A stretch of DNA of 64,000 bases, from the NCBI GenBank assembly GCA_020350425.1, contig CP070716.1:2368967-2432966 (forward strand), in the 5' to 3' direction. The notes beneath the pieces are model-generated. The model saw only the letters and a program-made list of their open reading frames with translations, did no database searches and had not been told where the DNA came from. A program made the translations under genes and the position numbers. The DNA comes from Gemmatimonadota bacterium. Its GTDB lineage: Bacteria; Gemmatimonadota; Gemmatimonadetes; Gemmatimonadales; GWC2-71-9. This document shows positions 1-64,000 of the stretch, piece after piece; the first letter of the stretch is position 1; each line of letters opens with the position of its first letter.

Positions 1-1
1 C

Positions 2-196
2 AGCCTGCAGACCGGGTTGCTCGTCGGCCGCGGACCCGAGGAGACCTGCGGGCGCTGCCACGGGGGCCTGAGCGTGCGGCCCGCCGACGTCCGTAGCGGC
101 CTCATGGCGGCCGCAGGCGGACCGCGCATGCCGCTCAGCGATGATCACCAACTGAGCGCTGACTGCCTCCGCTGCCACGGGACACACGAGCGCTGA
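2..196 (+). CDS. Multiheme cytochrome c, C-terminal end only (5' truncated by the window)
   Basis: The reading frame is open from the window edge to a TGA at 194-196 and encodes the last 64 residues of a protein. Two heme c attachment sites are visible, CGRCH (bases 47-61) and CLRCH followed by GTHER near the very end. Such a terminal CXXCHGTH is common at the end of periplasmic multiheme cytochromes. The heme count and any anchor of the full protein cannot be known from this piece. It is the only cytochrome gene in the window on the plus strand and converges on the 14-heme gene at 288-2168. Confidence 0.8.
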   Translation, partial: SLQTGLLVGRGPEETCGRCHGGLSVRPADVRSGLMAAAGGPRMPLSDDHQLSADCLRCHGTHER

Positions 197-206
197 ACAA
201 CGAGGC

Positions 207-237
207 GGGCGGCCACCGCTCGCAGGCAGTGCCGCCC
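207..237. terminator. Possible hairpin between convergent cytochrome genes
   Basis: GGGCGGC (207-213) can pair with GCCGCCC (231-237) around a 17-base loop. The position between two convergent genes fits a bidirectional terminator, but there is no U-tract, so this is weak. Confidence 0.3.
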
Positions 238-287
238 GTACCCTCACTCCAGCCAGCCCCCTGTCGGGAACGACGACGCTGTGGTCG

Positions 288-2168
288 CTAGAACCTCCCC
301 CCGTCTCCGTGGCGGTGGCAGTCGTAGCAGTTGTCTTTGGTCACCATCGCCGTGCGGTTGTGGCACGTGTTGCACCAGGCCCCGGCGTCGCTGACCGGAT
401 CCGCGCCGGACGCATTCGTGACCACGCCGTAGTCGAACGTCTGCAGCCAGTTCCCCCCTTGCCGCACGTAGTAGCCGTCCAGCGCGACGCCGGTCCGGCT
501 GCGAAGCGTGTCCACCAACATGAACAGCGACGTGGTGTCGCGACTGACATCGATATTGGGGTGTGGACGGTGACACGCTGAGCAGGGCAAGATCGATCCG
601 GCGCCGAATCCGTCGTCCCCCTCCAGGTCGAGGGCGGTGGCGGTCCGCCCCCCCATGGCATCGCCGCCCCACGTACCCTGGATGTTCACGATCGCGGGGC
701 CCGCATGGTCCTGCACGCCGGAAGGGAACGTGCCGTCGTGGCAGTCGAGGCAGAATTCGCTCAGCGTGTCGGCATAGCTGGTATACGCGTAATAGTAGGA
801 ATCGCTGCCCACGACGTGCCCGTCGGCCACCGTCGGATCCGGATCGAGGATGAACGGCAGCGCACTGGTCGCCCGGTGCGGATCGTGGCAGTTGACGCAC
901 TCGATCTTGGCGCCGCTCCTCGCCTGGGCCGCCTGCTGCACGTCGTGGCGGTCGTTCAGATTCGGGTTGCTGTTCAGCCCGGTGGCTTGTTGCACCCAAT
1001 TGATGGCCCGGCTGAACGCGGAGTTCAGATCGATGGACGACGGGCCGCTGGCGTCGTGGCAGTTGAGGCAGAACCCCTCTTCCTGCTCCGCGTTGGCAGG
1101 CGCCGTCGCCGGCACCCCCCCCGGCGCGAGCAGCTTGAGCTTCTCCGAGCCGTGGCCGCTGGCGTGACAGCCGAAGCTCCCGTCGCCGTAGCAGGAGACC
1201 GGCGGCGAGGAGGAGTTGTGGGACGCGAGGGCCCACGCGGCGGCATCGATCGTCGGGACCGACACGTTGTCGCTGAACGGCGTCGTATCACCATTCGCCC
1301 CGTCGGCGTCGTGGCACGTCAGACAGAACGTGTTGAGCGAGACGGCCTCGGCTGCCGAGGCATTGGGATCGCCGGTCAGGACGATGGCCGCGGCCGTATT
1401 GCCGGGGTCGTCGACGTTCCACAGCCGGACGTTCCCTTGTTGGTGCTCGCTCTGGTCATGGCACACCACACAATCCAGCGTATCGGCTGGCGTGGCCGCG
1501 TGATGACTGGCCCGATCGAACTCCGCCACGATCGCGCGGCGCGAGCCTTGGGCGGACGCGTGGCAGTCGGTGCAGGCGCCTCCGGCCGGCGCGAAGCCGC
1601 TTGCGTGGGTGTGGCACGCCGGACAGTCCTTCTGAGCGTTGTGCGCCGGCACGCCACCGTTCTGGCGGTGGTACTTCGTGGCGGTGTGGCAGACCTCGCA
1701 CGGGCCGTCGTAGGTCGCGTCGCCATCAGCAAAATCCGTCGTGTCGAGGAACACCACGGCGCGTGCTCCCCCAGTATACCGGTTGTCGAGCGAGACCGGG
1801 ATCAGCTTGAGGTTGGGAGTGGTCTCGCCTTCATGGTCATGGCAATCCCGGCACGTGGTGGTGTCCGGCGCCGCGTGCTGACTCCCGGCGTGCACGGCTA
1901 CGCCCTTCGGCACCGTCTCTCCGTTGTAGGTCGCTGGCGCGCCGTCGGCGTGGCACGACATGCAGAGATCTTCCGCTCGCTGGTAATCCATGAGCTGCTG
2001 ATCCCCGGCACCGTGCAGGTTGTGGCAGTAGTCGCACGTGTCGTGCTTCCGCTGGGCGAGCAGCATTCCGCTCGCCCCCCCCACGAAGCTGGCAGCGGGC
2101 GTGCCGAATGTGAGTCCCGCCAGCACGATGGCGGCGACCCGCGCGATCGGAAATCGTCCCCTCGTCAC
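288..2168 (-). CDS. Secreted 14-heme cytochrome c (doubled-CXXCH type) with one extra CX7CH motif
   Basis: Protein of 626 aa. The start is taken as GTG at 2168, which overlaps the stop of the upstream NHL gene (GTGA) and gives an N-terminal signal sequence with a hydrophobic stretch at about residues 9-30. I count 14 CXXCH motifs spread over the whole chain. A further CYGDGSFGCH has seven residues between the cysteines. Several motifs are followed by DPH or N-H patterns typical of the doubled-CXXCH family, where neighbouring hemes supply the distal histidines. No transmembrane anchor follows the signal, so a periplasmic or outer-surface electron carrier is likely. The gene is co-transcribed with the NHL lipoprotein, so the two may form one complex. 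Its electron partners cannot be named from the sequence. Confidence 0.88.
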   Translation of the reverse strand: MTRGRFPIARVAAIVLAGLTFGTPAASFVGGASGMLLAQRKHDTCDYCHNLHGAGDQQLMDYQRAEDLCMSCHADGAPATYNGETVPKGVAVHAGSQHAAPDTTTCRDCHDHEGETTPNLKLIPVSLDNRYTGGARAVVFLDTTDFADGDATYDGPCEVCHTATKYHRQNGGVPAHNAQKDCPACHTHASGFAPAGGACTDCHASAQGSRRAIVAEFDRASHHAATPADTLDCVVCHDQSEHQQGNVRLWNVDDPGNTAAAIVLTGDPNASAAEAVSLNTFCLTCHDADGANGDTTPFSDNVSVPTIDAAAWALASHNSSSPPVSCYGDGSFGCHASGHGSEKLKLLAPGGVPATAPANAEQEEGFCLNCHDASGPSSIDLNSAFSRAINWVQQATGLNSNPNLNDRHDVQQAAQARSGAKIECVNCHDPHRATSALPFILDPDPTVADGHVVGSDSYYYAYTSYADTLSEFCLDCHDGTFPSGVQDHAGPAIVNIQGTWGGDAMGGRTATALDLEGDDGFGAGSILPCSACHRPHPNIDVSRDTTSLFMLVDTLRSRTGVALDGYYVRQGGNWLQTFDYGVVTNASGADPVSDAGAWCNTCHNRTAMVTKDNCYDCHRHGDGGRF

Positions 2169-3145
2169 GGGACCAGCTCCAGGGACGCCGTGCCGTTGCT
2201 CGCGACGACGAGCTGCCCATCGCGGCCCAACACGACGTCCAGCGGCACGCGCAGCGTACCGCCATCCGCCACGTGGGCTCCGACCTCGGCGAGCGCGCGA
2301 CCTGTGGCACGGTCGTACACGAGAATGCGCCCCAGCAGCGCGTCGGCCAGGTAGATTCTGCTTTCCCCGTCCACCGCGATGCCCTGGGGCCGCGAGAACC
2401 CGCCCGAGCACCCCAGCGCACCGCAATCGCCGTCACCCGAGATCGCCGCGACGAAGTTTCCGTCGTAGTCGAAGATCTTGACGGCCGCCGCGACACCGGG
2501 CTCCCCGTAGTCGCTGACGAGCACCTCGCGCCGACGCTCGTCGACCGCGATGCCGGTGGGCGCTCGGAGCCCCGCTTGGTCCGGTCCCGGGCCGGCGATC
2601 GTCCCCAGCGACTGACCGTCGAGATCGAACACCTTGACCTCGCGGGTGCCGCCCGCCACGACGAATACCAGACCACTCCCGTGATCGATGGCGAGGTCGC
2701 TGGGATACGGCACCGCTCCCGATCCGAAGGAGTACTGCCACGTGCCGTCGGGACCGAACACGTCCACGGTATTCGCCGTGGCATTGCCCACGAACACGCG
2801 CCCGCCCCACAGGCCGACGCCGAGTGGCTTGCCGTCGACCGGAAGCGCCTGATCCGGCTGCATGGTGGTCGGATTGACGCGCAGCACGGCTCGGGTCCGA
2901 GAGTCCGACACGAGCAACCCGCCGCCCGGCGTGGCCTCCATGCGCACAGGAGACCGAAGCTGCAGGAGTGCGGGATCGAAGGGCTGTGAGAAGTTGGGTT
3001 CGATCCGATCTTCGGGTCCCGCCGAGCGCTCCTCGTGTTGGCTGACGGGGGCACGCTCCACGCACCCCGCAGCAGACAGGGCTCCGCCCAGCACGGCGAG
3101 TGTCACCGCGATGCGCCGTCGATGCGAGCGGCTCGTCCGGTTCAC
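2165..3145 (-). CDS. NHL-repeat (beta-propeller) lipoprotein
   Basis: Protein of 326 aa. GTG at 3145 is chosen because a G-rich Shine-Dalgarno stretch (GGGGGGG) sits just upstream and the result is a clean lipoprotein signal, with Arg-rich start, hydrophobic core and lipobox LSAAGC at about residue 27. The rest is a chain of about five NHL or six-bladed-propeller type repeats, recognisable by recurring P-x-(G/D)-(I/L)-A-(V/I)-D and V-x-D-x-x-x-x-R-I-x-V-(F/Y) patterns. NHL propellers bind proteins or carbohydrates and are often found beside secreted multiheme cytochromes. It overlaps the 14-heme gene by four bases, which implies coupled translation. A scaffold or surface-anchoring role for that cytochrome is inference. 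No catalytic residues are recognisable. Confidence 0.8.
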   Translation of the reverse strand: MNRTSRSHRRRIAVTLAVLGGALSAAGCVERAPVSQHEERSAGPEDRIEPNFSQPFDPALLQLRSPVRMEATPGGGLLVSDSRTRAVLRVNPTTMQPDQALPVDGKPLGVGLWGGRVFVGNATANTVDVFGPDGTWQYSFGSGAVPYPSDLAIDHGSGLVFVVAGGTREVKVFDLDGQSLGTIAGPGPDQAGLRAPTGIAVDERRREVLVSDYGEPGVAAAVKIFDYDGNFVAAISGDGDCGALGCSGGFSRPQGIAVDGESRIYLADALLGRILVYDRATGRALAEVGAHVADGGTLRVPLDVVLGRDGQLVVASNGTASLELVP

Positions 3146-3275
3146 CGGTCCCCCCCGATCCACCCAAATACTTGTGGATGAAGCACTTACAGCTCGCCGA
3201 AGCGGGGCGCCTGGGCGCAGGCCGCCCCGAGGGCTCCGGCCAGAAGATTGCCTAGAGATGTTGTGGGGAATGGGG

Positions 3276-3297
3276 GAGGGGTGCCGTGACACCCCTC
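3276..3297 (-). terminator. Terminator of the ccm operon
   Basis: GAGGGGTG (3276-3283) and CACCCCTC (3290-3297) form a perfect 8-bp stem with a 6-base loop, placed 10 bases after the stop of the zinc-ribbon gene on the minus strand. The tail is C-rich rather than U-rich. Confidence 0.5.
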
Positions 3298-3306
3298 ACG
3301 ACCGGC

Positions 3307-3843
3307 TTACACGGGTGCGACGGCTTTCGATCCGCACTCCGCACAGAACTTGGCCCCGTTCGGCAGCGCGGTGCCACACTCACCGCAGAATCCCGCCGCC
3401 TGCGACGGCGCCACGGAGAGCGTGCGGCCGCAGTTGGAGCAGAACGCCGCCTCCGCCTCGGGACGCGGCCCGCAGGACGGGCATACCGTGCCACGGCCGG
3501 CCGCCGCCCGTCTGATCAACTCCTCGGCTACGTCCTCGGCCGCCATGTCCAGGGTCTCCTGCTCCTCGGCCTCGATCGCCGCGATGGCCACCTTCGAGTA
3601 CTTCGCCTTCAGCATGGCGTAGTCCTCGTCGGAGAGCTTGCCCGTCGCGCGGTCGAACTCGATCTCCTTCAGGGCCAGCAACGCCTGGACCTTGGCCGAA
3701 TCGGATTCCTCGATGTCGGAGAAATCGATCTCGTCGGTGGGAGACGTCACGACCGGCTCGGCACCACGGGCCGAGAACAGGGGCTCGAGAACGAGCGCCA
3801 CTGCCACAATGGCAACGATGACGCCCGCGATCAACTCCAGCAT
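3307..3843 (-). CDS. Membrane-anchored double zinc-ribbon protein of the ccm operon
   Basis: Protein of 178 aa with one N-terminal transmembrane helix (about residues 4-24). A charged middle segment contains LSDEDYAMLKAKY, a pattern seen in CcmI-like and short oligomerisation segments. At the C terminus are zinc-ribbon CXXC pairs, visible as CPSC, CSNC, CGEC and CAEC between about residues 120 and 173. It starts six bases after ccmH ends, so it belongs to the ccmE-ccmF-ccmH operon. A CcmI-like apocytochrome-handling role is possible by position and by the LSDEDY segment, but the zinc ribbons are not part of classical CcmI. The function is not established. Confidence 0.65.
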   Translation of the reverse strand: MLELIAGVIVAIVAVALVLEPLFSARGAEPVVTSPTDEIDFSDIEESDSAKVQALLALKEIEFDRATGKLSDEDYAMLKAKYSKVAIAAIEAEEQETLDMAAEDVAEELIRRAAAGRGTVCPSCGPRPEAEAAFCSNCGRTLSVAPSQAAGFCGECGTALPNGAKFCAECGSKAVAPV

Positions 3844-3849
3844 GAGTCG

Positions 3850-4437
3850 CTACTCCAGCCTGCCGAGCTCGGATTCGAGCTTGGCGTGTTCTTCGGCACT
3901 GAGGTCGGTCGGCCGCTCAGACGCGCCCGCCGCCGCGAGCTCCGGTGCGGACGCCGAGCGACGGAAGAGCACCCACAAGAGCGCCGAGCCAACCGTAAGG
4001 ATCGCCGCGCCCGGAACGAAGTAGGCGGCGAGATTGAAGCCTTCCTTCTTCGGCGCCATGAGCACGGTCTCGCCGTGCTGCGCCACGAACGCCTCGAGGA
4101 TCTGCTCGCCGGTCATCCCCCGCTCCAACATACCGACGAGCTCCCGGTGCATCGCCGGGGACGTGGCGCAGGTGAAGTCGGTGGTCCGGCACGTGTAGAC
4201 GTCCAGGTTGCACCCGCAAGTACAACGCAGCTGGCCCTCGATACCGACGATAAACGGATCGTTCTGGTAGTCGGTGACGCGACCCCGGGGGCGACCGGCG
4301 AGATCGGGTCGCAGGAGTTGGCCCACGGCCGTGTCACCCTGCGCCGGCGCCTCGCCCTGCAGCAGCGCCCCGGGCAGAAGGGCCGCGACTGAGAGCTTTA
4401 CCACATCGCGCCGCGTGTAGCGTCGCTCACTTCGCAC
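3850..4437 (-). CDS. ccmH: CcmH-family cytochrome c maturation thiol protein (cysteine-rich variant)
   Basis: Protein of 195 aa. CcmH reduces the CXXCH cysteines of apocytochromes before heme ligation. GTG at 4437 is preferred: GGGAG lies upstream and the product begins with a twin-arginine-like signal (RRDVVKLSVAALLPG). It overlaps the end of ccmF by 11 bases. The CcmH core starts at about residue 71 as LRCTCGC and continues with two further cysteines (YTC and FTC). It is therefore an expanded-cysteine version of the usual LRCxxC motif. The segment GMTGEQILEAFVAQHGETVL and the following GFNLAAYFVPG match the family. A C-terminal membrane helix (about residues 137-158) and a charged tail follow. 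Assignment to the family is firm; the exact thiol chemistry of the extra cysteines is not. Confidence 0.82.
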   Translation of the reverse strand: MRSERRYTRRDVVKLSVAALLPGALLQGEAPAQGDTAVGQLLRPDLAGRPRGRVTDYQNDPFIVGIEGQLRCTCGCNLDVYTCRTTDFTCATSPAMHRELVGMLERGMTGEQILEAFVAQHGETVLMAPKKEGFNLAAYFVPGAAILTVGSALLWVLFRRSASAPELAAAGASERPTDLSAEEHAKLESELGRLE

Positions 4438-6463
4438 CGCTTGTGCTCCCTTCCAGCGTGGCCGCGTATCCGGCCATCGCGCGACGGCGATCCGCACTCG
4501 TACTGGTTCCCGGCCACAGCGTCACGACCCCGCCGGCCACCAGCACGACGCCGCCGAACCAGAGCCACCACACCAGTGGGTTGAGCGTGAAGCGGTAGAC
4601 CGCCTCTTCGGTACCTGCCACCGAGCCCGCGTACACGATGTAGATGTCTTCGCGCAGATCGCTGCGGATCCCGGCTTCGGTGGATGGCTCGAAGGTCGGC
4701 TGGCCCAGTGAGTTCACGTGCTGCCGCTTCTCACTCTTCATGACCCCCACCCGCTCACCGTCCCGGGCGACTTCCACGCTCGCCGCGGTCGTGAAGCGGT
4801 TGAGCTCCTCGTACTGCGACACTCCCAGGTGCGTGAACGTGTAGGTGTGACCCCACGGCGAGCGCAGTTCCGCTTTCTGCCCGGGCTTGAGGGACGCCTC
4901 GACGTCGGTCTTGAACGCCTGCCCTGTGAAGGCCACGAAGTACAGCACGATGCCGAGGTGCACGACGTAGCCGCCGTAGCGCCGCCGGTTGCGGCCCACG
5001 AGGCGCGCGAACGCCAGGGCGTGGCTCTCCCCGTGCAGCCGGTGCCGCGCCCCCACGCCGCGCACGAACTCCTGCGCAATCGTTCCGACCACGAAGGTCG
5101 CCAACGCCAGCGCCATGATGGGGTACAGGTTCCGCATCCCCAACGCCAGCAGGAGCACTGCCACGATCACGCCCGCCGTGACCGGCGCGGCGAACTGCCG
5201 CTTCAGGTGCCCTGGGCTCGCTCGACGCCAGGCAATGAGCGGACCGATGCCCGTGAGCGCCAGGAGGGCGAGGCCGATCGGGATGTTCACCTGGTTGAAG
5301 AACGGCGGGCCCACGGTGACCTGCGTACCGCGGATCAACTCCGAGATCATGGGGAACATGGTGCCCCACAACACCGAGAACGCGATCCCGACCAGCAGCA
5401 GATTGTTGAACAGGAAGGTGGCCTCGCGGGAGACCATGCTCTCGAGGTGGGACTCGGCCTCCAACATCGGCAGCCGCGACCAGATCACCGCCGCCGTGGC
5501 CACGATGATGAAGATCAGGTAGAACCCGAAGTAGATCCCGATCGGCGACTGCGAGAACGAGTGGACGCTCGAGATGATTCCCGAGCGTGTGATGAACGTG
5601 CCGAAGATCGACAGCAGGAACGACAGCGCAATCAGCACCATGTTCCACTTCTTCAGCATGCCACGCTTCTCCTGGATCATCACCGAGTGGAGGAACGCCG
5701 TCATCGTGAGCCACGGCAGGAAGCTGGCGTTCTCCACCGGATCCCACGCCCAGTAGCCGCCCCAACCGAGCTCCACGTACGCCCACCACATTCCGAGCGT
5801 GATGCCGATGGACAGGAACAGCCACGAAATGATGGTCCACTTCCGAATCGCGTGCAGCCATCCCGTGTCGAGCCGCTTCGAGAACAGCGCCGCCATCGCG
5901 AACGCGAACGGAATCGTGATGCTGATGTATCCCAGATACAGCAGCGGCGGATGGATCACCATCCCGGGATTCTGCAGCTGCGGGTTGAGGCCGTTGCCGT
6001 CCGCCGGCGTGAACGGCAGCCGCTCGAACGGATTGGCCGCGAACAGCGTCACCACCACGAAGAAGAACACGACCGACGCGGTCACGGCTCCGGCATACGG
6101 CATCAGGCGCTCGTAGCGCCGACCCGTCAGCCACTGCGCCAGCGCCCCGAAGACGCTGAGCACCACCGCCCAGAAAAGCAGGCTGCCAGCCTGCCCGCCG
6201 TAGAAAGCGGACAGCGTGTAGATCAACGGGAGATTGCGGCTGGTGTAGCTCGCTACGTAGGCGACGTTGAAGTCGTGCTTGACGAGCGCGACGACGAGCG
6301 CAAGCGACGCGACCACCAGCACGCCGGCCAAGGCGTAGGTGGCGCGCTGCGCACTCCGAATGAGCTCGGGGCGCTGTCCGGCACCCCCTACGAAGCCCAC
6401 AATCGTGGCCCACGCGCTGAGCAGCAGGGCCAACCACAGCGCGAGTTGTCCGAGAATCGTCAT
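4427..6463 (-). CDS. ccmF: Cytochrome c heme lyase subunit CcmF
   Basis: Protein of 678 aa, the normal CcmF length, with about 14-15 transmembrane helices. CcmF takes heme from holo-CcmE and, with CcmH, attaches it to apocytochrome c outside the inner membrane. The tryptophan-rich WWD heme-binding segment is clear at about residues 226-252 (LGWGGYWAWDPVENASFLPW). Just before it lies NPGMVIHPPLLYLGY with the conserved His171. The ATG at 6463 follows the ccmE stop by four bases, and the end overlaps ccmH. The ccmA, B, C and D genes are not in this window. In view of the cytochrome load nearby, a complete maturation system must exist elsewhere in the genome. Confidence 0.95.
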   Translation of the reverse strand: MTILGQLALWLALLLSAWATIVGFVGGAGQRPELIRSAQRATYALAGVLVVASLALVVALVKHDFNVAYVASYTSRNLPLIYTLSAFYGGQAGSLLFWAVVLSVFGALAQWLTGRRYERLMPYAGAVTASVVFFFVVVTLFAANPFERLPFTPADGNGLNPQLQNPGMVIHPPLLYLGYISITIPFAFAMAALFSKRLDTGWLHAIRKWTIISWLFLSIGITLGMWWAYVELGWGGYWAWDPVENASFLPWLTMTAFLHSVMIQEKRGMLKKWNMVLIALSFLLSIFGTFITRSGIISSVHSFSQSPIGIYFGFYLIFIIVATAAVIWSRLPMLEAESHLESMVSREATFLFNNLLLVGIAFSVLWGTMFPMISELIRGTQVTVGPPFFNQVNIPIGLALLALTGIGPLIAWRRASPGHLKRQFAAPVTAGVIVAVLLLALGMRNLYPIMALALATFVVGTIAQEFVRGVGARHRLHGESHALAFARLVGRNRRRYGGYVVHLGIVLYFVAFTGQAFKTDVEASLKPGQKAELRSPWGHTYTFTHLGVSQYEELNRFTTAASVEVARDGERVGVMKSEKRQHVNSLGQPTFEPSTEAGIRSDLREDIYIVYAGSVAGTEEAVYRFTLNPLVWWLWFGGVVLVAGGVVTLWPGTSTSADRRRAMAGYAATLEGSTSGAK

Positions 6464-6467
6464 GTGA

Positions 6468-6872
6468 TTAAGCGGAAGGCTCCGACTCGTACCGCGAGCC
6501 GCACTTGGCGAGCAGGCCGGTGGCGTGGAACGTCCCGTCAGGCGCCAATCGTCCCTCGACCACCACATCCACGCCGTCGGTGAACGTGTCCGGCGCGATT
6601 CCTCGGTAGACCACGGGGTAGGTCTGCTCGCCGTCCGTCACTTCGAAGTTGATCGTCTGCGTCCCAACGTCGCGCTCGATGGTGCCGTGCACCACCCGCG
6701 CGCCCATCTTGACGCCGACGTCATGGAAAGTGGGATCGGCCTGGACCCTGTCGGCAAGCTCCGACGGGGTGAGGAAGTACACCCCCGTCTCCTTGATGCC
6801 CGAGGTCATGAGGAAGCCCACGGTCGTGAGGACCAGCGCAGCTCCGATAACGAACTTGGCTCGTGCGTTCAT
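6468..6872 (-). CDS. ccmE: Heme chaperone CcmE, CXXXY variant
   Basis: Protein of 134 aa with one N-terminal membrane anchor (about residues 6-25) and a periplasmic OB-fold. CcmE covalently carries heme to CcmF. In the classical protein heme binds the His of HXXXY; here the site reads LLAKCGSRYE near residue 125, so the histidine is replaced by cysteine (CXXXY). This variant is known from the modified Ccm system (System I*) of some archaea and deltaproteobacteria, where CcmH is usually missing. Here a CcmH-family gene is present two genes downstream. The -10-like TATATT ends seven bases before the ATG, so the mRNA may be leaderless. Confidence 0.92.
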   Translation of the reverse strand: MNARAKFVIGAALVLTTVGFLMTSGIKETGVYFLTPSELADRVQADPTFHDVGVKMGARVVHGTIERDVGTQTINFEVTDGEQTYPVVYRGIAPDTFTDGVDVVVEGRLAPDGTFHATGLLAKCGSRYESEPSA

Positions 6873-6879
6873 GAGTTGG

Positions 6880-6885
6880 AATATA
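6880..6885 (-). promoter_or_regulatory. -10-like box of ccmE, leaderless geometry
   Basis: On the minus strand TATATT is followed by CCAACTC and then the ATG of ccmE at 6872. A start site about seven bases downstream would coincide with the ATG. No Shine-Dalgarno sequence lies in between. The -35 region is not clear. Confidence 0.5.
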
Positions 6886-6914
6886 TCCTATGCATACGAT
6901 CAGGAAAAGTTCAC

Positions 6915-6988
6915 CGGCCTCCCCTAAAGATCCCTTAACCGCCCATTTCATCGGCCTCCCCTAAAGATCCCTTAACCGCCTATTTCAT
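6915..6988. repeat. 37-bp direct tandem repeat (two copies, one mismatch)
   Basis: Copy 1 is 6915-6951 and copy 2 is 6952-6988; they differ only at 6944 (c) versus 6981 (t). Copy 2 contains the last codons and stop of glpK (6972-6974). Copy 1 therefore looks like a duplication of the glpK tail and the bases just beyond it into the ccmE upstream region. Each copy carries the 8-mer CCTAAAGA (6923-6930 and 6960-6967), which recurs upstream of two cytochrome genes elsewhere in the window. Confidence 0.9.
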
Positions 6989-8471
6989 CTGGACTTGCGT
7001 CCCGGGCCCAGTGGAGGGCGGCGCTCACGGCCCGGCGCCACGCGGGATAGCCCCCTGCCGGCTCCCGGCCCGGATCGAACCAGTGGTAGCGGCGGCCCTC
7101 GAGAAAGGCGGCTGCGCTGCTCCACACCCCGGTGGCCAACCCCGCCAAGCCGGCGGCCCCGAGCGCGGTAGTCTCCACCACGTCGGGCCGCGCCACCCGC
7201 ACCCCGAGCACGTCGGCCTGGAACTGCATCAGCCAGTCGTTGGCGGCCGCGCCCCCATCTGCCTTGACTTCGGCGAGCGCAACACCGGACGCCGCGGCCA
7301 TGCTCTCGACCACGTCGCGGGTCGAGTAGGCCATGGCTTCCAGCGCCGCCCGCACCAGGTGCGCGCGGCTCGTGCCCCGCGTGAGCCCCACGATCGTCCC
7401 CCGGGCCTCCGCTTCCCAGTACGGCGCGCCCAGTCCCACGAAGGCCGGCACGAACGAGACCCCGCCGGTGTCCGGAACCTCCTGCGCCATGGCCTCGGTC
7501 TCCGCAGCGCGGTCGATGAGCCGCAGACCGTCCCGCAGCCACTGCACCGCGGCACCAGCGATGAAGATCGAGCCCTCCAGCGCGTAGCTGGGCCCGCCCT
7601 CGGCATCGCACGAGAGCGTAGTGAGCACCCCACTGCCCGCGCGCGCGCCGGGGAGCTCCGCGCCCACGCTCATGAGCAGGAACGCCCCCGTCCCATAGGT
7701 GCACTTGGCCTGTCCGGCGTCCCAGCATCCCTGGCCGAACAGCGCCGCCTGCTGATCGCCCGCGATCCCCGCAATGGGAATCTCGATCCCGAGATGCTCG
7801 GCCTGCGCGGTGCCCACGATACCGCTCGAGCGCTCGATGTCCGGCAGACTCGCCCGGGGCACCCCGAAGAGCTCCAGCAGCTCGTCGTCCCAATCCCGCC
7901 GCGCCACGTTGTAGAGCAGCGTGCGGGACGCATTGGTGTGATCGGTGACGAAGGCGCGCCCCCCCGTGAGCCGAAACACAAGCCACGCGTCGACCGTGCC
8001 GAACACCGCGTCGCCCGCTGCAGCGCGGGATCGGAGCTCGGGAACCTGGCCGAGCAACCACTCGATCTTGGTGGCGGAGAAGTAGGGATCCCACACGAGG
8101 CCCGTGCGCTGCGCCACCCACTCATCGCCCAGCTCCGCGCGCAGCGTCCGGCAGCGGGCAGCGGTGCGGCGGTCCTGCCACACGAGGGCGTGGTGCAGCG
8201 GGGCGCCGCTGCTTCGATCCCACGCCACGACCGTCTCACGCTGATTCGTGATCCCGATGGCGATCGGATCGACACCGGCCTGCCCTACCGCCTCCCTCGC
8301 GGTCTGGAGGGTCACCTGCCAGATCTCCTCGGCATCGTGCTCGACCATACCGGGCGCGGGGAAGTGCTGCGTGAACTCACGGTAGGCGCGGGACATCACC
8401 CGGCCGTCGGCTCCAATCACGAGTGCGGTGGAGCCCGTGGTACCCTGATCGAGGGCGAGAATCGCGGACAT
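6972..8471 (-). CDS. glpK: Glycerol kinase
   Basis: Protein of 499 aa, the standard length for GlpK of the FGGY kinase family. It phosphorylates glycerol to sn-glycerol 3-phosphate with ATP. The N-terminal phosphate-binding motif ALDQGTTGS is at residues 5-13. The family signatures TNQRETVVAWDR, WQDRRTA, GIAGDQQAALFGQGC, YGTGAFLLMS and the C-terminal KADGGAAANDWLMQFQADVLG are all present. ATG at 8471 is chosen over an in-frame GTG at 8483. On the minus strand TTGACA (8503-8508) and a weak TTGTGT (8480-8485) are separated by 17 bases and may be its promoter. No glycerol transporter or glpD is adjacent. It is divergent from hypB. Confidence 0.96.
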   Translation of the reverse strand: MSAILALDQGTTGSTALVIGADGRVMSRAYREFTQHFPAPGMVEHDAEEIWQVTLQTAREAVGQAGVDPIAIGITNQRETVVAWDRSSGAPLHHALVWQDRRTAARCRTLRAELGDEWVAQRTGLVWDPYFSATKIEWLLGQVPELRSRAAAGDAVFGTVDAWLVFRLTGGRAFVTDHTNASRTLLYNVARRDWDDELLELFGVPRASLPDIERSSGIVGTAQAEHLGIEIPIAGIAGDQQAALFGQGCWDAGQAKCTYGTGAFLLMSVGAELPGARAGSGVLTTLSCDAEGGPSYALEGSIFIAGAAVQWLRDGLRLIDRAAETEAMAQEVPDTGGVSFVPAFVGLGAPYWEAEARGTIVGLTRGTSRAHLVRAALEAMAYSTRDVVESMAAASGVALAEVKADGGAAANDWLMQFQADVLGVRVARPDVVETTALGAAGLAGLATGVWSSAAAFLEGRRYHWFDPGREPAGGYPAWRRAVSAALHWARDASPDEIGG

Positions 8472-8596
8472 GGATCGAAACACAACCGGCGCGGCTCGGA
8501 GCTGTCAAGCGGCGCGGCGCGCCTATCACTCCCACTTCATCGTTTCTTCATCCCTCGCCGGGTACGGTTCACGCGAGCGAGCGACGGAGAGGGAGC

Positions 8597-9268
8597 ATGG
8601 GCGTCCGAACCATCGACGTACGTGAGCGCGTCATGGAGAAGAACAACGAGCTCGCGGCCGAGGTGCGGCGGCGGCTGGAAGAGCACCGGGTGTGCGCGTT
8701 CAACCTGGTGTCGTCACCGGGATCGGGGAAGACGCTCCTCCTGGAGCGGACGCTGGAACGGCTGGGAAATCGCCTCGAGATCGCCGTCGTCACGGGCGAC
8801 GTCCAGACGCAAAATGACGCCGACCGGCTGGCGCGTTACACCGACAAGCTGGTGCAGGCCGTGGTGACGGGCGGAGCGTGCCACCTCGACGCTCGCCAGA
8901 TCGCGACAGCGCTCGACGCCATCGACCTGTCGCGGACCGATCTCGTGTTCATAGAGAATGTCGGCAACCTGGTCTGTCCCGCCGGCTGGGATCTCGGCGA
9001 AGAGGCCAAGGTCGTGGTGTTTTCGGTCACCGAGGGCGAGGACAAGCCGGTCAAGTACCCGGGCATGTTCCGGCGTGCCGAGTACGCGGTGCTCAACAAG
9101 ATCGATCTCCTGCCGTACCTCGATTTCGACGTCGAGCGGGCGATGGCCTGCGCCCGTGAGGTGAACCCGCACCTGCGGTTTTTCCAGACGTCGGCGCTGA
9201 CCGGGGAAGGGATGCAGCAGTGGTGCACCTTCATCGAGGCGCACGTGCGGGACGCGGTGGTCGCGTAG
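8597..9268 (+). CDS. hypB: Hydrogenase/urease-type nickel insertion GTPase HypB
   Basis: Protein of 223 aa belonging to the SIMIBI GTPases (HypB/UreG). HypB uses GTP hydrolysis to deliver nickel during [NiFe]-hydrogenase maturation. Visible motifs are the Walker A SSPGSGKT (residues 39-46), GDVQTQND, the metal-site GGACHL with Cys95-His96, ENVGNLVCP with Cys127, and the guanine-specificity NKID (167-170). The start at 8597 is preceded by GAGAGGGAG. The N-terminal CXXCGC high-affinity nickel site and the His-rich stretch found in some HypB proteins are absent. No other hyp gene and no hydrogenase gene lies in the window, so the partner must be elsewhere or the role may differ. Confidence 0.9.
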   Translation: MGVRTIDVRERVMEKNNELAAEVRRRLEEHRVCAFNLVSSPGSGKTLLLERTLERLGNRLEIAVVTGDVQTQNDADRLARYTDKLVQAVVTGGACHLDARQIATALDAIDLSRTDLVFIENVGNLVCPAGWDLGEEAKVVVFSVTEGEDKPVKYPGMFRRAEYAVLNKIDLLPYLDFDVERAMACAREVNPHLRFFQTSALTGEGMQQWCTFIEAHVRDAVVA

Positions 9269-9308
9269 GGGGGCGGGCCGTCCGCTTCCCCTTCCCCGCG
9301 GCACGGCT

Positions 9309-10336
<1,028 letters not shown>

Positions 10337-10340
<4 letters not shown>

Positions 10341-11935
10341 CGCACCGCGCCGTCGCGCCGCGGATCGGCCGCGCCGCGCCACTCACCACCGCGCCGCGCC
10401 ACGGCATGGACGCCGCCGAAGTACGCGTTGCGCCCCGCACTGTCCCACGTCGAGCTCGGCTCGACGAGCACGAAACCGCGCTGCACCAGCTGCTCGAGCG
10501 CCGAGTCCGGTGCGCCTCGCCACTCCACGAACAGGGCGCTGTCGGGAATCACGTGCAACCGGTAAGCGGCGACCGCCGACCCGACGTCGAGGCCCTCATC
10601 CACCCAGAGCTGGGCCACCTGCGCCACGGCGGAGATGATGCGCGCGCTGCCGGGGCTCCCCAGCGCCAGCACTGGCTCGCCGTCGCGGGCGACAATCGTC
10701 GGGCTCATCGACGAGTACGGCATCGCATTGGGTCGCAGCGCAAACGGGTGCTGGGGATCCCCCAACACGAACTCGCGCATGTAGTCGTTGTAGAGGAAGC
10801 CCAGGGTGGAGTCGGCGGCTTTCGCCCCGAAGGCATAGTTGATGCTCGCCGTCACCGCCACGGCCATGCCGTCGCCGTCCGCCACCGAGAAGTGCGTCGT
10901 CTCACCCGGCCCAATCTCCAGCAGCTCGCGCGCGTGCGCTTTGTCGATCTTGGCATCCACGTCGGCTTCGTAGTTCACCAGGTCATGCACCGGGGTGTCC
11001 CGCCGGGACAGGTGGCCGAGGCGCAGCGCCTGCGCCAGCAGCGACATCCGAGCCGGCGAGCCCGGTGCCAGCGCCTCGGGCGGAGCGTGCTCCAGCAGGT
11101 TGAGGATCTGCAGCACGACCCAACCTCCACCCGGCGGCGGCAGCGAGTACACGTCCCACCCGCGATACGACCCCCTCAAAGGATCGAGCTCCACGGGTTG
11201 CGGCAGCCGCTCCAGGTCCTCGAGGGACAGCCAGCCGCCGTTCGAGGCCATGTCTCGCGCCACGGCCCGCGCGATCTCGCCGTGATAGAAGTCGTCGGCA
11301 CCCTGCTCCGCGAGCCGGCGCAGCGTCTGCGCCAGCTCCGGCTGGCGGAATACGCTCCCCTCGGCGGGAGCCGTTCCCGCCTCGGTGAGGAACAGGCTGC
11401 GGGCAGCCGGGGTGGCGCGCAGCGCCTCCTCCGCGTTCACCCACACGCGGTGGCGGAAGGGTCCCACCACGAATCCGTCCTCGGCGTAGCGGATCGCCGG
11501 CTCGAGAAGCTGCGCCCACGGGATCCGGCCGCTGCCGTAGTGCCGCCAGGCGTACTCCAGCACCCGAACCGTCGTCGGGACCGTCGTGGCCCGGTATGTC
11601 TCGATAGCGGCGGAATCGGCATCGACGGGCGTCGCGCCCGGCGCGTACGACGTCCCGTTGATCACCACCGGGCGCCCGCCCGGCGCGTGCAGGAGCAGCT
11701 GCGTCTGCCCTCCGAGTCCCGACATGGCGGGCTCGGTCACGCCCAGCGCAAACGAGACGGCTACGGCCGCATCGACCGCGTTGCCACCCGCCTGCAGAAT
11801 CAACGCTCCGGCTTCGGCCGCCTCCGGGCTCGCGGCGGCGACGACCCCGCCTCCCTGGGGAGCCGAACCACAGCCCGCCAGCGCGAGCACAACCGCTACT
11901 GCGGCTCCTCTGACGATGCTCCGCTGCATCCGCAT
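10337..11935 (-). CDS. ggt: Gamma-glutamyltransferase lipoprotein
   Basis: Protein of about 532 aa of the gamma-glutamyltranspeptidase (Ntn-hydrolase) family. The enzyme cleaves gamma-glutamyl bonds of glutathione and related peptides, usually after autocleavage into two subunits. The N-terminal hydrophobic segment ends in a lipobox-like LALAGC. The large-subunit signature GGNAVDAAVA and SGLGGQTQLL is present. The autocleavage and catalytic threonine lies in GETTHFSVADGDGMAVAVT, followed by the small-subunit motif SSMSPTIV and GSPGSARI. Three in-frame ATGs lie at 11941, 11935 and 11929; GAGGGAG is best spaced for the one at 11935. It precedes mtnA with a four-base overlap. Confidence 0.88.
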
Positions 11936-11960
11936 CCTCATACTCCCTCGGCTGGAGTGC

Positions 11961-12494
11961 CTACATCGCCGCCAGATACCGCTCCGACAGCACCCGTGCA
12001 TGGTGCCGCTCGTGTCCCGCCACGACGTACGGTATGGAGCCCACGGTGAACCTCAACTCGTTGGCCACGCCGCGGCGACGCGCGAGCTCGGCGTTCAGCG
12101 AGCGGTAGAACGTGAGGCTCGCCGCCCGTACGCTGCCGAACTCGTCGAGCACGTCCCGGAGCGGACGCTCGTCGAAGTTGGCGCCGGCGACGAAGTCGTT
12201 CTCGTCGAACCCGGGCAGGGCCGTGGCATCGCCCCGGCTGAAGCGGAGCGCCCGGTAGGTGAACACGCGCTCCGTGTCGCTCAGGTGCCCGATCACCTGC
12301 TTCACGCTCCACTTCTCGGGTGCGTAGCGGTAGAGCGCCTGATCCTCGTTCAAACCCGACACCATCGCCACCGTCTGGGCGCCCTGACGCTCGAGCAGCT
12401 CGAGGATGTCGCCCTCCGGAACCAGGCGCACGTACTGCCGGAAGTACTCGGGGATCTCGGACGAGTCCGGTCGGGCGATGACGGGGTCGGGCAT
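11961..12494 (-). CDS. DinB-superfamily protein
   Basis: Protein of 177 aa with the four-helix DinB/DUF664 fold suggested by EKWSVKQVIGHLSDTERVF near residues 59-77 and the terminal GHERHHARVLSERYL. The recurrent His residues (GHLSD, and the HERHH near the C terminus) are the usual metal-binding positions of this family. Many members are metal-dependent thiol transferases or stress-induced proteins of unknown substrate. ATG at 12494 is chosen because upstream sequence is non-coding in character and GGAG precedes it. It sits between a nitroreductase and ggt on the same strand. No substrate can be assigned. Confidence 0.85.
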   Translation of the reverse strand: MPDPVIARPDSSEIPEYFRQYVRLVPEGDILELLERQGAQTVAMVSGLNEDQALYRYAPEKWSVKQVIGHLSDTERVFTYRALRFSRGDATALPGFDENDFVAGANFDERPLRDVLDEFGSVRAASLTFYRSLNAELARRRGVANELRFTVGSIPYVVAGHERHHARVLSERYLAAM

Positions 12495-12648
12495 ACCGAG
12501 CACGCTCCAGGTGGCTTGCGACCCTGTAATGAAACGCGGCGCGCGTGGTGCGGCCAGGTGGCCGGGACCCGAGCGGCTCGACCGCGCGCCATGCCGATCT
12601 GGGCGGCGCGCCCAACGGGATCGCGACGGGACCGCATCCGATGGGGGC

Positions 12649-13317
12649 CTACACGAAGGTCGCGAATTCCTCCAGCGGCTTTCGGGAGATGTCGGGCACC
12701 ACGGCATCGTCTGCCGGGTATCCCACCACCAGGAGCAGGAAGGGGCGCTCGTTCGGCGGGCGTCCCAGGATCTCGTTGAGGAAACCCATCGGGCTCGGGG
12801 TGTGGGTCAGCGTCGCCAGGCCGGCGTGGTGCAGCGCGGTAATCAGGAGGCCGGTGGCCAAACCCACCGACTCCGTCACGTAGTAATTCTGCTCGCGCCC
12901 GCCGTCAGGCGCCGCGCCGTAGCGTTCCGCGAACACCGCAATGAGATAAGGCGCCGTCTCCAGAAACGGCTTGTGCTCGTCGGTGCCGAGGGGAGCCAAC
13001 GCCTCGAGCCAGTCGCCGGGCGCCCGGTGCCGGTAGAACTCGCGCTCCTCCTGCTCCGCCGCCTCGCGGATGCGGCGCTTGACCTCGGGTTCCGCCACCA
13101 CGACGAAGTGCCACGGCTGGCGGTTGGCGCCACTCGGGGCAGTCCCGGCGGCGCGCAGGCAGTCCTCGATAACGGCGCGGGAGACCGGTCGATCCGAGTA
13201 GTGGCGCACCGTGCGGCGGCGGCGCACCTCCTCGTAGAACTCGGAGGCGCGCCGCGCCATCTCCTCCTCAGGGTACCGCCGGTAGGCCGGGAGGGGAATG
13301 AATCGGGGCTCCGTCAT
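12649..13317 (-). CDS. Nitroreductase-family FMN oxidoreductase
   Basis: Protein of 222 aa. The N-terminal FMN-binding signature [14 protein letters not shown] (residues 32-45) and [15 protein letters not shown] (60-74) are typical of the nitroreductase superfamily, in the branch that includes iodotyrosine dehalogenase-like and BluB-like enzymes. The C-terminal [19 protein letters not shown] followed by [12 protein letters not shown] matches the dehalogenase-like subgroup. These flavoenzymes use NAD(P)H to reduce a wide range of substrates; the real substrate is unknown here. The start overlaps the stop of the cyclophilin gene (ATGA), so the two are translationally coupled. Confidence 0.88.
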
Positions 13318-13796
13318 GCCCGCTTCGCGGAGCGGATGACGACCGGCTCGATCGGCACATCCTGATGGCCGCCCTTGGAGCCGGTAGACACCTGCACGAT
13401 GTCATCCACGACGTCCATGCCCTCGACGACCCTGCCGAACACCGCGTAGCCGAAGTCGCGTCCCCCGTGATCCAGGAACGCGTTGTTCGCCACGTTGACG
13501 AAGAACTGGGAGGTGGCGCTGTGGATGTCCGAGGTTCGGGCCATGGCGAGCGTGCCCCGCTCGTTCTTGAGCCCGTTGTCGGCCTCATTCTTGATCGGAT
13601 CCTGGGTGGGCTTCTGCCGCATCTCCTCCGTGAACCCGCCGCCCTGGATCATGAATCCCGGGATCACCCGGTGGAAGATCGTTCCGTCGAAGTGTCCGGC
13701 ATCTACGTACCCCAGGAAGTTCTCCACGGAGACGGGCGCCTGCTCCTGGTAGAGCTCGACGGTGATGTTTCCCTTGGTCGTCTGCAATACGACCAT
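13314..13796 (-). CDS. Cyclophilin-type peptidyl-prolyl cis-trans isomerase
   Basis: Protein of 160 aa, a single cyclophilin domain without signal peptide, so probably cytosolic. It catalyses proline isomerisation in protein folding. The cyclophilin core is clear: [18 protein letters not shown] (residues 36-53) with the catalytic Arg in FHRV, and later [16 protein letters not shown] and [20 protein letters not shown] sits upstream of the ATG at 13796. It is coupled to the nitroreductase gene downstream and lies 22 bases after the CoA-binding protein gene, so the run from 14620 downward may be one transcript. Confidence 0.94.
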
Positions 13797-13818
13797 GGTG
13801 CACCTCCAGGGTGAAGGG

Positions 13819-14292
13819 TCAGTTGGTGCGGGGCAGCTTGCCGATCGTCCCCAGAAACCAGCGCAGGCAGCGGTGCGCCACGTCCACCGGTTCGCAGTAC
13901 ATCATGGGACAGGCGCCCGGGATGACGGCGATGCCGTGCTCGCGGCAGAACTGCACCGCGGCCTCAGACACGCTCCCCTGCCCGACGGAGCGGTGCATCC
14001 AGACCCGCCGGATGCCGAGCGCGTGGCACTGCCGCACGATCGCCTCGGCGGCAGCCGGCGGCGTCGCGATCACCACCCCGTCCACGCCGCCGGGAACCGC
14101 GCCCAGCTCGGGATAACACGCGTCTCCCTCGACGCGGTCGGCGCTGGGATTCACGGGAAAGACCTCATACCCGGCGCCGCGGAGCTTGCGGTAGATCAGA
14201 TTGGCGGCCTCGCCAGTCGAGCGGGAGACCCCGGCGACCGCGATTCGTCGCTGCGCCAGAAAGTCCGTCACGCTCTCACGCAAGCCGTGCAC
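13819..14292 (-). CDS. CoA-binding (Rossmann) domain protein
   Basis: Protein of about 157 aa, the size of stand-alone CoA-binding proteins (YccU type). The nucleotide-binding start [20 protein letters not shown] is followed by [16 protein letters not shown] and [12 protein letters not shown] cluster of His and Cys near the C terminus ([20 protein letters not shown]) is seen in this family. GTG at 14292 is favoured over GTG at 14298 because GGGAGG ends five bases before it. It overlaps the alkyltransferase-like gene by 17 bases. Members are similar to the CoA-binding half of acyl-CoA synthetases but have no ligase domain; the role is unknown. Confidence 0.85.
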
Positions 14293-14620
14293 ACTCACCT
14301 CCCGTTCGCGGACGCCAGCCGAACCGCGCCAGCGCGACCCGCTGCCGCTCGTCGAAGCATACGCCCTCGGCTTCGAGAAGTGAACGCTGCACCCCTTCCC
14401 ACCCGGGCTCCGCGCGGCGGCTGATCTCGCCGCGCGCATTGAGCACACGGTGCCACGGCACGCCCGAGCCCTCGGGCAGGGCGTGCAGCGCGTAGCCCAC
14501 CTGGCGGGCGTGCCCCGCGAGGCCGGCCAGTCGCGCGACTTGGCCGTACGTCGCCACTCGACCGCCGGGGATCCGCCGCACGACCCGGTAGATGCGATGG
14601 TAGCTCTCGGCACGGCTCAC
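14276..14620 (-). CDS. Alkyltransferase-like (ATL) DNA-binding protein, active-site Cys replaced by Trp
   Basis: Protein of about 114 aa with the DNA-binding domain of O6-alkylguanine-DNA alkyltransferase: RIPGGRVATYGQVARLAG (helix-turn-helix with the arginine-finger region) and then VPWHRVLNARGEIS. In active enzymes the motif is PCHR; here it is PWHR, so the protein cannot accept alkyl groups. This is the hallmark of ATL proteins, which flag O6-alkylguanine lesions for nucleotide excision repair. GTG at 14620 is chosen because an upstream TTG at 14659 falls against a terminator hairpin. A catalytically intact paralogue is encoded at 45934-46410. Confidence 0.88.
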   Translation of the reverse strand: MSRAESYHRIYRVVRRIPGGRVATYGQVARLAGLAGHARQVGYALHALPEGSGVPWHRVLNARGEISRRAEPGWEGVQRSLLEAEGVCFDERQRVALARFGWRPRTGGECARLA

Positions 14621-14659
14621 GCTCGGACCTCGAAGCGAAGGCACCTCGCACAATGACAA

Positions 14660-14689
14660 GGTCCCCGGGGCCGTTCGGACCCGGGGACC
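14660..14689 (-). terminator. Strong hairpin ending the barrel/cytochrome operon
   Basis: GGTCCCCGGG (14660-14669) and CCCGGGGACC (14680-14689) form a perfect 10-bp stem with a 10-base loop, 27 bases beyond the stop of the tetraheme gene on the minus strand. It separates the cytochrome operon from the ATL gene. Confidence 0.7.
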
Positions 14690-14716
14690 GTTTGACTCAG
14701 CCTTCGGTGCTGCCCG

Positions 14717-15109
14717 TCAGCCGGTGTGGCACAAGGTGCAGTACTTCACGTCCCTGCCCTCGTGGCTCGCCGGCGCGTCGGGGATGGCCTCCATGGCGCC
14801 GGGCGTGTGGCACATCATGCACTGCTCACGGCCCTGCACGCCGTGCGAGATCGCCTTCGGGGGCGTCGTCAGCATCGGCGAGTCCGTCGCATGGCACCAC
14901 ATGCAGGTCTCGTTCCCCCGGCCCGCGTGGCTGGCGGGGGCGTCGGGCACCGCCTCCATGGCGCCGGCCGTGTGACACATCAAACAGTTGTCCCGCCCCT
15001 GCACGTCGTGGTTCACCGGCGGCGGCGGGTTCTGTCCGAACGCCGGAACGGCGAGCACGCCGGCCAGGAGCAGCACGCCCATGGCACTCACGAATCTCGC
15101 ATGGCTCAT
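14717..15109 (-). CDS. Small periplasmic tetraheme cytochrome c with internal duplication
   Basis: Protein of 130 aa with a cleavable signal peptide (about residues 1-26, AFGQ at the end) and four CXXCH motifs: CLMCH, CMWCH, CMMCH and CTLCH. The two halves repeat each other: HxVQGRxxCxMCHTxGAMEA is followed both times by PDAPASHxGR. An ancestral diheme unit has therefore been duplicated. The histidines in VNH, ISH and ASH are likely distal ligands. The protein would shuttle electrons in the periplasm. The gene follows the barrel and 12-heme genes but is separated from them by a 132-base gap with a hairpin, so it may have its own promoter. Confidence 0.9.
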   Translation of the reverse strand: MSHARFVSAMGVLLLAGVLAVPAFGQNPPPPVNHDVQGRDNCLMCHTAGAMEAVPDAPASHAGRGNETCMWCHATDSPMLTTPPKAISHGVQGREQCMMCHTPGAMEAIPDAPASHEGRDVKYCTLCHTG

Positions 15110-15157
15110 GAATCCCCTCCCCTGTTGGTGTCAGCCAATCCTCATTACTGGCACGTT

Positions 15158-15182
15158 GAGGGCGGCCCCCCGCCGCCCTCAA
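15158..15182. terminator. Possible hairpin between the 12-heme and 4-heme genes
   Basis: The inverted arms GAGGGCGGC and GCCGCCCTC flank a short C-rich loop, about 60 bases after the stop of the 12-heme gene on the minus strand. It may terminate or attenuate read-through into the tetraheme gene. Confidence 0.4.
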
Positions 15183-15241
15183 CCGGACATCTACTTCCCT
15201 GTACTGTAATACCCCGTCGAGCGGAGTCGGTCCACCCCCGG

Positions 15242-16198
15242 CTACGGCGAGCCCCCGGGCACGGCCGTGCCGTGACACACCGTGCACGCCTGCGGGTTGC
15301 GGCTCCGCAAACGCTCCGCATTGAAGTCGGGCCCGTGGGGGCTGACGCTCCTGTGGCAGCTCACACACGAGCTCTCCGTGTGGCATGCCACGCAGCTCTC
15401 GAGGCTCTGACGCGCCGCTTGCCCATGGCCTGCATTGAAGCTCTGTTGGCCGTCGTGGTAGCCCGTGCTCCGGATCTCGTCAGACGTCAACCCGGCCGTC
15501 TGGTGGCAGTCCTGACAGAACTGCCCGGGATTGTGGCACGAACTGCACTGGGCAGACTGGGACCACGCCTCCGCCGGGTGCGCCGCCACGTAGTCCGCCT
15601 GGTGGTAGCCGGGCGCCGGGTCGGCGCCGCCGGGCCGGTGGCAGGCGAGGCAGTCGGCCCGAACGTGACAACTGGCGCATGCCTCCGGGGCGGGGGCCGC
15701 CACCGCGGCGTGCTCCTGCACCCACAGACCGATATGCGACGCAGGCTTCGGTGCCGCCTGGTGGCACAGACTGCACGGCGACTGGGGCGCAGCCTGGTGC
15801 TCCGCTTCGATGCCGTGGCAGCTGAGGCAATTGTCGACCACTGCCCGCTGGACCGTCATGGCCGGGGCGCCCGCCGCCTGGTGACACGCCGCGCAGTCGA
15901 TTGGCGGGTGCGCCGCGTGACTGAAGTTGTCCGCCGCGTAGGCGCCCGCCGTGGGCGGTTCGTACTCCACGACGGGCTGGATCTGCCCATTGTGGCAGCC
16001 GGCGCACATGGAGGCCGCCGGGTACACGGCCCCCTCACCCGTCACGCCGGAGTGGCACATGGTGCACGATGTGAACAGGGCAGCATGCCGCTCGTGCGGG
16101 AACTGCCCTTGCGATGCGAGCTCCGGAGCCGGCGCCGGGCCCGTTCCCGCGACGGCGGCAATGACCACCCCCACGGCCAGCGTCATCATCGTCTTCAT
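15242..16198 (-). CDS. Periplasmic 12-heme cytochrome c (candidate conduit subunit)
   Basis: Protein of 318 aa with an N-terminal signal sequence and 12 CXXCH motifs, about one per 26 residues: CTMCH, CAGCH, CAACH, CLSCH, CSLCH, CASCH, CLACH, CSSCH, CQDCH, CVACH, CVSCH and CTVCH. This density is like that of the MtrA/OmaB-type cytochromes that sit inside outer-membrane barrels, although sequence identity to either cannot be judged by eye. Its ATG overlaps the stop of the beta-barrel gene (ATGA), so the two proteins are made together. There is no membrane anchor other than the signal. The likely job is to carry electrons from the periplasm into or through the barrel. Confidence 0.88.
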   Translation of the reverse strand: MKTMMTLAVGVVIAAVAGTGPAPAPELASQGQFPHERHAALFTSCTMCHSGVTGEGAVYPAASMCAGCHNGQIQPVVEYEPPTAGAYAADNFSHAAHPPIDCAACHQAAGAPAMTVQRAVVDNCLSCHGIEAEHQAAPQSPCSLCHQAAPKPASHIGLWVQEHAAVAAPAPEACASCHVRADCLACHRPGGADPAPGYHQADYVAAHPAEAWSQSAQCSSCHNPGQFCQDCHQTAGLTSDEIRSTGYHDGQQSFNAGHGQAARQSLESCVACHTESSCVSCHRSVSPHGPDFNAERLRSRNPQACTVCHGTAVPGGSP

Positions 16199-17718
16199 TT
16201 CGCGCTCCGGGCTTCAGGAATCAGGAGGATCGACGGGTGCAGCGTCGGCGTGTCCGGGCTCGACCCGAAGTAGAGCGTCAGGCCGAAGTTGAACCGCCAC
16301 TGATCCCACTTGAACGCCGCTGCGTCGGGCCGCTTCCGCTTCTCCCACAGGTAGCGGGCCTCCGCCATCACCTTGACGTCGGCCATCGGCGTGTAGTCGG
16401 CCCGCAGCCCCCCGTTCAATGCCTCCACGTCGTTGTAGCGGTATTCCATCGGTCGGGAAATCCGGCCGCCATGGGCCGTCAGCACGAGGTCCGGCAGGGG
16501 CGGCACCCACGTCGCGCGCAGGTCCCACCCGACCTGCGTGGACCCGGTGCCCTTGTCGACCCAGTAGTTGCCATCGAAGCGCCACTGCTGGATCCCCGAG
16601 TAGGTCACCCCGAACAGCCCGCGCCACCCGTCGTCCTCGACGGTGCCGAAGCGGTCGGTGGCGTTCGCATCCTCGTACTTGAAGATCTCGCCCCGGCCGC
16701 GCAGCTCGAGCCCCCGGAGGGGCCACCAGTAGACGCTCCCGAAGCCGGCGTTGTAGCCAACAGGATCGAAGGAATTCCAGATCTGCCAGAGGGGGAAGTT
16801 GGGACGATAGCGGCGCCACCCGGCGCTCGCCCGCAGGTTCCGCTTGGGGGTCGTGTAGCCCGCTGTCACGTCCGCGGTACCGACGACCGCCTGCCCGATG
16901 TCGTACTCCACGCCTCCGGTGAGCGAGATGCCGCGCTTGGGGTACCAGGCCAGGTCGAGCGCCGTGCGCTCGGCGAAGAGGTAGTTCGCCGACGAGGCGG
17001 CGTCGATCTCGCGGTGGTAAAGCCAGCGTCCCTCGAAGCCCTTGAGCCGCCATCCCAGCCCGCCGCCGAGGACGTACTGGCGCTCCGTCGGCTGGTACTG
17101 GTCGAGCGGATTTGCATACTGGCTCGTGACCACGAGCGGCGCGCCCGGGGTCATTCCCCAGCCGCCGTAGCCGAAGAGCTCGAGCCTGCGATCGAAGAGA
17201 TAGAGGTCGGCTTTGGCGCCATCCACACCGATGTAGCCGATCCGGGATGGCTCATGGAACCGGCCCAGGAGCACCGTGAGGAACTTGTTCTTGTACTCGC
17301 CGTAGGCCTCGAGCAGCTGCATCGTGGGGTCCACCGCCGGCCAGACCGTCGTCGATGACAAGTCAGTCCCGGCTCGTGCCTTGAGGCGGAAGCTCAGGCC
17401 CTGAACGCCAAGTCCCCACAGCGCCGCGTCGAGCGTGCTGACCAGCGGCGCGCCCTGCCGCTTCCCGCCCTCGGTGTAGTAGTAGCAGGTCGATGTCGCA
17501 CCCTGCCCACACCTCACGGCATAGCCGTTGTACTCCAGGCCCCCGGAGGAGTTGGTGTCGACACTCGCGAATGGGACGCTGTCGAGCTGCCAGCCCTGGT
17601 AGGCGACGGACTGGAACCAGGTGTCGAGACGGACCTGGTACCCTTGGGCGAGCGCCGGTGCCGTCCAGAGCGCCAGCGCTCCGGCAGCAACCAGCACGCG
17701 GACGAAGGACCGTTTCAT
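16195..17718 (-). CDS. Outer-membrane beta-barrel protein (candidate porin of a porin-cytochrome complex)
   Basis: Protein of 507 aa with a signal peptide cleaved near ALAQG (residue 25). The mature chain is made of alternating hydrophobic/polar stretches rich in Tyr and Trp, such as FRLKARAG, LYLFDRRLELFGYGG, RWLYHREIDA and NFGLTLYFGS. It ends close to a strand, as expected for an outer-membrane barrel of perhaps 18-20 strands. The sequence itself does not identify a substrate. Its translational coupling to a 12-heme periplasmic cytochrome parallels the MtrA/MtrB and OmaB/OmbB pairs, so an electron conduit is the best hypothesis. GGGGAGGGG lies upstream of the ATG at 17718. A -10-like TATAGT/TACTAT lies near 17750-17758. 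Confidence 0.78.
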   Translation of the reverse strand: MKRSFVRVLVAAGALALWTAPALAQGYQVRLDTWFQSVAYQGWQLDSVPFASVDTNSSGGLEYNGYAVRCGQGATSTCYYYTEGGKRQGAPLVSTLDAALWGLGVQGLSFRLKARAGTDLSSTTVWPAVDPTMQLLEAYGEYKNKFLTVLLGRFHEPSRIGYIGVDGAKADLYLFDRRLELFGYGGWGMTPGAPLVVTSQYANPLDQYQPTERQYVLGGGLGWRLKGFEGRWLYHREIDAASSANYLFAERTALDLAWYPKRGISLTGGVEYDIGQAVVGTADVTAGYTTPKRNLRASAGWRRYRPNFPLWQIWNSFDPVGYNAGFGSVYWWPLRGLELRGRGEIFKYEDANATDRFGTVEDDGWRGLFGVTYSGIQQWRFDGNYWVDKGTGSTQVGWDLRATWVPPLPDLVLTAHGGRISRPMEYRYNDVEALNGGLRADYTPMADVKVMAEARYLWEKRKRPDAAAFKWDQWRFNFGLTLYFGSSPDTPTLHPSILLIPEARSAK

Positions 17719-17837
17719 ATACCCCTCCCCCCAACGGACCGTGTGCGACTATAGTATGGTCCGACCGGGAACGCGTCCAGACCCGAACACCCGCGTCTCC
17801 GTTCGATTTCTCTTAACATTCCTTCATGTTGCACACG

Positions 17838-17853
17838 GGCGCTCCTGAGCGCC
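17838..17853 (-). terminator. Weak hairpin after the 19-heme fusion gene
   Basis: GGCGCTC and GAGCGCC arms with a very short loop, 15 bases beyond the stop on the minus strand. No U-tract. Confidence 0.3.
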
Positions 17854-17867
17854 ACGCGTGAGCATCC

Positions 17868-20765
17868 CTAGCGGTAGCCGAACAACATCGAGTACACGAT
17901 GAGCGCGATCAGCGTCAGCCCGACCGCCAGCGCCGTGAAGCCGAGGATGCGGAAGCCCAACTCGAGCCGGCGCGGATAGGGCTCGACGAGTTTCTCCTCG
18001 AGCTTTCCAGACGCCACCAGATCCTCGTATTCTCCCGGCTTGTCCTGCTTGAGCTCCTCGATCGGCACCCGGCCCGTGAAGATGACCGGATCCATGGGGA
18101 ACTTGTCCGGCCGGAAGTGCGTGTTGAAAAAGTGCACCGTAAAGATGAACGCCACGGCCAGCAGCGCCTCGTCACTGTGGAGGATCGTGGCCACGTTCAC
18201 CGTCCACCCAGGGATGACGCGGGTGAATAGCTCCGGGAACCAGAGCAGCAGACCCGTCGAGCCGATGATGAACATCCCCCAGAAGACGGCGAAGTAGTCG
18301 AACTTCTCCCAGTAGGTGTAGCGGCCATAGTGCGGCCGCGGCGCCTTGCCGAAGAACCACTTGATCGACTGCCAAAACTCCCTGAGGTCACGTCCGTTGA
18401 AGATGATCGAGTTCGGCGACTTGATGAACTGCACCCACGTGAGACCGGAGTCCTTCTTCTGCTTCCACGCATCCCACAGGTGGATGAGGAAGATCGTGAT
18501 GAGCGTGACTGCCCCAAGGCGGTGCAGCACTCCGGTGGTCTGGAAGCCGCCGGCCACCCGGGCAGTCAACTGCGCCCATCCCATATAGGAGAACTTCAGC
18601 ACCATCCCCGTGAGCGCCAGGGTGAAGAAGCTGAGCAGCATCACGAGGTGGAGCGTCCGCTGGAAGCTGTTGAAGCGGCGGTAGAGGCGCTCCCCGGGCT
18701 GCGCTTGGTGCTGCCGTCGCGCCTCGGGCGAGCGCATCAACCGGAACAGCCATGCCAGGGTGTGCAGCGTCGCGAACGTCAGGGTCCCCACCAGCAGCGC
18801 CGTCATGCCCCAGAACGCCCAGAACAGGAATGGGTATTTGTCGGGATCGTGGTGCGTGGCGTGAGTCAGATAACCCGTGAACCGCAGGTTCGCCCCGGCG
18901 TGGCACGCGGAGCAGGTCTCGACCACGTTGCGCCGGCTCAGGGTGGATGCCGGTTCGCTCGTGGGCAGGATGTTGTGGGTACCATGGCAGTCGTAGCACT
19001 TCGCTGCGGCCTGATCGCCCAGCCGTGACACCTTCCCGTGGAAGGTGTCGAAGAAGGTCTCCGCCTCGTCTTCGTGGCAGCGACCGCACTGGTTCATCAT
19101 GAGGAGTCGGAAGTCGCCCCGGTCCACTCGGCTGATCGTGTGCGAGGTGTGGCAGTCCTCGCAGGTGGGCAGGCGACGGTCGTCCTCGGGCTCCCCCACC
19201 TCCGGCGAGTGGATGCTGGTGTTGAACCTCTCCTCGATCCCGTGATGGCATGTGCCGCACGTGTGGGCGAGGTTCTCGGCGTGCACACTCGAATTGGGGT
19301 CGCTCGCCGGAAGCTCCCGATGCGCCGTATGGCAGTTGCTGCACGTGGCGGTCACGACGAGCCCGCTCTCGAACAGCCCCTTGCCGTGGATGCTCATCTC
19401 GTAGCTCTCCACAGGCGGCGGGAAGGCAACGGCGCGCGCCGCGGCCTCGGTCGCTTCTGGCCCCTGGGCCTCCCTCTGCTCCGTCAGGTGCGCCGATTCG
19501 ATTCGCACCGCCGCCGCCTCACCCTGCCGGTGGCATTGGGCGCACAGCGCCGGCACGTTGCGGGCGAACGTCGGCGACGTCGGGATCCGCTTGCTCTGCG
19601 TGGCGTGGTTGTCGTGGCAGTCCAGACAGACCGGCGCGTCGGGATCGCCCTCCGCGGCGAGCCGGCCGTGCATGCCGGCCGAATACTCGCCGACCTGATC
19701 CTCGTGGCACGCGGCGCAGTCCACCGGCCGGGAGATCGCGGCGCAGGGCCGCGACAGCACGGGACTGACCTCGGCATGGCACTGGGCGCACGGTGTCTCG
19801 GCGTGGCTCGAGAGCGCGTACGCCTGCTCATTCACATAGAGGGACACCGTGTCGCCCTGGGACACGCCCACCAGGTCCTCGTCAGCGTGGCAGCGCAGAC
19901 AGTTGGCGTTGGCCGAGCCCGCGTCGTAGAACACCCGCCGAATGCGGTGCGGCGCGTGACAGTCCACGCAGGCGGGGATCTGATGGGGCTGTTCCTCCCA
20001 CAGCCGCCCCTCGATGACCTGTACGTGCACCTGCTCGATCTGTGCGTGGCACTGCGTGCAGGTCGTCGCGACGTTGTTCTCGTGGATGCTCGATCGGGGG
20101 TCGGTGTGAGGCAGAATGAAATGCGACGTGTGGCACGACGTGCACACGGCCGTCACGGTGAGCCCCTGCCGGTACAGTCCCGTGCCGTGGATCGACTGGG
20201 AGTAGTTCTCGAGGATGCTGTCCTGGGGAATCTGCAGCCGCCGTGAGACCGGTGTTCCTTCCTGATGGCACTCCCCGCACAGGAACGGGATGTTCATCAC
20301 CCGGGTGGGCGATCGGGGGTCGCGATGGGACAGGATGTCGTGCGTGCCGTGGCAGTCCACACAGCTCGGGGCGAGCGGGTCGGCCCGGGCCGCCGCCTGC
20401 CCATGCAGCGAGGCGTTGTGCTCTTCGGCTTGCTGGCGGTGGCACAGGGCGCAGTCCACCGCCGGCACCTCCTCCGGATGCGGGAAGCTCAGCCCAGCAT
20501 GACACATGACGCAGGCCATCCCCGCCTGCCCGTGCGCCGAGCCGCCGAACTCCCCTTCGTCGACCACGAGCTGCGCCGCGTCGGGGCGCCCCTGGAAGAG
20601 AGCCGGGTTGGTGTGGCACATCAGGCAAGCCTGGTTGTCCTGCGCCAGGCCGAGCGTCGCCACCAGGCAAGAGGCGGCGGCGAGCAGCACGCCCCTCCCA
20701 ACCACCCGTGCCCGATGGATCCGGCTGCTCGACCGCCACCCCTGATGGCTATGCATCCACGTCAC
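17868..20765 (-). CDS. CbcL-like quinone oxidoreductase: 19-heme cytochrome c fused to membrane cytochrome b
   Basis: Protein of 965 aa. After an N-terminal signal region comes a periplasmic part with 19 CXXCH motifs (first CLMCH near residue 47, last CSACH near residue 645). Repeating units of the type S-x-H-G, CxxCHGTHDI and DPRSxxH recur through it. From about residue 665 the chain becomes a membrane cytochrome b of the FdnI/HydC/b561 type with several helices and candidate b-heme histidines in LHLVMLLSFF, VLHRLGAV, IFLIHLWD, ILHSDEALL and TVHFFNTHF. The plan matches CbcL of Geobacter, an inner-membrane quinol oxidase for extracellular electron transfer, but with roughly twice the hemes. 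GTG at 20765 or ATG at 20756 may be the start. It lies downstream of an 11-heme relative on the same strand. Confidence 0.88.
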   Translation of the reverse strand: MTWMHSHQGWRSSSRIHRARVVGRGVLLAAASCLVATLGLAQDNQACLMCHTNPALFQGRPDAAQLVVDEGEFGGSAHGQAGMACVMCHAGLSFPHPEEVPAVDCALCHRQQAEEHNASLHGQAAARADPLAPSCVDCHGTHDILSHRDPRSPTRVMNIPFLCGECHQEGTPVSRRLQIPQDSILENYSQSIHGTGLYRQGLTVTAVCTSCHTSHFILPHTDPRSSIHENNVATTCTQCHAQIEQVHVQVIEGRLWEEQPHQIPACVDCHAPHRIRRVFYDAGSANANCLRCHADEDLVGVSQGDTVSLYVNEQAYALSSHAETPCAQCHAEVSPVLSRPCAAISRPVDCAACHEDQVGEYSAGMHGRLAAEGDPDAPVCLDCHDNHATQSKRIPTSPTFARNVPALCAQCHRQGEAAAVRIESAHLTEQREAQGPEATEAAARAVAFPPPVESYEMSIHGKGLFESGLVVTATCSNCHTAHRELPASDPNSSVHAENLAHTCGTCHHGIEERFNTSIHSPEVGEPEDDRRLPTCEDCHTSHTISRVDRGDFRLLMMNQCGRCHEDEAETFFDTFHGKVSRLGDQAAAKCYDCHGTHNILPTSEPASTLSRRNVVETCSACHAGANLRFTGYLTHATHHDPDKYPFLFWAFWGMTALLVGTLTFATLHTLAWLFRLMRSPEARRQHQAQPGERLYRRFNSFQRTLHLVMLLSFFTLALTGMVLKFSYMGWAQLTARVAGGFQTTGVLHRLGAVTLITIFLIHLWDAWKQKKDSGLTWVQFIKSPNSIIFNGRDLREFWQSIKWFFGKAPRPHYGRYTYWEKFDYFAVFWGMFIIGSTGLLLWFPELFTRVIPGWTVNVATILHSDEALLAVAFIFTVHFFNTHFRPDKFPMDPVIFTGRVPIEELKQDKPGEYEDLVASGKLEEKLVEPYPRRLELGFRILGFTALAVGLTLIALIVYSMLFGYR

Positions 20766-20849
20766 CGCTCATCCCCGCCTTGACTCGATCCAATCCTGCC
20801 CACGCCAAGATACACCGGACCCGGCTCTGCGAGGGCGCCACTCGTCGAT

Positions 20850-20857
20850 CCTAAAGA
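20850..20857 (-). promoter_or_regulatory. TCTTTAGG element upstream of the 19-heme fusion gene
   Basis: The minus-strand 8-mer TCTTTAGG, preceded by GTGAGGAAT, occurs 85 bases upstream of the start at 20765. The same 8-mer, same orientation, is found upstream of ccmE (twice) and upstream of the 9-heme lipoprotein. A regulator site is plausible; no known consensus was matched. Confidence 0.4.
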
Positions 20858-20906
20858 ATTCCTCACCCCAATTTGTAAGTCGGTGCCACACAGCCTTTTA
20901 GGGGAA

Positions 20907-20935
20907 GGGCGGGGGTGCCGTGGCACCGCCCGCCC
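20907..20935 (-). terminator. Terminator of the 11-heme fusion gene
   Basis: The arms 20907-20919 and 20922-20935 form a G+C-rich stem with one bulged G and a tight loop, 27 bases beyond the stop on the minus strand. It is followed by CTTCCCCTAAAAGG. This separates the two CbcL-like genes transcriptionally. Confidence 0.6.
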
Positions 20936-20961
20936 CCGCCGGTCCCGATTCCGGTGGAAGG

Positions 20962-22956
20962 TCACGAATCGGTGTATTGCGTCCCCCCGGACTCTGGCGC
21001 CGGGGCCCCCGGCGCATCGGCCTTGCCGGCAGCGCTCTCCGCCGGGTGGTGCGGCTCGGAGTGCGCCAGCTCGTCATCGTACCACTGCGCGTGATGGTGC
21101 TTCACGAAGTGCTCCGGCAGGCGGCCGGTGAGCCAGGCCCAGTTCATCGGATAGGCATCGGGATGCGCGATCACGAAGAACAGGTGCCACACCAGGATCG
21201 CGAGCGTCGCGAGCCACGCCTCGTAGTAGTGCACGGTCTGTGAGGCCGGCACGATCCACCACGGCAGGATCTGGACCGCCTGGACCGGGAACCAGAGCAC
21301 GAAGCCGGTGAGCGCCATGATCACCGTGCCCCACACCAGCGCCCAGTACTCGGCCTTCTGGGTGTAGTCGTACCGGCGAAAGCGCGGGTAGCGCTTGGTG
21401 CGCCAAGTGTAGTACTGCAGGTATCCCACCGCGTCGGTCGCGTCGCGCCAGTCCGGCAGCATCGCCTTGAACTCCTCCCTGCCCCGGCGCGACATCACCA
21501 CGTACAGCACGTGGCTCACGGCCTCCACGATGAGCAGCACCGCCGCGATCCGGTGCACGTTGGAGCGCACCGGCTCGTTCATGCCGAGGGCGGTGAGCCA
21601 CCGCACCCACCAGGCATCGGGGAACCGCAGCGCAAATCCAGTGACCACCAGCACAATGAACGCCGCAGCATTGAGCATGTGCTGCGTGACCTGAATGCGG
21701 TCGAGCCGCGTCACGTAGCCCACCCGCCGCTCCTCCCGCCGCCGCTCGATCAGGTAGTAGTTGAACACGACGGCATTGTGCAGCGCCATGAGCCCGATCG
21801 TCGCAGCGATCAGCACGTAGTAGAACAGGCGGATCGCGTTGTTGATCGGATTCGCGGCCATCGAGGCGGTGACGTGCGTATAGCTGGTCGCGAACGCGGC
21901 GTCGGCGTCCGGATGGCACTGCTGGCACGTGGCCGTGAGGTTTGCCGGGTGGATGGTGGACGCCGAGTCGCTCTGGGGCAGCACCGCGTGGGTGGTATGG
22001 CAGCTCACACAGGTGGCGGCGCGCGCGTAGTCGCGGCGCGTCGCCCAGCCGTGATAGCTGTCCTCATAGGTGCCGATCACGCCACCCTGCAGCCCGTACT
22101 TGGCGACGATCTCCGGATCACCGTGGCACTCGCCGCACGTCTCGGTGGCCAGGCGGGCGTCGTAGGTCCGGGCGTGGGGATCGTTGTGGGAGAGAATCAG
22201 GTGCTCCCCGTGGCAGTCCGTGCAGGTGGGGCTGTCTGCGAGGCCGGCGCGCAACGCACGGCCGTGGATGGAGGCGTCGTAGATCTCCTGGACGTCCCCG
22301 TGGCACTGGCCGCACGTGCTGGCCACGTTCACCCGGTTGATCCTGGACTGGGGATCCAGCGCCCCCCGCAGGTCGTGCACCCCGTGGCAATCCGTGCAGC
22401 GGGCGGCCTCACCCTCGCCGTTGCGGCCGTGCACCGACTGGGCGTACGACCCGTAGATCTGCGGCAGCCGGATGGCTTCCTCGGTGCGCAGGCCGGCCTC
22501 CCCGTGGCAGGCGGCGCACATCACGGGCACGTTCTCATGGTGGGTGCGGGCCTCGGGATCGGAGCTGCGCCGGATGTCGTGGCTCCCGTGGCAGGACGCG
22601 CACGTGGGGGCCGTCGCCATGCCTCGCGCCAACGCGTAGCCGTGCAGGCTGCCGCTGAACTCCCGTTCGACCGAGCCGTGGCAGCCGCCGCAATTCGGTG
22701 GCGGTGCGTCGTCGGGATGCGGGAAGCCCACGTAGCCCTGATGACACAGCACGCAGGCCATGCCGAGCGCTCCGTGCACGGAGGACCCGTACTCCTCCTC
22801 CGTGACGACCATCCGGGTGGGGTCCTCCAGGCCGGAGAACATCGCCTCGTTACCGTGGCACATGAGGCAGGCCTGGTTGCCCTGAGCCATGGCGGGTGCC
22901 GCCACAACCGACGCGAGCGCCGCGCAAAGAAGGGCTGACATCAGACGTGTCCGCAT
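20962..22956 (-). CDS. CbcL-like quinone oxidoreductase: 11-heme cytochrome c fused to membrane cytochrome b
   Basis: Protein of 664 aa. A signal peptide (about residues 1-25, AMAQG) is followed by 11 CXXCH motifs between about residues 30 and 345, with the same repeat grammar as its 19-heme neighbour (CASCHGSHDI, CTDCHGVHD, SxHG). The C-terminal half is a multi-helix cytochrome b. Candidate heme b histidines lie in LMALHNAVV, VTQHMLNAAAF, NVHRIAAVLL, VSHVLYVV, QTVHYYEAWL and WHLFFVIAH. A Pro/Ala/Glu-rich tail ends the protein. The architecture (periplasmic multiheme domain plus diheme b) is that of CbcL, which moves electrons from menaquinol to periplasmic carriers in Geobacter. The two fusions in tandem, with different heme counts, suggest two potentials or two partners. 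Confidence 0.88.
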   Translation of the reverse strand: MRTRLMSALLCAALASVVAAPAMAQGNQACLMCHGNEAMFSGLEDPTRMVVTEEEYGSSVHGALGMACVLCHQGYVGFPHPDDAPPPNCGGCHGSVEREFSGSLHGYALARGMATAPTCASCHGSHDIRRSSDPEARTHHENVPVMCAACHGEAGLRTEEAIRLPQIYGSYAQSVHGRNGEGEAARCTDCHGVHDLRGALDPQSRINRVNVASTCGQCHGDVQEIYDASIHGRALRAGLADSPTCTDCHGEHLILSHNDPHARTYDARLATETCGECHGDPEIVAKYGLQGGVIGTYEDSYHGWATRRDYARAATCVSCHTTHAVLPQSDSASTIHPANLTATCQQCHPDADAAFATSYTHVTASMAANPINNAIRLFYYVLIAATIGLMALHNAVVFNYYLIERRREERRVGYVTRLDRIQVTQHMLNAAAFIVLVVTGFALRFPDAWWVRWLTALGMNEPVRSNVHRIAAVLLIVEAVSHVLYVVMSRRGREEFKAMLPDWRDATDAVGYLQYYTWRTKRYPRFRRYDYTQKAEYWALVWGTVIMALTGFVLWFPVQAVQILPWWIVPASQTVHYYEAWLATLAILVWHLFFVIAHPDAYPMNWAWLTGRLPEHFVKHHHAQWYDDELAHSEPHHPAESAAGKADAPGAPAPESGGTQYTDS

Positions 22957-22980
22957 GAGGCTCCTCCCGTCCCAACGGGA

Positions 22981-23000
22981 GGGCGGGCACCTGCCCGCCC
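22981..23000 (-). terminator. Hairpin after the archaemetzincin gene
   Basis: GGGCGGGCA and TGCCCGCCC form a 9-bp stem with a two-base apex, 73 bases beyond the stop of the archaemetzincin gene and 25 bases before the start of the 11-heme fusion gene. It probably ends the signalling operon. Confidence 0.5.
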
Positions 23001-23072
23001 CGCCACCGGGGTGAAGGCTAGCCCGCGCGCCTGAGAACAGTATGAAGAATAGATGAAAGGCGAATACTGCCG

Positions 23073-23642
23073 TTATGATACGGTGCTATTCCTAACGTCC
23101 CGGTTGGAATTCCTGTGCAGGGTTCCCTGGCAGGTTGGACAGAACTCCGCTCCCTTGAGGTCCACGTCCTCCACGTACGTAGAGGCCCGCATCACACACC
23201 CGTAGTCGGCGCAGTGCACCAACCCGAACGCGTGTCCGAGCTCATGCACCACCTCCTTGACGCTGCGCTCGAGCAGGAGACCATCATCCCGTGGGAGTCC
23301 GTAGAACTCGTTGCGCAGCCGATAGGTGGACATGACCGCCGCGGGTCCGTCGAGCTGCGACTGGCCGAACACGAAGGTCAGCACCGGGACGAACAGGTCG
23401 ACATCGGTGATCCCGATGATCTTCGAGGACGTCGGCGGCCGGTTGCGGAGCACGCCGGCCACCATCAGCGTGGCGTGGTATTGTCCCCGCTCTTGCACCA
23501 ACTTCGCCCTGAGATCGAGCCGGATGTCGAGGCGGACCGCGGGACGCGAGAAGATCTCGGCCACCGCCTCCACCAGGGCATCCGCCCACGCTGGGACGTA
23601 ATCGTTGAGATACGCAACGGAAATGGGGCCGGCCACGCTCAC
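23073..23642 (-). CDS. amzA: Archaemetzincin-type zinc metallopeptidase
   Basis: Protein of 189 aa. The signature is complete: HELGHAFGLVHC at residues 133-144 (zinc ligands His133, His137, His143), then Cys144, Cys149 and the Met-turn Met151, and a later CPTC pair (168-171). This HEXXHXXGXXHCX4CXM...CXXC pattern is specific to archaemetzincins, which hold a second structural zinc. There is no signal peptide, so the enzyme is cytosolic. GTG at 23642 overlaps the stop of the NtrC gene (GTGA), tying it to the two-component system. Its natural substrate is unknown for the family in general. Confidence 0.9.
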   Translation of the reverse strand: MSVAGPISVAYLNDYVPAWADALVEAVAEIFSRPAVRLDIRLDLRAKLVQERGQYHATLMVAGVLRNRPPTSSKIIGITDVDLFVPVLTFVFGQSQLDGPAAVMSTYRLRNEFYGLPRDDGLLLERSVKEVVHELGHAFGLVHCADYGCVMRASTYVEDVDLKGAEFCPTCQGTLHRNSNRDVRNSTVS

Positions 23643-24976
23643 CGCCGAATGCCATACCGCTTCAACTTGTTGTACAACGTGGCGCGATCGATACCCAACG
23701 CCTTGGCCGACCGCGAGATGTTCCCATCCATTTCCCGGAGCACCCGCTCGATGTGCTCACGCTCGAGGGCGGCGAGCGACTGCTCCGCCGGCTCGGCGCG
23801 CTGGTTGGTGGCCGAGAGCGGCAGGTCCGCGGGTGTGATCGCCGGGCCCTTGCCGATCACCACCGCTCGCTCGATCGCGTTCTCCAACTCCCGTACGTTG
23901 CCCGGCCAGCGGTAGCCCTGCAGCGTCGCCTCGGCATCGGGCGAGATATCGGTAATCACCTTGCCCATGGCCCGCGCGTACTTGCCGAGGAAGTGCTGCG
24001 CCAACGGCAGAATGTCTTCGCGACGCTCCCGCAGGGGAGGCACCTCCACACTGAAGACATTGATCCGGTAGTACAGGTCCTCTCGAAACGTCCCCGCCTC
24101 CACCAGCTGCTCGAGGTTCCTGTTCGTGGCGCACACGAGGCGGAAGTCCGACGACACGTCCTGCGTACCGCCCAGCCGCGTGAACCGCTTTGTCTCCAAC
24201 ACCCGCAGCAGGTCCACCTGCATTTTGGACGCGATGTCACCGATCTCGTCGAGAAAGAGGGTCCCACCGTTGGCAAGCTCGATCTTGCCCTTCCGCCGAT
24301 ACTGGGCACCCGTAAAGGCACCCTTCTCGTGCCCGAAGAGCTCGCTCTCGAGTAGCGTCTCCGGAATGGACCCTGAGTTCACGGCCACGATGGGGAAGAA
24401 GCGTCGCTTGCTGTGTGAGTGGATGGCGCGGGCGACGAGCTCCTTGCCGGTCCCGCTCTCGCCTCGAATCACGACGCTCGAATCGGTCTCGGCCACGGTG
24501 CGGATCAACTCCGTCACCCGCTGCATCTTCGCGCTCTGTCCGATGATCTCGGCCGTCCCGACAAGCTCCGACACCTGCTCCTTGAGCTGGACGTTCTCTT
24601 CGGCCAGTTCCTTCTGCCGCAGGATGTTCCGCACCAGGTTGGAGAGGTCGTCCGGATCCACCGGCTTGGTCACATAGTCGTACGCCCCGAGCTTGAGCGC
24701 CTCGACCGCCGTTTCCACCGAGGCGTAGGCGGTCAGGATGACGATCGCAGCCTGGCGATCGATCTCGCGCACCCGCTTCTGCAGGGAGATGCCGTCCATA
24801 CCGGGCATCTTGAGATCGATGATCACGATGTCGAACGGCCCGGCGTCCATCTTGTGGAGGGCCTTCTCGCCATCGCCGGCCGTCCACACCTGAAACCCGT
24901 CCTCGACGAACCACTCCTCGAGGGATTGCCGCACCGACAATTCGTCGTCGACGATGAGGATCTTTCGTTGCTTCAT
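23639..24976 (-). CDS. NtrC-family sigma-54-dependent response regulator
   Basis: Protein of 445 aa with three domains. The receiver has the acidic pair at D10-D11, the phosphorylation site Asp54 in IIDLKMPG and Lys104 in VTKPVD. The AAA+ domain has Walker A GESGTGKE (172-179), the sigma-54 contact loop GAFTGA (219-224) and Walker B TLFLDEIGD. A Fis-type helix-turn-helix lies at the C terminus (DGNISRSAKALGIDRATLYNKLKRYG). It activates transcription from sigma-54 promoters after phosphorylation. Its start overlaps the stop of the sensor kinase gene (ATGA), so the two are partners. Target genes are not shown directly; the surrounding cytochrome genes are the obvious candidates. Confidence 0.95.
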   Translation of the reverse strand: MKQRKILIVDDELSVRQSLEEWFVEDGFQVWTAGDGEKALHKMDAGPFDIVIIDLKMPGMDGISLQKRVREIDRQAAIVILTAYASVETAVEALKLGAYDYVTKPVDPDDLSNLVRNILRQKELAEENVQLKEQVSELVGTAEIIGQSAKMQRVTELIRTVAETDSSVVIRGESGTGKELVARAIHSHSKRRFFPIVAVNSGSIPETLLESELFGHEKGAFTGAQYRRKGKIELANGGTLFLDEIGDIASKMQVDLLRVLETKRFTRLGGTQDVSSDFRLVCATNRNLEQLVEAGTFREDLYYRINVFSVEVPPLRERREDILPLAQHFLGKYARAMGKVITDISPDAEATLQGYRWPGNVRELENAIERAVVIGKGPAITPADLPLSATNQRAEPAEQSLAALEREHIERVLREMDGNISRSAKALGIDRATLYNKLKRYGIRR

Positions 24977-26643
24977 GCCTCAGACCTGGCTGGTTGTTTG
25001 GCAAGCTGCGCACGCTCGCGCACGACCGTGTCGGGGTCGCGTGGCAACTCCAGTGTGAACGTGGTTCCCCCCCCCGGGTTTGACGCCAGGCTGATGCGCC
25101 CCTCGTGCCGCTGCACGATGCCGTAGACGACGGCTAGACCCAGGCCCACCCCCTTCGCTTCCGTCTTCGTACTGTAGAACGGATCGAACACCCGCTCCCG
25201 GGCGTCCTCGGGAATTCCGATCCCGGTGTCGCCCACCGAGAGGCTTACCCGCCTCCCGGAGTCGTGCTCCACGGCGCCGGTCGTGACCGTGAGGCGACCA
25301 CCGTCCGGCATCGCCTCGACGGCGTTGATCATGAGCGCGATCAGCGCTTGCACGATCTGCTCCGCATCGCAAATGACCCTATCGTCATCGAGCCGGAGGT
25401 CGGTCTGGGTCTCGATTCCCTTCAGCTCGGTGTGGTGACTCACGAGCTTCAGGGCCCGCTCCGCCAACTCGTCGAGATGTGCCTCCCGGAATTCCGCCTT
25501 GTGTTCCCGCGCATAGGTCAGCAGGTCTCGGACGATGTTACCGCAGCGCATCGACTCCGAACGGATCAGGTCGAGATTGTCCAGAATCCGGTCTCGCTCC
25601 TCGCCGGGGCTGAGCTTCCCGCGGATGCGGCGAGCGACGAGCTTGGCGTAGGTGAGGATACCTGTCAGGGGGTTGTTGAGCTCGTGAGCCACCGTCGCCG
25701 CCATCTTCCCCAGAGAGGCGGTCTTCTCGATCTGGATCATCTGCTGGTGGATCTCCTCGAGCTCGGCGGTCTTCTGCTGCACCCGCTCCTCCAGCGTACG
25801 CGACCACGCCTCCCGCTCCACGTGCGCGGCCTTGAGCCGGCGCGTCATCTCGTTGAAGGACTGGGCCAGCTCCCCCAACTCGTCCGGCCGGTCCAGCTCG
25901 ATCTCCACGTCGAGATTCCCCTCCGCCAACGCTTCCGTCCCGCGATGGATGCGCTTGGTCGGTACGTGCACGCCCTGATACACGATGCCCGCCATGAACA
26001 GCGCGGCGAGGAAGATGACTCCGCCCGCGAGCGCCAGCGTCCTGCGCCGGCTGGCGGCGAGGGCGGCGTCCACCGATCGCATCGACAGCTGGACCTCGAG
26101 CATCCCAAGCACGGTCTGCCCGGGGGCGTGGGCGTGGCACGCGCCGCCGGAACACCCCTCGCTGTTGCGAATGGGCGCCACATACTCCATGACCCGGTAG
26201 CCACGCTCCGTCTCGTGCAGCCGAGCATTCAGCGCCGGCGGCACGCTGTCGAGCGGCACGTCCGGCGCGTGGCAGGCACGGCACATGGGGGATCCCAGAT
26301 CCACGGAGACCCCGATGTCCGCCGCGGCATTGGAGTACCGAATCACGCCCAGCTTGTCGTAGATGCGGATCGCCTCCACGCTCGCCTCGTTGGCGATAAG
26401 GTCGATGGTCGTGGAGGTGCGCTCCCGCTCGTTGCGCAGCATGCTGGTGAACAGGCTCTGGTGAATCAGGACGCTGACGCGCTCGGCGTCCGAACGCAGG
26501 TGCTGCTCCAACATGTCGCGCTGGAAGCCGCTGCTCAGAGCGGCGTGAACCGCGAAGAGGAGGAAGATGGCCAGGAATGCCACGAAGAACAGCCGCAGGC
26601 TGAGCGACGCGGTGAACTTCCGTAATCTGGACGGTGCGCTCAT
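24973..26643 (-). CDS. Membrane sensor histidine kinase with heme-c motifs in its periplasmic domain
   Basis: Protein of 556 aa. Transmembrane helix 1 is at about residues 14-36 and helix 2 at about 203-222, enclosing a periplasmic domain of about 165 residues. That domain holds a canonical heme c site CRACH (121-125) and an expanded site CSGGACH (164-170). A HAMP linker, a coiled-coil segment, the HisKA box AATVAHELNNPLTGIL and the HATPase_c motifs (N box MINAVEAMPDGG, G1 VGDTGIGIP, G2 GVGLGLAVV) follow. The CXXCH puts heme outside the membrane, so redox state or a gas could be sensed. It is the last of the redox genes before the NtrC partner, with a four-base overlap. ATG at 26643 is preferred over an earlier in-frame start at 26667. 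Confidence 0.93.
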   Translation of the reverse strand: MSAPSRLRKFTASLSLRLFFVAFLAIFLLFAVHAALSSGFQRDMLEQHLRSDAERVSVLIHQSLFTSMLRNERERTSTTIDLIANEASVEAIRIYDKLGVIRYSNAAADIGVSVDLGSPMCRACHAPDVPLDSVPPALNARLHETERGYRVMEYVAPIRNSEGCSGGACHAHAPGQTVLGMLEVQLSMRSVDAALAASRRRTLALAGGVIFLAALFMAGIVYQGVHVPTKRIHRGTEALAEGNLDVEIELDRPDELGELAQSFNEMTRRLKAAHVEREAWSRTLEERVQQKTAELEEIHQQMIQIEKTASLGKMAATVAHELNNPLTGILTYAKLVARRIRGKLSPGEERDRILDNLDLIRSESMRCGNIVRDLLTYAREHKAEFREAHLDELAERALKLVSHHTELKGIETQTDLRLDDDRVICDAEQIVQALIALMINAVEAMPDGGRLTVTTGAVEHDSGRRVSLSVGDTGIGIPEDARERVFDPFYSTKTEAKGVGLGLAVVYGIVQRHEGRISLASNPGGGTTFTLELPRDPDTVVRERAQLAKQPARSEA

Positions 26644-26726
26644 CAGCGCCCCCTCGAGCACCCCCACACCAGCAACTGTCCCACCGTCCCGCCTCCCGGC
26701 CGGGGATGCAGGACCCCGACTACCAT

Positions 26727-27536
26727 TTAAATGTGCATGTGGAACAGCTGATCTACCAGTGCCTCGAAGCGCTCCCGTCCCAGAACCTGCTCTACATTGA
26801 GGTTGGCTTCACCCCCGTCGGCGAGCGTCGGACCCAGGGCGGCCTGGCCATCGACAGCGACGACCTCGCGCAGAGAGCGCTTCACGAGTCGGATCTTGCG
26901 AAGAAACCAGACGAGCGTTCGATCGCCGTGGTAGACATTCGGGACGGCATCCAAGGACTCGTGAGGGGAGATGCGCAGCAACCACTCGTCACCGGCCCCG
27001 GACACCGATCCCGCACGCAACTGCTCGACGTAGCGCTGGTTGACGCTCGCGACCTCCCCCGAGATCGGCGTCTCGAGGGGGATCGTCATCCGGCCGCGCA
27101 CGACCCACCCGCACGGCTCGCCCCGCTTGAGCAGCGCGCCGGCGCGGGGGGCCACGACGTCGTCCAGCGGATGCAGGACCCGCATGACGTGCCCGTCGAG
27201 CCCGGCGGTCACCCCGTCGGGTCCCGCATCTCGTAGCCAGAAGTGGCCCGCCGTATAGGGCCGGTCCAGATGGAGCTCGCAATCCGCGATGAGCCTCGAG
27301 ACATAGGCGTTCACCTGATCCTCCACCGCCACCTGCGACGGCTCGAGTTCCGTTGCCTCGTCGGCCGGCAGATACTCATTCGCGGCGACCGCCCCCGACC
27401 CATGCCCCCGCAGTGCGTGGAACAGCTCGCACTGTTCACAGTCGTAGTTGCGGTCGCACAGCCTGTAGCTCAGGACACCCGCCTGGACCCAGATACAGGG
27501 AAGCTCTTCGTTGCGTTGGATTGGGGATACCGCCAT
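26727..27536 (-). CDS. GcvH-fold protein A with N-terminal four-cysteine motif, no lipoyl lysine
   Basis: Protein of 269 aa. The N-terminal part has CIWVQAGVLSYRLCDRNYDC followed by EQC, four cysteines that could bind metal or an FeS cluster. The rest resembles the H protein of glycine cleavage (PISGEVASVNQRYVEQLRAG and later EWLLRISP). In true GcvH a lysine about seven residues before the S/T-P of the second strand is lipoylated; here that position is arginine (VVRGRMTIPLETP), so lipoylation is not expected. ATG at 27536 is used because GGGGGA is correctly spaced. It sits in an operon with an NrfD protein, a ferredoxin and two more GcvH-like proteins. The function is unknown; glycine cleavage is not supported. 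Confidence 0.75.
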   Translation of the reverse strand: MAVSPIQRNEELPCIWVQAGVLSYRLCDRNYDCEQCELFHALRGHGSGAVAANEYLPADEATELEPSQVAVEDQVNAYVSRLIADCELHLDRPYTAGHFWLRDAGPDGVTAGLDGHVMRVLHPLDDVVAPRAGALLKRGEPCGWVVRGRMTIPLETPISGEVASVNQRYVEQLRAGSVSGAGDEWLLRISPHESLDAVPNVYHGDRTLVWFLRKIRLVKRSLREVVAVDGQAALGPTLADGGEANLNVEQVLGRERFEALVDQLFHMHI

Positions 27537-27572
27537 GATCATTCCCCCGAGCGTTGCGCACCGCCGGGCGCG

Positions 27573-28268
27573 CTACTCGCTCAACAGAAACTCCCGTGCC
27601 ACCTCAGCCCACTGCTCCGGCGCCAGCACCCGCGCAAATCCGTCGACCGGCACGCCGCCGTCGGGCAGCACCGTTCCCAACTCCCCAGCCGGCATCGCCC
27701 GCAGCTTTTCGACCGTGTCCGCCATCCAGGCCCGCGCCAGGCGGCCGCTCAGCAGATTCTTGAGCACGGCGCCGCGATTCGGTACGCGCACCTTGAGGAA
27801 CCAGCCCTCCCCGTATGGATCGGCCGCGAGCTGCGGCGAGCCCAGCACCGCATCGTTCACCGCCACGACTTCACCGGTCACCGGGGAGAGCATGGGGATG
27901 GATTCGGCTTCCACGTCGACGGCCCATCCCCGCTCGCCCTGCGACAGCCGGGCGCCGACCGTGGGGAGGCCGAGGCCCCCTGGAGTCCCCAGCAGTCGCC
28001 GGGCGAAGTCGTCCATCCCGACCTTCACCAGGTCACCATCCTCGGGCGTGGCCCACGTATGGCCCTGGTGGAAGTAGACCCCCTCCGGGGTTTCAAACCA
28101 TAGCGCCGGCTTCCGTGCCGGGCGCGCTGCCGCTCCCGCCTCCACCTCGTGCCGGGCGGGCGAACCGAGCAGCCGCCAGAATCCGACCAGCACCAACAGG
28201 TACCCGATCACGATCAGGTACTCGACGCCCTTGGTGGCGAAGATGTCTATGCTCTCGATACCCTGCAT
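27573..28268 (-). CDS. Membrane-anchored GcvH-fold protein B, no lipoyl lysine
   Basis: Protein of 231 aa with one N-terminal transmembrane helix (about residues 15-34) and a soluble GcvH-like domain: GVYFHQGHTWATPEDGDLVK, VGMDDFARRLLG, then SPVTGEVVAVNDAVLGSP and GEGWFLKVRVPN. These are the strand patterns of glycine cleavage H protein, but the usual VESVKA lysine is replaced (VDVEAES). A C-terminal extension of about 60 residues ends with a short helix. ATG at 28268 is chosen because it gives the clean membrane start. It lies between the NrfD gene and GcvH-like gene A. The anchor suggests it works at the inner membrane next to the NrfD/ferredoxin complex. Confidence 0.75.
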   Translation of the reverse strand: MQGIESIDIFATKGVEYLIVIGYLLVLVGFWRLLGSPARHEVEAGAAARPARKPALWFETPEGVYFHQGHTWATPEDGDLVKVGMDDFARRLLGTPGGLGLPTVGARLSQGERGWAVDVEAESIPMLSPVTGEVVAVNDAVLGSPQLAADPYGEGWFLKVRVPNRGAVLKNLLSGRLARAWMADTVEKLRAMPAGELGTVLPDGGVPVDGFARVLAPEQWAEVAREFLLSE

Positions 28269-28278
28269 GGTGTCGCTC

Positions 28279-29544
28279 CTAGGCTGCAACGATGTCCACG
28301 CGCCGTTCTCCCTCACCCGTGCGATCCACCTCCGCGAAGCTCAGGACCGGCATCCGATTGACCACCCAACGGAACACCCAGATCTCGGCCGAGATCACCG
28401 CGAGTGTCACGACGATCTCCATCCACGTCGGGACATAGCGCTCGGCCATGTACCACTTGAATCCGATCACCGACACGTTGAGCCGGTTGAGCACGATCCC
28501 CAGCAACGTGAGGACCGCGGCGGCCCGGATCACCGGGAGGCGACCCTTCCGGAATCCGGAGAGGAACAGCGCCGCGGGCACGCCCACGAAACCCACGATC
28601 TCCAGCAGGTACCAGGCTCCCCACCCGGTGCCCAGGTACGTCCACCGCTGCCCGTGCACGAACACGATCAGCTGGAGGAAGAGGTACACGAACATCGCGC
28701 CCGCACAGATGCGAGCCAGCCCGCGCAGGATGTCGTCGTGCGTGGCGCGCAGGCGCTGCCCCACCCGATGGTGGAACACCTTGTGGGTGATGCTGCCTTC
28801 GAAGATCACCATCGACAGCCCGGCGAAGACGCTGGAGACCACGAACAGGATCGGGATGAACTCCGAGTACCACAGGGGGTGCACCTTCCCCTTGGCCATC
28901 AGGTACAGCGCCCCGAGCCCCGACTGGTGCAGCAGCGACAGGGTGATCCCGAAGATCACCGCGCCGAGGGTGAGGGCCTTGAGGACGCGTCGCACGCGCC
29001 GCCAGCCGAGCCATTCCGCCACCGCCGGGGAAAACTCGATGAACTCGGCCATCATGTAGAGCATGAAGTGCCAGGCGACGAGGAAGAGCACCGAACTCAC
29101 ACCGAATGAGTTGCCGATGATCGGGTTGATCACGTTCCACGGCCGTCCCAGGTCGAGCAGCAACGCGCCGGCGTAGAACACGTAGGCCAGGAATCCATTG
29201 AGTACCGTCACCCGGACGATGGGGTGGTACTTCTCCTGGCCCAGGATGTAGACCATGAACGTCACGACGTAGGCGCCGCCCGCGAAGGCGACCCCGGTGA
29301 TCACGTCGAAGCCGATCCACAGGCCCCAGGGGACGTCCTGCGACAGGTTGGTGATCGACCCCAGGCCCTTGGCGAACCTGATCACGAGCAGCACCCCACC
29401 CAAGAGGACGATGGCGCTCGTGATCACGTTGAACGGCGTGAGCAGCCGGCCGCGGGGCTTCAGCTCACCCAACAGGAACGTCCCGAAGCGCCGCAGCTCT
29501 GGGCCGAAGCGCGGCCGTCCGCCGTCCACGAGATGCATCGTCAT
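28279..29544 (-). CDS. NrfD/HybB-family quinone-interacting membrane subunit
   Basis: Protein of 421 aa with about ten transmembrane helices, of the polysulfide reductase NrfD family (HybB-like). Such subunits hold a quinone site and exchange electrons with a periplasmic iron-sulfur partner. Visible family features are PWGLWIGFDVITGVAFAGGA near residues 72-91, LDLGRPWNVINPI, FLVAWHFMLYMMAEFIEFSP and SLLHQSGLGALYLMAKGKVHPLW. The ATG overlaps the stop of the ferredoxin gene (ATGA). No hydrogenase or molybdopterin subunit is encoded nearby, so the complex is not a hydrogenase-2; electrons may pass to multiheme cytochromes instead (inference). Confidence 0.9.
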   Translation of the reverse strand: MTMHLVDGGRPRFGPELRRFGTFLLGELKPRGRLLTPFNVITSAIVLLGGVLLVIRFAKGLGSITNLSQDVPWGLWIGFDVITGVAFAGGAYVVTFMVYILGQEKYHPIVRVTVLNGFLAYVFYAGALLLDLGRPWNVINPIIGNSFGVSSVLFLVAWHFMLYMMAEFIEFSPAVAEWLGWRRVRRVLKALTLGAVIFGITLSLLHQSGLGALYLMAKGKVHPLWYSEFIPILFVVSSVFAGLSMVIFEGSITHKVFHHRVGQRLRATHDDILRGLARICAGAMFVYLFLQLIVFVHGQRWTYLGTGWGAWYLLEIVGFVGVPAALFLSGFRKGRLPVIRAAAVLTLLGIVLNRLNVSVIGFKWYMAERYVPTWMEIVVTLAVISAEIWVFRWVVNRMPVLSFAEVDRTGEGERRVDIVAA

Positions 29545-30413
29545 CGCTCTTCCTCCTCTTCCCCCTCGGCTATCTGACGTGCCCGCGACGCTCGACTGAG
29601 GGCCAGCAGCAGCGGCGGCGCGAGTGTGAGCACCAGCGGCACCCCGTACAGGAACTCCCTCGTGTACACAGGGAACGGTGTCTCGCCCACGTCCGCCGGG
29701 AACCCCAACTGCTCGAACGGCACGGAGGCGAGGTACAGCCAGCTCGTGCCGCCTACCTCGCGCTCACCGTAGATGTGGTGCACGTACTTTTCCGGCTCGA
29801 GGGCGATCCGCCGTCTGCCTTCATCGAGCAAATCGGAGCGTCGGCCGAATTGCAGCGCGCCCGCTGGACAGTTCGCCACGCAGGCGGGCCGCTCGCCCTG
29901 CTCCAGCCGCTCCCAGCACATGACGCACTTCTGGATCTTCGGCACCGGGCTGTCGTACTGGAACTTGGGGGCGTCGAAGGGACACGAGACCATGCAGAAA
30001 CGGCATCCCATGCACTTCGACTCGCGCCACCGCACCGGCCCCTCGGGCTCCTTGTACATCGCCTTGGTCAGGCAGGCGGAGGCGCACGCCGGCTGCAGGC
30101 AGTGCATGCACTGCCGCTTCGCGGTCACCGGCCCCTTGGCGGTCTCGTAGCGGTTGACGACCGTCCATTGCGTGGGCGACGTCTGCCGCTCCACCGACCG
30201 GTCGATACTCGCCTCAGGCTGCGGCAGGTCGTTCGCCGTCGCGCAGGCGAACTCGCACATGCGGCACCCGAGACACTTGGTGGTGTCCACCAGCACCCCC
30301 ACCCGATCGGCGAGGGGCGCCGTGGGCGGCCGCTCCTCCGCCCCCAGCCTTCCGCCGACGAGCGACACTCCGCCCGCGGCGCACATGGTTTTCAGCAGAT
30401 CTCGTCGCTTCAT
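29541..30413 (-). CDS. Periplasmic four-cluster ferredoxin subunit (HybA-like) with C-terminal membrane helix
   Basis: Protein of 290 aa. The N terminus is a twin-arginine signal (MKRRDLLKTMCAAGG). Four [4Fe-4S] cysteine sets are visible: CLGCRMCEFAC, CMHCLQPACASAC, CMGCRFCMVSC and CVMCWERLEQGERPACVANC. A hydrophobic helix at about residues 255-272 anchors the C terminus, as in HybA. It is the electron-transfer partner of the NrfD protein encoded next, with overlapping codons. A GcvH-fold gene precedes it by 78 bases. The combination HybA plus HybB without catalytic hydrogenase subunits is unusual and points to a quinone module that donates to or accepts from other periplasmic proteins. Confidence 0.9.
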   Translation of the reverse strand: MKRRDLLKTMCAAGGVSLVGGRLGAEERPPTAPLADRVGVLVDTTKCLGCRMCEFACATANDLPQPEASIDRSVERQTSPTQWTVVNRYETAKGPVTAKRQCMHCLQPACASACLTKAMYKEPEGPVRWRESKCMGCRFCMVSCPFDAPKFQYDSPVPKIQKCVMCWERLEQGERPACVANCPAGALQFGRRSDLLDEGRRRIALEPEKYVHHIYGEREVGGTSWLYLASVPFEQLGFPADVGETPFPVYTREFLYGVPLVLTLAPPLLLALSRASRARQIAEGEEEEER

Positions 30414-30491
30414 GCGAATCGCTCCCTGTTTCCCCGCTCATGTGCGCACGGATCTCCGCGCGCACCGATCACCACCCGACGCACGCCGTTT

Positions 30492-31181
30492 CTATGAGTC
30501 GAGAAACGTCCTCTGGAGATCCTGCCATGCGGCACCGTCGAGGGTCGCCAGAATGCCCGACGGGATCTCTCCGCCATCGGCCAGCGCCACGCCGACCCCT
30601 GCACCACCCGGCAGCCGGAGCAGATGCTCCCGCAGCTGGTGGTACTGGCTCCGCGTCCAGTCGACGGCCGAGTCGGCGATCGACCACGTGGGAACCTCGA
30701 ACTCGACCTGTTCCGGCTCGATGCGGTACAGCCAGCTCCCGTGCTGCTCGTGGAGCCCGCTCCATTCCGTCTCGCCGGATGGCGTGGGATTGACCTCGAG
30801 GATGCGCCCGGTCACGGGCGAGCGGACTGTCAGGAAGTGCCCATTCCGCCCTACGCGCAGCAGCGGCTCACCCTTCTTGACCTGGGGTCCGCCTTCGTGC
30901 AGCTCGATGTGGTACGGCGCACCCACCAGCCCCAGCAGCAACGGATGGACCCCGACGAGCAACTCACCGCCCTCCAGGATCCGGCTCCAGGTGAAGGTCG
31001 GCTGCAGGAAGACACCTCTGGGCACGCGCTTGACCGCCTCGGAGAGCGGCGTGAGCCCCGGGAGCCCGTGTTCCACCCCCGCGACGACACCACGCCGCCT
31101 CTGCACGAGGAAGTAATTGGCGGCGATCAGGACAGCCACCGTGAGAATCGCGAGGACGACGACCATGACACGCTCCGGCAA
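30492..31181 (-). CDS. Membrane-anchored GcvH-fold protein C, no lipoyl lysine
   Basis: Protein of 229 aa with an N-terminal transmembrane helix (about residues 6-25), a basic QRRR stop and a GcvH-like domain: GVFLQPTFTWSRILEGGELL, VGVHPLLLGLVG, VRSPVTGRILEVNPTPSG and GSWLYRIEP. The lipoyl-lysine position is not a lysine (RNGHFLTVRSP). TTG at 31181 is preferred because AAAGGAG precedes it by eight bases; an ATG at 31166 is the alternative. This is the first gene of the long operon that continues through the ferredoxin, NrfD, GcvH B, GcvH A, sensor kinase, NtrC and archaemetzincin. It is the third lipoate-less GcvH paralogue within 5 kb. Confidence 0.72.
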   Translation of the reverse strand: MPERVMVVVLAILTVAVLIAANYFLVQRRRGVVAGVEHGLPGLTPLSEAVKRVPRGVFLQPTFTWSRILEGGELLVGVHPLLLGLVGAPYHIELHEGGPQVKKGEPLLRVGRNGHFLTVRSPVTGRILEVNPTPSGETEWSGLHEQHGSWLYRIEPEQVEFEVPTWSIADSAVDWTRSQYHQLREHLLRLPGGAGVGVALADGGEIPSGILATLDGAAWQDLQRTFLDS

Positions 31182-31488
31182 GTGTTCATCTCCTTTTCTT
31201 GGCAAGGAGGATGCCGGACGGCGCACGGCGCCGCTTGGACTAGGTAAGTCTTTGTTCAGCTGTCACTTAAGACGATGTGCGGCGACAGGGCGCGCGCTAG
31301 GCTACTGTAGAGGATTTCTACGCTTGATTCCGGCCGGATCGCCTTCGCCCCGCATAACTCGTTGGATTGAAGTGCGTTAGCCTCGGTGGGGGATTTCTCG
31401 GCGGCCGCTGTCGAGAATATCTACAACAATCCGGTCGTCGGGTGCCGGACTCTCCGACACCCGACCCGGGGCAGTGTGGTGAGCTTCC
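31182..31488. other. 307-bp intergenic region with inverted repeat and hairpin
   Basis: No gene is recognisable here. It holds the promoter region of the GcvH-like C operon, a GTAGA-N5-TCTAC inverted repeat at 31307-31321 that could bind a dimeric regulator, and near the left end the terminator hairpin of the 22-heme gene (31437-31465). The middle contains an AT-richer patch around 31243-31272 with GTAAGTCTTTG and CACTTAAG. Confidence 0.5.
31437..31465 (-). terminator. Terminator of the ligandless-bc operon
   Basis: GTCGGGTG (31437-31444) pairs with CACCCGAC (31458-31465); an inner CGGA/TCCG extends the stem with one mismatch. It lies 24 bases past the stop of the 22-heme gene and is followed on the minus strand by a T-rich run (GATTGTTGTAG). 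Confidence 0.6.
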
Positions 31489-33486
31489 CTACCCCCCGGG
31501 GAGCGGCTCGATCTGGTGACACAGATGGCACGCCGCGGGTGCGTTGTGCTCCACCCGGTCGGCGTGGCACACCGTGCACACCTGACGCGACCATTCGGTG
31601 ATCCCCTTCGCCTTGTCGCCGTGGCACGTACTGCACTGCGAGTGCCCGAACGCGAGGGCGTGGCGGTCCTGCGCCCCGCCGCGGTGGCAGGAGAGGCAGT
31701 CGGCCTCGGGTTGGTGGTGGAAGTCGTGGCATGACACGCAGTCCACGGCTGCACCGCTCATGTTGGGTGCGGCGTGGCACATGGTGCAGGAGAGTCCCGC
31801 CTCGCGGTGCGGATCGTGCGGGAAGTCCCCGGTCTCGGTGGCCACGGGCGCCTTGGGCGCCCCGCCGGGGCATTCATGGCACTCGGCGCAGTTCTTGGCG
31901 CCGATCTGGGCGTGATGACAGCCGACGCAGTCGGACGGCGAGGTCAGCCTCGTCTTCCCGTGGTCGTCAAGCGGCGTATGGCAGCTCGTGCATTCGAGCC
32001 CGGCGTCCAGCACGTGCCGCTCGTGATCGAACGTCGCACCGCGGAAGGACAGCTCGCGGCGTTCCACGCCCAGGTGACACTGCAGGCAAACGTTCTCGCT
32101 CACCCGCGGCCCGAGATCCACCTCTGGCGCCGTGTACGGCAGGCGGCCGATGCGCACGGCATCTTCCACCAGCTCCAGGCTCGCCCGCAGCAGCTCGTCG
32201 GCGTAGGCGATGTTGTGTGCTCCCTTGCCCCGCTCGACGAAGTCCAGATTTCCACGGGCAAGGCCGAGCAGCGAGTCCACCTGCACGCGCACCCGCACCG
32301 GGGCCGAGCCGGCGGCCCGGGTCGCCCCCTCCACTACGCGCTTCGTGAGGCCCAGCTTGCGGTCCATCTCCTGCTGCCACGACGGGAGGATGTTGGCGTA
32401 GCGGATGCCGTGGCACGAGAGGCAAGACGCCTCCCCCGCGAAGCGTACCGACTCGTGCGCGCTCACGTTGCGCGGCAGCTCGTGGCACCCGGTGCACGAG
32501 ACCCGTGCGAGGAACATGGAGCTGGGCACATCGTCGGCCCCGTGCCCGCCGATTCCTGCGTAGAGCTGCTGCTGCGCCTCGTGCACCCGCCGGTGGCACG
32601 CCGCACAATCAAGCTCCGCCGTCTCCTTGAGAGAGAAGAGCCGGTGCACGATTTCGGCGTGGCACTGCGTGCACTCCACGTTGTGCTCGGCGATGTGCAC
32701 CCGGTGGACCAGGGTCGTGTTCTCGAACTCCTCGATACGCTCCGGCCGATTGTGGCACGTCCAACAGCGTTGCTCGTCGGCCTCGCCCGTGCCGCGGGTC
32801 ACCTCCTCGTGGCACGACACGCAGGAGACGAGGTCCTCGACGTACTGCTCGTGGTCCACCACGAACCCCGCCGGCGACACCACGCGCGGCGGCGAGGTGT
32901 GGCACGCGACGCAGCCGGTCGCGACCTCCTCGGCTTCGGCCGCCTTGAAGTGACACAGATTGCACGTGGTCTGCGTGACCGCGAGGTGCTCGCCTTGCAC
33001 GATCTGGGAATGACACGAGGTACAGCGCAGCTGCTTGCCGCGGCGTAGCTCGCCCAAGTGCTGGGTGTGGTCGAACCGCACCCCCATGTAATTCACCACG
33101 CCCTCGACCTTGCGGAGCGAGTGGCACCCCGAGCGCAGGCAGGCGGCGTCCTCGATCTCGGCCCACGGCTTCGTGCCGTAGGCTCCCGTCACGTAGCGCA
33201 CCACCTGATTGGCCGCCTGGAACTTGCCCATGGCTTCCGCTTTGATGCCTGGGGCGTAGTGGCACTTGATGCACGGGACGTCGTTGTGCGTGGAGGTCGC
33301 CCAGGAATCGTAGTAGGGCTGCATGATGTGGCAGTTCGTGCAGAACCCCGGCTGAGCGCTGTACTCGACGAACCCCACCGTGCCGATGGCTGCCAGGATC
33401 ACGGCGAGCACGCTCACCTGCACGGCGATCTTCAGCGGCCGCGAGAGGCGCTCGAACCGCTGCTTCACAGATCCCGTCTCGGCCAT
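31489..33486 (-). CDS. NapC/NirT-anchored large multiheme cytochrome c (21 CXXCH plus one CX4CH)
   Basis: Protein of 665 aa. An N-terminal membrane helix (about residues 20-40) leads into the NapC/NirT signature CTNCHIMQPYYDSW, followed by THNDVPCIKCHYAPG. I then count motifs along the whole chain to a total of 21 CXXCH, with an additional CLRSGCH (CX4CH) as the third site. NapC-type domains oxidise quinol and pass electrons to periplasmic hemes. Here the domain is extended into a very long heme wire, interrupted by one heme-free helical stretch at about residues 345-435. It is the last gene of a four-gene operon, one base after the 9-heme gene. A role as periplasmic wire fed by the neighbouring cytochrome b or directly by quinol is inferred. 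Confidence 0.9.
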   Translation of the reverse strand: MAETGSVKQRFERLSRPLKIAVQVSVLAVILAAIGTVGFVEYSAQPGFCTNCHIMQPYYDSWATSTHNDVPCIKCHYAPGIKAEAMGKFQAANQVVRYVTGAYGTKPWAEIEDAACLRSGCHSLRKVEGVVNYMGVRFDHTQHLGELRRGKQLRCTSCHSQIVQGEHLAVTQTTCNLCHFKAAEAEEVATGCVACHTSPPRVVSPAGFVVDHEQYVEDLVSCVSCHEEVTRGTGEADEQRCWTCHNRPERIEEFENTTLVHRVHIAEHNVECTQCHAEIVHRLFSLKETAELDCAACHRRVHEAQQQLYAGIGGHGADDVPSSMFLARVSCTGCHELPRNVSAHESVRFAGEASCLSCHGIRYANILPSWQQEMDRKLGLTKRVVEGATRAAGSAPVRVRVQVDSLLGLARGNLDFVERGKGAHNIAYADELLRASLELVEDAVRIGRLPYTAPEVDLGPRVSENVCLQCHLGVERRELSFRGATFDHERHVLDAGLECTSCHTPLDDHGKTRLTSPSDCVGCHHAQIGAKNCAECHECPGGAPKAPVATETGDFPHDPHREAGLSCTMCHAAPNMSGAAVDCVSCHDFHHQPEADCLSCHRGGAQDRHALAFGHSQCSTCHGDKAKGITEWSRQVCTVCHADRVEHNAPAACHLCHQIEPLPGG

Positions 33487-33487
33487 C

Positions 33488-34720
33488 CTAAGGCTGCTCC
33501 TCCCGCAGCTTGAACCAGGCGAGGACGATCACCGCGAGCGTGAGGAACCACACCGGAATAAGCAGGAGCTTGTGCTCCCACTGCTCCTCGGCGTGCACCT
33601 CCGCGGTCGCTCGGATGATCCCCGTATTCGACCGCACGGCGAGGCCCAAGTCCTCCAGCCGCTCGAAGTTCAGGCTGTGTTGTACGAGGGCGATCTGATT
33701 GTATTCCGAGACGGCACTCTGGTAGCGGAACCGCTCGTCGGCCACCTCGTGCCCCATCTCCACCATCTCCTCGATCGCATCGGCCGCGTAATGCAGCTCC
33801 TCGGTGGCACGCAGCACTTCCTCCTGCAGCTCCACCCCCATGAGCGCGGGAGCGCTCTCGGGCTCGTGGCACCGAACGCACAGGGCCGCGATCGCCTCGG
33901 GTGCCGTGCGTTCCGTGCCGTGGTTGCTGTGGCATCCGAGGCAGCCAGGCAGTGTCCCGCTGCGGGCCGGTCCCCCGTGAGGACCCTGGTAGAACGCCCG
34001 CTCGAGGAGCAGGTGGCACCGGCCACACACGTCCGCGATCTGCGTGACCGCCGGCGGCAGCGCCGCGTGGGAGCCATGGCACCCGATGCACGTCGGCGAG
34101 GCGAAGTTGCGCTTCTCGAATACGCCGATGCCGTGCGCCCCGGTGCGATAGCGCTCGTACTGGTCGATCGGCTCGCCGTACTTCGCCATGAGCTGCGCAT
34201 CCTCGTGACACCTCCCGCAGGTGGCCGGGATGTTCGTGGGGTGGACCTCGCTGCGGGCGTCCTCAGGTGGCAGGATCAGGTGGGCGTTGTGGCAGTCGGT
34301 GCAGGTGGGCGCGTCGGTGTTGCCCTGCTCGAGCAGCAGCTGCCCGTGGCGGCTCGTGCGGAACTCGGCGAGCTGATCGGCCGCCAATCCGAATTGCCGC
34401 ATCTGGTTGGGGTCGGCGTGGCACACGCTGCACAGCTCGATGATCTCCAACTTGGTGGGCGTCCCCAGGAAGCGCCCCCGGTGGGCCGGGTCGATTTCGT
34501 ACGCGGTCGGGTCGCCACCGTGGCAGTCGTCGCACCTGATGCCGTAGTCCGAATGCACCCCGAGGGTGAACGAACGCCGCTTGTCCGCGTGGCAGATGAT
34601 GCAGCCGTACGCCGAGTCATCCTGGGCCGCGAGTCCCTGCGGCGCCCAACCGGTAGTCGGAGCGGCGGGCGCGGCTCCCACCAGGAGCGCTGCCCCCAGC
34701 GCGAGGAGCGTCCCAGTCAT
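33488..34720 (-). CDS. 9-heme periplasmic cytochrome c with C-terminal membrane anchor (module A)
   Basis: Protein of 410 aa with a signal sequence at the N terminus and nine CXXCH motifs (CIICH, CDDCH, CSVCH, CTDCH, CGRCH, CIGCH, CGRCH, CLGCH, CVRCH) in the first 280 residues. A helical segment follows, and one transmembrane helix near residues 383-403 ends in a short basic tail. The plan is the same as that of the 9-heme protein at 40016-41284, and individual repeats align (CTDCHNAH with PPEDARSEVHPTNI, versus CLSCHPAH with PPSDPLSSVHPVNV). Its ATG overlaps the stop of the cytochrome b gene. It probably replaces cytochrome c1/f as the electron acceptor of the bc-type complex. Confidence 0.88.
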   Translation of the reverse strand: MTGTLLALGAALLVGAAPAAPTTGWAPQGLAAQDDSAYGCIICHADKRRSFTLGVHSDYGIRCDDCHGGDPTAYEIDPAHRGRFLGTPTKLEIIELCSVCHADPNQMRQFGLAADQLAEFRTSRHGQLLLEQGNTDAPTCTDCHNAHLILPPEDARSEVHPTNIPATCGRCHEDAQLMAKYGEPIDQYERYRTGAHGIGVFEKRNFASPTCIGCHGSHAALPPAVTQIADVCGRCHLLLERAFYQGPHGGPARSGTLPGCLGCHSNHGTERTAPEAIAALCVRCHEPESAPALMGVELQEEVLRATEELHYAADAIEEMVEMGHEVADERFRYQSAVSEYNQIALVQHSLNFERLEDLGLAVRSNTGIIRATAEVHAEEQWEHKLLLIPVWFLTLAVIVLAWFKLREEQP

Positions 34721-36063
34721 GGCGTGTTCCCCCTCTCCCCGGCAGCGCTGTCACTCGGGACCGCCGGCCGCGCCGGCCCGACCCGCGGCAGCGGAGCAGC
34801 TCTCTCGCCCGGCACCACCCGCTCTTGGCGCGCCTCCTGTCCGATGCCCTCCGAGGGAGGCAGCGACCCAATGCCACGCCCCACAAGCCACAACACGACG
34901 AAGCCACCGAAGAACAGCAGCCCCAGCACTGCGACGACGGGTCGCTTGCGGATGCGGCGCTCCGGACCGCGGTCGAACAGAGGCAGGAGCACCAGGCTCA
35001 CGCCCAACAGCGTGAAGACGATGAACCCCCAAATCCCGAGGTAGCGAAGCAGGGCCAGCGACACGTCCACCGGCACCCAGGTGGAGACGAGCTCGTGCGG
35101 CACGACGAGCGGATTCGCCGGCGGTCCGAACGGCCGGGGGTACAGCACCGCCAGCGTCACGGCGATCGCCAGCACCAGCACCGTCACGCTCAACGACCGC
35201 AGCAGGTGCGTGGGGAAGAACCGCACGCCTTGTTGGCTCCCGTCGTCGGCGCTCTGGTGCTGCTGCGGGTTCGGCGCGCCGCGGCGGCGTCGGCCGACGG
35301 ATTGCTCTTCGACGTGCACCGGCGGCGCGATGCCGCGTCGGCGCACCAGCGTGAAGTGGTACGACAGCAGCGCCAACGAGACCCAGGGCAGCACGATCAC
35401 GTGGATCGAGAAGAAGCGGCTGAGCGTCGCGCCCGACACGATCACATCGCCCATGAGCGTGTCCGCGATCAGGCCGCCGACCAGTGGAAAGCCCGAGATC
35501 GCCACGAGCACCTCGGTCACGGTCCAATACGCCCACTGGTCCCAGGGCAGCAGGTATCCGGTGGCCCCGAACGCGAGGATCACTCCCAGGAGCAGCAGGC
35601 CGATGGTCCAGTTGGTCTCCCGCGGGGGCTTGTACGCCGCCTCGAGCAACACCCGTGCCATGTGCGCCAGGACGGCGACAACGATCAGGCTGGCCGACCA
35701 AACATGGAGATCCCGGATGAGCCACCCGAAGGAGACGTTACTCACGATGTGCTGCGTGCTGGGGTAGGCCTCCTGCACGGAGGGCCGGTAATAGAGCGCC
35801 ATCAGCACGCCCGTGACCACCAAGATCATGAACAGGACGTAGGTGATGCCCCCGAACATCTGCCGCCAGCCCACGTGCGGATCGAGCCGGTAGCCCAGCA
35901 TCTTGCGCAGCGCCTCGTCGATTCGCAGGCGGCGGTCGATCGGCCCGTACAGCAGCCCCAGGAACCGCGCCCCGCCCAACAGGCCAGCGTCGGTGCTCTC
36001 CTTGATGTCCACCCAGGTTTGGGAGAACCACGATTTGGCTGCGTACCACGCTCGGCGGATCAT
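34717..36063 (-). CDS. Cytochrome b of a bc-type complex lacking the PEWY motif (module A)
   Basis: Protein of 448 aa with about eight membrane helices. All four b-heme histidines are present with canonical spacing: His120 and His134 (13 between), and His221 and His236 (14 between). The conserved GATGYLLPWDQWAYW (residues 166-180) is also there. In the subunit-IV half the quinol-oxidation motif PEWY is missing: the aligned segment reads ELVSTWVPVD (STWV at 327-330). A linker of about 30 polar residues precedes this half, and a Pro-rich tail of about 60 residues ends the protein. It is encoded directly after a Rieske-like gene that has lost its cluster ligands. Bifurcated quinol oxidation at a normal Qo site is therefore unlikely. 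Confidence 0.88.
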   Translation of the reverse strand: MIRRAWYAAKSWFSQTWVDIKESTDAGLLGGARFLGLLYGPIDRRLRIDEALRKMLGYRLDPHVGWRQMFGGITYVLFMILVVTGVLMALYYRPSVQEAYPSTQHIVSNVSFGWLIRDLHVWSASLIVVAVLAHMARVLLEAAYKPPRETNWTIGLLLLGVILAFGATGYLLPWDQWAYWTVTEVLVAISGFPLVGGLIADTLMGDVIVSGATLSRFFSIHVIVLPWVSLALLSYHFTLVRRRGIAPPVHVEEQSVGRRRRGAPNPQQHQSADDGSQQGVRFFPTHLLRSLSVTVLVLAIAVTLAVLYPRPFGPPANPLVVPHELVSTWVPVDVSLALLRYLGIWGFIVFTLLGVSLVLLPLFDRGPERRIRKRPVVAVLGLLFFGGFVVLWLVGRGIGSLPPSEGIGQEARQERVVPGERAAPLPRVGPARPAVPSDSAAGERGNTP

Positions 36064-36064
36064 C

Positions 36065-36526
36065 CTAGCGCTCCGTCACGTACACCGCACCGTCCCGCAC
36101 GAACACTCCGTAGCGGGCGAGCGGCGCGGTCGTGAGACCGGTCACGACGTTACCGTGGAGATCGTACACCACGTAGGAACAGGGGGAGTACACGCGCAAC
36201 GATGCCTCATCCCACTCCAGGATACAGTCGTCGCTCGGCGAGACGCCCTGCAGGGCGAAGTACTCGGCGGCGTTGGCGCGCACCACCAGGATCGCCCGCT
36301 CTCCCCAACGCACCAGCCGGCTGGCGCCCACCGGGAAGTCGGCCTCCCGCACCACGCGGTAGGCCGGCTGGATTTCGGGGATCTCGAGGTGCCCTGCGGG
36401 GAGGACGTAGAGCCCGATGCTCAGCGCGATCGTCGCGAGAATCAACGTGACGACCCCGCCGAGCAGCAGGTCGTTGACCCCGATGCCGGAGCCCTTCCCG
36501 TCGACCCGCCCTTCCGTCACACTCAC
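36065..36526 (-). CDS. Rieske-fold protein that has lost all four [2Fe-2S] ligands (module A)
   Basis: Protein of 153 aa with one N-terminal membrane helix (about residues 20-42) and a C-terminal Rieske-like domain. It aligns with the intact Rieske at 39524-40006, for example YDLHGNVVTGLTTAPLARYG against [20 protein letters not shown]. Box I, CTHLAC in the intact protein, is SPSDDC here; box II, CACH, is SPCS. The four ligands Cys, His, Cys, His are all serine (96, 98, 114, 117), while both disulfide cysteines (Cys101 and Cys116) remain. The fold should survive without a cluster. GTG at 36526 is preferred, as GAGGAG lies six bases upstream. It is followed after one base by the PEWY-less cytochrome b gene. 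Confidence 0.85.
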   Translation of the reverse strand: MSVTEGRVDGKGSGIGVNDLLLGGVVTLILATIALSIGLYVLPAGHLEIPEIQPAYRVVREADFPVGASRLVRWGERAILVVRANAAEYFALQGVSPSDDCILEWDEASLRVYSPCSYVVYDLHGNVVTGLTTAPLARYGVFVRDGAVYVTER

Positions 36527-36608
36527 ACGCTTCTCCTCGACGCGTCCTGGACAACGACTTACGGTGCTATTGTCGTCCAACAGTCGCACCGCCGGCGCCG
36601 ATGTGCAA

Positions 36609-36640
36609 CCGGCCCCGCCCCCTCACGAGGGCGGGGCCGG
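36609..36640 (-). terminator. Strong terminator after the 9-heme lipoprotein gene
   Basis: CCGGCCCCGCCC (36609-36620) and GGGCGGGGCCGG (36629-36640) form a perfect 12-bp stem. It sits 54 bases past the stop of the lipoprotein gene on the minus strand and 83 bases before the Rieske-like gene, so the module A operon should have its own promoter in 36527-36608. Confidence 0.7.
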
Positions 36641-36693
36641 CATTCGATTCCTGCGTGGCCGACCACCCGTACCGGTCGTCCCTGTCGGTCCGA

Positions 36694-38259
36694 CTACTTC
36701 CTCACCACCTCCGGGCCAATCGCGCGCTGATTGACCGGCAGCGGGTTGGGGACGCCGTAATGGGCCGCTCCTTCGTTGATCGAGGCCCGCATCAGTGCCC
36801 GGAGGAACTTGGGGTTGTGCACGCCGTTGCCGCTCGTCGCGTGCGCGCTGATTCTCACCACACGGTTCGGGCTGACCCTCACATAGAACCGATCAAACCA
36901 CGGGGTGTCGTCGGTGAAGGCCAGTTGGGCATTCCACAAGATCCCTTCGGCCACCGTGAACGTCTCGTCGCCCACGTCGAGGATCTTGCCGCCCTCCTGC
37001 GCGACGATCGACACCAGCAGTCCGGTATCGCCCGCGTCCAGCGTGTCGTTGGCGTTCACGTCGTTCCAGATCTTCTCAACGTAGCCGCTCAGCTCTGCCT
37101 TGAAGTTCTCGTAGGCGTTCCGCGCCACGCTCTCGCTGATATGGCAGGGCAGGCAGGCCGTGAAGCGCTGCTCCGTCACCGCACAGTTGTGCCCACCCAC
37201 CGGGATACCGTCACTGTCCACGCAGGGAATCGCCTCGAAGAGGTGTCCCACGCTCTGGTACAGGAAGTCTCCTCCCGCGTCCTGGACCTCGAACATCTCG
37301 ACGTGGCAGGTCGCGCACAGCCGCGGGTTCGCATCGACGTCACCGTGCGTCGGGACGAGACCGTCCTGCCAGTCCAGACTGTCCGGCCACCAACCGATGT
37401 TCTCGCCCAGGACCAGCGGTCCCTGGGCCCCGTGCGGCCCGCCGGTCGTCGCCGCCGGCACCGATCGCCGACTGTGGCACTTGACACACAGGTTGCGCGG
37501 CGAGTCCTCATCGAGCGGCGCGCGCAGCTGCGCAGGGAGATCGTGGCTGTGCGGATCGTGGCACACCGCACACACGATGTCGAGCGCTCCGGTGTCGTCC
37601 TTCTCGAGGTAGTTGGCGTTCTCACCGAACTGGGTCAGGAGGGCGACGCGGCCGTTGTGGCACTGGCCGCAATCGCTGCGGGCCGAGGCAAAGCTCGACA
37701 CGTTGCCGTGCGCCGAGTTGGACCACTGCTCCACGAACGGGTGGTGGGTGCCCTCGTGGCAGTCGCCGCACCCGTTCCCCAGGCCGGAATCGGCCAGGAT
37801 GGACGCCAGCGGCACCGTATTCTGGGGATTCGCCGCGTGGGCAGCGCCCGGACCGTGGCAGCTCTCGCACTGCACGTCGAGGTAGACCGCGCGTCCCGCC
37901 GCATCGGCCGAGTCGAGCACGTTGATCCCGGCCGGCTCGGTCAGCGCGTTGCCGTTCTCGCTGATCGCGTGGCAGCCCTCGCACAGGGGCAGGGCATGCC
38001 CAGAGGCCTGCAGGGTCGCCCACGCACCGGCGTGCTTCGTCATGCCCCAATCGCGGGCCTGATCCGCGTGACAGTTGCCGCACGTGGTCTTACCGGCCGC
38101 GACGTCGGTGTAGCCGAGGAAGCCATTGACGGAATCGGGAGGCGGATTGAACGGGTCGCGTGCGTCAGAGGTGATCGTGTCCTCGGTACACGCACCCATG
38201 GCGAGGAACCCCAGCGCGAACACAGCCAGGACCGCTTTTCTCACGTCGGAATGTCCCAT
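36694..38259 (-). CDS. 9-heme cytochrome c lipoprotein
   Basis: Protein of 521 aa. ATG at 38259 has GGAGGAG upstream and yields a lipoprotein signal with lipobox LAMGAC (about residue 24). Nine CXXCH motifs fall in the first 370 residues: CGNCH, CEGCH, CESCH, CGDCH, CGQCH, CAVCH, CVKCH, CATCH and CLPCH. The spacing resembles cytochrome c554-like multiheme proteins. The last 150 residues have no heme site but contain VGDETFTVAEG and a terminal HNPKFLRALMRASINEGAAHYG, a helix typical of the end of some multiheme oxidoreductases. It stands alone between two bc operons, with a terminator behind it and a TCTTTAGG element in front. Confidence 0.88.
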   Translation of the reverse strand: MGHSDVRKAVLAVFALGFLAMGACTEDTITSDARDPFNPPPDSVNGFLGYTDVAAGKTTCGNCHADQARDWGMTKHAGAWATLQASGHALPLCEGCHAISENGNALTEPAGINVLDSADAAGRAVYLDVQCESCHGPGAAHAANPQNTVPLASILADSGLGNGCGDCHEGTHHPFVEQWSNSAHGNVSSFASARSDCGQCHNGRVALLTQFGENANYLEKDDTGALDIVCAVCHDPHSHDLPAQLRAPLDEDSPRNLCVKCHSRRSVPAATTGGPHGAQGPLVLGENIGWWPDSLDWQDGLVPTHGDVDANPRLCATCHVEMFEVQDAGGDFLYQSVGHLFEAIPCVDSDGIPVGGHNCAVTEQRFTACLPCHISESVARNAYENFKAELSGYVEKIWNDVNANDTLDAGDTGLLVSIVAQEGGKILDVGDETFTVAEGILWNAQLAFTDDTPWFDRFYVRVSPNRVVRISAHATSGNGVHNPKFLRALMRASINEGAAHYGVPNPLPVNQRAIGPEVVRK

Positions 38260-38361
38260 CACGATCTCCTCCCCCGCTTTGTTGACGATCACGTCCCGAA
38301 GAGTCTCAAGACCCTGCTACTATTAATTGCAGCGGAAAAGTCGCGCAATAGAGGCCACCCA

Positions 38362-38369
38362 CCTAAAGA
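38362..38369 (-). promoter_or_regulatory. TCTTTAGG element upstream of the 9-heme lipoprotein gene
   Basis: The minus-strand TCTTTAGG is preceded by ATTAATGTT, so the 17-base window matches that upstream of ccmE at 13 of 17 positions. It is 103 bases before the ATG at 38259, in an AT-rich stretch (38330-38395) unlike the surrounding DNA. Confidence 0.4.
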
Positions 38370-38424
38370 AACATTAATAATCCATTACACTTTAACGACT
38401 TAGCCGCCTTCCCCTCCGCCCAAC

Positions 38425-39522
38425 TCAGATGGCTGGATCGGCCGTGTATCCGAGATAGGTCAGCAGGAGCACGTAGAGGATCATTACCAGCCCGATCCAG
38501 GTGAACAGCGGGCTCCGCTCGCCGCGAGCTGAGCGCCGGTCCAACACGGGGATCAGCAGCAGGAACACTCCGGCCAGGCCGAACCCGAGAATGCCAACGA
38601 TCTCGCCCTCGATCCCGAGGATGTGCGCCGGCAAGTACTTCAGCGTCTGGAACATGAACATGAAGTACCACTCCGGCTTGATCCCAGCTGGCGCGGGCGC
38701 GAACGGGTCGGCCTCCTCGCCGAGGTGGGCGGGGAAGAACGCCGCCAGCGCAGCCAGCACGGCCAGCGCGACGAGCCAGCCGACCAGGTCACGCAGCAGG
38801 AAGTTCGGGAAGAACGGCATCCGTCCCCGGCTTCCGCCACCCTGTTGCACGTCGAGCGGCACGCTCATCCCCTGCTTCTGCACCAGGAACAGGTGCAGCC
38901 CCAGGAAGAACACGGCGCACAGTGGGAGCACCGCGACGTGAATCGCGTAGAACCGCGTGAGCGTGGCACCGGTCACGTCGTCGCCGCCCCGCAGCAACCG
39001 CAGCATGAAGTCGCCCACCAGGGGCACCGCCCCCATGATCTCGGTGCCCACCCGCGTCGCGAAATAGGCCAGCTCGTTCCACGGCAGCAGGTAACCGGTG
39101 AAGCCGAACGTCACCGCCAGCCCGAGCAGCCCCACACCCGTGTACCACGTGAGCTCGCGCGGCGGCCGATAGGCCTTGAGTAGCAGGACGCTGAACATGT
39201 GAATGAACAGCGCGAAGATCATCAGGTTGGCGGACCACGAGTGGATCGATCGCACGAGCCACCCGAACTCCACCTCGGCCATGAGGAACTGCACCGACTC
39301 GTAGGCCTGCTCGGCGGTGGGCCGGTAGTAGAACAGCAGCAGGATACCGGTCGTCACCTGCACCACGAACAGGAACAGCGTCATGCCGCCCAGGTAGTAC
39401 CACAGGGTGTGACGATGAACCGGTACGTCCTTCTTCTTGGCCACCGCCGTGAAGGCGTCGAACCCGATGCGGTCATCGAGCCAGCGCCACGACCGATGCC
39501 ACCACGCTCGCACTCGTGTCAC
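38425..39522 (-). CDS. Canonical cytochrome b (b6/subunit IV fusion) with PEWY (module B)
   Basis: Protein of 365 aa with about eight membrane helices. The heme b histidines lie in [20 protein letters not shown] and [39 protein letters not shown] forms the Qo-side loop. The Qo motif is intact: [19 protein letters not shown]. This is therefore a working quinol-cytochrome c oxidoreductase subunit. It follows the intact Rieske gene by one base and is the last gene of the module B operon. Compared with the paralogue at 34717-36063 it lacks the long polar linker and the Pro-rich tail. Confidence 0.94.
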
Positions 39523-39523
39523 G

Positions 39524-40006
39524 TCAGGCTCCCCGGCTCACGACAATCTGGTCACCCCGCACGTTCACCTCGTACTGCTCGAGGGGCGCCGGGGGCGGGC
39601 CCTGGATGTTGCGCCCATTCAGGTCGAAGTGGCCGTTGTGGCAGGCGCACCAGATGTGGCCGATATCGTCCCGGTACTGCACGATGCAGGCCAGGTGGGT
39701 GCACGCCGCCGAGAACGCCCGAAACTCGCCGGACGGCGTGCGGACGAGGATGCCCGGACGGCTGCCGAACTTGAAGATCTCCGCACTGTTGGGCGGCACG
39801 TCGTTGGGCCCGAACGGGAGGGTCACCGTCGCCGCCGTGGACTCGGCGGCCGCCGGCGGCACGAGATAGCGCCCCGCCGGGTAGAAGATCGCGAGGATGA
39901 GCCCTCCGACGCTCGTGCTCAGCAACCACGTCGTGAGCGTCCTGCTCAAGACCCAATCCACGAAACGCCTGCGTGACGTCGCCTGCGGTGTCCCCGTCTC
40001 AGCCAT
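39524..40006 (-). CDS. Rieske [2Fe-2S] protein of the bc complex (module B)
   Basis: Protein of 160 aa with an N-terminal membrane helix (about residues 26-46) and a complete Rieske cluster-binding domain: box I CTHLAC and box [11 protein letters not shown], giving Cys, His, Cys and His ligands and the disulfide pair. The terminal pattern [12 protein letters not shown] is typical. It accepts one electron from quinol at the Qo site of the cytochrome b encoded one base downstream and passes it to the periplasmic cytochrome, here probably the 9-heme protein encoded upstream. It is the intact reference against which the ligandless paralogue at 36065-36526 can be read. Confidence 0.95.
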
Positions 40007-40015
40007 CGCTATTCC

Positions 40016-41284
40016 TCACGTCTCCGTCACCGTCGCCCGGTAGTCGACCTCTCTGATCTTGAGGAGGAGCCCCGCGATGAGCGCCAGGATGATCACCACG
40101 GATACCGCCAGCCCGGTGCGCCGGAAGCGGAGCTCGTTCATGGCGTCTTCGCCGCGCGCAAACGCCCGCACGGCCACCTCCAGCCCATCCGTCACCTCGG
40201 CGCCCACGATCTCCCTGTCGAACGAGTGCACCGCCGCGCGGGCCGTGACCAGCGCATCGTTGGCACCGCCCAACTCGAACAGCGCCTGGCTCACCTCCAT
40301 GCCGTGGTTCTCGGCCGCGCCGAGGAGCGAGTCGGCGGCGTGATAGGCGGCCTGGAGCGAGTCGATCATGCTCCGCATCGCGAGCGCGGTCTCACCGCCC
40401 CGGTCTCCAGGCGCGTGGCACCGCGCGCACACCGCCCCCTCATCGAGGCCCAGCATGTCGTCGGCCGGCCGCGTCACCTCGTGGTTCTGGTGACACGTGG
40501 CGCAGCCGGGGACGCCCAGCATCGTGAACGTCGTGGCGTGCCGGCTCTCCTCGTAGTAGTCGGCCATGACGCTGTGGCATTGCCCGCACACGTTGCCCAC
40601 CCAGGAGATCCCCGGCGGGGTCGCGCCGTGGTTCCCGTGACAGTCGTTGCATGTCGGCGCCGAGAGGTCCCCCTGCTCCGACAGCGCCGCCCAGTGGACG
40701 CTGCGCTCGTATTTCTCGCGCTGGTCGGTGGGGATGCCGTACGGCTTCATGTGGTCGGCGTCACCGTGGCAGGCCGCGCACGTCGCGGCGACGTTCACCG
40801 GGTGCACGCTCGACAGCGGATCGGACGGTGGCCGGACGTTGTGCGCGGGATGGCAGCTCAGACACGTGGCGACCGCCGTGTCGCCGAGCTCGAGCAGCCG
40901 CCTCCCATGAACGGACGTGGCATACTCCGTGACCTGGTCCACCCGCAGCGATGGGTTGTAGCGTCGCATGAAGTCCGCGTCCGAATGGCACCGGCCGCAG
41001 ACGTCGAGCACCTGCCGGCCGCGGGGCCGGCCCACGAACCCGAGCTCGCGCGCCATGCCACCCATCCCCGCGATCGAGGCGTCACCACCGTGGCACGCCA
41101 CGCAGCCGAATCCCTTCTCGGCGTGGATGTCCCGCTGAAACGCCTCCACCGGGGCGGCGAGCCGCCCTCCCAACGCCGAGTGGCACGTGACGCAGTTGTT
41201 CTCCTGCGCCTGCGCGCCGCCCGCCGCGCCGGTGAGCCCGACCAACCAGATGAATGCCGCGATCCCTACTCGCTGCCTGCCCAT
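40016..41284 (-). CDS. 9-heme periplasmic cytochrome c with C-terminal membrane anchor (module B)
   Basis: Protein of 422 aa. ATG at 41284 shares one base with the stop of the upstream gene (TAATG) and gives a clear signal peptide (residues 1-28, AQAQE). Nine CXXCH motifs (CVTCH, CVACH, CGRCH, CLSCH, CAACH, CNDCH, CGQCH, CATCH, CARCH) are followed by a long helical segment and one C-terminal membrane helix (about 392-412). It is a paralogue of the module A protein at 33488-34720 with the same repeat order. It lies directly before Rieske and cytochrome b, so it likely takes the place of cytochrome c1 or f. Confidence 0.88.
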   Translation of the reverse strand: MGRQRVGIAAFIWLVGLTGAAGGAQAQENNCVTCHSALGGRLAAPVEAFQRDIHAEKGFGCVACHGGDASIAGMGGMARELGFVGRPRGRQVLDVCGRCHSDADFMRRYNPSLRVDQVTEYATSVHGRRLLELGDTAVATCLSCHPAHNVRPPSDPLSSVHPVNVAATCAACHGDADHMKPYGIPTDQREKYERSVHWAALSEQGDLSAPTCNDCHGNHGATPPGISWVGNVCGQCHSVMADYYEESRHATTFTMLGVPGCATCHQNHEVTRPADDMLGLDEGAVCARCHAPGDRGGETALAMRSMIDSLQAAYHAADSLLGAAENHGMEVSQALFELGGANDALVTARAAVHSFDREIVGAEVTDGLEVAVRAFARGEDAMNELRFRRTGLAVSVVIILALIAGLLLKIREVDYRATVTET

Positions 41285-42468
41285 TACCGCTCCTGCCCCA
41301 AGGATTGGAGGTATTCGGCGACGTCGGCCATCTCGCCCGCCGTCAGGGTCGGCCACGCACCCTCCCACTCGGCCGGTCCGCCCTCGCGGATCAGGGCGTG
41401 GTTCCACAGCGCGGCCACCACGGCCGCCGGGGAGTCCGGCGTCCGAACCTCGCGCAGGGCCGGCGCTGCGGCCCCGTGGCAGCTCGCGCACCCCTTCGAC
41501 CGCACCAGCCGCGCACCACGCTCGCGACTGCCCGCCTCGGAGAAGTACCGCAGCGACACGAGGTAGGCCACCAGGTCCGCCATATCACCTTCACGCAGCC
41601 GCGGTACGTCGATGCCGCGCTGCCGCATCACCCGCGTCATGGTGGGCGCCTTGTTCCACATCGCCGCCGCGAACTCGATCATGTTGCGATACCGCCCGGC
41701 CCGCCCCAGGTCGGGCGCGACCGTCCCGCCCTCTCCCGCGAGACCGTGGCATTGCGTGCACTGCAACTCCTCAAACCGCGTTCGGCCGGCCGCCGCCCGC
41801 CCCGGCAGGACGTAGACGGGCTGGTCGGGAAGCGCCTCGCTGGCCGATTCGAGATAGGCGATGAGATCCCGCAGCTCGTCGGGCGCAAAGGTCGGCCGCC
41901 GCAGGCCCCGCACTCGCATGGTGTCCGCCATGGCTGACCCGTGGTTCCACATCGCCGTGGCGAGCTGGACCGGCGACCCGTACCGGCCAGCCACGTCCAG
42001 GCTCGGGCCCGTGACGCCTCCGACGCCGGCCACCTGATGGCACGCGGCGCATTGCTTCTGGGTGAAGACCTGCTTGCCGGCCTCCGGGTCCCCCGACGGG
42101 TCGAAGTAATCGAGCCACGCGAGGAAGGCCAGCAGGTCGCCCGCCTCCCAGGGGTCGAGGCGCGGGCGTAGCAAACCCTGCGCGTCCATCTGGTGCACCA
42201 TCTGCGGCAGGTGGTTCCACAGCGAGGCGGCGACCCCGTAGAATGTCTCGCCCCCCTCGACGCCGCCGAGGTCCGGCGCCGTGGTACCCCCGACCCCGTT
42301 CACGGCGTGGCACCCGCTACACCCCATGAGGCCGAAGAGCCGAGACCCGCTCAGGATGCTCTGCGCCGCCCCGCCGGTCTCCTGGGCGGGAGCCGCCGAC
42401 CCGAGCGCGGCCAGCAGCACCAGGGTGCCGGTGCCGCGCGCGACACGATGCGTCAAACGGGAGATCAC
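41284..42468 (-). CDS. Tetra-domain class I cytochrome c
   Basis: Protein of 394 aa with a signal peptide and four consecutive monoheme class I cytochrome c domains of about 90 residues each: CSGCH, CAACH, CTQCH and CASCH. Each is followed by a G-P or APDLG-type loop and, in three cases, by a recurring (A/S)xWNH/K segment with a downstream Met, the possible axial ligand (WNHLPQMVHQM, WNHGSAMADTM, WNKAPTMTRVM). The last domain has lost this Met pattern (WNHALIREG). The domains look like serial duplications. It would be a soluble periplasmic electron shuttle for the bc complex encoded downstream. The stop overlaps the start of the 9-heme gene by one base. Confidence 0.88.
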   Translation of the reverse strand: MISRLTHRVARGTGTLVLLAALGSAAPAQETGGAAQSILSGSRLFGLMGCSGCHAVNGVGGTTAPDLGGVEGGETFYGVAASLWNHLPQMVHQMDAQGLLRPRLDPWEAGDLLAFLAWLDYFDPSGDPEAGKQVFTQKQCAACHQVAGVGGVTGPSLDVAGRYGSPVQLATAMWNHGSAMADTMRVRGLRRPTFAPDELRDLIAYLESASEALPDQPVYVLPGRAAAGRTRFEELQCTQCHGLAGEGGTVAPDLGRAGRYRNMIEFAAAMWNKAPTMTRVMRQRGIDVPRLREGDMADLVAYLVSLRYFSEAGSRERGARLVRSKGCASCHGAAAPALREVRTPDSPAAVVAALWNHALIREGGPAEWEGAWPTLTAGEMADVAEYLQSLGQER

Positions 42469-42510
42469 GAGGTTAGACAGTACACCGCCTCGGGTGGTTC
42501 GGAAAGGGTG

Positions 42511-42936
42511 CTAGACTGCCGGCGGCGACGTCCCCGCCGCGTCCGAGCGGCCGCCGATGACGAGGCCGGTGAGACCGACCAGGGACGCCACGCCTCCAAG
42601 GACGGCGGCCCCGCGCACCACCCACGCGAACCACGCCGGGAAGTCCCCCATCCGGTCGAGCGCGTAGAGCAGGAAGGCGAGTGTGAGCAGCACGACGCCG
42701 AGGCTGAAGGTGCGAATCCACTTCAGGCGCTTGGTGTAGCGCGCCAGCGGAAACTCGCACTCTGGGCAGACCTCGCCCGACGGGTCGCGCCACACGAACG
42801 ACCAACGCTTCCCGCCCTGTGGGTCGTCGCTCGTCGCGGGCTCGGCGGCGGGCAGCGTCGGCTTGACGAGCTTCTTGCACCCGGGGCACACCACCCCACC
42901 CGTGACCGCCGCACTGATTCGTTCGCTGAGCCGCAT
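42511..42936 (-). CDS. Small membrane protein with zinc-ribbon-like cysteine pairs
   Basis: Protein of 141 aa. Two CXXC pairs, CPGC at residues 17-20 and CPEC at about 57-60, could form one zinc ribbon or bind another metal. They are followed by two transmembrane helices (about 74-92 and 101-126). The N terminus has no signal peptide, so the cysteines are likely cytosolic. It lies between the NrfD gene and the tetra-domain cytochrome gene in a tightly packed operon. I do not recognise a family. A role in assembly or regulation of the bc/NrfD complex is only a guess from position. Confidence 0.65.
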   Translation of the reverse strand: MRLSERISAAVTGGVVCPGCKKLVKPTLPAAEPATSDDPQGGKRWSFVWRDPSGEVCPECEFPLARYTKRLKWIRTFSLGVVLLTLAFLLYALDRMGDFPAWFAWVVRGAAVLGGVASLVGLTGLVIGGRSDAAGTSPPAV

Positions 42937-43029
42937 GTTCTCCCCCCAAGTCTAGGGCGCTGCCCTTCCCGGAGAGCAGTCGCTCCGCCGCGATCGGGGC
43001 AGCCTCAGGTTGGCCGAGTACGTATCCGG

Positions 43030-44223
43030 CTACCCGGATGCCGGGGGCGTGTCCGGCTCCGGGCCATCGCTCCACGGGGGCAGCAGCTTGACGAGCACCC
43101 AGAGAATGACGAACGGCAGGAGCAGCAGGCCAATGGTCATCGCCAGCCCCTCGATCCCGAGCAGCTCGACCTTATAGACCGTCAAGCCACGCAGGCTCTT
43201 GGAGAAGAGCTGCCCTCCGATGACCACGTTCCACCGAATGCTGAAGATGCCGATCTGGATGAACACGGCGGCCACCAGGTAGATGATCTGCCGCAGCTCG
43301 GGGGGCGTCCGCAGGAATCCGCCCTTTTTGAGCCCGGGCGACACCAGGGCCAGGGCGATGAGCGGGATCACCGTTCCCATCACCACCTGAAGCACGATCA
43401 ACGAGATGAATAGCCGGCTCTCGATGAGCTGGCGCAGGATCTCGATCGACTCCTCCGACTCGTACAGCCGGTGGATGAAGTCGAGCGCCTCGAGTGAGAA
43501 GTCCACGACCAGCGCGTAGAACAGGAATTGTGCCAGCTTGTCGAGGCACGCCATGTCGATCTTCCGCCAGCGGAACATGGTCGTGAGCATGTAGAGCACC
43601 AGCACCAGCGCTATGCCCGAGACCATGGCGGAGAACAGGAACACGACCGGCATCAGCACGCTGCTCCACCACGGATTGGCCTTGATCGAGCCGAAGATGA
43701 ATCCCACGTAGCCGTGCAGCAGGAAGGCCGACGGGATGCCGATCACCGTGATCCACCGGCCGGCGCTGTCATCGAAACGCAGCGACTTCTCGGAGATGTC
43801 CGTGGCGCCGAGCGTCAGCACGTAGTAGATCCAGCGCCGCACCCCGCGCGACTCCCGCGCCCACAAGACCATGTCCTTGCGGTAGTCGAACCAGACCTCC
43901 AGCAGCAGCACTACGGCCAGGTACCAGGCGTACACGAACCCGAACATCGCCATCGCCGAGTTCGTGTTGGGCGTGAGGAAGATCTCGTAGGAGCGCTCGG
44001 GATGACCCAGATGCGCGAGCAGCGGCAACGGAGCGACCAGCAGGAAGGCGAGGGCGGTGAGGAGCGACAGCCGGTACGTCGGCTGCACCTCCTTCACGTT
44101 GAACACCCGCTCCAAGGAGGCAAGGATGAAGGCGCCCGCCACCAACCCCGTGAGGTAGGGGTACAGGACGATCAACAGGCTCCACTGCAGCTCGAACTCG
44201 TTGGGGTAGATATAGCCCTGCAT
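43030..44223 (-). CDS. NrfD/PsrC-family membrane subunit
   Basis: Protein of 397 aa with about nine or ten membrane helices. Conserved NrfD-family traits include the N-terminal WSLLIVLYPYLTGLVAGAFI, the quinone-site loop LLAHLGHPERSYEIFLTPNT and, later, LLHGYVGFIFGSIKANPWWS. These proteins exchange electrons between the quinone pool and the ferredoxin subunit, encoded here two bases upstream. With the octaheme protein the three genes make an octaheme-ferredoxin-NrfD set, similar in composition to Qrc- or ACIII-like modules but without any molybdopterin-type subunit. It is less close to the NrfD at 28279-29544, which is HybB-like. Confidence 0.9.
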   Translation of the reverse strand: MQGYIYPNEFELQWSLLIVLYPYLTGLVAGAFILASLERVFNVKEVQPTYRLSLLTALAFLLVAPLPLLAHLGHPERSYEIFLTPNTNSAMAMFGFVYAWYLAVVLLLEVWFDYRKDMVLWARESRGVRRWIYYVLTLGATDISEKSLRFDDSAGRWITVIGIPSAFLLHGYVGFIFGSIKANPWWSSVLMPVVFLFSAMVSGIALVLVLYMLTTMFRWRKIDMACLDKLAQFLFYALVVDFSLEALDFIHRLYESEESIEILRQLIESRLFISLIVLQVVMGTVIPLIALALVSPGLKKGGFLRTPPELRQIIYLVAAVFIQIGIFSIRWNVVIGGQLFSKSLRGLTVYKVELLGIEGLAMTIGLLLLPFVILWVLVKLLPPWSDGPEPDTPPASG

Positions 44224-44225
44224 CG

Positions 44226-45044
44226 CTAGCGCACCTCCCCGTCGAGGTTGGCGTAGTATGCCTTGGGCTTGGTGTTCAGGTGGCCCTTGAGCACCTGCAC
44301 GTCATTGAACTGCATGAAGCGGGCGAGTGGCGTGGCTCGCTCCTCGACCTCGCCGAAGATCCGCGCTCCCGTGGGGCATACCTCCACACACGCCGGCACC
44401 AATCCGTCCACCAGCCGGTGGTAGCAGAACGTGCACTTCCCCGCCACGTGCTTCTCCGGGTGGATGTACCGCGCCCCGTACGGGCAGGCCTGGACGCAGT
44501 AGCGGCACCCGATGCAGTAGCCCTCGTCGACCAGGACCACTCCGTCCTTGGTGATGAACGTGGCGCCGACGGGGCACACCTGGACGCACGGCGGGTTGTC
44601 GCAGTGGTTGCACAGTTTCGGGACGAAGAAGGTGCGACGCACCGTCGCGGGCTCCGCGATGGGCGGGAAGCCGTCGATGCCGCCATTCGGACTGTCGACG
44701 TCGACTTCGTGGTCGCGCCGGATCACGTACCGCTCGATCCACGTGTTGAAGAAGTGCGGCTCCTCCGGCACGTCGTTCTCGGTCTTGCAGGCTACGACGC
44801 AGCGAGCGCACCCGATGCACTTCCGCACGTCGATTCCCATGCCGTAGCGGTGCTCCGTGGGATCGTATCCGGCCGTGGCTCCCTGGGCGGCCGCCGCCGG
44901 CACGCTCACCGTGCCCCACCACAGCACCGGGGCGGCGGCGCTGCACGCCCCCAGGAGGTCGCGCAGGAACTCCCGCCGATCGACCGAGTCGCTGTCGGTC
45001 CGCTCGGCGTCGCGCTCGATGGTGTCCGGGCTCTCAGGCATCAT
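44226..45044 (-). CDS. Periplasmic four-cluster ferredoxin subunit (NrfC/DsrO-like)
   Basis: Protein of 272 aa. The twin-arginine signal is RREFLRDLLGACS at about residues 21-33. Four cysteine sets for [4Fe-4S] clusters follow: CIGCARCVVAC, CNHCDNPPCVQVC, CIGCRYCVQAC and CTFCYHRLVDGLVPACVEVC. The start is the first of two adjacent ATGs at 45044, giving a four-base overlap with the octaheme gene. It connects the quinone-reactive NrfD subunit with the octaheme cytochrome. The catalytic nitrite reductase NrfA is not present, so the module is probably a quinone-cytochrome electron gate and not part of an Nrf system. Confidence 0.91.
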   Translation of the reverse strand: MMPESPDTIERDAERTDSDSVDRREFLRDLLGACSAAAPVLWWGTVSVPAAAAQGATAGYDPTEHRYGMGIDVRKCIGCARCVVACKTENDVPEEPHFFNTWIERYVIRRDHEVDVDSPNGGIDGFPPIAEPATVRRTFFVPKLCNHCDNPPCVQVCPVGATFITKDGVVLVDEGYCIGCRYCVQACPYGARYIHPEKHVAGKCTFCYHRLVDGLVPACVEVCPTGARIFGEVEERATPLARFMQFNDVQVLKGHLNTKPKAYYANLDGEVR

Positions 45045-45769
45045 CGTGCCTCGGGGTAGTGGGGGTAGTGGCACTGCCAGCAGACGTAGGGCTGACCGTG
45101 GCTCCGCAGGTCGATGCGCGGGATCCGCTCGGAGGAGCGCGCGTCCGCCGCGTGGCAGGTGCCGCAGAAGCTCCGCTCCGCAGGCTTGGTGGGACGCACC
45201 GCCCGCGGGTTGTCTCTGTGCTCTTTCGGCGCCTCGTGGCAGGTGCCGCAGTTCAGCTCCGCGTGATGTGAGACCGCCAGCTGGTTCGCGATCTGCCCGT
45301 GGCACGCGCTGCACTCCCGCGGCGTGACCGGAGGCTCGGGCGCATGCGGTTCGTGACAGCCGGCACAGGGCATACGCGGATTGTGGGTGACCGAGTCGAT
45401 CTGGGGAAAGCCCGTCGGCCGCGAAGGACTGTACGCGTGACACAACACGCACAGGTCGCGTTCGCGCGGGACCGCGGGCTTAATCTCCAACGGATTGGCC
45501 ACATGCGCTGCCGCCGGCCCGTGGCATACCTCGCACCGCACCCCACGGTGATTCGACGCCGCCCGCTGCTCCGCGATGGGCCGGTGGCACATGGTGCACT
45601 CCTGGTGCCCTGCGTACTCCTTGGGATGCGCCACGATCGTGTCGATCGCCGCCGCTCGGTAGTGGCCGAGGTCGCCGAACGTGTCCGGCACGAGCAGGCT
45701 GCGCGCCACGAAAAGGCCGATGACGGCCACGGCGAAGACCGCGGCGAGGCGAGGTACCTGCTGTGGCAT
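45041..45769 (-). CDS. Membrane-anchored octaheme cytochrome c
   Basis: Protein of 242 aa with an N-terminal transmembrane helix (about residues 8-26) and eight CXXCH motifs: CTMCH, CEVCH, CVLCH, CAGCH, CSACH, CGTCH, CGTCH and CWQCH. ATG at 45769 is chosen because GGGGGG lies six bases before it. The pairs CxxCHG-P-A-x-x-H and CxxCHEAPKEH show a repeated diheme unit. It is the first gene of the 7-kb operon that runs through ferredoxin, NrfD, zinc ribbon, tetra-domain cytochrome, 9-heme, Rieske and cytochrome b. It would be the heme entry or exit point of the NrfD module. Confidence 0.88.
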   Translation of the reverse strand: MPQQVPRLAAVFAVAVIGLFVARSLLVPDTFGDLGHYRAAAIDTIVAHPKEYAGHQECTMCHRPIAEQRAASNHRGVRCEVCHGPAAAHVANPLEIKPAVPRERDLCVLCHAYSPSRPTGFPQIDSVTHNPRMPCAGCHEPHAPEPPVTPRECSACHGQIANQLAVSHHAELNCGTCHEAPKEHRDNPRAVRPTKPAERSFCGTCHAADARSSERIPRIDLRSHGQPYVCWQCHYPHYPEAR

Positions 45770-45922
45770 GCGAATCCCCCCCATCGGGATCGGTGCGCAC
45801 GGTCGGTTCGGCAATCCCGACCGCAAGATTCCGTCAACCTTGGGGGTCGAGCGTGAAGAAATCATGAAGTCACCGCGAACGGCGGGGCAGCACGACCGAA
45901 TCCGCGCTCGCGGACAGCACCT

Positions 45923-45928
45923 TATTAT
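45923..45928 (+). promoter_or_regulatory. -10-like TATTAT directly before ogt
   Basis: TATTAT ends five bases before the ATG at 45934 and no ribosome-binding site is seen, which suggests a leaderless message. The -35 region is poor. Confidence 0.4.
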
Positions 45929-45933
45929 TCCGC

Positions 45934-46410
45934 ATGCCTCCCAAGACGCCGTTCACCGTCGCCTCCGATCTGGTTTCCCTGGCCGTGTCCGTGGCGGATG
46001 GCGCGATCACGCGCATCGAGCTGAACCGAAGCGGCGACCGCGCGCCCGAGACGGTGCTGGAACGGCACGCGGCCCGGGAGCTGGAGGAGTACCTGGGGGG
46101 CCGGCGCACGGAGTTCACGGTGCCCGTCCGTCCCAGCGGGACCGCGTTCGACCGCCGGGTATGGGACGCGGTGGCCGCCATTCGGTACGGGGAGACGGCC
46201 ACCTACGGGGAGATCGCAGGAGCCATCGGGAATCCCCGCGGTGCGCGCGCCGTGGGGACGGCCAACGGACGCAACCCGATCCCGATCATCATCCCGTGCC
46301 ACCGGGTGGTCGCCGCCGGCGGCAAGCTGGGGGGATACGGGGGCGGCCTCCCGCTCAAGCGCCGCCTGCTGGATCTCGAAACGAGCCGGCGGATCGCGCA
46401 CCCGCTTTGA
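45934..46410 (+). CDS. ogt: Methylated-DNA--protein-cysteine methyltransferase
   Basis: Protein of 158 aa. It removes alkyl groups from O6-alkylguanine by transferring them to its own cysteine. The active-site motif IIIPCHRVV is intact, preceded by the helix-turn-helix region YGETATYGEIAGAIGNPRGARAVG and followed by GGKLGGYGGGLPLKRRLLDLE. The N-terminal domain is short. It is divergent from the octaheme operon and 10 bases upstream of recF, so the two may be co-transcribed. Together with the Cys-less ATL protein at 14276-14620 the genome has both a repair enzyme and a damage-flagging protein. Confidence 0.95.
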   Translation: MPPKTPFTVASDLVSLAVSVADGAITRIELNRSGDRAPETVLERHAARELEEYLGGRRTEFTVPVRPSGTAFDRRVWDAVAAIRYGETATYGEIAGAIGNPRGARAVGTANGRNPIPIIIPCHRVVAAGGKLGGYGGGLPLKRRLLDLETSRRIAHPL

Positions 46411-46420
46411 GCCACGCCCC

Positions 46421-47480
46421 GTGCACCTGACCCAGCTCACCGCCCGCAACTTTCGCAACCTGGCGTCGCTCGACGTGGAGCTCCCCACCGAGGGCGTCGT
46501 CATCCTCGGGGAGAACGGCCACGGCAAGACGAACCTGCTGGAGGCGATCTACTACCTGGTGCTGTTCCGCTCGCTGCGCGGCGCGAAGGACCGGGAGCTG
46601 GTGCGGTTCGGGGAGGCGGGGTTCTTCCTGGCGGGGGTGGCCGAACAGCGCATCACGGTTGGGTACGAAACCGCGGGGCGGCGCAAGAAGGTCACGGTGG
46701 ACCGCGGCGAAGTGAAGAAACTCTCCGACGGAGTGGGACTGGTGACGGCCGTCGCGTTCGCCCCCGCCGATCGGGCGATCGTCGCCGCCGGTCCGGCGGG
46801 GCGGCGGCGCTACCTCGACGTGCTCCTGTCGCTCGGCGAGCCGGGCTATCTCGCCCACCTGTCGGCGATGCGCAACGCGCTGCGGCAGCGCAATGCCGCC
46901 CTCAAGCGCGGACGCGCCGACGAGGCGCGGGCGTTCGACGCGCCGTTCGCGCGGGCGGCCGCGCACGTCGGGAGCCTGCGACGGCGCTGGACGGCGGCGC
47001 AGGCGGAGCGATATGCTGAGCTGTGCCGCGCGCTGGGTGAAGAGGCTCCCCCCGCGATGCGCTATCACCCGCACCACCAGCGGGAAGGCGACTCGCCCGA
47101 GGAGCTGGAGCGCGGCCTCGCGGTCACCATAAACCGGGATCTGCGGCGCGGCATGACCACCACCGGGCCGCATCGCGACGACCTGGACCTCTCGATCAAC
47201 GGCAAGGAGTTGCGTACGTACGGCTCGGCCGGCCAGCAGCGTACCGCCGCGGTGGCCCTGCGCTTGCTCGAAGCCGAGACGCTGACCGCCGCCCGGAGCA
47301 GTCCGCCGGTCGCCTTGTACGACGACGTGTTCGCCGAGCTCGACGCCAGCCGGCAGGCCCGGCTGCTGGCCCTCATCCGCGAGCGACTTCCGGGACAGGC
47401 CATCGTGACGGCGCCCCGCGAATCGGAAGTTCCAGCCGCACTGCTCGAGCGGCCGCGCTGGCGCATGGAAGGAGGGCGGC

Positions 47481-47491
<11 letters not shown>
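46421..47491 (+). CDS. recF: DNA replication and repair protein RecF
   Basis: Protein of 356 aa. RecF binds gapped DNA and helps load RecA with RecO/RecR. Walker A is LGENGHGKTNLLEAI (residues 28-42) and the family start LTQLTARNFRNL is clear. The ABC signature region appears as TYGSAGQQRTAAVALRLLEAE, and Walker B as VALYDDVFAELD. GTG at 46421 is used; it matches the usual N terminus. The gene order recF, dciA-like, gyrB is that of many bacterial replication regions, but dnaA and dnaN are not upstream here; ogt takes that position. Confidence 0.95.
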
Positions 47492-49929
<2,438 letters not shown>

Positions 49930-50041
49930 GCGGCTCGGCCCCCCCCGCCGCCGGCCGGGGAAGGGGTAGGGCCCACTCCCCGCCGGCACCGTGCCGACGC
50001 CGCCCTGCCCACCCCCCGGCTACCCCCGCCCGGCCGGGCAC

Positions 50042-50070
50042 TTGACAAGATATCCATATTGCTATATTCT
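50042..50070 (+). promoter_or_regulatory. Promoter of the arsR-efflux operon in an AT-rich island
   Basis: TTGACA (50042-50047) and TATTCT (50065-50070) are 17 bases apart. The start site would fall on or next to the ATG at 50077, so the message is probably leaderless. The spacer and -10 region (ATATCCATATTGCTATAT) is strikingly AT-rich with overlapping dyads and may contain the repressor's own operator. Confidence 0.6.
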
Positions 50071-50076
50071 ATGTCC

Positions 50077-50382
50077 ATGACACCAAAGCAACTCGTGAGG
50101 GGCGTGGAGCCCAAGACCCTGCACCGGGCCGCGGAGATCATCAAGATGCTCGGGCACCCCGACCGCCTGAAGATCGCGGAGGTGCTGGAGCAGGGTGAGA
50201 CTTCCGTTTCGGACATCCAGCAGGTGCTCGACCTGCCACAGGCCATCGTATCACAGCACCTGGCCAAGATGCGCGGGTGCGGGATCGTGAGCTCCCGGCG
50301 GGATGGCAATCACGTGTACTACCGGATCGTGGAGCCCAAGGTCGGACACATCCTGGGCTGCATTCGAAGCTGCGACATGTAA
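50077..50382 (+). CDS. ArsR-family winged-helix transcriptional regulator
   Basis: Protein of 101 aa (103 if the ATG at 50071 is used). The winged-helix domain is typical: MLGHPDRLKIAEVLEQGETS, then VSDIQQVLDLPQAIVSQHLA with the recognition helix, and the wing GIVSSRRDGNHVYYRIVEP. The tail GCIRSCDM carries two cysteines, and another cysteine (RGCG) lies beside the recognition helix, so metal or thiol sensing is possible. ArsR proteins repress neighbouring genes until their ligand binds. The target is likely the RND efflux operon directly downstream, and itself. Confidence 0.9.
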   Translation: MTPKQLVRGVEPKTLHRAAEIIKMLGHPDRLKIAEVLEQGETSVSDIQQVLDLPQAIVSQHLAKMRGCGIVSSRRDGNHVYYRIVEPKVGHILGCIRSCDM

Positions 50383-50417
50383 CGGGGTTGGGCGCGGAGA
50401 CCCCTTTTTTTCACCTG

Positions 50418-50429
50418 AGACATATGTCT
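50418..50429 (+). promoter_or_regulatory. Perfect palindrome AGACATATGTCT over the tolC-like start codon
   Basis: The 12-base perfect palindrome contains the ATG (50424-50426) of the outer-membrane efflux gene. It lies 35 bases after the arsR stop in a locally AT-rich stretch. It could be an operator of the ArsR protein or a small hairpin that masks the start codon. Confidence 0.45.
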
Positions 50430-51743
50430 ATTACTATTAATATATTGATGGCCGCCGCCCAGATTGGGGCCGGGGACACGCTGCAGCTCTCGCTCGAACA
50501 GGCGGTGGCCCGTGCCATGGAGGCCAACCCGTCGCTGCTGGCGGTCCAGGCCGAGGCGCGTGCCGCAGCCGAGCTCCCGCGCCAGGCGAGTCAGGCGTTC
50601 CTGCCGAGCATTACGGTCGACCTCAACGCCATCCGCACTAACGATCCGGTGGCGGTGTTCGGCCTCAAGCTGCGCCAGGCCAACTTCACCGGCGAAGACC
50701 TGGCGCTCGACGCCCTGAACAGCCCGAACCCGTACGGTGGCTGGACCACGGCCGCGATGATCCGGCAGCCGCTGCTGGTACCCGAGGCGCTGTACGGCCA
50801 TGGCGCGGCCCGCAAGGCGTCGCAAGCCCAGGCCGCGGCCGCGCGACGCGCGTCGGGCGCCACGACGTTCTTCGTCACGCGCACCTACTGGGACGCGCAG
50901 CTCGCAGCCCGGCAGGTGGACGCGCTGGATACCGCGATCGCCGCCGCGCGGGCCCACGCCCGCCAGGCCGAGGCGATGCACGAGCAGGGATTGGTGACCG
51001 GCCTCGACGCCCGACTCGCCCGGCTCAAGGCGTCGGAGCTCGAGGTGCGGCGCCTGGCCGCGCACGCGCAGGCGGCCAACGCGCTGTCGGGGCTGCGTAC
51101 GCTCCTCGCGCTACCCGACTCCGTCCCCCTCGTGCTCACCGACTCCCTGGGCAACACCACCAGCTCGAGCTGTACGGAAGGAGCCGCCGACTGCTCACTC
51201 GAGAGCCGGGCCGACCTCGAGGCCTACCGGCTCGGGGCGGAAGCGGCGGACCTCGGCGTGCGCAGCGCCTGGTCCTCACAGCTGCCGGCGGTCGCCGCGT
51301 TCGGCTCGGTGGGCTACCACGGGCAGAGCGCGCCCTGGGACGACGGGAGCGGCAACTGGATGATCGGCATTGGCCTGACGTGGCCGATCTTCCACGGCCT
51401 CAAGGGCGTGGGCAAGGTGCGGGCGGCCAAGGCCGAGCGCACCGCCGCCGAGGCGCGCCGCGAGGCGGCCGAGCGCCAGGCGGCGCTGGAAGTGCTGGAG
51501 GCCGAACGCCTGCTGGACGCCGCCCGCGAGGGCGTCGGCGTCGCCGCGGACGCGGCGGCGGAGGCGGGGGAAGCGGTCGAGCACGCGCGCCTGCGCTACC
51601 GCACCGGTGCCGCCCCCATCACCGAGCTACTCGACGTCGAGGCGGCGGCCACCGCCGCCCGACTCAACCTCGTCGCCGCCCGCCGGGATCTGTCCGTGGC
51701 GCTGGCGGCCCTGGACCTCGCTTACGGAGCGTACGACCGATGA
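50424..51743 (+). CDS. TolC-family outer-membrane efflux protein
   Basis: Protein of 439 aa, normal size for the family. It forms the outer-membrane and periplasmic tunnel of a tripartite pump. Two outer-membrane-efflux repeats are visible: LQLSLEQAVARAMEANPSLL at the start and, in the second half, long helices rich in Ala and Glu (ERTAAEARREAAERQAALEV) followed by LRYRTGAAPITELLDVEAAA. The signal sequence after ATG 50424 is short (MSITINILMAAAQIGAG), so the true start may need checking; an ATG at 50448 is the alternative. The stop overlaps the start of the adaptor gene (ATGA). Confidence 0.88.
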   Translation: MSITINILMAAAQIGAGDTLQLSLEQAVARAMEANPSLLAVQAEARAAAELPRQASQAFLPSITVDLNAIRTNDPVAVFGLKLRQANFTGEDLALDALNSPNPYGGWTTAAMIRQPLLVPEALYGHGAARKASQAQAAAARRASGATTFFVTRTYWDAQLAARQVDALDTAIAAARAHARQAEAMHEQGLVTGLDARLARLKASELEVRRLAAHAQAANALSGLRTLLALPDSVPLVLTDSLGNTTSSSCTEGAADCSLESRADLEAYRLGAEAADLGVRSAWSSQLPAVAAFGSVGYHGQSAPWDDGSGNWMIGIGLTWPIFHGLKGVGKVRAAKAERTAAEARREAAERQAALEVLEAERLLDAAREGVGVAADAAAEAGEAVEHARLRYRTGAAPITELLDVEAAATAARLNLVAARRDLSVALAALDLAYGAYDR

Positions 51744-52741
51744 ACCGACATCTCACCCCCGCACTGCTCGCCGTCGCGGTGGCGGCGTGCGGCCACGCCG
51801 CGGCCGACGACAAGAGCGCCGCCGAGCCGCCTGCCGCCACGTTCACGGTGCAGGAGGAGCCGCTCACCACGGTCGTGCCGGTGGAGGGCACCGTCGTGGC
51901 CCGCCGCACCGCCGAGATCTCGACCCGCATGATGGCCCGTATCACCGCGGTCCCGGTGGAGGTCGGTGACCGCGTCCGCGAGGGTCAGACGCTTGTCCGG
52001 CTCGGCACCGATGACGTGGCCGCCAACCGGCTGAAGGCAGAGGCCGCGGTGCGGGCAGCGCAGGCCGCCCGCGACGAGGCCGCACGACAGGCCGCGCGCA
52101 TGGACACGCTGTACGCCCAGGACGTGGTAGCCCAGGTCCAGCGCGACGGGGCGCAGCTGGGTCTGGCGCAGGCGGAGTCGCAGCTCGCACTGGCCAAGGC
52201 CACGCTCCAGGAGGTCGAGACGGCAGCGAGCTACGCGACGATCGCCGCTCCCTTCGCCGGCTCGGTGGTGCGCCGCTTCGCCGACGAAGGCGACGTGGCC
52301 AGCCCCGGCATGCCGATCCTGATTCTGGAGGATACGGGCGAGCGCGACGCGGTCGTGGCGGTGCCCGTGGACCTGGCAGCGGGGCTACGGGCCGACATGC
52401 CGATTCGGGTCACCACCACCGACGGCCGCGCCGGCACGGCGATCGTGCGGGCGGTCGCCGCTGGCGCCGACCCGATGACGCGCACGGTCGAGGTGCGCGC
52501 CACGCTCCCCGCCGAGTGGCCCACCGGCACGGCGGTTACGGCCCTGGTGCCGGCCGGCAGTCATGAGGGGATCGCCATCCCCGCACACGCGGTGGTGCGG
52601 CGTGGGCAGCTGACCGGTGTACGCGTGGTCACGGTCAACGGCGTGACCATTCGCTGGGTGCGGCTGGGACGCACGCTGGACTCCGGTGAACAGGTGCAGG
52701 TGCTGAGCGGGCTCGAGCCCGGAGATCGGATCGTCCTGTGA
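51740..52741 (+). CDS. RND efflux periplasmic adaptor (membrane fusion) lipoprotein
   Basis: Protein of 333 aa. Lipobox VAAC is at about residue 15. The lipoyl-like halves surround a helical hairpin: ITAVPVEVGDRVREGQTLVRL, then ARDEAARQAARMDTLYAQ and AQAESQLALAKATLQEVETA, then YATIAAPFAGSVVRRFADEG. A beta-barrel domain and a membrane-proximal domain follow. The adaptor connects the RND pump to the TolC-like tunnel. It overlaps tolC by four bases at its start and the pump gene by four bases at its end, so all three are made in balance. Confidence 0.93.
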   Translation: MNRHLTPALLAVAVAACGHAAADDKSAAEPPAATFTVQEEPLTTVVPVEGTVVARRTAEISTRMMARITAVPVEVGDRVREGQTLVRLGTDDVAANRLKAEAAVRAAQAARDEAARQAARMDTLYAQDVVAQVQRDGAQLGLAQAESQLALAKATLQEVETAASYATIAAPFAGSVVRRFADEGDVASPGMPILILEDTGERDAVVAVPVDLAAGLRADMPIRVTTTDGRAGTAIVRAVAAGADPMTRTVEVRATLPAEWPTGTAVTALVPAGSHEGIAIPAHAVVRRGQLTGVRVVTVNGVTIRWVRLGRTLDSGEQVQVLSGLEPGDRIVL

Positions 52742-55700
52742 AGACCGGGCCCTCCGGCGCGATTGCGCAGCGCTTCCTCAATTCCAAGCTGACCCCGCTG
52801 CTGGTTGCGGCGTCGCTGGCCGCCGGCGTCGGCGGGCTGCTCACGACGCCCCGTGAAGAGGAGCCGCAGATCCGGGTGCCGATGATCGACGTGGCCGTGG
52901 GCTTGCCGGGTGCCAACCCGCGTGAGGTCGAGCAGCGCATCGTCGAGCCCGTGGAGCGGGCCATCTGGGAGGTCGCCGGCGTCGAGTACGTGTACAGCGC
53001 CGCACAGGCGGACGGCGCGTTGATCACCGCACGCTTCGAGGTGGGCACCGATCCCGAGATCGCGCTCACCCGGCTGTACGGCAAGCTCCTGGCGAACATG
53101 CATCGGACCCCGCCCGGAGCCACACCACCGCTCGTCACGCTGCACGGCATCAACGAGGTGCCGATCCTCACCCTGACGCTCTCGGGTGGAAGCGACGCGG
53201 GCGACGGCTACCTGCTCCGGCAGCAAGCGGTCGAGCTGGCCGCCGAGCTGAAGCGCCTTCCCGACGTGGCCGAAACGTGGGTGATCGGCGGCGCTCCGCG
53301 CGTGGTGCGGGTCACGCTCGACCCCCAGGCGCTCGCCGCGCGGGGGCTCTCGGCCGCCGCGGTACTCCACGCTATCGGCGTCGCGAACGCCGAATTGCCG
53401 GCCGGCAATCTCTTGAGCGGTAACCGGACCGTCCCGGTGCGGGTGGGGCACCTGCTGCGCAACGCGGACGACGTACGCGAGGTGGTGGTCGCGGTGGTGA
53501 ACGAGCGGGCCGTGCGCCTGCGCGACGTGGCGCAGGTGGCCGACGGGCCCGCCGAACCCGACCAGTACGTGTCCTTCCTGCCGGGCGGCGGCACCGGTGG
53601 TGATTTCGAACCCGCGGTGACCATTGCCCTGGCCAAGCGGGCGGGCACTAACGCCGCCACCATTGCGCACCAGGCGCTGGACCGCGTCGACGCGCTCCGC
53701 GGAGAGCTCGTCAGCGACGACGTGCGGCTGACCGTGACCCGCAACTACGGCGACACGGCCACCGAGAAATCGCAGGAGCTCCTGCTGCACATCCTGATTG
53801 CCACCGTGGGGGTGGTGCTGCTCGTGTGGTGGGCACTGGGATGGCGGGAGGCGGTCGTGGTGCTCGTGGCGGTCCCCGTCACGCTCGCGCTGACGCTGTT
53901 GGTCTACCGACTCTACGGATACACGCTGAACCGCATCACGCTGTTCGCGCTGGTCTTCGCCATCGGCATCCTGGTGGACGACGCCATCGTGGTGGTGGAG
54001 AACATCGCGCGGCACCTGGGCCTGCGGCACCGCCATCCCGACGAGGCGGCCGTGGTAGCGGTGGACGAGGTGGGCAACCCGACCATCCTGGCCACGCTCA
54101 CCGTGATCGCGGCGATCCTGCCCATGGCCTTCGTCTCCGGGCTCATGGGGCCCTACATGCGGCCCATCCCGGTCGGCGCCTCCGTCGCGATGCTGTTCTC
54201 GCTCGCGGTGGCGTTCATCGTGACCCCGTACCTCGCGGTGCGGCTCGTCAAGCAACACGGCGACGCCGACCGCCCCAGCGGCAAGCCCGTGGAGCAGACC
54301 GATGAGGAACTGCCCACCGGACGGCTCGCCACCTGGTACCGGTCTACGCTGGAGCGGTTGCTGCAGGATACACGGCGCCGGCACCTCACGTATGCGGGTA
54401 TGGCAGTGCTGCTGGTGCTGTCGATCGGGCTGATCCCGCTGCGGTGGGTGACGGTGAAGATGCTGCCGTTCGACAACAAGAGCGAATTCCAGCTCATCGT
54501 CGACATGCCCGAGGGCACGTCCCTCGAGCGTACGGCGGAGGTGGCACAGGCGTTGGCGCTCACCGTGGCGCGCGACGAAGCAGTGCACGATGTCGAGACG
54601 TATGCCGGCGTGGGTGCGCCGTTCAACTTCAACGGCCTCGTGCGGCACTACTTCCTGCGTCGCGGTCCGACCGTGGCAGACGTGCAGGTCAATCTCCAAC
54701 CGAAGCACGAGCGCTCGGACCAGAGCCACGAGATTGCGCTGCGTTTGCGGCCGGCCGTCGACTCCGTTGCTCGGGCGTACGGCGCCTCGGTGAAGCTCGC
54801 CGAGATCCCGCCGGGTCCACCCGTGTACGCCACGCTGACTGCCGAGGTCTACGGGCCGTCGTACGAGGCCCAGGTCGAGGCGGCACGGCGGGTACGCGAC
54901 GTGTTCGTCACGACCGACGGCGTGGTGGACGTGGATTGGTCGGTCACCGCCCCGCATGCCGAGTTGCGTGCCGCCGTGATCGACGCGGAATCGCGGCGCT
55001 CGGGCACGAATCCCCAGGAGGTGGCGCAGACCATCGCGGCCGCCCTCGGCGGCGCGAGTGCGGGGTTGCTCCACGACGACAATGCGGCCGAGCCCGTCGC
55101 GATCTGGGTGGAGCTGCCCGACTCGGCCGCCGCCACGGTGGGCGATCTGGCAGGGCTGCCGATTGCCACGCCGAACGGTGCGCGTCGGCTCGGCACGCTC
55201 GCCGCGATCGACAGCGCGCCCGCGCCGACGACGATCTTCCACAAGAACCTGCGGCCCGTGGTGTACGTCACCGCCGACGTGGCCGGCCGCTTCGAGAGCC
55301 CCGCCTACGCGATGCTCGACATGGCTGAGCCGATCCGGCAGGAGACCGGCGACCTGCCCATGTACTGGGCCAGCTCTCCCACACTCACCGAGGACACGTT
55401 CCTCGTGTGGGACGGCGAGTGGCAGATCACGGTGGAGGTGTTCCGCGATCTCGGGATCGCCTTCGCTGCGGTGCTCCTGCTGATCTACGTGCTCGTGGTA
55501 GCATGGTTCCAGTCGTTCACGGTTCCACTCGTGATCATGGCGCCCATTCCACTCACGCTCATCGGCATCCTGCCGGCGCACGCGGCGAGCCGTGCCTTCT
55601 TCACCGCGACCTCGATGATCGGCATGATCGCACTGGCCGGGATCATCGTGCGGAACTCGATCCTGCTGGTGGACTTCATCGAGCTGGGACTGCAGCGTGG

Positions 55701-55911
55701 CCACGCCCTCAAGGATGCGGTGGTGGCCTCCGGCCTGATCCGGGCCCGCCCCATCGTCCTCACCGCCCTGGCGGTGGTGATCGGCGGGATGGTGATGGTG
55801 CGAGACCCGATCTTCCAGGGGCTCGGCATCGCGCTGATCAGCGGAGCGGTGATCGCCACCGCCCTGACGCTCGTGGCCATTCCACTCCTCTACTACGAGA
55901 TGCACAAATGA
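52738..55911 (+). CDS. RND multidrug/solute efflux pump (AcrB superfamily)
   Basis: Protein of 1057 aa with the 12-helix RND fold. The proton-relay aspartates lie in VDDAIVVVENIAR in helix 4, which is a standard RND signature; the later LIRARPIVLTALAVVIGGM and ISGAVIATALTLVAIPLLYY close the fold. Two large periplasmic loops are present, as in all RND pumps. The start is a GTG at 52738 overlapping the adaptor gene. Its substrate cannot be told from sequence. The ArsR regulator points to a metal or toxic compound, while the small PG0541-like protein downstream is typical for one branch of AcrB-like pumps. Confidence 0.93.
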   Translation: MKTGPSGAIAQRFLNSKLTPLLVAASLAAGVGGLLTTPREEEPQIRVPMIDVAVGLPGANPREVEQRIVEPVERAIWEVAGVEYVYSAAQADGALITARFEVGTDPEIALTRLYGKLLANMHRTPPGATPPLVTLHGINEVPILTLTLSGGSDAGDGYLLRQQAVELAAELKRLPDVAETWVIGGAPRVVRVTLDPQALAARGLSAAAVLHAIGVANAELPAGNLLSGNRTVPVRVGHLLRNADDVREVVVAVVNERAVRLRDVAQVADGPAEPDQYVSFLPGGGTGGDFEPAVTIALAKRAGTNAATIAHQALDRVDALRGELVSDDVRLTVTRNYGDTATEKSQELLLHILIATVGVVLLVWWALGWREAVVVLVAVPVTLALTLLVYRLYGYTLNRITLFALVFAIGILVDDAIVVVENIARHLGLRHRHPDEAAVVAVDEVGNPTILATLTVIAAILPMAFVSGLMGPYMRPIPVGASVAMLFSLAVAFIVTPYLAVRLVKQHGDADRPSGKPVEQTDEELPTGRLATWYRSTLERLLQDTRRRHLTYAGMAVLLVLSIGLIPLRWVTVKMLPFDNKSEFQLIVDMPEGTSLERTAEVAQALALTVARDEAVHDVETYAGVGAPFNFNGLVRHYFLRRGPTVADVQVNLQPKHERSDQSHEIALRLRPAVDSVARAYGASVKLAEIPPGPPVYATLTAEVYGPSYEAQVEAARRVRDVFVTTDGVVDVDWSVTAPHAELRAAVIDAESRRSGTNPQEVAQTIAAALGGASAGLLHDDNAAEPVAIWVELPDSAAATVGDLAGLPIATPNGARRLGTLAAIDSAPAPTTIFHKNLRPVVYVTADVAGRFESPAYAMLDMAEPIRQETGDLPMYWASSPTLTEDTFLVWDGEWQITVEVFRDLGIAFAAVLLLIYVLVVAWFQSFTVPLVIMAPIPLTLIGILPAHAASRAFFTATSMIGMIALAGIIVRNSILLVDFIELGLQRGHALKDAVVASGLIRARPIVLTALAVVIGGMVMVRDPIFQGLGIALISGAVIATALTLVAIPLLYYEMHK

Positions 55912-56198
55912 ACCTGCTGTTGATCTTCGTCGACTCCCATCACGCCGACGACGTCGAGCGGCTGCTCGACGAGAGCGAGGTTCCCGGCTACAGTGCGTTC
56001 CCCAACGTGCTCGGCGTGGGGCGGACCGGTCGCAAACTCGGCACCCGGGCATTCCCGGGATCGAGCACGCTGTATTTCGTGGCGCTGCCGGACGGCGAGT
56101 GCGGCGGTCTCTGCGACCGCCTGAAGGCGCTGCAGCAGGAGAAGGGGCCCGAGGAGGGACTCAAGGCGTATACCCTGAACACCATGGAGGTCCTTTGA
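55908..56198 (+). CDS. PII-like small protein of the PG0541 transporter-associated type
   Basis: Protein of 96 aa with a ferredoxin-like PII/CutA fold suggested by the start MNLLLIFVDSHHADDVERLL and the later TLYFVALPDGECGGLCDRL. Its gene overlaps the pump stop by four bases (ATGA). Proteins of this type are regularly found at the end of RND pump operons and are thought to tune the pump or sense a metal; two cysteines (CGGLC) and two adjacent histidines (HH at 11-12) are visible. No enzyme activity is expected. Confidence 0.75.
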   Translation: MNLLLIFVDSHHADDVERLLDESEVPGYSAFPNVLGVGRTGRKLGTRAFPGSSTLYFVALPDGECGGLCDRLKALQQEKGPEEGLKAYTLNTMEVL

Positions 56199-56200
56199 GA

Positions 56201-56398
56201 ATGCACTACCTGATCCGCCGCATCGCTGGCACGTTCGTGCTGGCGTCTCTGGCACTGGGCTACTGGGTGAGCCCCTACTTCTACCTCTTCACCGCCTTCG
56301 TCGGACTCAACCTGCTGCAGTCCAGCATGACGAAGTGGTGCCTGATGGAGACGATCCTGGAGAAGGCGGGGATCGCGGAGAAGCCGGACGGCCGGTAG
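56201..56398 (+). CDS. DUF2892-type small membrane protein
   Basis: Protein of 65 aa with a hydrophobic region (about residues 9-43) that would form two membrane helices around a Pro turn. This pattern, together with NLLQSSMTKWCLMETILEKAG at the end, is that of DUF2892 (the membrane part of YgaP-like proteins). The terminal conserved C in KWCLM is common in the family. It starts two bases after the PII-like gene and is the last gene of the efflux operon. Function unknown. Confidence 0.8.
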   Translation: MHYLIRRIAGTFVLASLALGYWVSPYFYLFTAFVGLNLLQSSMTKWCLMETILEKAGIAEKPDGR

Positions 56399-56419
56399 GC
56401 GGGGCCGAGCGGCGGCATG

Positions 56420-56456
56420 AGGGGGCGCGGTCGGTGGCGTACCGACCGCGCCCCCT
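56420..56456. terminator. Perfect 16-bp hairpin between convergent genes
   Basis: The arms 56420-56435 and 56441-56456 are fully complementary around the loop GGCGT. It lies between the efflux operon (plus) and the peptidase gene (minus), so it can terminate both. Confidence 0.8.
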
Positions 56457-56460
56457 CGCG

Positions 56461-57771
56461 TTATTCCCTCGTCAGCCCGAAGATCAGCAGTGCGGCGCGC
56501 TTCGCCATGACGGGAATCGACGTGAGGTCCACCGTCTCTTCCACGGTGTGGGAGTCCTCCCCGATCACGCCCAGGCCGGCCAGCGCTGCCTCTACGGTCT
56601 CGGCCACGAACGAGATGTCGGCAGCTCCGCGGAGGCCCGGGTCGAGTGGCGCCACCTCCTCGTACCCGAGCGCGCGATTCACCTGGGAGAGAATCTCCAT
56701 CAGCGCATAGTTCTCCGCATAGGGTTCCATCGGCGGGTAGAGCTCCCGGAACTCGATCGTGGCTTCGGCGTGAGGCAGCGCGTCCTCCACGATGTGGCTC
56801 ATGCGGTTCTTGGCGCGCTGCAGCTGGAGATCGGACAGCGCGCGCAGATCGCCGCTGACGATGGCCGTTTCCGCGATGACGTTGGTCTTGCCGAAGGCGC
56901 TGCCGCGGCTCTGCTCCATGTCCAGATCCGCCGTGGTGCCGCCCACGATGACGCCCGGGTTGAGGGTGAGGTACTCCTCGCCCGCGAGCTCTTCGCGGAA
57001 CTCGTTGAGGATCCGGGCCGCCGCAAAGATGGCGCCGCTCCCCAGGTCCTCTCGGAAGATCTGGGACGAGTGAGCCGGCACCCCCCTGACGTGCAGCGTC
57101 CAAGCTGTGACCCCGCGGCGCGCGACCGTCGCCATCCCCACCCCGCCCACGTTGCCCTCGAACCCCAGCGCGATGTCGCTGCGCAGCGCCGCCTCCCGCA
57201 GATGCTGCCGGGCGTAGTCGACGGGATCGCCCGGATGCTCCTCGTCGCCCGTGAAGGCGACGATGACGCTGGTCTGGTCCAGCGCGCCCACGGCGTGCAG
57301 GGCCTGGAGCGCCAACACAATCACGACGTCGCCTCCCTTCATGTCGGAGACGCCGGGCCCCCTCGCCACGGAGGCGTCGAGGCGCTCGAACCGCTGGAAC
57401 GGACTGTCTTGCTCGAACACGGTGTCGAGGTGGCCGATGAGCAGCATGCGGCGTCCCTGCCCGCCCCGCCGCTCGGCGAAGAGGTGTCCCGCCCGATGCG
57501 CGCTGTCCATCGGAATCCAGCGCGTACGAAATCCGAGGGCCGCCAACTCGCTCTCGAAGACCCGACCGACCTCGCGGACACCGGCGAAGTTCATCGTCCC
57601 GCTGTTGATATTGACGACTCGCTCGAGCAGCGAGATCGCGTCTTCGGCGTGCGCGTCGATGTACTCAACGATCGCCCGCTCCGCTTGGGAGAGCTCCTGG
57701 GCCGCGGCGGGCGTACCACAGAGCAGCACGGCCGCTGGCGCGGCGACGAGTAGCGTCAGGGTGCTCTTCAC
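56461..57771 (-). CDS. Secreted M20-family metallopeptidase (glutamate carboxypeptidase type)
   Basis: Protein of 436 aa. A signal peptide ends near PAAAQE (about residue 26). The di-zinc site of the M20 family is complete: LLIGHLDTVFE with the first His-Asp, RGPGVSDMKGG with the bridging Asp, AFTGDEEHPG with the catalytic Glu pair and, in the dimerisation domain, GVPAHSSQ. A terminal HTVEETVDL supplies the last His. The family cleaves C-terminal residues or acyl groups from peptides and folate-like substrates. GTG at 57771 is used, with GAGGAC upstream. It is divergent from a uracil-DNA glycosylase gene. Confidence 0.92.
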   Translation of the reverse strand: MKSTLTLLVAAPAAVLLCGTPAAAQELSQAERAIVEYIDAHAEDAISLLERVVNINSGTMNFAGVREVGRVFESELAALGFRTRWIPMDSAHRAGHLFAERRGGQGRRMLLIGHLDTVFEQDSPFQRFERLDASVARGPGVSDMKGGDVVIVLALQALHAVGALDQTSVIVAFTGDEEHPGDPVDYARQHLREAALRSDIALGFEGNVGGVGMATVARRGVTAWTLHVRGVPAHSSQIFREDLGSGAIFAAARILNEFREELAGEEYLTLNPGVIVGGTTADLDMEQSRGSAFGKTNVIAETAIVSGDLRALSDLQLQRAKNRMSHIVEDALPHAEATIEFRELYPPMEPYAENYALMEILSQVNRALGYEEVAPLDPGLRGAADISFVAETVEAALAGLGVIGEDSHTVEETVDLTSIPVMAKRAALLIFGLTRE

Positions 57772-57913
57772 ATTGTCCTCACGATAGAGAAGTCGGATCG
57801 TGGCACAACAGGGAGTTGACGCAGAAGACGGCAGGGACGCAAGCCCCTGCGGCCGACGCCTGGGGCTGGCGTCCCCGACGCGCCGCCGGCAGTTTCCACG
57901 CGACGCCGCCGCC

Positions 57914-58609
57914 ATGACCACTCATTCGTCCCTCACGAGCCTGCACCGCGCCATCACGCGGTGCCGCGACTGCCCGCGCCTGGTCACCCATCGCGAGCAG
58001 GTGGCCCGGGAGCGCAAGCGTGCCTATCGCGACTGGGAGTACTGGGGACGTCCGGTGCCCGGCTTCGGCGACCCCGACGCACGACTGCTCGTCGTGGGAC
58101 TCGCCCCCGGCGCACACGGCGCCAACCGCACGGGACGGGTGTTCACCGGAGATTCGAGCGGCGACTGGCTCTACGAGGCGCTGCACCGTTTCGGGTTCGC
58201 CAACCAGCCGGACTCCACGGGACGGGACGACGGCATGCGGCTCAGCGACTGCTACATCACCGCGGCCGGCCGTTGCGCACCTCCCGGCAATCGTCCAACC
58301 CAAGGTGAGCTCGACGCGTGCCAGCCGTTCCTGGAGGCAGAGCTGCGCCTCCTCACGCGCGTGCTGGTGGTCCTCACGCTGGGCCACGTGGCGCACCGCC
58401 AGTGGCTGCGAGCCTCCGGATGGTCGCAGCGCCTGCGGCCCATCGAGCGGCCCGCATTCGCCCACGCCGGCCAAACGCACCTGCCCGGCGGGCCCGTGCT
58501 GATCTCCTCCTATCATCCCAGCCGGCAGAACACCAACACCGGCCGACTCACGCGGGAGATGTGGTACGCCGTGTTTGCGAACGCGCGGGTGGTGGTGGAC
58601 GGGGGGTAG
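57914..58609 (+). CDS. Uracil-DNA glycosylase, family 5 (UdgB-like)
   Basis: Protein of 231 aa. It removes uracil and related damaged bases from DNA. The [4Fe-4S] cysteines begin at CRDCPRL (about residues 17-23) and continue with CAPPGN and the later C of ELDACQPF. The catalytic region is GLAPGAHGANRTGRVFTGD, the type seen in UdgB, which lacks the Asp/Asn of families 1 and 4. The motif SSYHPSRQNTNTG near the C terminus contacts the flipped base. ATG at 57914 is chosen because the preceding 114 bases of open frame look non-coding. Confidence 0.93.
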   Translation: MTTHSSLTSLHRAITRCRDCPRLVTHREQVARERKRAYRDWEYWGRPVPGFGDPDARLLVVGLAPGAHGANRTGRVFTGDSSGDWLYEALHRFGFANQPDSTGRDDGMRLSDCYITAAGRCAPPGNRPTQGELDACQPFLEAELRLLTRVLVVLTLGHVAHRQWLRASGWSQRLRPIERPAFAHAGQTHLPGGPVLISSYHPSRQNTNTGRLTREMWYAVFANARVVVDGG

Positions 58610-58758
58610 GACGGCAGGTTGCGACGCTAGCGTGGATCGAGCGAGGCCGGGTTCCTCTCGCAGCGAACCCGGGGCGACGGTGAGCGGACGGTGCGTGGCC
58701 CGGGAGCCCGGCGAGATGCTGGGGGGGGCAACGGCGTCACGGTACCGGAGCCGCGCCC

Positions 58759-59199
58759 TCAGTGCTCCTCCTGCTCGCCCGCCCCCGACCACATCTGCAA
58801 CACCTGCCGCTGCTCCCGCGATAGCCTCGCCTCGGGGTGCAGCCAGACGTACTTGCGTAGCGGCATCTCTCCCTCCTCGACCTCTTCCCACACCTCTTCG
58901 CGCAGCTCCGCGGCATCCTCCGCCGACAGTAGACCCCACTCCGAGAAGTTGAGCTCTTCACGCGCCTCGTTCACGTCGTGCGCCACGAGCCACGAGACCG
59001 GAGCCACGTAGCCGTACCACGGCCAACGTGTCTCGTTCGAATGGCAGTCGTAACACGCGACGCGCAGCACCTCCATCACCTCTGGCGGGGCCGCGATCTC
59101 CGCCGTCACCGGCGGGTTGGCGCGCTCGACGGGCCAGAGCTGGATGAGCACCAGCACACCGAACGCACCAACCACTGGAACCCACACACGCTTACTCAC
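58759..59199 (-). CDS. Haem-binding-domain protein (one heme c), membrane anchored
   Basis: Protein of 146 aa with an N-terminal membrane helix (about residues 7-22). A single heme c motif lies in CYDCHSNETRWPWYGYVAPVS, the signature of the haem-binding domain family found in many environmental bacteria. A charged Glu-rich helical tail follows (EEVWEEVEEGEMPLRKY), with a WLHPEARLS segment whose His may be the second heme ligand. No partner is obvious: it sits alone between a uracil-DNA glycosylase and the ABC transporter operon. Confidence 0.88.
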   Translation of the reverse strand: MSKRVWVPVVGAFGVLVLIQLWPVERANPPVTAEIAAPPEVMEVLRVACYDCHSNETRWPWYGYVAPVSWLVAHDVNEAREELNFSEWGLLSAEDAAELREEVWEEVEEGEMPLRKYVWLHPEARLSREQRQVLQMWSGAGEQEEH

Positions 59200-59238
59200 G
59201 CTGTGTCCCGTCCTGTCAGATCCGAGGGTAGTCAGTAC

Positions 59239-60150
59239 TCAGCGCCGCAGCGTGGAGTCGTGCGGCGTGAGATCATCCACTTTCCACGCGTACAGGTGGT
59301 ATACCGTTCCTCCATCCGCGTGGCGCACCCAATAGCCCGTGTCGGTGGAGTCGAACAGCAGAGTCGCCAGGGTGTCGCTGCCCGCCCCAACGACGGAGAG
59401 GCGCCGGTCGGGCCGATCGAACTGCGCCGAGTCGGCCTGGGCGGGGCTCGCGAACGCGTTCCCCTGCGCCGACACGGTTCGGTACTCACGCAACAGGCGC
59501 GCCATCTCTGCCGAGTCGGCCGGCGTTCCGTCGGCGAAGCTCCAGACGCCGTCGGCCCGCACGAGGGTGAACGGGCGGCGCCCGCGCTCAACCGTCACCT
59601 GCTCGATCCGTGCCGTATCCAGCACGAGGATGCGCTTGTCACGCCAATCGGTGACCATCCGTACCGCCAACGTGTGCAGCGGCCCACCCACCTGGTACAC
59701 CAGATCGTCGCCGACCTGCCGGACATAGACGGTGCCGTACTGGCGCCCCTGGTTCCCGACCACGAGATCGGCCACCGTGTCGCCGCCCCGCATCACGCGC
59801 AGCCGCCGGCCTCCCACCGAGTCGACCCCCATCCGCGCATGGGACGACGCGCTGCGTGCCACCAGGCTGCCGCGCACGGGAGCGGCCAGCGCCCGAAACA
59901 GCTCGTCTACCGCGTCCGGCGAGGCGGGGTACCCATTCACATTCCACTCGGCTTCCCGCCCGCGCGCGAGCCGCACCGTCGCTTCGCCGCCCGAGAACTC
60001 GATCGTATCCGCCTGACCGGACGAGAGGGCCGGCAGCATCTCCCGCTCCTCGATCGTGTCACCGCCGCCACCGAAGACCGTGACGAGTCCCCACAGGAAC
60101 AGCGCGACCGCCAGCGCGATCCCGATGTGCAACAGCTGTCGTGGGGTCAC
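59239..60150 (-). CDS. DUF4340 membrane-anchored protein of the Gld-type transporter operon
   Basis: Protein of 303 aa. One membrane helix (about residues 5-26) is followed by a repeated beta-rich domain of the DUF4340 type: EFSGGEATVRLARGREAEWNV, DSVGGRRLRVMRGGDTVADL and the second half starting RIEQVTVERGRRPFTLVRAD. GTG at 60150 overlaps the stop of the GldF-GldG fusion gene (GTGA). DUF4340 proteins are the regular third partner of GldG-like auxiliary subunits. The transported or processed substrate is unknown. Confidence 0.85.
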   Translation of the reverse strand: MTPRQLLHIGIALAVALFLWGLVTVFGGGGDTIEEREMLPALSSGQADTIEFSGGEATVRLARGREAEWNVNGYPASPDAVDELFRALAAPVRGSLVARSASSHARMGVDSVGGRRLRVMRGGDTVADLVVGNQGRQYGTVYVRQVGDDLVYQVGGPLHTLAVRMVTDWRDKRILVLDTARIEQVTVERGRRPFTLVRADGVWSFADGTPADSAEMARLLREYRTVSAQGNAFASPAQADSAQFDRPDRRLSVVGAGSDTLATLLFDSTDTGYWVRHADGGTVYHLYAWKVDDLTPHDSTLRR

Positions 60151-62381
60151 GCCACGCCCCCGATCGGACCGTAGTGCTGCCGCGTCCAGCGCCGGCGGCG
60201 CCACAGCCAGGCCACGGCGAAAGCGATGATCAGCAGCGGCATACCGACCATGTTGAGGTACTTCACGACTCTACGCGGCGTCTCGCCCTCGAAGACGAGC
60301 GCCGGCGGGCGGCGGTTCTTTGAGCGGATCTGAATGAGCGCGTCGTCTTGCGCCAGCCAATCCACCGCGTTGAGTACGAACAGCATGCCCGTGGGCGTGG
60401 TCTGCACGTAGCGGTCCGTGACGAACTCCGAGTTCCCGACGAGCACGACGCGCCCGAGCGACGGGCCCTCCTCACGCCCCGCGGCCTGCGGATTCACCAA
60501 GGCCGCGAGGACCCGCTCACTCAGGTCGTCCTGGGGGAAATCACGCTGCGGCGCGATCAGCGCACGTCCCTCTTCGACGCCGGCGGCGCGACTCGTCACG
60601 AACAGCGGGACCACGGTCCCGGGAGCGGCCCCCGCCGTATCGATGCTGCTGGTCCACGGCAGCACCATGGCCTCGAGATCGGCGTTCACGGAGATCGCCT
60701 GCGTGCTGAGCGCACGAATCCAGAAGGGATAGGAGATCGGCATCCGTCCGAAGGAGGTCGGCACCGACACGGCCTCGTTGGAGGCGAGGTCGTACACCAT
60801 GTCAGGCCGGACCGAGACACCGTACGGCTCCAGTACCGCGTTCCAGGCCAGCGGCTGGGCCGCGGCCTGGAGCCCCTGAGGTTGGACCCGCATCCCGCTC
60901 GCCAGAACCAGCGCGCCGCCACCTCGGGAGAGGAAGGCGGCGAAGCGTTCCAGTTGCGCGCTGTCCAGCACCGGCGGTGGCCCGGCGAGCACCAGCACCT
61001 CGATCTCCGCCGCGATCGGCAACGAGTCCGCCGCCGGCACCGTGCGCACGTCGTAGGTGCGCTCCAACTGCTGCCGCACGGCTCCATACGTGTTCCCCTG
61101 CCCCGGATCGGCGCGCGACTCGACGAGGCCCACGACCGTCCGTACGGGCCGCGTGAGGGTGCGGATGAACGAGATGAGCCGGTATTCCAGGTCGTCGGTG
61201 CGGGTCACCACCGGGATCGTCTCGGCGGCGTCGGCGTATTGCACCGCGATGCCGAGGTAGCCCTGCCGCAGTTGCAGCTGGGCTTCGCCTACGGAGCTGA
61301 ACTGGACCGGCGGGATCCCCAGCGCGCGGGCCTCCGCCATCGCCTCCTCGTCCTCGGCTGGATCGAGCTCCAGCACGCGCAGGTTGCCGTCCCCCGCGGA
61401 GCGGAAATCCGCGAGGAGATCGCCGATGTCGCGCTTGATGATCCCGAAGTCCTCGGGCAGCTCCTGCGTCACGAAGAGCTTCACCGTGACGAGGTCTTCG
61501 AGATCGCCCAGAATCTCCTTCGTGGCCGGCGAGAGCGTGTACGCCTTCCCGGGGGTGAGATCGAGCCGCCCGCCGATGTGTCCTCCCAGGAGGTTCACGA
61601 CCGATACGAGCGCCGCGATCAACACCGTGCCGAGCTGGAGACGGCGGCGAGTGGCGCGCACCGGCGAGAGCTTGCGGCGCATCACCCCGTAGTACGCCAA
61701 TGTGAGGAACAGCCCCGCCACCGAGAGGAAGTAGACCGCGTCCCTAAGGTCGATGACGCCCCGCGCGATGTTCTCGAAGTGCGGCAGCACCGCCAGGCTG
61801 GCCACGAGCTGGGCCAGGCGGGGCGGCAGCCCGGTGATCATCGGGCCTGCCCCCGCCAGGATGAGCAGGAACATCACCGCCACGCCCACGATGAACGCGG
61901 TGATCTGGTTGGGCGTCACGCTGGAGGCCCACAGCCCCACTCCGGTGAACGCCGCCGCCAGCAGCACGGCGCCGACGTACTGGGCGAGCATCACCCCGAC
62001 CTGGAGGTCGGCGCCCAGCGAGAGCCCGAGCGGGATCGTCACCGTGAGCAGCAACGCCATGCAGCCGAACAGTAGCGCCCCCAGGTACTTCCCCAGGACC
62101 AGCTCGACCTCGGTGATGGGCTGTGCCAGCACCACCTCCAGGGTCCCCGACCGGGCATCCTCCGACAGCGTGCGCATGGTGACCGCGGGCGCGAAGAAGA
62201 GGAGGATCCAGGGCAGCAGCCCCAGCATCGGCCGCAGCGTAGCCAGGTTCTGCAGGTAGGCCGTACGGAAGAAGAGGAAGTTGTTGAACCCCAGGAAGAC
62301 GACCAGCAGGATGTACCCCGTGGGGTGATCGAACAGGAACCGCAGCTCGCGGCGGGCGAGAGTCCACACCGGCTTCATCAT
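60147..62381 (-). CDS. ABC-2 permease fused to a GldG-type auxiliary domain
   Basis: Protein of 744 aa. Residues about 1-235 are a six-helix ABC-2 permease like GldF (MRTLSEDARSGTLEVVLAQP is the conserved cytoplasmic segment). A helix at about 250-268 starts the GldG half, which has the DLTPGKAYTLSPATKEILGD opening, the DPAEDEEAMAEARALGIPPV motif and a Rossmann-like domain ending in AWLWRRRRW after the last helix. In Bacteroidetes GldF and GldG are separate proteins needed for gliding with GldA; fused versions occur in other phyla. The ATPase gene is directly upstream with a four-base overlap. Gliding itself is not implied. Confidence 0.9.
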   Translation of the reverse strand: MMKPVWTLARRELRFLFDHPTGYILLVVFLGFNNFLFFRTAYLQNLATLRPMLGLLPWILLFFAPAVTMRTLSEDARSGTLEVVLAQPITEVELVLGKYLGALLFGCMALLLTVTIPLGLSLGADLQVGVMLAQYVGAVLLAAAFTGVGLWASSVTPNQITAFIVGVAVMFLLILAGAGPMITGLPPRLAQLVASLAVLPHFENIARGVIDLRDAVYFLSVAGLFLTLAYYGVMRRKLSPVRATRRRLQLGTVLIAALVSVVNLLGGHIGGRLDLTPGKAYTLSPATKEILGDLEDLVTVKLFVTQELPEDFGIIKRDIGDLLADFRSAGDGNLRVLELDPAEDEEAMAEARALGIPPVQFSSVGEAQLQLRQGYLGIAVQYADAAETIPVVTRTDDLEYRLISFIRTLTRPVRTVVGLVESRADPGQGNTYGAVRQQLERTYDVRTVPAADSLPIAAEIEVLVLAGPPPVLDSAQLERFAAFLSRGGGALVLASGMRVQPQGLQAAAQPLAWNAVLEPYGVSVRPDMVYDLASNEAVSVPTSFGRMPISYPFWIRALSTQAISVNADLEAMVLPWTSSIDTAGAAPGTVVPLFVTSRAAGVEEGRALIAPQRDFPQDDLSERVLAALVNPQAAGREEGPSLGRVVLVGNSEFVTDRYVQTTPTGMLFVLNAVDWLAQDDALIQIRSKNRRPPALVFEGETPRRVVKYLNMVGMPLLIIAFAVAWLWRRRRWTRQHYGPIGGVA

Positions 62382-63319
62382 TCGCCCGCCCCTCCCGTGA
62401 GCTGCCGGAATAGCTCCTCGAGGCTGCGCGTCTCCTGGTGCAGCTCGTAGAGCGTCCAGCCGCGCTCCCGGGCCTGTGCGAACACGTCGGGCCGTACGTC
62501 CCGGGAGCCGTCGGTGGTGAGGGTGACCGCCACCCGGTCGCCGCCCCGCGGGTGTGGCCCCTCCACGCTCAGCACGCCGGGCACACTTCCGAGGGCCGCG
62601 GCCACCCCCTCGCCCAGGACCTCGACGTGGACCTGTACCGCGCCCTCGGCCTGCGCCGTGAGCTGCTCGACCGGGCCGTCGGCGGCGAGGCGGCCCCGAT
62701 GAATGACCAGGATCCGGCTGCAGGTATGGCGCACCTCGGGGAGCACGTGGGTGGAGAGCATGACCGTGCGCTCGCGGCCCAGCTCGTTGATCAGGCGGCG
62801 GATCTCGACCCGCTGATTCGGGTCCAGCCCCTCGGTGGGCTCGTCCAGCACCAGGAGATCGGGCCGGTGCAGGATCGCCTGGGCCAGCCCGACCCGCTGG
62901 CGGTAGCCCTTGGAGAGCTCGCCGATCGGGCGGTAGTAGACCTCCCCGATCCCCGTGCGGGCGATCGCCTCCTCCAACGCCCGCCGGCCGTCCGGGCCGG
63001 TCAGCCCCCGCAGACGCGCGACGAAATCGAGGTACTCGGCCACCGCCATCTCGTCGTACAGCGGATTGCTCTCGGGCAGGTACCCGATGCGGCGCTTCGC
63101 CTCCCTGCCGGCCTCCGCCAGGGGCACGCCGTCGAATCGGATCTCGCCCTCGTCGGGCTCGTAGAACTGGGTGATCAGACGCATCGTGGTGGACTTCCCG
63201 GCCCCGTTGGGGCCGAGGAACCCCACCACCTCCCCGCGATCGACCGCAAAGCTCGCGGAGTCCACGGCGGTCACGCCGTTGAAGCGCTTGGTGACGTTGG
63301 TGAGGCTAAGCAGCGGCAT
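62378..63319 (-). CDS. ABC transporter ATP-binding protein (GldA-like)
   Basis: Protein of 313 aa. The ATPase motifs are complete: Walker A GPNGAGKST, Q-loop QFYEPDEG, signature LSKGYRQRVGLAQA, Walker B LLVLDEPTEGLD and the H-loop LSTHVLPE. A C-terminal domain of about 90 residues follows. It pairs with the permease-GldG fusion encoded next. ATG at 63319 is favoured over ATG at 63334 because the -10 box overlaps the latter; a start there would have no leader at all. Confidence 0.93.
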   Translation of the reverse strand: MPLLSLTNVTKRFNGVTAVDSASFAVDRGEVVGFLGPNGAGKSTTMRLITQFYEPDEGEIRFDGVPLAEAGREAKRRIGYLPESNPLYDEMAVAEYLDFVARLRGLTGPDGRRALEEAIARTGIGEVYYRPIGELSKGYRQRVGLAQAILHRPDLLVLDEPTEGLDPNQRVEIRRLINELGRERTVMLSTHVLPEVRHTCSRILVIHRGRLAADGPVEQLTAQAEGAVQVHVEVLGEGVAAALGSVPGVLSVEGPHPRGGDRVAVTLTTDGSRDVRPDVFAQARERGWTLYELHQETRSLEELFRQLTGGAGE

Positions 63320-63332
63320 TGGGTCGGGCAGC

Positions 63333-63362
63333 ATTCTAACCACAGCCTGCCGGGGCGTTCAA
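63333..63362 (-). promoter_or_regulatory. Promoter of the Gld-type ABC operon
   Basis: On the minus strand TTGAAC (63357-63362) and TAGAAT (63333-63338) are 18 bases apart. The distance from -10 to the ATG at 63319 is 13 bases, leaving a leader of only about five bases and no ribosome-binding site. Confidence 0.6.
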
Positions 63363-63412
63363 CCCCGACCCCCGTCAAGCGGGCGAATCTCTTGCGTCTC
63401 ATGCCCGGAAAC

Positions 63413-63426
63413 GTACTTTAAAGTAC
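63413..63426. promoter_or_regulatory. 14-bp perfect palindrome GTACTTTAAAGTAC
   Basis: This self-complementary sequence lies between the divergent ABC operon and the membrane-protein gene, 40 bases before the latter's GTG. A second half site (ACAAAGTCCTTTA) follows immediately. It is a likely operator of a winged-helix regulator. Confidence 0.6.
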
Positions 63427-63465
63427 AAAGTCCTTTACCCATTCCGGCATCTCGGGGGAGGAGCC

Positions 63466-64000
63466 GTGTCCATTCCCACGCACGAGGACCAGCGGGACGC
63501 GAAGGAGACGCTGGCGTTCATCCGGCGCACCATGGAGTCGGCGTCGACGTACACCGCCGTCTCCGGTTGGGGGCTGGTCGCGGTCGGCACCGTCGGGCTG
63601 GTGGCGGCGTGGCTGGCCTGGAGCGGCAATCTGGGAGCCGACCTGCGCATCTGGATCCCCGCCGCTCTCCTCTCGGTCCCCATCGCGACCGCCTTCAACG
63701 TCACGAAGGCACGGCGGCTCGAGGTACCCATCTGGACCGGAGCGATCCGCAAGGTGGTCTGGGTCATGGCACCCACCCTCGTGGCGGGGGGACTGCTCAC
63801 CATCGCGCTGGCGGAACAGGGAACGACCGGCCTGCTGCCGGGCACCTGGCTCGCGCTGTATGGAGCCGGGGTGACCGCGGGCGGGACGATCTCCGTCCGG
63901 GCGATCCGGGGGATGGGGGTCCTCTTCCTGATCCTGGGGGCGGTGGCGCTGCTCCGGCCCGAGTGGGGGCTTCCCCTGCTGGCTCTCGGGTTCGGCGGCC
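63466..64000 (+). CDS. Membrane protein with four or more helices (3' truncated by the window)
   Basis: The frame from GTG 63466 stays open to the window edge (178 residues). GGGGGAGGAG precedes the start. After a polar N terminus (THEDQRDAKETLAFIRRTME) come hydrophobic segments at about residues 31-51, 59-75, 85-105 and 115-150, with a basic KARR loop. I do not recognise a named family. Genes of this kind, preceded by an ACTTTAAAGT palindrome, often stand before a small winged-helix regulator, which would lie just outside the window; this is inference. Confidence 0.7.
   Translation, partial: MSIPTHEDQRDAKETLAFIRRTMESASTYTAVSGWGLVAVGTVGLVAAWLAWSGNLGADLRIWIPAALLSVPIATAFNVTKARRLEVPIWTGAIRKVVWVMAPTLVAGGLLTIALAEQGTTGLLPGTWLALYGAGVTAGGTISVRAIRGMGVLFLILGAVALLRPEWGLPLLALGFGG

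Follow-up and report, generated by a model that had tools for sequence, protein, structure and literature searches.

Background

To our knowledge, H-proteins are generally understood as carriers of lipoate only. The glycine cleavage H-protein (GcvH; PF01597, TIGR00527) has the same fold as two of the proteins described here, P1 and P2 (TM-score to 0.90, Z to 15), but these two and a third protein, P3, are without the lipoyl lysine, have no gcvP or lplA neighbours and score far below the GcvH equivalog cut-off. Compared with GcvH, the H-proteins of the present cassette add membrane anchors, cysteine modules and a DGG C-terminal region. The lipoate-binding proteins (LbpA) of sHdr sulfur oxidation are likewise GcvH-like proteins reused in redox metabolism with a dedicated gene cluster adjoining; their lysine is strictly kept and lipoylated (PMC6067878), whereas in P1–P3 it is not kept. 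The chlamydial and streptococcal GcvH-like proteins (TIGR03077; 5a35) are also H-protein relatives from beyond the classic glycine cleavage set, but the cassette proteins stand in a different context and lie far below the TIGR03077 cut-off.

Among membrane complexes, the Desulfovibrio Hmc complex shares with the cassette an HmcB/HmcC-like pair and a putative HmcD-like segment, and multihaem cytochromes lie near the cassette in the window (the whole 64,000-nucleotide stretch of DNA that was analysed). It differs in that the HmcD-like segment of the cassette bears an H-domain, that the cassette possesses a haem kinase, an NtrC-type regulator and an M54 protease of its own, and that the nearby cytochromes of the window match HmcA weakly. 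In HybA/HybB and Qrc (QrcCD), too, a ferredoxin with four clusters is paired with an NrfD-type subunit of the ten-helix group, cytoplasmic proton uptake being expected (PMC6303296). In contrast to these, the classified cassette genes include no hydrogenase and no QrcA/B partner, and the cassette has H-fold subunits predicted to be cytoplasmic.

Organization and distribution of the cassette

The main new result is the cassette itself, of which no description was found in the papers searched, mostly open-access ones. Its features in the window are:

31202..31216, minus strand: sigma-54-like -24/-12 site CGGCATCCTCCTTGC, adjoining P3 upstream; individually weak, supported by its position in relatives
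30492..31181, minus strand: P3, N-terminal transmembrane anchor and GcvH-fold domain by sequence; G in the lipoyl-lysine register; Pfam 25.2 bits
29541..30413, minus strand: HmcB/HybA-like ferredoxin; NCBIfam HmcB 318 bits; Tat-type N-terminus MKRRDLLK
28279..29544, minus strand: HmcC/HybB-like NrfD-family membrane subunit; NCBIfam HmcC 402 bits, HybB 250 bits; Pfam NrfD
27573..28268, minus strand: P2, TKGxEY/HmcD-like transmembrane segment and GcvH-fold domain, predicted cytoplasmic; A in the lipoyl-lysine register; Pfam 59.4 bits
26727..27542, minus strand: P1, GcvH fold, soluble; N-terminal module of four cysteines (C16, C29, C35, C38), helical DGG region at the C-terminus; R in the lipoyl-lysine register; Pfam GCV_H 28.0 bits
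24973..26667, minus strand: membrane histidine kinase (Pfam); c-haem motifs CRACH and CSGGACH before the HAMP domain
23639..24976, minus strand: NtrC-type response regulator (Pfam); REC, sigma-54 AAA+ with GAFTGA, Fis-type HTH
23073..23642, minus strand: archaemetzincin (M54) metalloprotease; Pfam PF07998 89.6 bits; conserved cassette member

The start of P2 is most likely the ATG at 28268, which is preceded by AGGAG (the open frame reaches 28316), while P3 starts with a TTG at 31181 preceded by AAAGGAG, in agreement with the end coordinate of the original prediction. The ferredoxin contains 16 cysteines forming four cluster motifs, and a quinone site is expected in the HmcC-like subunit. HmcB and HmcC are the best family matches of these two proteins, at 317.8 and 402.3 bits against equivalog cut-offs of 420 and 550, respectively.

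Species genomes were scanned with a P2 alignment, giving 161 relatives, 80 of which were kept and their loci annotated with profiles built for this work. The order P3-HmcB-HmcC-P2-P1-haem histidine kinase-NtrC-type regulator-archaemetzincin is found in the window and in several loci of its phylum; in other loci the kinase, regulator and protease genes differ in order and strand. The cassette is present in more than 10 bacterial phyla, including Gemmatimonadota, Thermodesulfobacteriota, Bacteroidota, Planctomycetota, Acidobacteriota and Myxococcota, and by title its loci belong to Gemmatimonadota, Deltaproteobacteria, Desulfobacterales, Bacteroidetes, Ignavibacteria, Calditrichota, Nitrospinae, Nitrospirae, Rokubacteria, Acidobacteria, Planctomycetota, Anaeromyxobacter, Schekmanbacteria and Riflebacteria. 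Of the 42 loci that span 12 kb or more, 28 contain HmcB and HmcC together with the kinase, the regulator and M54, and 39 contain at least two GcvH-like genes; these counts are not independent since the loci share ancestry. Pairs of GcvH-like genes also occur without HmcBC, twice with nothing of the cassette around them (L119, L121) and once with the kinase, regulator and M54 only (L122). The three proteins had originally been described as flanking a HybA-like ferredoxin and a HybB/NrfD subunit; this association is kept across phyla, the pair being closer to HmcB/HmcC. The usual partners (c-haem kinase, sigma-54 regulator and archaemetzincin), the sigma-54 promoter before the cassette in many loci and the fusion of some H-domains to receivers had gone unmentioned.

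The GcvH fold and the missing lysine

All three proteins exceed the gathering score of the Pfam GCV_H model (PF01597, 22.2), with 28.0 (P1), 59.4 (P2) and 25.2 bits (P3), and their sequence matches in the PDB at E <0.01 are H-proteins without exception. AlphaFold models of P1 and P2 were obtained with pTM values of 0.81 and 0.76. The P2 model superimposes on the H-protein structure 1onl with a TM-score of 0.90 (rmsd 1.6), and the P1 model matches an H-protein with Z 15.3 as against 5.9 for the best match of another kind, a comparison made mainly over residues 89–216 and barely including the four-cysteine module. P3 is assigned to the same fold from its sequence. The GcvH pattern originally noticed in the three proteins is thus borne out by Pfam scores, PDB matches and the P1 and P2 models.

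The register of the lipoyl lysine, eight residues before the proline of the conserved SPVxG, is occupied by R, A and G in P1, P2 and P3, respectively, much as the original prediction had it (R, A/E and G region). Lysine is found there in 1/35 P1, 3/45 P2 and 2/14 REC-GcvH relatives and is conserved in no subgroup. The three proteins score 23.9, 57.6 and 17.9 bits with TIGR00527 (GcvH), the cut-off of which is 115.85 bits. A canonical GcvH (140 bits) is encoded in the same genome, clustered with GcvP and an LplA-like gene approximately 44 kb outside the window, and no relatives of GcvP or LplA, the two proteins searched for, were found in the 1.07 Mb that the 80 related loci comprise; their presence next to the cluster would have spoken for glycine cleavage. 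A hidden gcv cluster nearby was rejected on these two grounds. Glycine cleavage, already set aside in the original prediction, is therefore excluded by the location of the gcv cluster elsewhere, the lack of GcvP and LplA at these loci and the unconserved lysine.

P1, P2 and P3 are conserved proteins, functionally distinct from GcvH. A quick tree of 100 domains contains a branch (SH-aLRT 98) that parts the sampled canonical GcvH from all cassette-type domains, and P2 proteins of different phyla cluster together. A single origin of the cassette-type H-domains is no more than suggested, because the tree has few columns and canonical GcvH was sampled from this phylum only.

Modules added to the H-domain

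As noted originally, one protein carries a C-x12-C-x5-C-x2-C motif. This is P1, and its four cysteines are invariant across phyla, both in an alignment of 33 proteins, picked by a pattern that itself includes the cysteines, and in a separate alignment of eight members picked by cassette position. The module is probably metal-binding, and could hold zinc or an Fe-S cluster. Other members of the family have different or doubled four-cysteine modules (a doubled one was read in L122), an alternative among the relatives being CPFL...C...CPxY.

Receiver domains are added to H-domain relatives in seven loci (L045, L046, L058, L059, L067, L069 and L105). In the last five of these the REC-GcvH fusion takes the position of P3, and in Ignavibacteria and Bacteroidetes loci it is a receiver fusion that stands directly before HmcB; in L046 the fusion lies near an HmcBC pair and in L045 it adjoins a haem-type kinase. 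Such mixing of added modules is typical of regulatory proteins.

Membrane topology

P2 and P3 are anchored in the membrane and P1 is soluble, so that two anchored proteins of three, as first proposed, is correct. The N-terminal membrane segment of P2 is present in 42 of 46 cases, with a net charge of -1.0 before it and +1.6 after it, and TM-REC-GcvH fusions exist that have the same layout as P2. Receiver domains function in the cytoplasm. The H-domains are therefore predicted to be cytoplasmic, from the charge pattern of P2 and from fusions whose receiver is necessarily on that side. The ferredoxin, with a Tat motif in 42/56 relatives of HmcB, is predicted to be exported to the opposite side of the membrane. 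With this predicted topology the H-domains are unlikely to exchange electrons directly with HmcB, and such transfer was rejected.

Six of eight P2 members match the HmcD model (best E 7.3e-6; 17.5 for P2 of the window against a cut-off of 34), and the P2 gene is directly downstream of that of HmcC. On account of the resemblance to HmcD, P2 is predicted to lie beside HmcC. A sequence search found no relatives of HmcC among solved structures. Its relatives HybB and QrcD are thought to receive electrons on the periplasmic side and protons on the cytoplasmic side (PMC6303296).

Kinase, regulator and promoter

The kinase of the cassette is a predicted c-type haem sensor kinase: two c-haem CH motifs are found in the sensor region of all 44 related kinases, as a CxxCH and Cx3-4CH pair in 43. 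Its partner has the domains of the NtrC type given above.

Strict sigma-54 sites, scored if within 400 bases upstream of the first gene or just inside it, were found at 17 of 60 testable cassettes against 0.4 expected, the strict pattern occurring 34 times over 2.4 Mb of strand; because the loci share ancestry, the nominal probability makes the enrichment look stronger than it is. These 17 cassettes include loci of several phyla. The site of the window (31216–31202) is a one-base variant, its first base being off consensus, and precedes the ribosome site and the P3 start codon. Taken alone it is unremarkable, and such sites are unenriched across the window as a whole; none was found before the other window operons (22956, 20765, 36589, 38292, 39522, 26667 and 23642). 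Since sites are enriched upstream of cassettes, a sigma-54 regulator probably acts on the cassette, the simplest candidate being the one that the cassette encodes.

Proposed function and alternatives

In outline only, a role of the cassette in redox regulation is likely, and the evidence speaks for scaffolding or regulation rather than for the carriage of electrons. The chances appear even that P1–P3, free of lipoate, are scaffold or regulatory subunits on the cytoplasmic side of a quinone oxidoreductase of the HmcBC type, itself under the control of a dedicated, haem-sensing two-component system. P2 would supply a small HmcD-like membrane segment adjoining HmcC, on which the H-domain may dock; P3 would be a second membrane-anchored H-domain and P1 a soluble one with a four-cysteine module. 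All three would act at the cytoplasmic face, with HmcB trading electrons with periplasmic multihaem cytochromes. The kinase, with its predicted c-haem periplasmic domain, and its NtrC-type partner would control the unit from the sigma-54 promoter before P3, and in some lineages control may also act on the H-domain itself through the attached receiver. Positioned near HmcC, an H-domain in the cytoplasm could keep partners assembled or gate the proton path, thereby regulating HmcC activity, and receiver fusions would make this action switchable. The new use of the fold that had been proposed in quinone/ferredoxin electron transfer or assembly is in keeping with these data as a new use, while the predicted topology opposes the electron transfer.

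Other readings differ in what they ask of the H-domains. They could be signal transducers above the kinase, which would monitor HmcC for its quinone or proton state from the cytoplasm and inform the haem kinase or the regulator, HmcBC being the sensor and not the enzyme under control. The retention in L122 of kinase, regulator and M54 with GcvH-like genes but no HmcBC would fit this, as would the fused receivers and the cytoplasmic proton uptake thought to occur in HmcC/QrcD relatives (PMC6303296), a path open to reading or gating by a cytoplasmic subunit; but the kinase has a predicted haem sensor of its own and needs no second input, and the sigma-54 sites put a sigma-54 regulator above the cassette, which makes the arrangement unlikely. 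Still less probable is the original prediction's reading, in which the P1 cysteines hold an Fe-S cluster and P1–P3 carry electrons from quinone to ferredoxin along a cytoplasmic branch. The invariant motif and the varied or doubled cysteine modules elsewhere in the family agree with it, but P2 and P3 are without such a cofactor motif, HmcB is predicted on the other side of the membrane, a zinc site suits the motif equally, and no reductase or flavoprotein is a constant partner in the annotated cassette loci.

Lipoylation might instead occur at a shifted lysine, one residue past the canonical position, where K is found in 30/45 P2 relatives; an alternative register of this kind had been named at the outset as a challenge to the lipoate-free assignment. 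The residue is E in P2 of the window and R, H, G, T or V in others. Lipoyl ligases require a lysine exactly at the hairpin tip, and no ligase gene was found at the loci. With a position that varies and is E in the window, this candidate is very improbable as judged by sequence and was rejected. That P1–P3 are decaying, functionless copies of gcvH deserves practically no credence: the lysine has been lost, but the frames are open and conserved from phylum to phylum, some residues are invariant and the gene order recurs, all of which contradicts decay, as does the well-supported branch between the cassette domains and sampled canonical GcvH.

For the scaffold or regulatory reading some observations are less favourable: the adjoining regulator may only set expression of the operon, the H-domains then being an ordinary structural part; some GcvH-like pairs lack HmcBC (L119, L121 and L122); and the sigma-54 site of the window is weak.

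Lipoate-free H-proteins are here neighbours of a metalloprotease, a redox complex and a haem two-component system, and redox regulation thus appears to have taken over an old metabolic fold. A conserved family of lipoate-free H-domains, in many phyla and mostly near redox or signalling genes, would show its reuse as a regulatory or scaffold part, and the cassette would explain proteins that match the Pfam H-protein model though they are not lipoate carriers. More tentatively, and with somewhat less than an even chance, this may be a widespread redox-signalling system in which lipoate-free H-proteins are the interaction modules coupling quinone oxidoreductase, haem two-component pathway and archaemetzincin; if so, bacterial signalling would be using the H-domain as a general module for protein interaction, even in fusions with receiver domains.

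Archaemetzincin

Very little is known of the biological importance of bacterial archaemetzincins (PMC3427221), and the cassette would give them a defined context and a route to a substrate; the enzyme probably trims or removes some cassette protein. The full HExxHxxGxxHC-x4-CxM...CxxC motif is present in 45 of 49 cassette archaemetzincins, and the window protein matches both PF07998 and the motif. Among 249 genomes of the phylum, a strong M54 match was found in 10/10 with a P2 orthologue and in 5/239 others (Fisher p 1.4e-14), the E-value thresholds for a strong match having been chosen after the lists were seen. In one of these five, which belongs to the window's own genus, the regulator-M54 pair is cut by a contig end, and the true contrast may therefore be stronger.

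Redox genes around the cassette

Multihaem cytochromes lie on either side of the cassette, and several of them are also kept in the related genome of L036/L048. The window further holds two cytochrome b genes, each with a Rieske-fold neighbour.

17868-22956 and 31489-38292, multihaem cytochromes that carry 9 to 21 CxxCH motifs
34717-36063, cytochrome b
36065-36589, Rieske-fold protein, adjoining the preceding cytochrome b
38425-39522, second cytochrome b
39524-40006, second Rieske protein, normal-looking (motifs CTHLAC and CACHNG)

The CxH and CxxH cluster-ligand motifs are absent from the sequence of the first Rieske-fold protein (36065-36589), and likewise from that of its relative in L036.

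Related loci

The following arrangements were observed in related loci.

L122:9527-15096, genes for M54 (archaemetzincin), regulator and kinase, accompanied by two GcvH-like proteins whose four-cysteine modules are doubled
L045:345-4205 and L046:7566-14723 (Gemmatimonadota), a kinase and two proteins fusing a receiver to a GcvH-fold domain (REC-GcvH)

In L122 the HmcB-HmcC pair is absent beside these genes; adjoining the two GcvH-like genes is an ORF of 1384 residues that contains a cysteine motif of the ferredoxin type. Membrane-anchored GcvH-like genes occur in pairs in L117, L118, L119, L121, L124 and L125 (Ignavibacteria or Bacteroidetes), and near those of L119 and L121 no further cassette gene was found.

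The kinase of L045 and L046, which the two REC-GcvH proteins adjoin, contains haem motifs and a cysteine-rich insert within its ATPase region. Upstream of these genes, L046 also carries an HmcBC-like pair together with a multihaem cytochrome.

Follow-up and report, generated by a model that had tools for sequence, protein, structure and literature searches.

A probable non-bifurcating quinone:multiheme cytochrome c oxidoreductase with a cluster-free Rieske fold and a PEWY-less cytochrome b in Gemmatimonadota

The Rieske cluster and the PEWY motif are regarded as defining bc-type Q-cycle enzymes, and a bc-type gene set that has lost both raises the question of what its complex might do. Such a set lies on the minus strand at 31489-36526 of the window, the 64,000-nucleotide stretch of a Gemmatimonadota genome analysed here (contig CP070716.1, positions 2,368,967 to 2,432,966). 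All four open reading frames of this unit, termed D and encoding RskD, CytbD, MH9D and MH22D, were found there, and the combination put forward in an earlier note, a ligandless Rieske protein, a cytochrome b and cytochromes with 9 and 22 heme motifs, was confirmed, with a case stronger than first claimed (Table 1). The four genes are translationally coupled and their order is conserved among genomes carrying the unit. RskD plausibly starts at the GTG at 36526, given that its homologues begin near there. The unit contains no cytochrome c1 or f subunit, its only c cytochromes being the 9-heme and 22-heme proteins, and none of its four proteins matched an NrfD-like subunit, the criterion for alternative complex III.

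Table 1. Features of the D unit and its neighbours, in window coordinates.
Feature	Position	Strand	Evidence
RskD, Rieske-fold protein with a membrane anchor and no cluster ligands	36065..36526 (ORF to 36589)	-	HMM, HHalign, AlphaFold2, Foldseek
Former cluster loop 1 (SPSDDCILEW): Ser in place of the ligand Cys, variable residue at the ligand His position, Cys122 retained	36212..36241	-	33-homologue columns, 8hn2 alignment
Former cluster loop 2 (YSPCSY): Ser in place of the ligand Cys in 33/33, variable residue at the ligand His position, Cys137 retained 33/33	36173..36190	-	33-homologue columns, 8hn2 alignment
CytbD, cytochrome b of b6f type with a fused subunit-IV-like domain and 8 hydrophobic segments	34717..36063	-	Pfam, PDB, AlphaFold2, Foldseek
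STWV where the PEWY Qo motif is expected	35074..35085	-	33-homologue alignment, profile-profile, MAFFT
MH9D, 9-heme cytochrome c, signal-like N-terminus, C-terminal TM anchor	33488..34720	-	Motif count, homologue columns
MH22D, NapC/NrfH-like 22-heme cytochrome, anchored at N-terminus	31489..33486	-	PF03264, NrfH 2j7a, motif count
Sister complex A cytochrome b, KPEWY (comparison, outside the unit)	38425..39522	-	Alignment
Sister complex A intact Rieske (CTHLAC...CACH)	39524..40006	-	Motif
Sister complex A 9-heme cytochrome, MH9D homologue (33% identity, E 2e-62)	40016..41284	-	
CbcL-like fusion, 11 CxxCH and b561-type cytochrome b; possible redox partner, same island	20962..22956	-	
CbcL-like fusion, 19 CxxCH and b561-type cytochrome b	17868..20765	-	
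Putative outer-membrane beta-barrel, signal-like N-terminus, no further hydrophobic TM segment	16195..17718	-	
12-heme secreted cytochrome beside the putative porin; candidate porin-cytochrome conduit	15242..16198	-	

RskD aligned over the full domain with a b6f Rieske protein (PDB chain 8hn2, E 4e-15, HMMER) and matched the intact Rieske of the same window (98.9%, E 3e-17, HHalign). Its AlphaFold2 model has a pLDDT of 96-98 across most of the domain, with a transmembrane helix at residues 38-62, and the top Foldseek match of this model was again 8hn2 (TM-score 0.79 by target length). The C-x-H...C-x-x-H cluster ligands, reported as missing in the earlier note, are kept in 0 of 33 homologues, all of which carry Ser (or Ala/Gly) and variable residues at the four ligand positions. 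Cys122 and Cys137, the cysteines of a predicted disulfide, are invariant in the sequence columns (33/33), and seven of the 13 invariant RskD columns fall within the former cluster loops. Chance does not account for the ligand loss, because 33 distinct homologues share the pattern. Assignment of RskD as merely a NirD-like domain was ruled out, since b6f-type Rieske proteins are its best profile and fold matches and both disulfide cysteines are kept. Completion of the unit by an intact Rieske encoded elsewhere was also ruled out: an intact Rieske motif occurs within 3-4 kb of the cytochrome b in only two of 33 non-window loci, and in both it belongs to the neighbouring complex A. A literature text search for degenerate Rieske proteins in bc complexes yielded nothing.

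CytbD exceeds the Pfam cut-offs of PF00033 (E 2e-46), PF13631 and PF00032, matches PDB cytochrome b6 (E 8e-69), and its AlphaFold2 model matches cytochrome b in Foldseek. All four expected b-heme histidines are present (H120, H134, H221 and H236, with spacings of 14 and 15 residues), the first pair being conserved in 34/34 homologues and the second in all 33 complete rows. PEWY or an equivalent, sought in a correct alignment as a refuting test set beforehand, was absent from the cytochrome b homologues (0/33). The site reads LVSTWVPVD in CytbD versus IKPEWYFMF in the sister cytochrome b (P0006); most homologues have STW[VI], and those of the deepest branch ALWF, ILWF or ALGF/ALGI. Misalignment was ruled out as the source of this loss, as large MAFFT and profile-profile alignments agree. 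The b6-type cd loop, PWDQ..YW, is retained, suggesting that a p-side quinone pocket may remain.

The heme counts of the multiheme subunits also held: MH9D has nine CxxCH motifs, and MH22D has 21 CxxCH and one CX4CH (CLRSGCH), and these numbers are nearly fixed across homologues. The homologue columns of MH9D contain the nine motif histidines and exactly nine other invariant histidines, and those of MH22D the 22 motif histidines and exactly 22 others. The N-terminus of MH22D is a NapC/NrfH-like domain (PF03264, 36.1 bits against a cut-off of 24.1) that matches NrfH 2j7a over residues 15-76 and has a CxxCHxM motif and an invariant Lys88, and could by itself form a quinol site. Its third motif is the CX4CH, whereas four CxxCH are expected in a NapC domain.

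In a survey of related genomes, as proposed in the earlier note, 27 of the 395 Gemmatimonadota genomes sampled carried the unit, representing 20 genera and several families; the second refuting outcome named in that note, an operon missing from related genomes, thus did not occur. The scan of genome contigs used single-sequence patterns, by which distant relatives outside Gemmatimonadota may be missed; no relatives were found in viral contigs. Phylogenetically, the D proteins form one clade (support 100/100) with a long stem of its own. Where the flanking sequence sufficed, the other Gemmatimonadota cytochromes b that were examined adjoin an intact Rieske and carry PEWY, PEWF, PDWY or APWY; the Rieske-ligand and PEWY losses thus coincide in a single clade. 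Values of dN/dS were about 0.05-0.24 in nearly all close pairs, with CytbD as constrained as the other subunits. Purifying selection therefore maintains the Rieske fold and its disulfide cysteines together with the two b-heme sites and the 9 and 22 heme motifs, and the low dN/dS rules out a pseudogene.

The nearest relatives or analogues of the unit are the Kuenenia complexes and Geobacter CbcBA/CbcL. In Kuenenia stuttgartiensis, the Rieske/cytochrome b complexes Kuste4569-4574 and Kustd1480-1485 carry a hexa- or octaheme cytochrome c instead of cytochrome f (PMC12954380). They share with the unit a b6f-like cytochrome b and multiheme cytochrome c, and the Foldseek ranking for RskD puts the Kuste4569 Rieske second; however, the Kuenenia Rieske holds a [2Fe-2S] cluster with a potential above +300 mV, whereas RskD lacks cluster ligands and CytbD lacks PEWY, and an NAD(P) oxidoreductase belongs to those complexes but not to the unit. 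The Methanoperedens Rieske/cytochrome b cluster likewise joins a bc-type complex to multiheme c, in the form of two pentaheme cytochromes, but its published description includes a Rieske iron-sulfur protein as well as a c1/f-like cytochrome (PMC4683180). From cytochrome b6f (PetB/PetD/PetC) the unit retains the b6 core with its 14/15 histidine spacing and PWDQ..YW cd loop, a subunit-IV-like C-terminal part and an anchored Rieske fold with disulfide cysteines, but it has multiheme subunits in place of cytochrome f and lacks cluster ligands and PEWY. CytbD also matches ExtP of the ExtNOPQ-type operon for selenite/tellurite reduction (NCBIfam, E 7e-59), though at 199 bits, under the family cut-off of 290 bits, and no subunit of the unit matched the ExtO FeS protein. 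The ANME methanophenazine:cytochrome c oxidoreductase (Mco) pairs a cytochrome b with a 7-11-heme cytochrome, for which extracellular electron transfer has been proposed (PMC9012536), but that cytochrome b belongs to the VhtC hydrogenase type rather than the bc type and no Rieske is described for it. Geobacter CbcL, ImcH, CbcBA and Cbc3-Cbc6 are inner-membrane menaquinol:cytochrome oxidoreductases that feed outer-membrane conduits (PMC12307469, PMC11434368). By description, they resemble the unit in passing electrons from quinone to multiheme c at the inner membrane, and ImcH shares the NapC/NirT-type head of MH22D. We know of no member of this set in which a bc-type cytochrome b is paired with a Rieske protein lacking its cluster. 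The earlier statement that no described complex has this combination therefore stands for the combination alone, since Rieske/cytochrome b complexes with multiheme subunits (PMC12954380, PMC4683180) and the quinone:multiheme oxidoreductases CbcL, ImcH and CbcBA (PMC12307469) have already been described.

The unit is best read, with moderate confidence, as a non-bifurcating quinone:multiheme-cytochrome c oxidoreductase that arose from a b6f-type Rieske/cytochrome b ancestor and would serve extracellular electron transfer. It would probably pass electrons between membrane quinone and the cell exterior in a straight line, because the iron-sulfur cluster and quinol-site motif have been lost and 9-heme and 22-heme proteins are coupled instead. 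The earlier note had argued that Qo bifurcation was abandoned; the losses behind that argument were upheld in 33/33 homologues, and the end of bifurcation is strongly implied, as no high-potential one-electron acceptor is left at Qo. The two electrons of menaquinol would leave in sequence through cytochrome b, the NapC/NrfH-like head of MH22D, or both, and enter the 9-heme and 22-heme chain, from which periplasmic and outer-membrane cytochromes would carry them to an extracellular acceptor; on the cytochrome b route, electrons may pass directly from the b hemes to multiheme c. The cluster-free Rieske domain would stay docked as a structural cap, shaping the p-side quinone pocket or carrying a multiheme subunit.

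Electron flow in the opposite, inward direction may also occur. In this rather unlikely alternative, electrons from Fe(II), a partner cell or reduced minerals would pass through the multiheme chain and across the membrane over the two b hemes, reducing quinone close to the cytoplasmic face and so generating proton-motive force. By established Q-loop logic, b hemes wired across the membrane conserve energy only when electrons flow inward, and without the high-potential Rieske branch a high-potential acceptor would no longer be needed; reverse operation of CbcBA has been proposed in Seep-SRB2 (PMC10553843). A different division of labour, in which quinol is oxidised only at the MH22D head, as in CymA, NrfH and ImcH, and CytbD and RskD form a redox-silent or regulatory scaffold, is unlikely. 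The PF03264 and NrfH matches, CxxCHxM and Lys88 suit such a head, but its third heme motif is CX4CH, and the invariant heme-b histidines and equal constraint seen in CytbD would be unnecessary in a silent scaffold.

Bifurcation could instead persist with another high-potential Qo acceptor, either an MH9D c heme or a redox-active Cys122-Cys137 pair, for which we know of no precedent. This is very improbable: the invariance of both cysteines and their surrounding loop with no cluster to hold, together with the retained cd loop, would fit it, but the catalytic Glu of PEWY is lost and the same disulfide is a structural element of ordinary Rieske proteins. More broadly, it is quite doubtful that the Rieske fold was emptied and repurposed, whether for bifurcation accepted by a c heme or disulfide or in a complex whose b-heme wire spends proton-motive force to load low-potential extracellular wires with electrons from quinol; to our knowledge, neither mechanism has been described for bc complexes. 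That the unit is a decaying paralogue of the intact PEWY/Rieske operon that it adjoins, and with which it shares homologous subunits, is scarcely credible given its single ancient clade with a long stem, its intact reading frames and low dN/dS, its retention in 27 genomes, and its presence in a 93%-complete, single-contig genome that lacks complex A.

The D clade offers a natural experiment on which parts of a bc complex serve bifurcation and which serve assembly, since a clade under selection has lost the cluster and PEWY while retaining the Rieske fold, the disulfide cysteines and the two heme-b sites. Gemmatimonadota are common in soils and sediments, and, if the preferred reading of a straight-line oxidoreductase is true, they would have a distinct route from the inner membrane into extracellular electron transfer.

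Orthologues of the window's putative porin-cytochrome module and CbcL-like multiheme/b561 fusions adjoin the unit in several genomes. The putative beta-barrel has orthologues in nine distinct D loci and matched nothing in Pfam or NCBIfam, its porin identity being putative from its gene position and absence of transmembrane segments. The respiratory context is not exclusively extracellular, because heme-copper oxidase genes and the intact sister complex are also present in the genome. NrfD/FeS modules lie elsewhere in the window, outside the four-gene unit.

The D unit, four genes arranged head to tail on the minus strand, is real, and it is both conserved and unusual. When its cytochrome b, CytbD, was searched against 395 genomes of the phylum, 26 genomes with matches of 54-70% identity stood apart as a group of their own from other cytochromes b, at roughly 30-46%. 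An independent search with a profile of the Rieske-fold protein RskD identified 27 of the 395 genomes. These represent 20 of 138 genera and have best E-values of 1e-72 to 1e-44, and no match at E up to 1e-20 fell outside them; in the genome added by this profile, G311, RskD lies right at a contig end. Wherever a locus has enough flank, the genes run in the order RskD-CytbD-MH9D-MH22D. At nearly all loci the CytbD-MH9D junction is an ATGA-type overlap (-4), and the remaining intergenic gaps range from -11 to +19 bases. The four-gene operon of the earlier note is shared with related genomes. dN/dS, calculated by Nei-Gojobori for close pairs only, was 0.06-0.20 for RskD, 0.05-0.19 for CytbD and 0.08-0.36 for MH9D. 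The distribution is patchy, as two further genomes from the genus of the window do not possess the D unit. Named orthologous loci all belong to Gemmatimonadota MAGs, except one labelled 'uncultured bacterium', and the window comes from a Gemmatimonadota genome.

Genes of the D unit and of the neighbouring complex A
Feature	Positions	Strand	Remarks
RskD	36065-36526, ORF to 36589	-	ORF
CytbD	34717-36063	-	ORF
MH9D	33488-34720	-	ORF; 9 CxxCH
MH22D	31489-33486	-	ORF; 21 CxxCH + one CX4CH
Complex A intact Rieske	39524-40006		
Complex A cytochrome b with KPEWY	38425-39522		
Complex A 9-heme cytochrome, homologous to MH9D	40016-41284		

The operon of complex A, an intact sister, lies directly upstream in the direction of transcription, and its proteins share 26% (RskD/RskA), 37% (CytbD/CytbA) and 33% (MH9D/MH9A) identity with those of the D unit. 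Complex A was found in 17 of the 26 D genomes and is absent from others, such as G199 (one contig, 93%-complete), showing that D does not depend on A. Between the two operons is a 9-heme lipoprotein-like cytochrome (36694-38292, minus strand); in many other genomes, too, such a cytochrome (8-9 CxxCH) adjoins the D unit.

The RskD profile aligned to b6f Rieske chains (8hn2, E 4e-15) and, by HHalign, to the intact Rieske of the window (98.9%, E 3e-17). AlphaFold2 predicted a TM helix at 38-62 and a Rieske domain, the latter with pLDDT 96-98 over most of its length, and Rieske proteins headed the Foldseek matches (8hn2, with TM 0.79 by target, followed by Kuste4569). Among 33 RskD homologs, the ligand Cys1 position is Ser in 28, Ala in 4 and Gly in 1, Cys2 is Ser in all, and the His1 and His2 positions are variable, with a single His at the latter; both disulfide cysteines are kept in 33/33. 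Invariant columns concentrate in the former cluster loops (D120, C122, L124, W126, S135, P136, C137), which is most simply explained if the face docking on cytochrome b is still selected despite cluster loss. RskD would have a structural role.

No complete CytbD homolog has lost any of the four heme histidines, and the b6-type cd loop PWDQ..YW hardly varies. At the Qo motif most homologs read STW[VI], those of the deepest branch read ALWF, ILWF or ALGF/ALGI, and PEWY occurs in 0/33 aligned homologs. Other compared Gemmatimonadota cytochromes b covering the motif have PEWY, PEWF, PDWY or APWY, with the exception of L095, where the C-terminal part failed to align, and an intact Rieske motif adjoins each examined locus with enough flank. 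In a cytochrome b tree built from 333 columns under LG+C20, the D group forms a single clade (support 100/100) on a long stem, and both losses fall within that clade; ligand loss and PEWY loss thus coincide and, most simply, would have occurred once and early. A separate Gemmatimonadota clade (L093, L097, L098, L100, L063, L106) has KAPWY, not PEWY, with an intact Rieske adjoining. Two Planctomycetota cytochromes b (L088, L089) have PEWY and apparently only two of four heme histidines aligned (HYHI), which may result from the alignment.

In MH9D, the N-terminus is signal-like, a TM helix lies at the C-terminus, and the 9 CxxCH are constant in 28/28 homologs. MH22D has an N-terminal TM helix and a NapC/NrfH-like head (matches to PF03264 and NrfH 2j7a); most complete homologs keep all 22 motifs, a few having 17-24 CxxCH, and the third heme, in the head, has an invariant CX4CH (CLRSGCH; CTREGCH in the deep branch). 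Besides its 9 heme-motif histidines MH9D has exactly 9 other invariant histidines, and besides its 22 MH22D has 22 others, which fits full bis-His ligation, although the first MH22D heme may be ligated by Met55, as in NrfH (CxxCHxM). Both cytochromes, like the ligandless Rieske and the cytochrome b with four b-heme histidines and no PEWY, are as the earlier note had described them.

In the bc1/b6f mechanism, bifurcation uses the Rieske acceptor and the usual Qo chemistry uses the PEWY Glu. Loss of the cluster ligands leaves no Rieske acceptor and loss of the Glu removes the usual Qo chemistry, and so, judged by this established mechanism, bifurcation in its known form cannot operate; the proposed abandonment of Qo-site bifurcation is strongly implied, ligands and PEWY having been lost together. 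Gene content, conservation, the missing ligands and motif and the retained heme sites are what the sequences show. The best reading of the activity and function of the D unit is that electrons would move linearly between quinone and the multiheme chain, on a path probably directed outward. Cytochrome b and the NapC-like head give the unit two candidate quinone sites. The MH22D head is a serious rival as the site of quinone reaction, and reverse electron flow is a serious rival on direction. Two CbcL-like fusions (11 and 19 CxxCH, each with a b561-type cytochrome b), a putative beta-barrel and a 12-heme secreted cytochrome lie downstream in the window; orthologs of these modules adjoin the D unit in other genomes, those of the barrel at 9 distinct D loci. 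Heme-copper oxidase genes are also present in the window's genome.

The b6f-like complexes of Kuenenia contain multiheme c together with an NAD(P) module (PMC12954380), but their high-potential Rieske proteins are functional whereas RskD lacks cluster ligands. Other known systems include CbcL, ImcH and CbcBA of the Geobacter inner membrane (PMC12307469, PMC11434368) and Mco of ANME archaea, with a VhtC-type cytochrome b (PMC9012536). According to PMC9162462, every cytochrome bc complex has the Qo motif, which varies systematically; the D clade departs from this rule. The literature searched, coverage of which was incomplete, contained no description of the D-unit combination, in line with the earlier claim of novelty. 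The D unit is a new variant of Rieske/cytochrome b complexes and not a member by strict definition, because the defining features were tested and are absent.

At the window edge, a 14-CxxCH protein (288-2426, minus strand) had no phmmer match among ORFs of related loci. A minus-strand module of NrfD, FeS (TtrB/DsrO-like) and an 8-heme cytochrome (43030-45865) recurs in several genomes, where it is conserved beside complex A or D. Directly downstream of the D unit, three GcvH-like proteins (26727-27542, 27573-28316 and 30492-31226, minus strand) flank an NrfD/FeS pair; by eye, their lipoyl-lysine position is Ala, Gly and Arg, never Lys, which gives them the look of cofactor-free adaptors. In L035 the complete set adjoins the D unit, and in L077 one GcvH-like protein does so. 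The cytochrome island ends with an NtrC-like regulator and a sensor histidine kinase whose sensor part contains CxxCH (23639-26667, minus strand), pointing to possible redox control.

Follow-up and report, generated by a model that had tools for sequence, protein, structure and literature searches.

Rieske/cytochrome b complexes are the textbook example of quinone-based electron bifurcation. In the canonical complex, quinol gives one of its electrons to the Rieske cluster, and haem bL receives the second. The window analyzed here, a stretch of 64,000 nucleotides from a Gemmatimonadota genome, encodes two Rieske/cytochrome b modules, and the Rieske-like protein of one of them has none of the four ligands of a [2Fe-2S] cluster. 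This raises the question of what such a protein does beside a cytochrome b. We think it probable that it is a cluster-free Rieske in a second, paralogous Rieske/cytochrome b complex, which would serve as a linear quinone-to-multihaem wire.

The Rieske-like gene and the intact sister module

The gene in question (36065-36526) was pointed out in an earlier note made from the sequence alone. Its open reading frame is real and lies on the minus strand, which the note had left unstated; the plus-strand translation of the interval is unrelated. The frame runs from GTG to TAG with GAGGAG six bases 5' of the GTG, and a single base separates its stop codon from the ATG of a cytochrome b gene. Two sets of genes are relevant, and all of them are on the minus strand:

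31489..33486, minus strand: multihaem cytochrome c with 21 CXXCH and an N-terminal NapC/NrfH-like anchor
33488..34720, minus strand: nonahaem cytochrome c with 9 CXXCH and a C-terminal hydrophobic segment
34717..36063, minus strand: cytbX, PEWY-less cytochrome b of 448 amino acids, with STWV for PEWY and a loop eight residues shorter
36065..36526, minus strand: PS, cluster-free Rieske-like protein of 153 amino acids, boxes SPSDDC and SPCS
36694..38292, minus strand: multihaem cytochrome c with 9 CXXCH and a lipoprotein-like N-terminus
38425..39522, minus strand: paralogous cytochrome b with PEWY, the canonical Qo motif
39524..40006, minus strand: intact paralogous Rieske protein (CTHLAC/CACH) with a twin-arginine N-terminus
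40016..41281, minus strand: nonahaem cytochrome c of the intact Rieske/cytochrome b module

The motifs of PS are as the earlier note described them. Box I is SPSDDC in PS and CTHLAC in the intact copy (39524-40006), box II is SPCS against CACH, and the two ligand Cys and two ligand His are all replaced by Ser while both disulfide Cys are retained. The note was fair in stating that the remainder of the domain aligns well, although the similarity is modest, with 26% identity over 90 residues between PS and the intact Rieske of the same locus (E 2e-11). PS has an N-terminal transmembrane helix (residues 17-41) followed by a Rieske-type beta head. An AlphaFold2 model based on 16 orthologues has a Rieske fold with a mean pLDDT of 86.6. 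Its top fold match is the Chlorobaculum tepidum Rieske protein (PDB 8hn2; Z 16.2, 2.5 Å, 105 residues), which is also the top sequence match in a profile search (E 7e-14); unlike PS, this protein has Cys and His ligands at both boxes in the alignment.

Rieske folds without ligands are known from NirD, the small subunit of NADH nitrite reductase, which is a soluble accessory subunit and is not known to be tied to cytochrome b. NirD structures (PDB 2jo6, 3c0d, 4aiv; Pfam Rieske_2) match the fold of PS with Z 12.5-14.1. In sequence, however, the profile matches of PS go to b6f-type Rieske proteins, and Rieske_2 scores 24.1 bits on PS, under the Pfam gathering cut-off of 27; membership of PS in the NirD/Rieske_2 family was rejected on this score.

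The nonahaem proteins at 33488-34720 and 40016-41281 are paralogues, with 32% identity over their full length, and the three-gene unit of nonahaem cytochrome c, Rieske protein, and cytochrome b therefore seems to have been duplicated. A cytochrome of the type encoded at 36694..38292 is the upstream neighbor in many orthologous loci, though not in all.

Loss of ligands, selection, and export anchor across Gemmatimonadota

Orthologues were sought in two sets of genomes. The search of 201 genomes (the genome of the window and 200 relatives) gave a match in 18, some of which were to intact Rieske proteins. The profile search of 395 Gemmatimonadota genomes gave a match at E 1e-6 in 59, with strong matches (at least 84.9 bits) in 28 and all others at 55 bits or less; the lowest strong match is a contig-end fragment in genome G009. 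In the fetched loci, ligand-free boxes were found at 32 places in 32 genomes and intact boxes in 14. A 33rd place (L040), where the contig ends before the boxes, and two repeats of genomes already counted (L023 and L024) are outside these counts. Match scores of the fetched loci were bimodal, at least 135 bits or at most 54 bits. A scan of genome contigs with PS, which finds close relatives only, returned two loci, both in Gemmatimonadota metagenome-assembled genomes. PS had no match in plasmid sequences; cytbX matched 101 plasmid records, and the 20 listed were all below 60% identity, with none covering 80% of the query.

The two classes of protein are sharply separated. Every ligand-free orthologue keeps none of the four ligands and both disulfide Cys (32/32), every intact Rieske protein in the fetched loci keeps all ligands and both Cys (14/14), and no intermediate was seen among these 32 and 14. 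Rieske reading frames beside the other cytochromes b of the phylum also keep the ligand motif (15/15). Since the same ligand loss recurs in 32 of 32 orthologues, chance, decay, and sequencing error, including the error at both boxes that the earlier note had considered, are excluded.

The replacement residues differ across the family. The earlier description of four Ser is correct for the protein of the window, but the pattern occurs in only one of the 32 orthologues, that of the window's genome, and a designed ligand swap to four Ser was rejected on this count. At the ligand Cys site of box I, Ser is found in 25 orthologues, Ala in six, and Gly in one; at that of box II, Ser is found in all 32. 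Both ligand His sites are freely variable and never His. The family consensus is [SAG][PST]xDGC for box I (ending in DDC in PS of the window) and SPC for box II, and none of the 32 deviates at Cys101, Cys116, the SPC segment, or the apex Asp. This Asp takes the place of the apex Leu of CTHL in all 32. The Pro loop GPPP is replaced by GL[TS]x in nearly all rows, 30 of the 31 readable ones (one row is cut off ahead of this loop, another carries Ile instead of Leu, and a third carries Asp instead of Thr/Ser), and Pro is present in 13/13 intact copies. Loss of the ligands thus comes together with loss of the residues that shield the cluster, the apex Leu and the Pro loop.

Purifying selection acts on the PS gene, as the earlier note had proposed in calling it selected. 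Values of dN/dS (NG86) are 0.05-0.23 in the 12 closest pairs, far below 1, and are 0.05-0.27 for the intact paralogues. Conservation at the former cluster tip does not significantly exceed that in the rest of the head (mean entropy of 1.17 bits for the tip and 1.33 bits for the base of the head; permutation p 0.22), which leaves the idea of the tip as a specially conserved docking patch unsupported.

The export anchor also separates the two classes. A motif R[RK]x[FLIVMW] ahead of the anchor is present in 13/13 cytochrome-b-linked intact Rieske proteins and in 4/32 ligand-free ones; a looser twin-arginine-like pattern is found in 5/32 of the latter. The 14th intact row (L043) has no adjoining cytochrome b and was omitted from this comparison. 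Hydropathy averaged over the best 19-residue segment spans 1.31-1.94 in intact proteins and 2.13-3.16 in ligand-free ones, with no overlap (Mann-Whitney p 2e-7, which overstates independence because the rows share descent). The anchor of PS looks Sec-type rather than Tat-type, unlike that of every intact paralogue, and the difference may reflect a change from Tat to Sec export. Without insertion of a cofactor ahead of export, such a change would be expected. The apparent change would offer a natural way to test whether the cofactor is what makes Rieske proteins use Tat. PS most probably carries no [2Fe-2S] cluster, judging from its sequence and those of its relatives: the nearest homologues have no ligands (32/32), and the Tat-type anchor, Pro loop, and apex Leu are lost as well. 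The term cluster-free, used in the earlier note, is appropriate to this extent.

The PEWY-less cytochrome b and its multihaem partners

The Qo motif PEWY and four haem-ligand His are the features of interest in the cytochrome b encoded beside PS. In cytbX of the window, the four His (H120, H134, H221, and H236) are all kept, and the same holds for 30/30 sufficiently complete cytbX rows; incomplete or repeated rows (L087 and L112) are not among the 30. PEWY is found in none of these 30 rows, which have STWV, STWI, SSWI, SSWV, PTWG, TTWL, or ALGF instead, and the loop behind the Qo motif is eight residues shorter in 15/15 aligned rows. At this place, 24 rows of other cytochrome b paralogues from the phylum carry PEWY or PEWF, and five carry APWY. 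The APWY proteins (L096, L097, L098, L099, and L104) each lie beside an intact Rieske protein with ECTHLGC and CPCH boxes.

In the cytochrome b tree, the PEWY-less clade makes up one side of a branch with support of 100/100. A sister relation of cytbX to the PEWY paralogue of the same locus is at most tentative in this tree (supports of 84/83 and 87/68, with long branches), although the nonahaem partners of the two modules are clear paralogues. The predicted model of cytbX is poor (pLDDT 61).

PS and cytbX occur together. In all 30 loci with room for it, cytbX follows PS on the same strand, and the pairing with a PEWY-less cytochrome b, first noted in the window, extends to the homologues. Strong cytbX matches (at least 450 bits) were obtained in 25 of 395 genomes, with a partial match at a contig start in one more (G392), and all 26 genomes are among the 28 with PS. 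In the other two (G031 and G009), PS lies where a contig ends. Across the 395 genomes, strong cytbX matches were confined to those with PS, and the next matches are at 300 bits.

Multihaem cytochromes usually complete the locus. Among the 24 loci with at least 4.5 kb downstream of cytbX, a same-strand reading frame with 9 CXXCH is present in 22 and one with 17-27 CXXCH in 21. Three single-contig genomes (L026, L075, and L080) keep PS and cytbX without a full 9-/21-haem pair at the usual place. HmcB- and HmcC-like subunits, a 12-CXXCH cytochrome beside a 507-amino-acid protein without a family match, and b561-multihaem fusions are also encoded near PS, a neighborhood that suggests electron transfer linked to quinone and to the surface.

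Loss of PEWY needs to be interpreted with care. In the accessible text of a study in which the Glu of PEWY was replaced, turnover is described as only partially compromised (PMC9162462), so PEWY loss alone does not prove that quinol oxidation has been lost. From the motifs of both subunits, we infer that the cytbX complex does not bifurcate quinol.

A proposed linear route for electrons and its alternatives

Linear transfer is the simplest picture of this complex, because the cluster ligands and the Qo motif are gone and the ligands of the b haems are kept. Its members would be the cluster-free Rieske protein, cytbX, the membrane-anchored nonahaem cytochrome c, and the 21-haem, NapC-anchored cytochrome c. 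Electrons would pass in a single line between a quinone site on cytbX, haems bH and bL, and the multihaem chains, which would lead toward the periplasm or the outside, and flow could be in either direction. In complexes already known, the anchor of the Rieske protein links one monomer of the dimer to the other, and its head caps the Qo face. PS may have been kept for architecture, fixed over what was the Qo face as a lid or as a clamp of the dimer, and perhaps it seats the nonahaem cytochrome. The apex Asp would alter the contact of its head with cytochrome b. Both the wire and the lid are roles that we infer, and the earlier suggestion of a structural or docking subunit may describe PS. A broader statement, to which we give an even chance, is that a selected complex occurring phylum-wide abandoned the bifurcation of quinol in both of its halves at once, the cluster ligands and the Qo motif; on this view it would run as a wire, linear and perhaps reversible, that links the quinone pool to a chain of some 30 c haems, and its cluster-free Rieske protein, exported by Sec, would be a fixed lid over the closed Qo site.

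The strongest alternative, which we consider unlikely, is a deranged, catalytically dead relic complex whose only remaining use is the stabilisation of another complex, a role that has been suggested for Acidocella. According to the accessible text of that work (PMC10715153), the Acidocella Rieske protein has lost three or four cluster ligands and kept its two disulfide Cys, much like PS; the deranged bc1 has also lost its haem bH ligands and is regarded as non-functional and thought to stabilise Complex I. The intact paralogous complex in the genome of the window would have left the second copy free to lose function. However, loss of the bH ligands, described for Acidocella/Acidiphilium in the same text (PMC10715153), is not seen in cytbX, in which the ligands of both b haems are kept and PEWY is lost. 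The text also has no apparent dedicated multihaem chain for Acidocella (PMC10715153), whereas one is usually present at PS loci. The 9-haem partner of cytbX usually retains its 9 CXXCH, and conservation of the PS/cytbX module, together with multihaem partners of its own, extends over several families. What the module has lost is limited to the machinery of bifurcation (the cluster ligands, the Pro loop, the apex Leu, PEWY, and the Qo loop), which speaks against a relic.

A pure assembly or dimer clamp, in which only the transmembrane helix and folded head matter and electron flow is independent of PS, also seems improbable as the whole explanation. The bridging position of Rieske anchors in known complexes, the persistence of the head fold under purifying selection, and a tip without special conservation would all be expected of a clamp. 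It is compatible with the linear wire and is partly contained in it, but alone it leaves the invariant apex Asp and SPC unexplained.

Invariance of these residues, together with Cys101 and Cys116, could also be taken to mean that PS still transfers electrons, either through its two Cys as a redox-active dithiol/disulfide centre or through another cofactor held at the tip. The Cys pair has indeed outlived the cluster that it once stabilised. A structural disulfide accounts for the same conservation, and PS has neither a CxxC arrangement nor a conserved His at the old ligand sites, making this reading very improbable. A pseudogene or a sequencing or assembly error might be suspected in a single genome (one contig of 2.87 Mb with an estimated completeness of 75%), but it has practically no chance of being correct and is refuted by open frames, low dN/dS, and the recurrent ligand loss in 32 genomes.

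The linear wire can also be compared with Rieske/cytochrome b complexes that have multihaem cytochromes. In Kuenenia stuttgartiensis, the accessible text of one study describes such complexes (Kuste4569-4574 and Kustd1480-1485), in which, as at PS loci, multihaem cytochrome c replaces cytochrome c1/f and several complexes occur per genome (PMC12954380). Their Rieske proteins bind [2Fe-2S] and are read there as bifurcating (PMC12954380), whereas PS and cytbX have neither the ligands nor PEWY. In contrast to the Kuenenia complexes, no NAD(P) oxidoreductase was found among the neighbors of PS that were scanned. The literature consulted, which included few subscription papers, yielded no description of this Gemmatimonadota module and no complex in which loss of cluster ligands and PEWY with retention of b-haem ligands is a conserved trait.

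If the linear wire is correct, a paralogue that has the b-haem chain and neither half of the bifurcation machinery would show the role of the scaffold without bifurcation. The same genome also encodes a sister complex that is intact, which would then be a natural control for the contributions of the cluster and of PEWY.

Other genes in the window deserve mention. Three GcvH-like proteins (26727-27542, 27573-28316, and 30492-31226, minus strand), each above the Pfam GCV_H cut-off, are encoded in the respiratory gene cluster, beside the HmcB/HmcC-like genes. At 15242-17718 (minus strand), a 12-CXXCH cytochrome adjoins a 507-amino-acid, secreted-looking protein with no Pfam or NCBIfam match, and the pair is a possible MtrA/MtrB-like outer-membrane conduit. 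The genes at 17868-20765 and 20962-22956 (minus strand) encode 19 and 11 CXXCH, respectively, fused to a cytochrome b561-like membrane domain.
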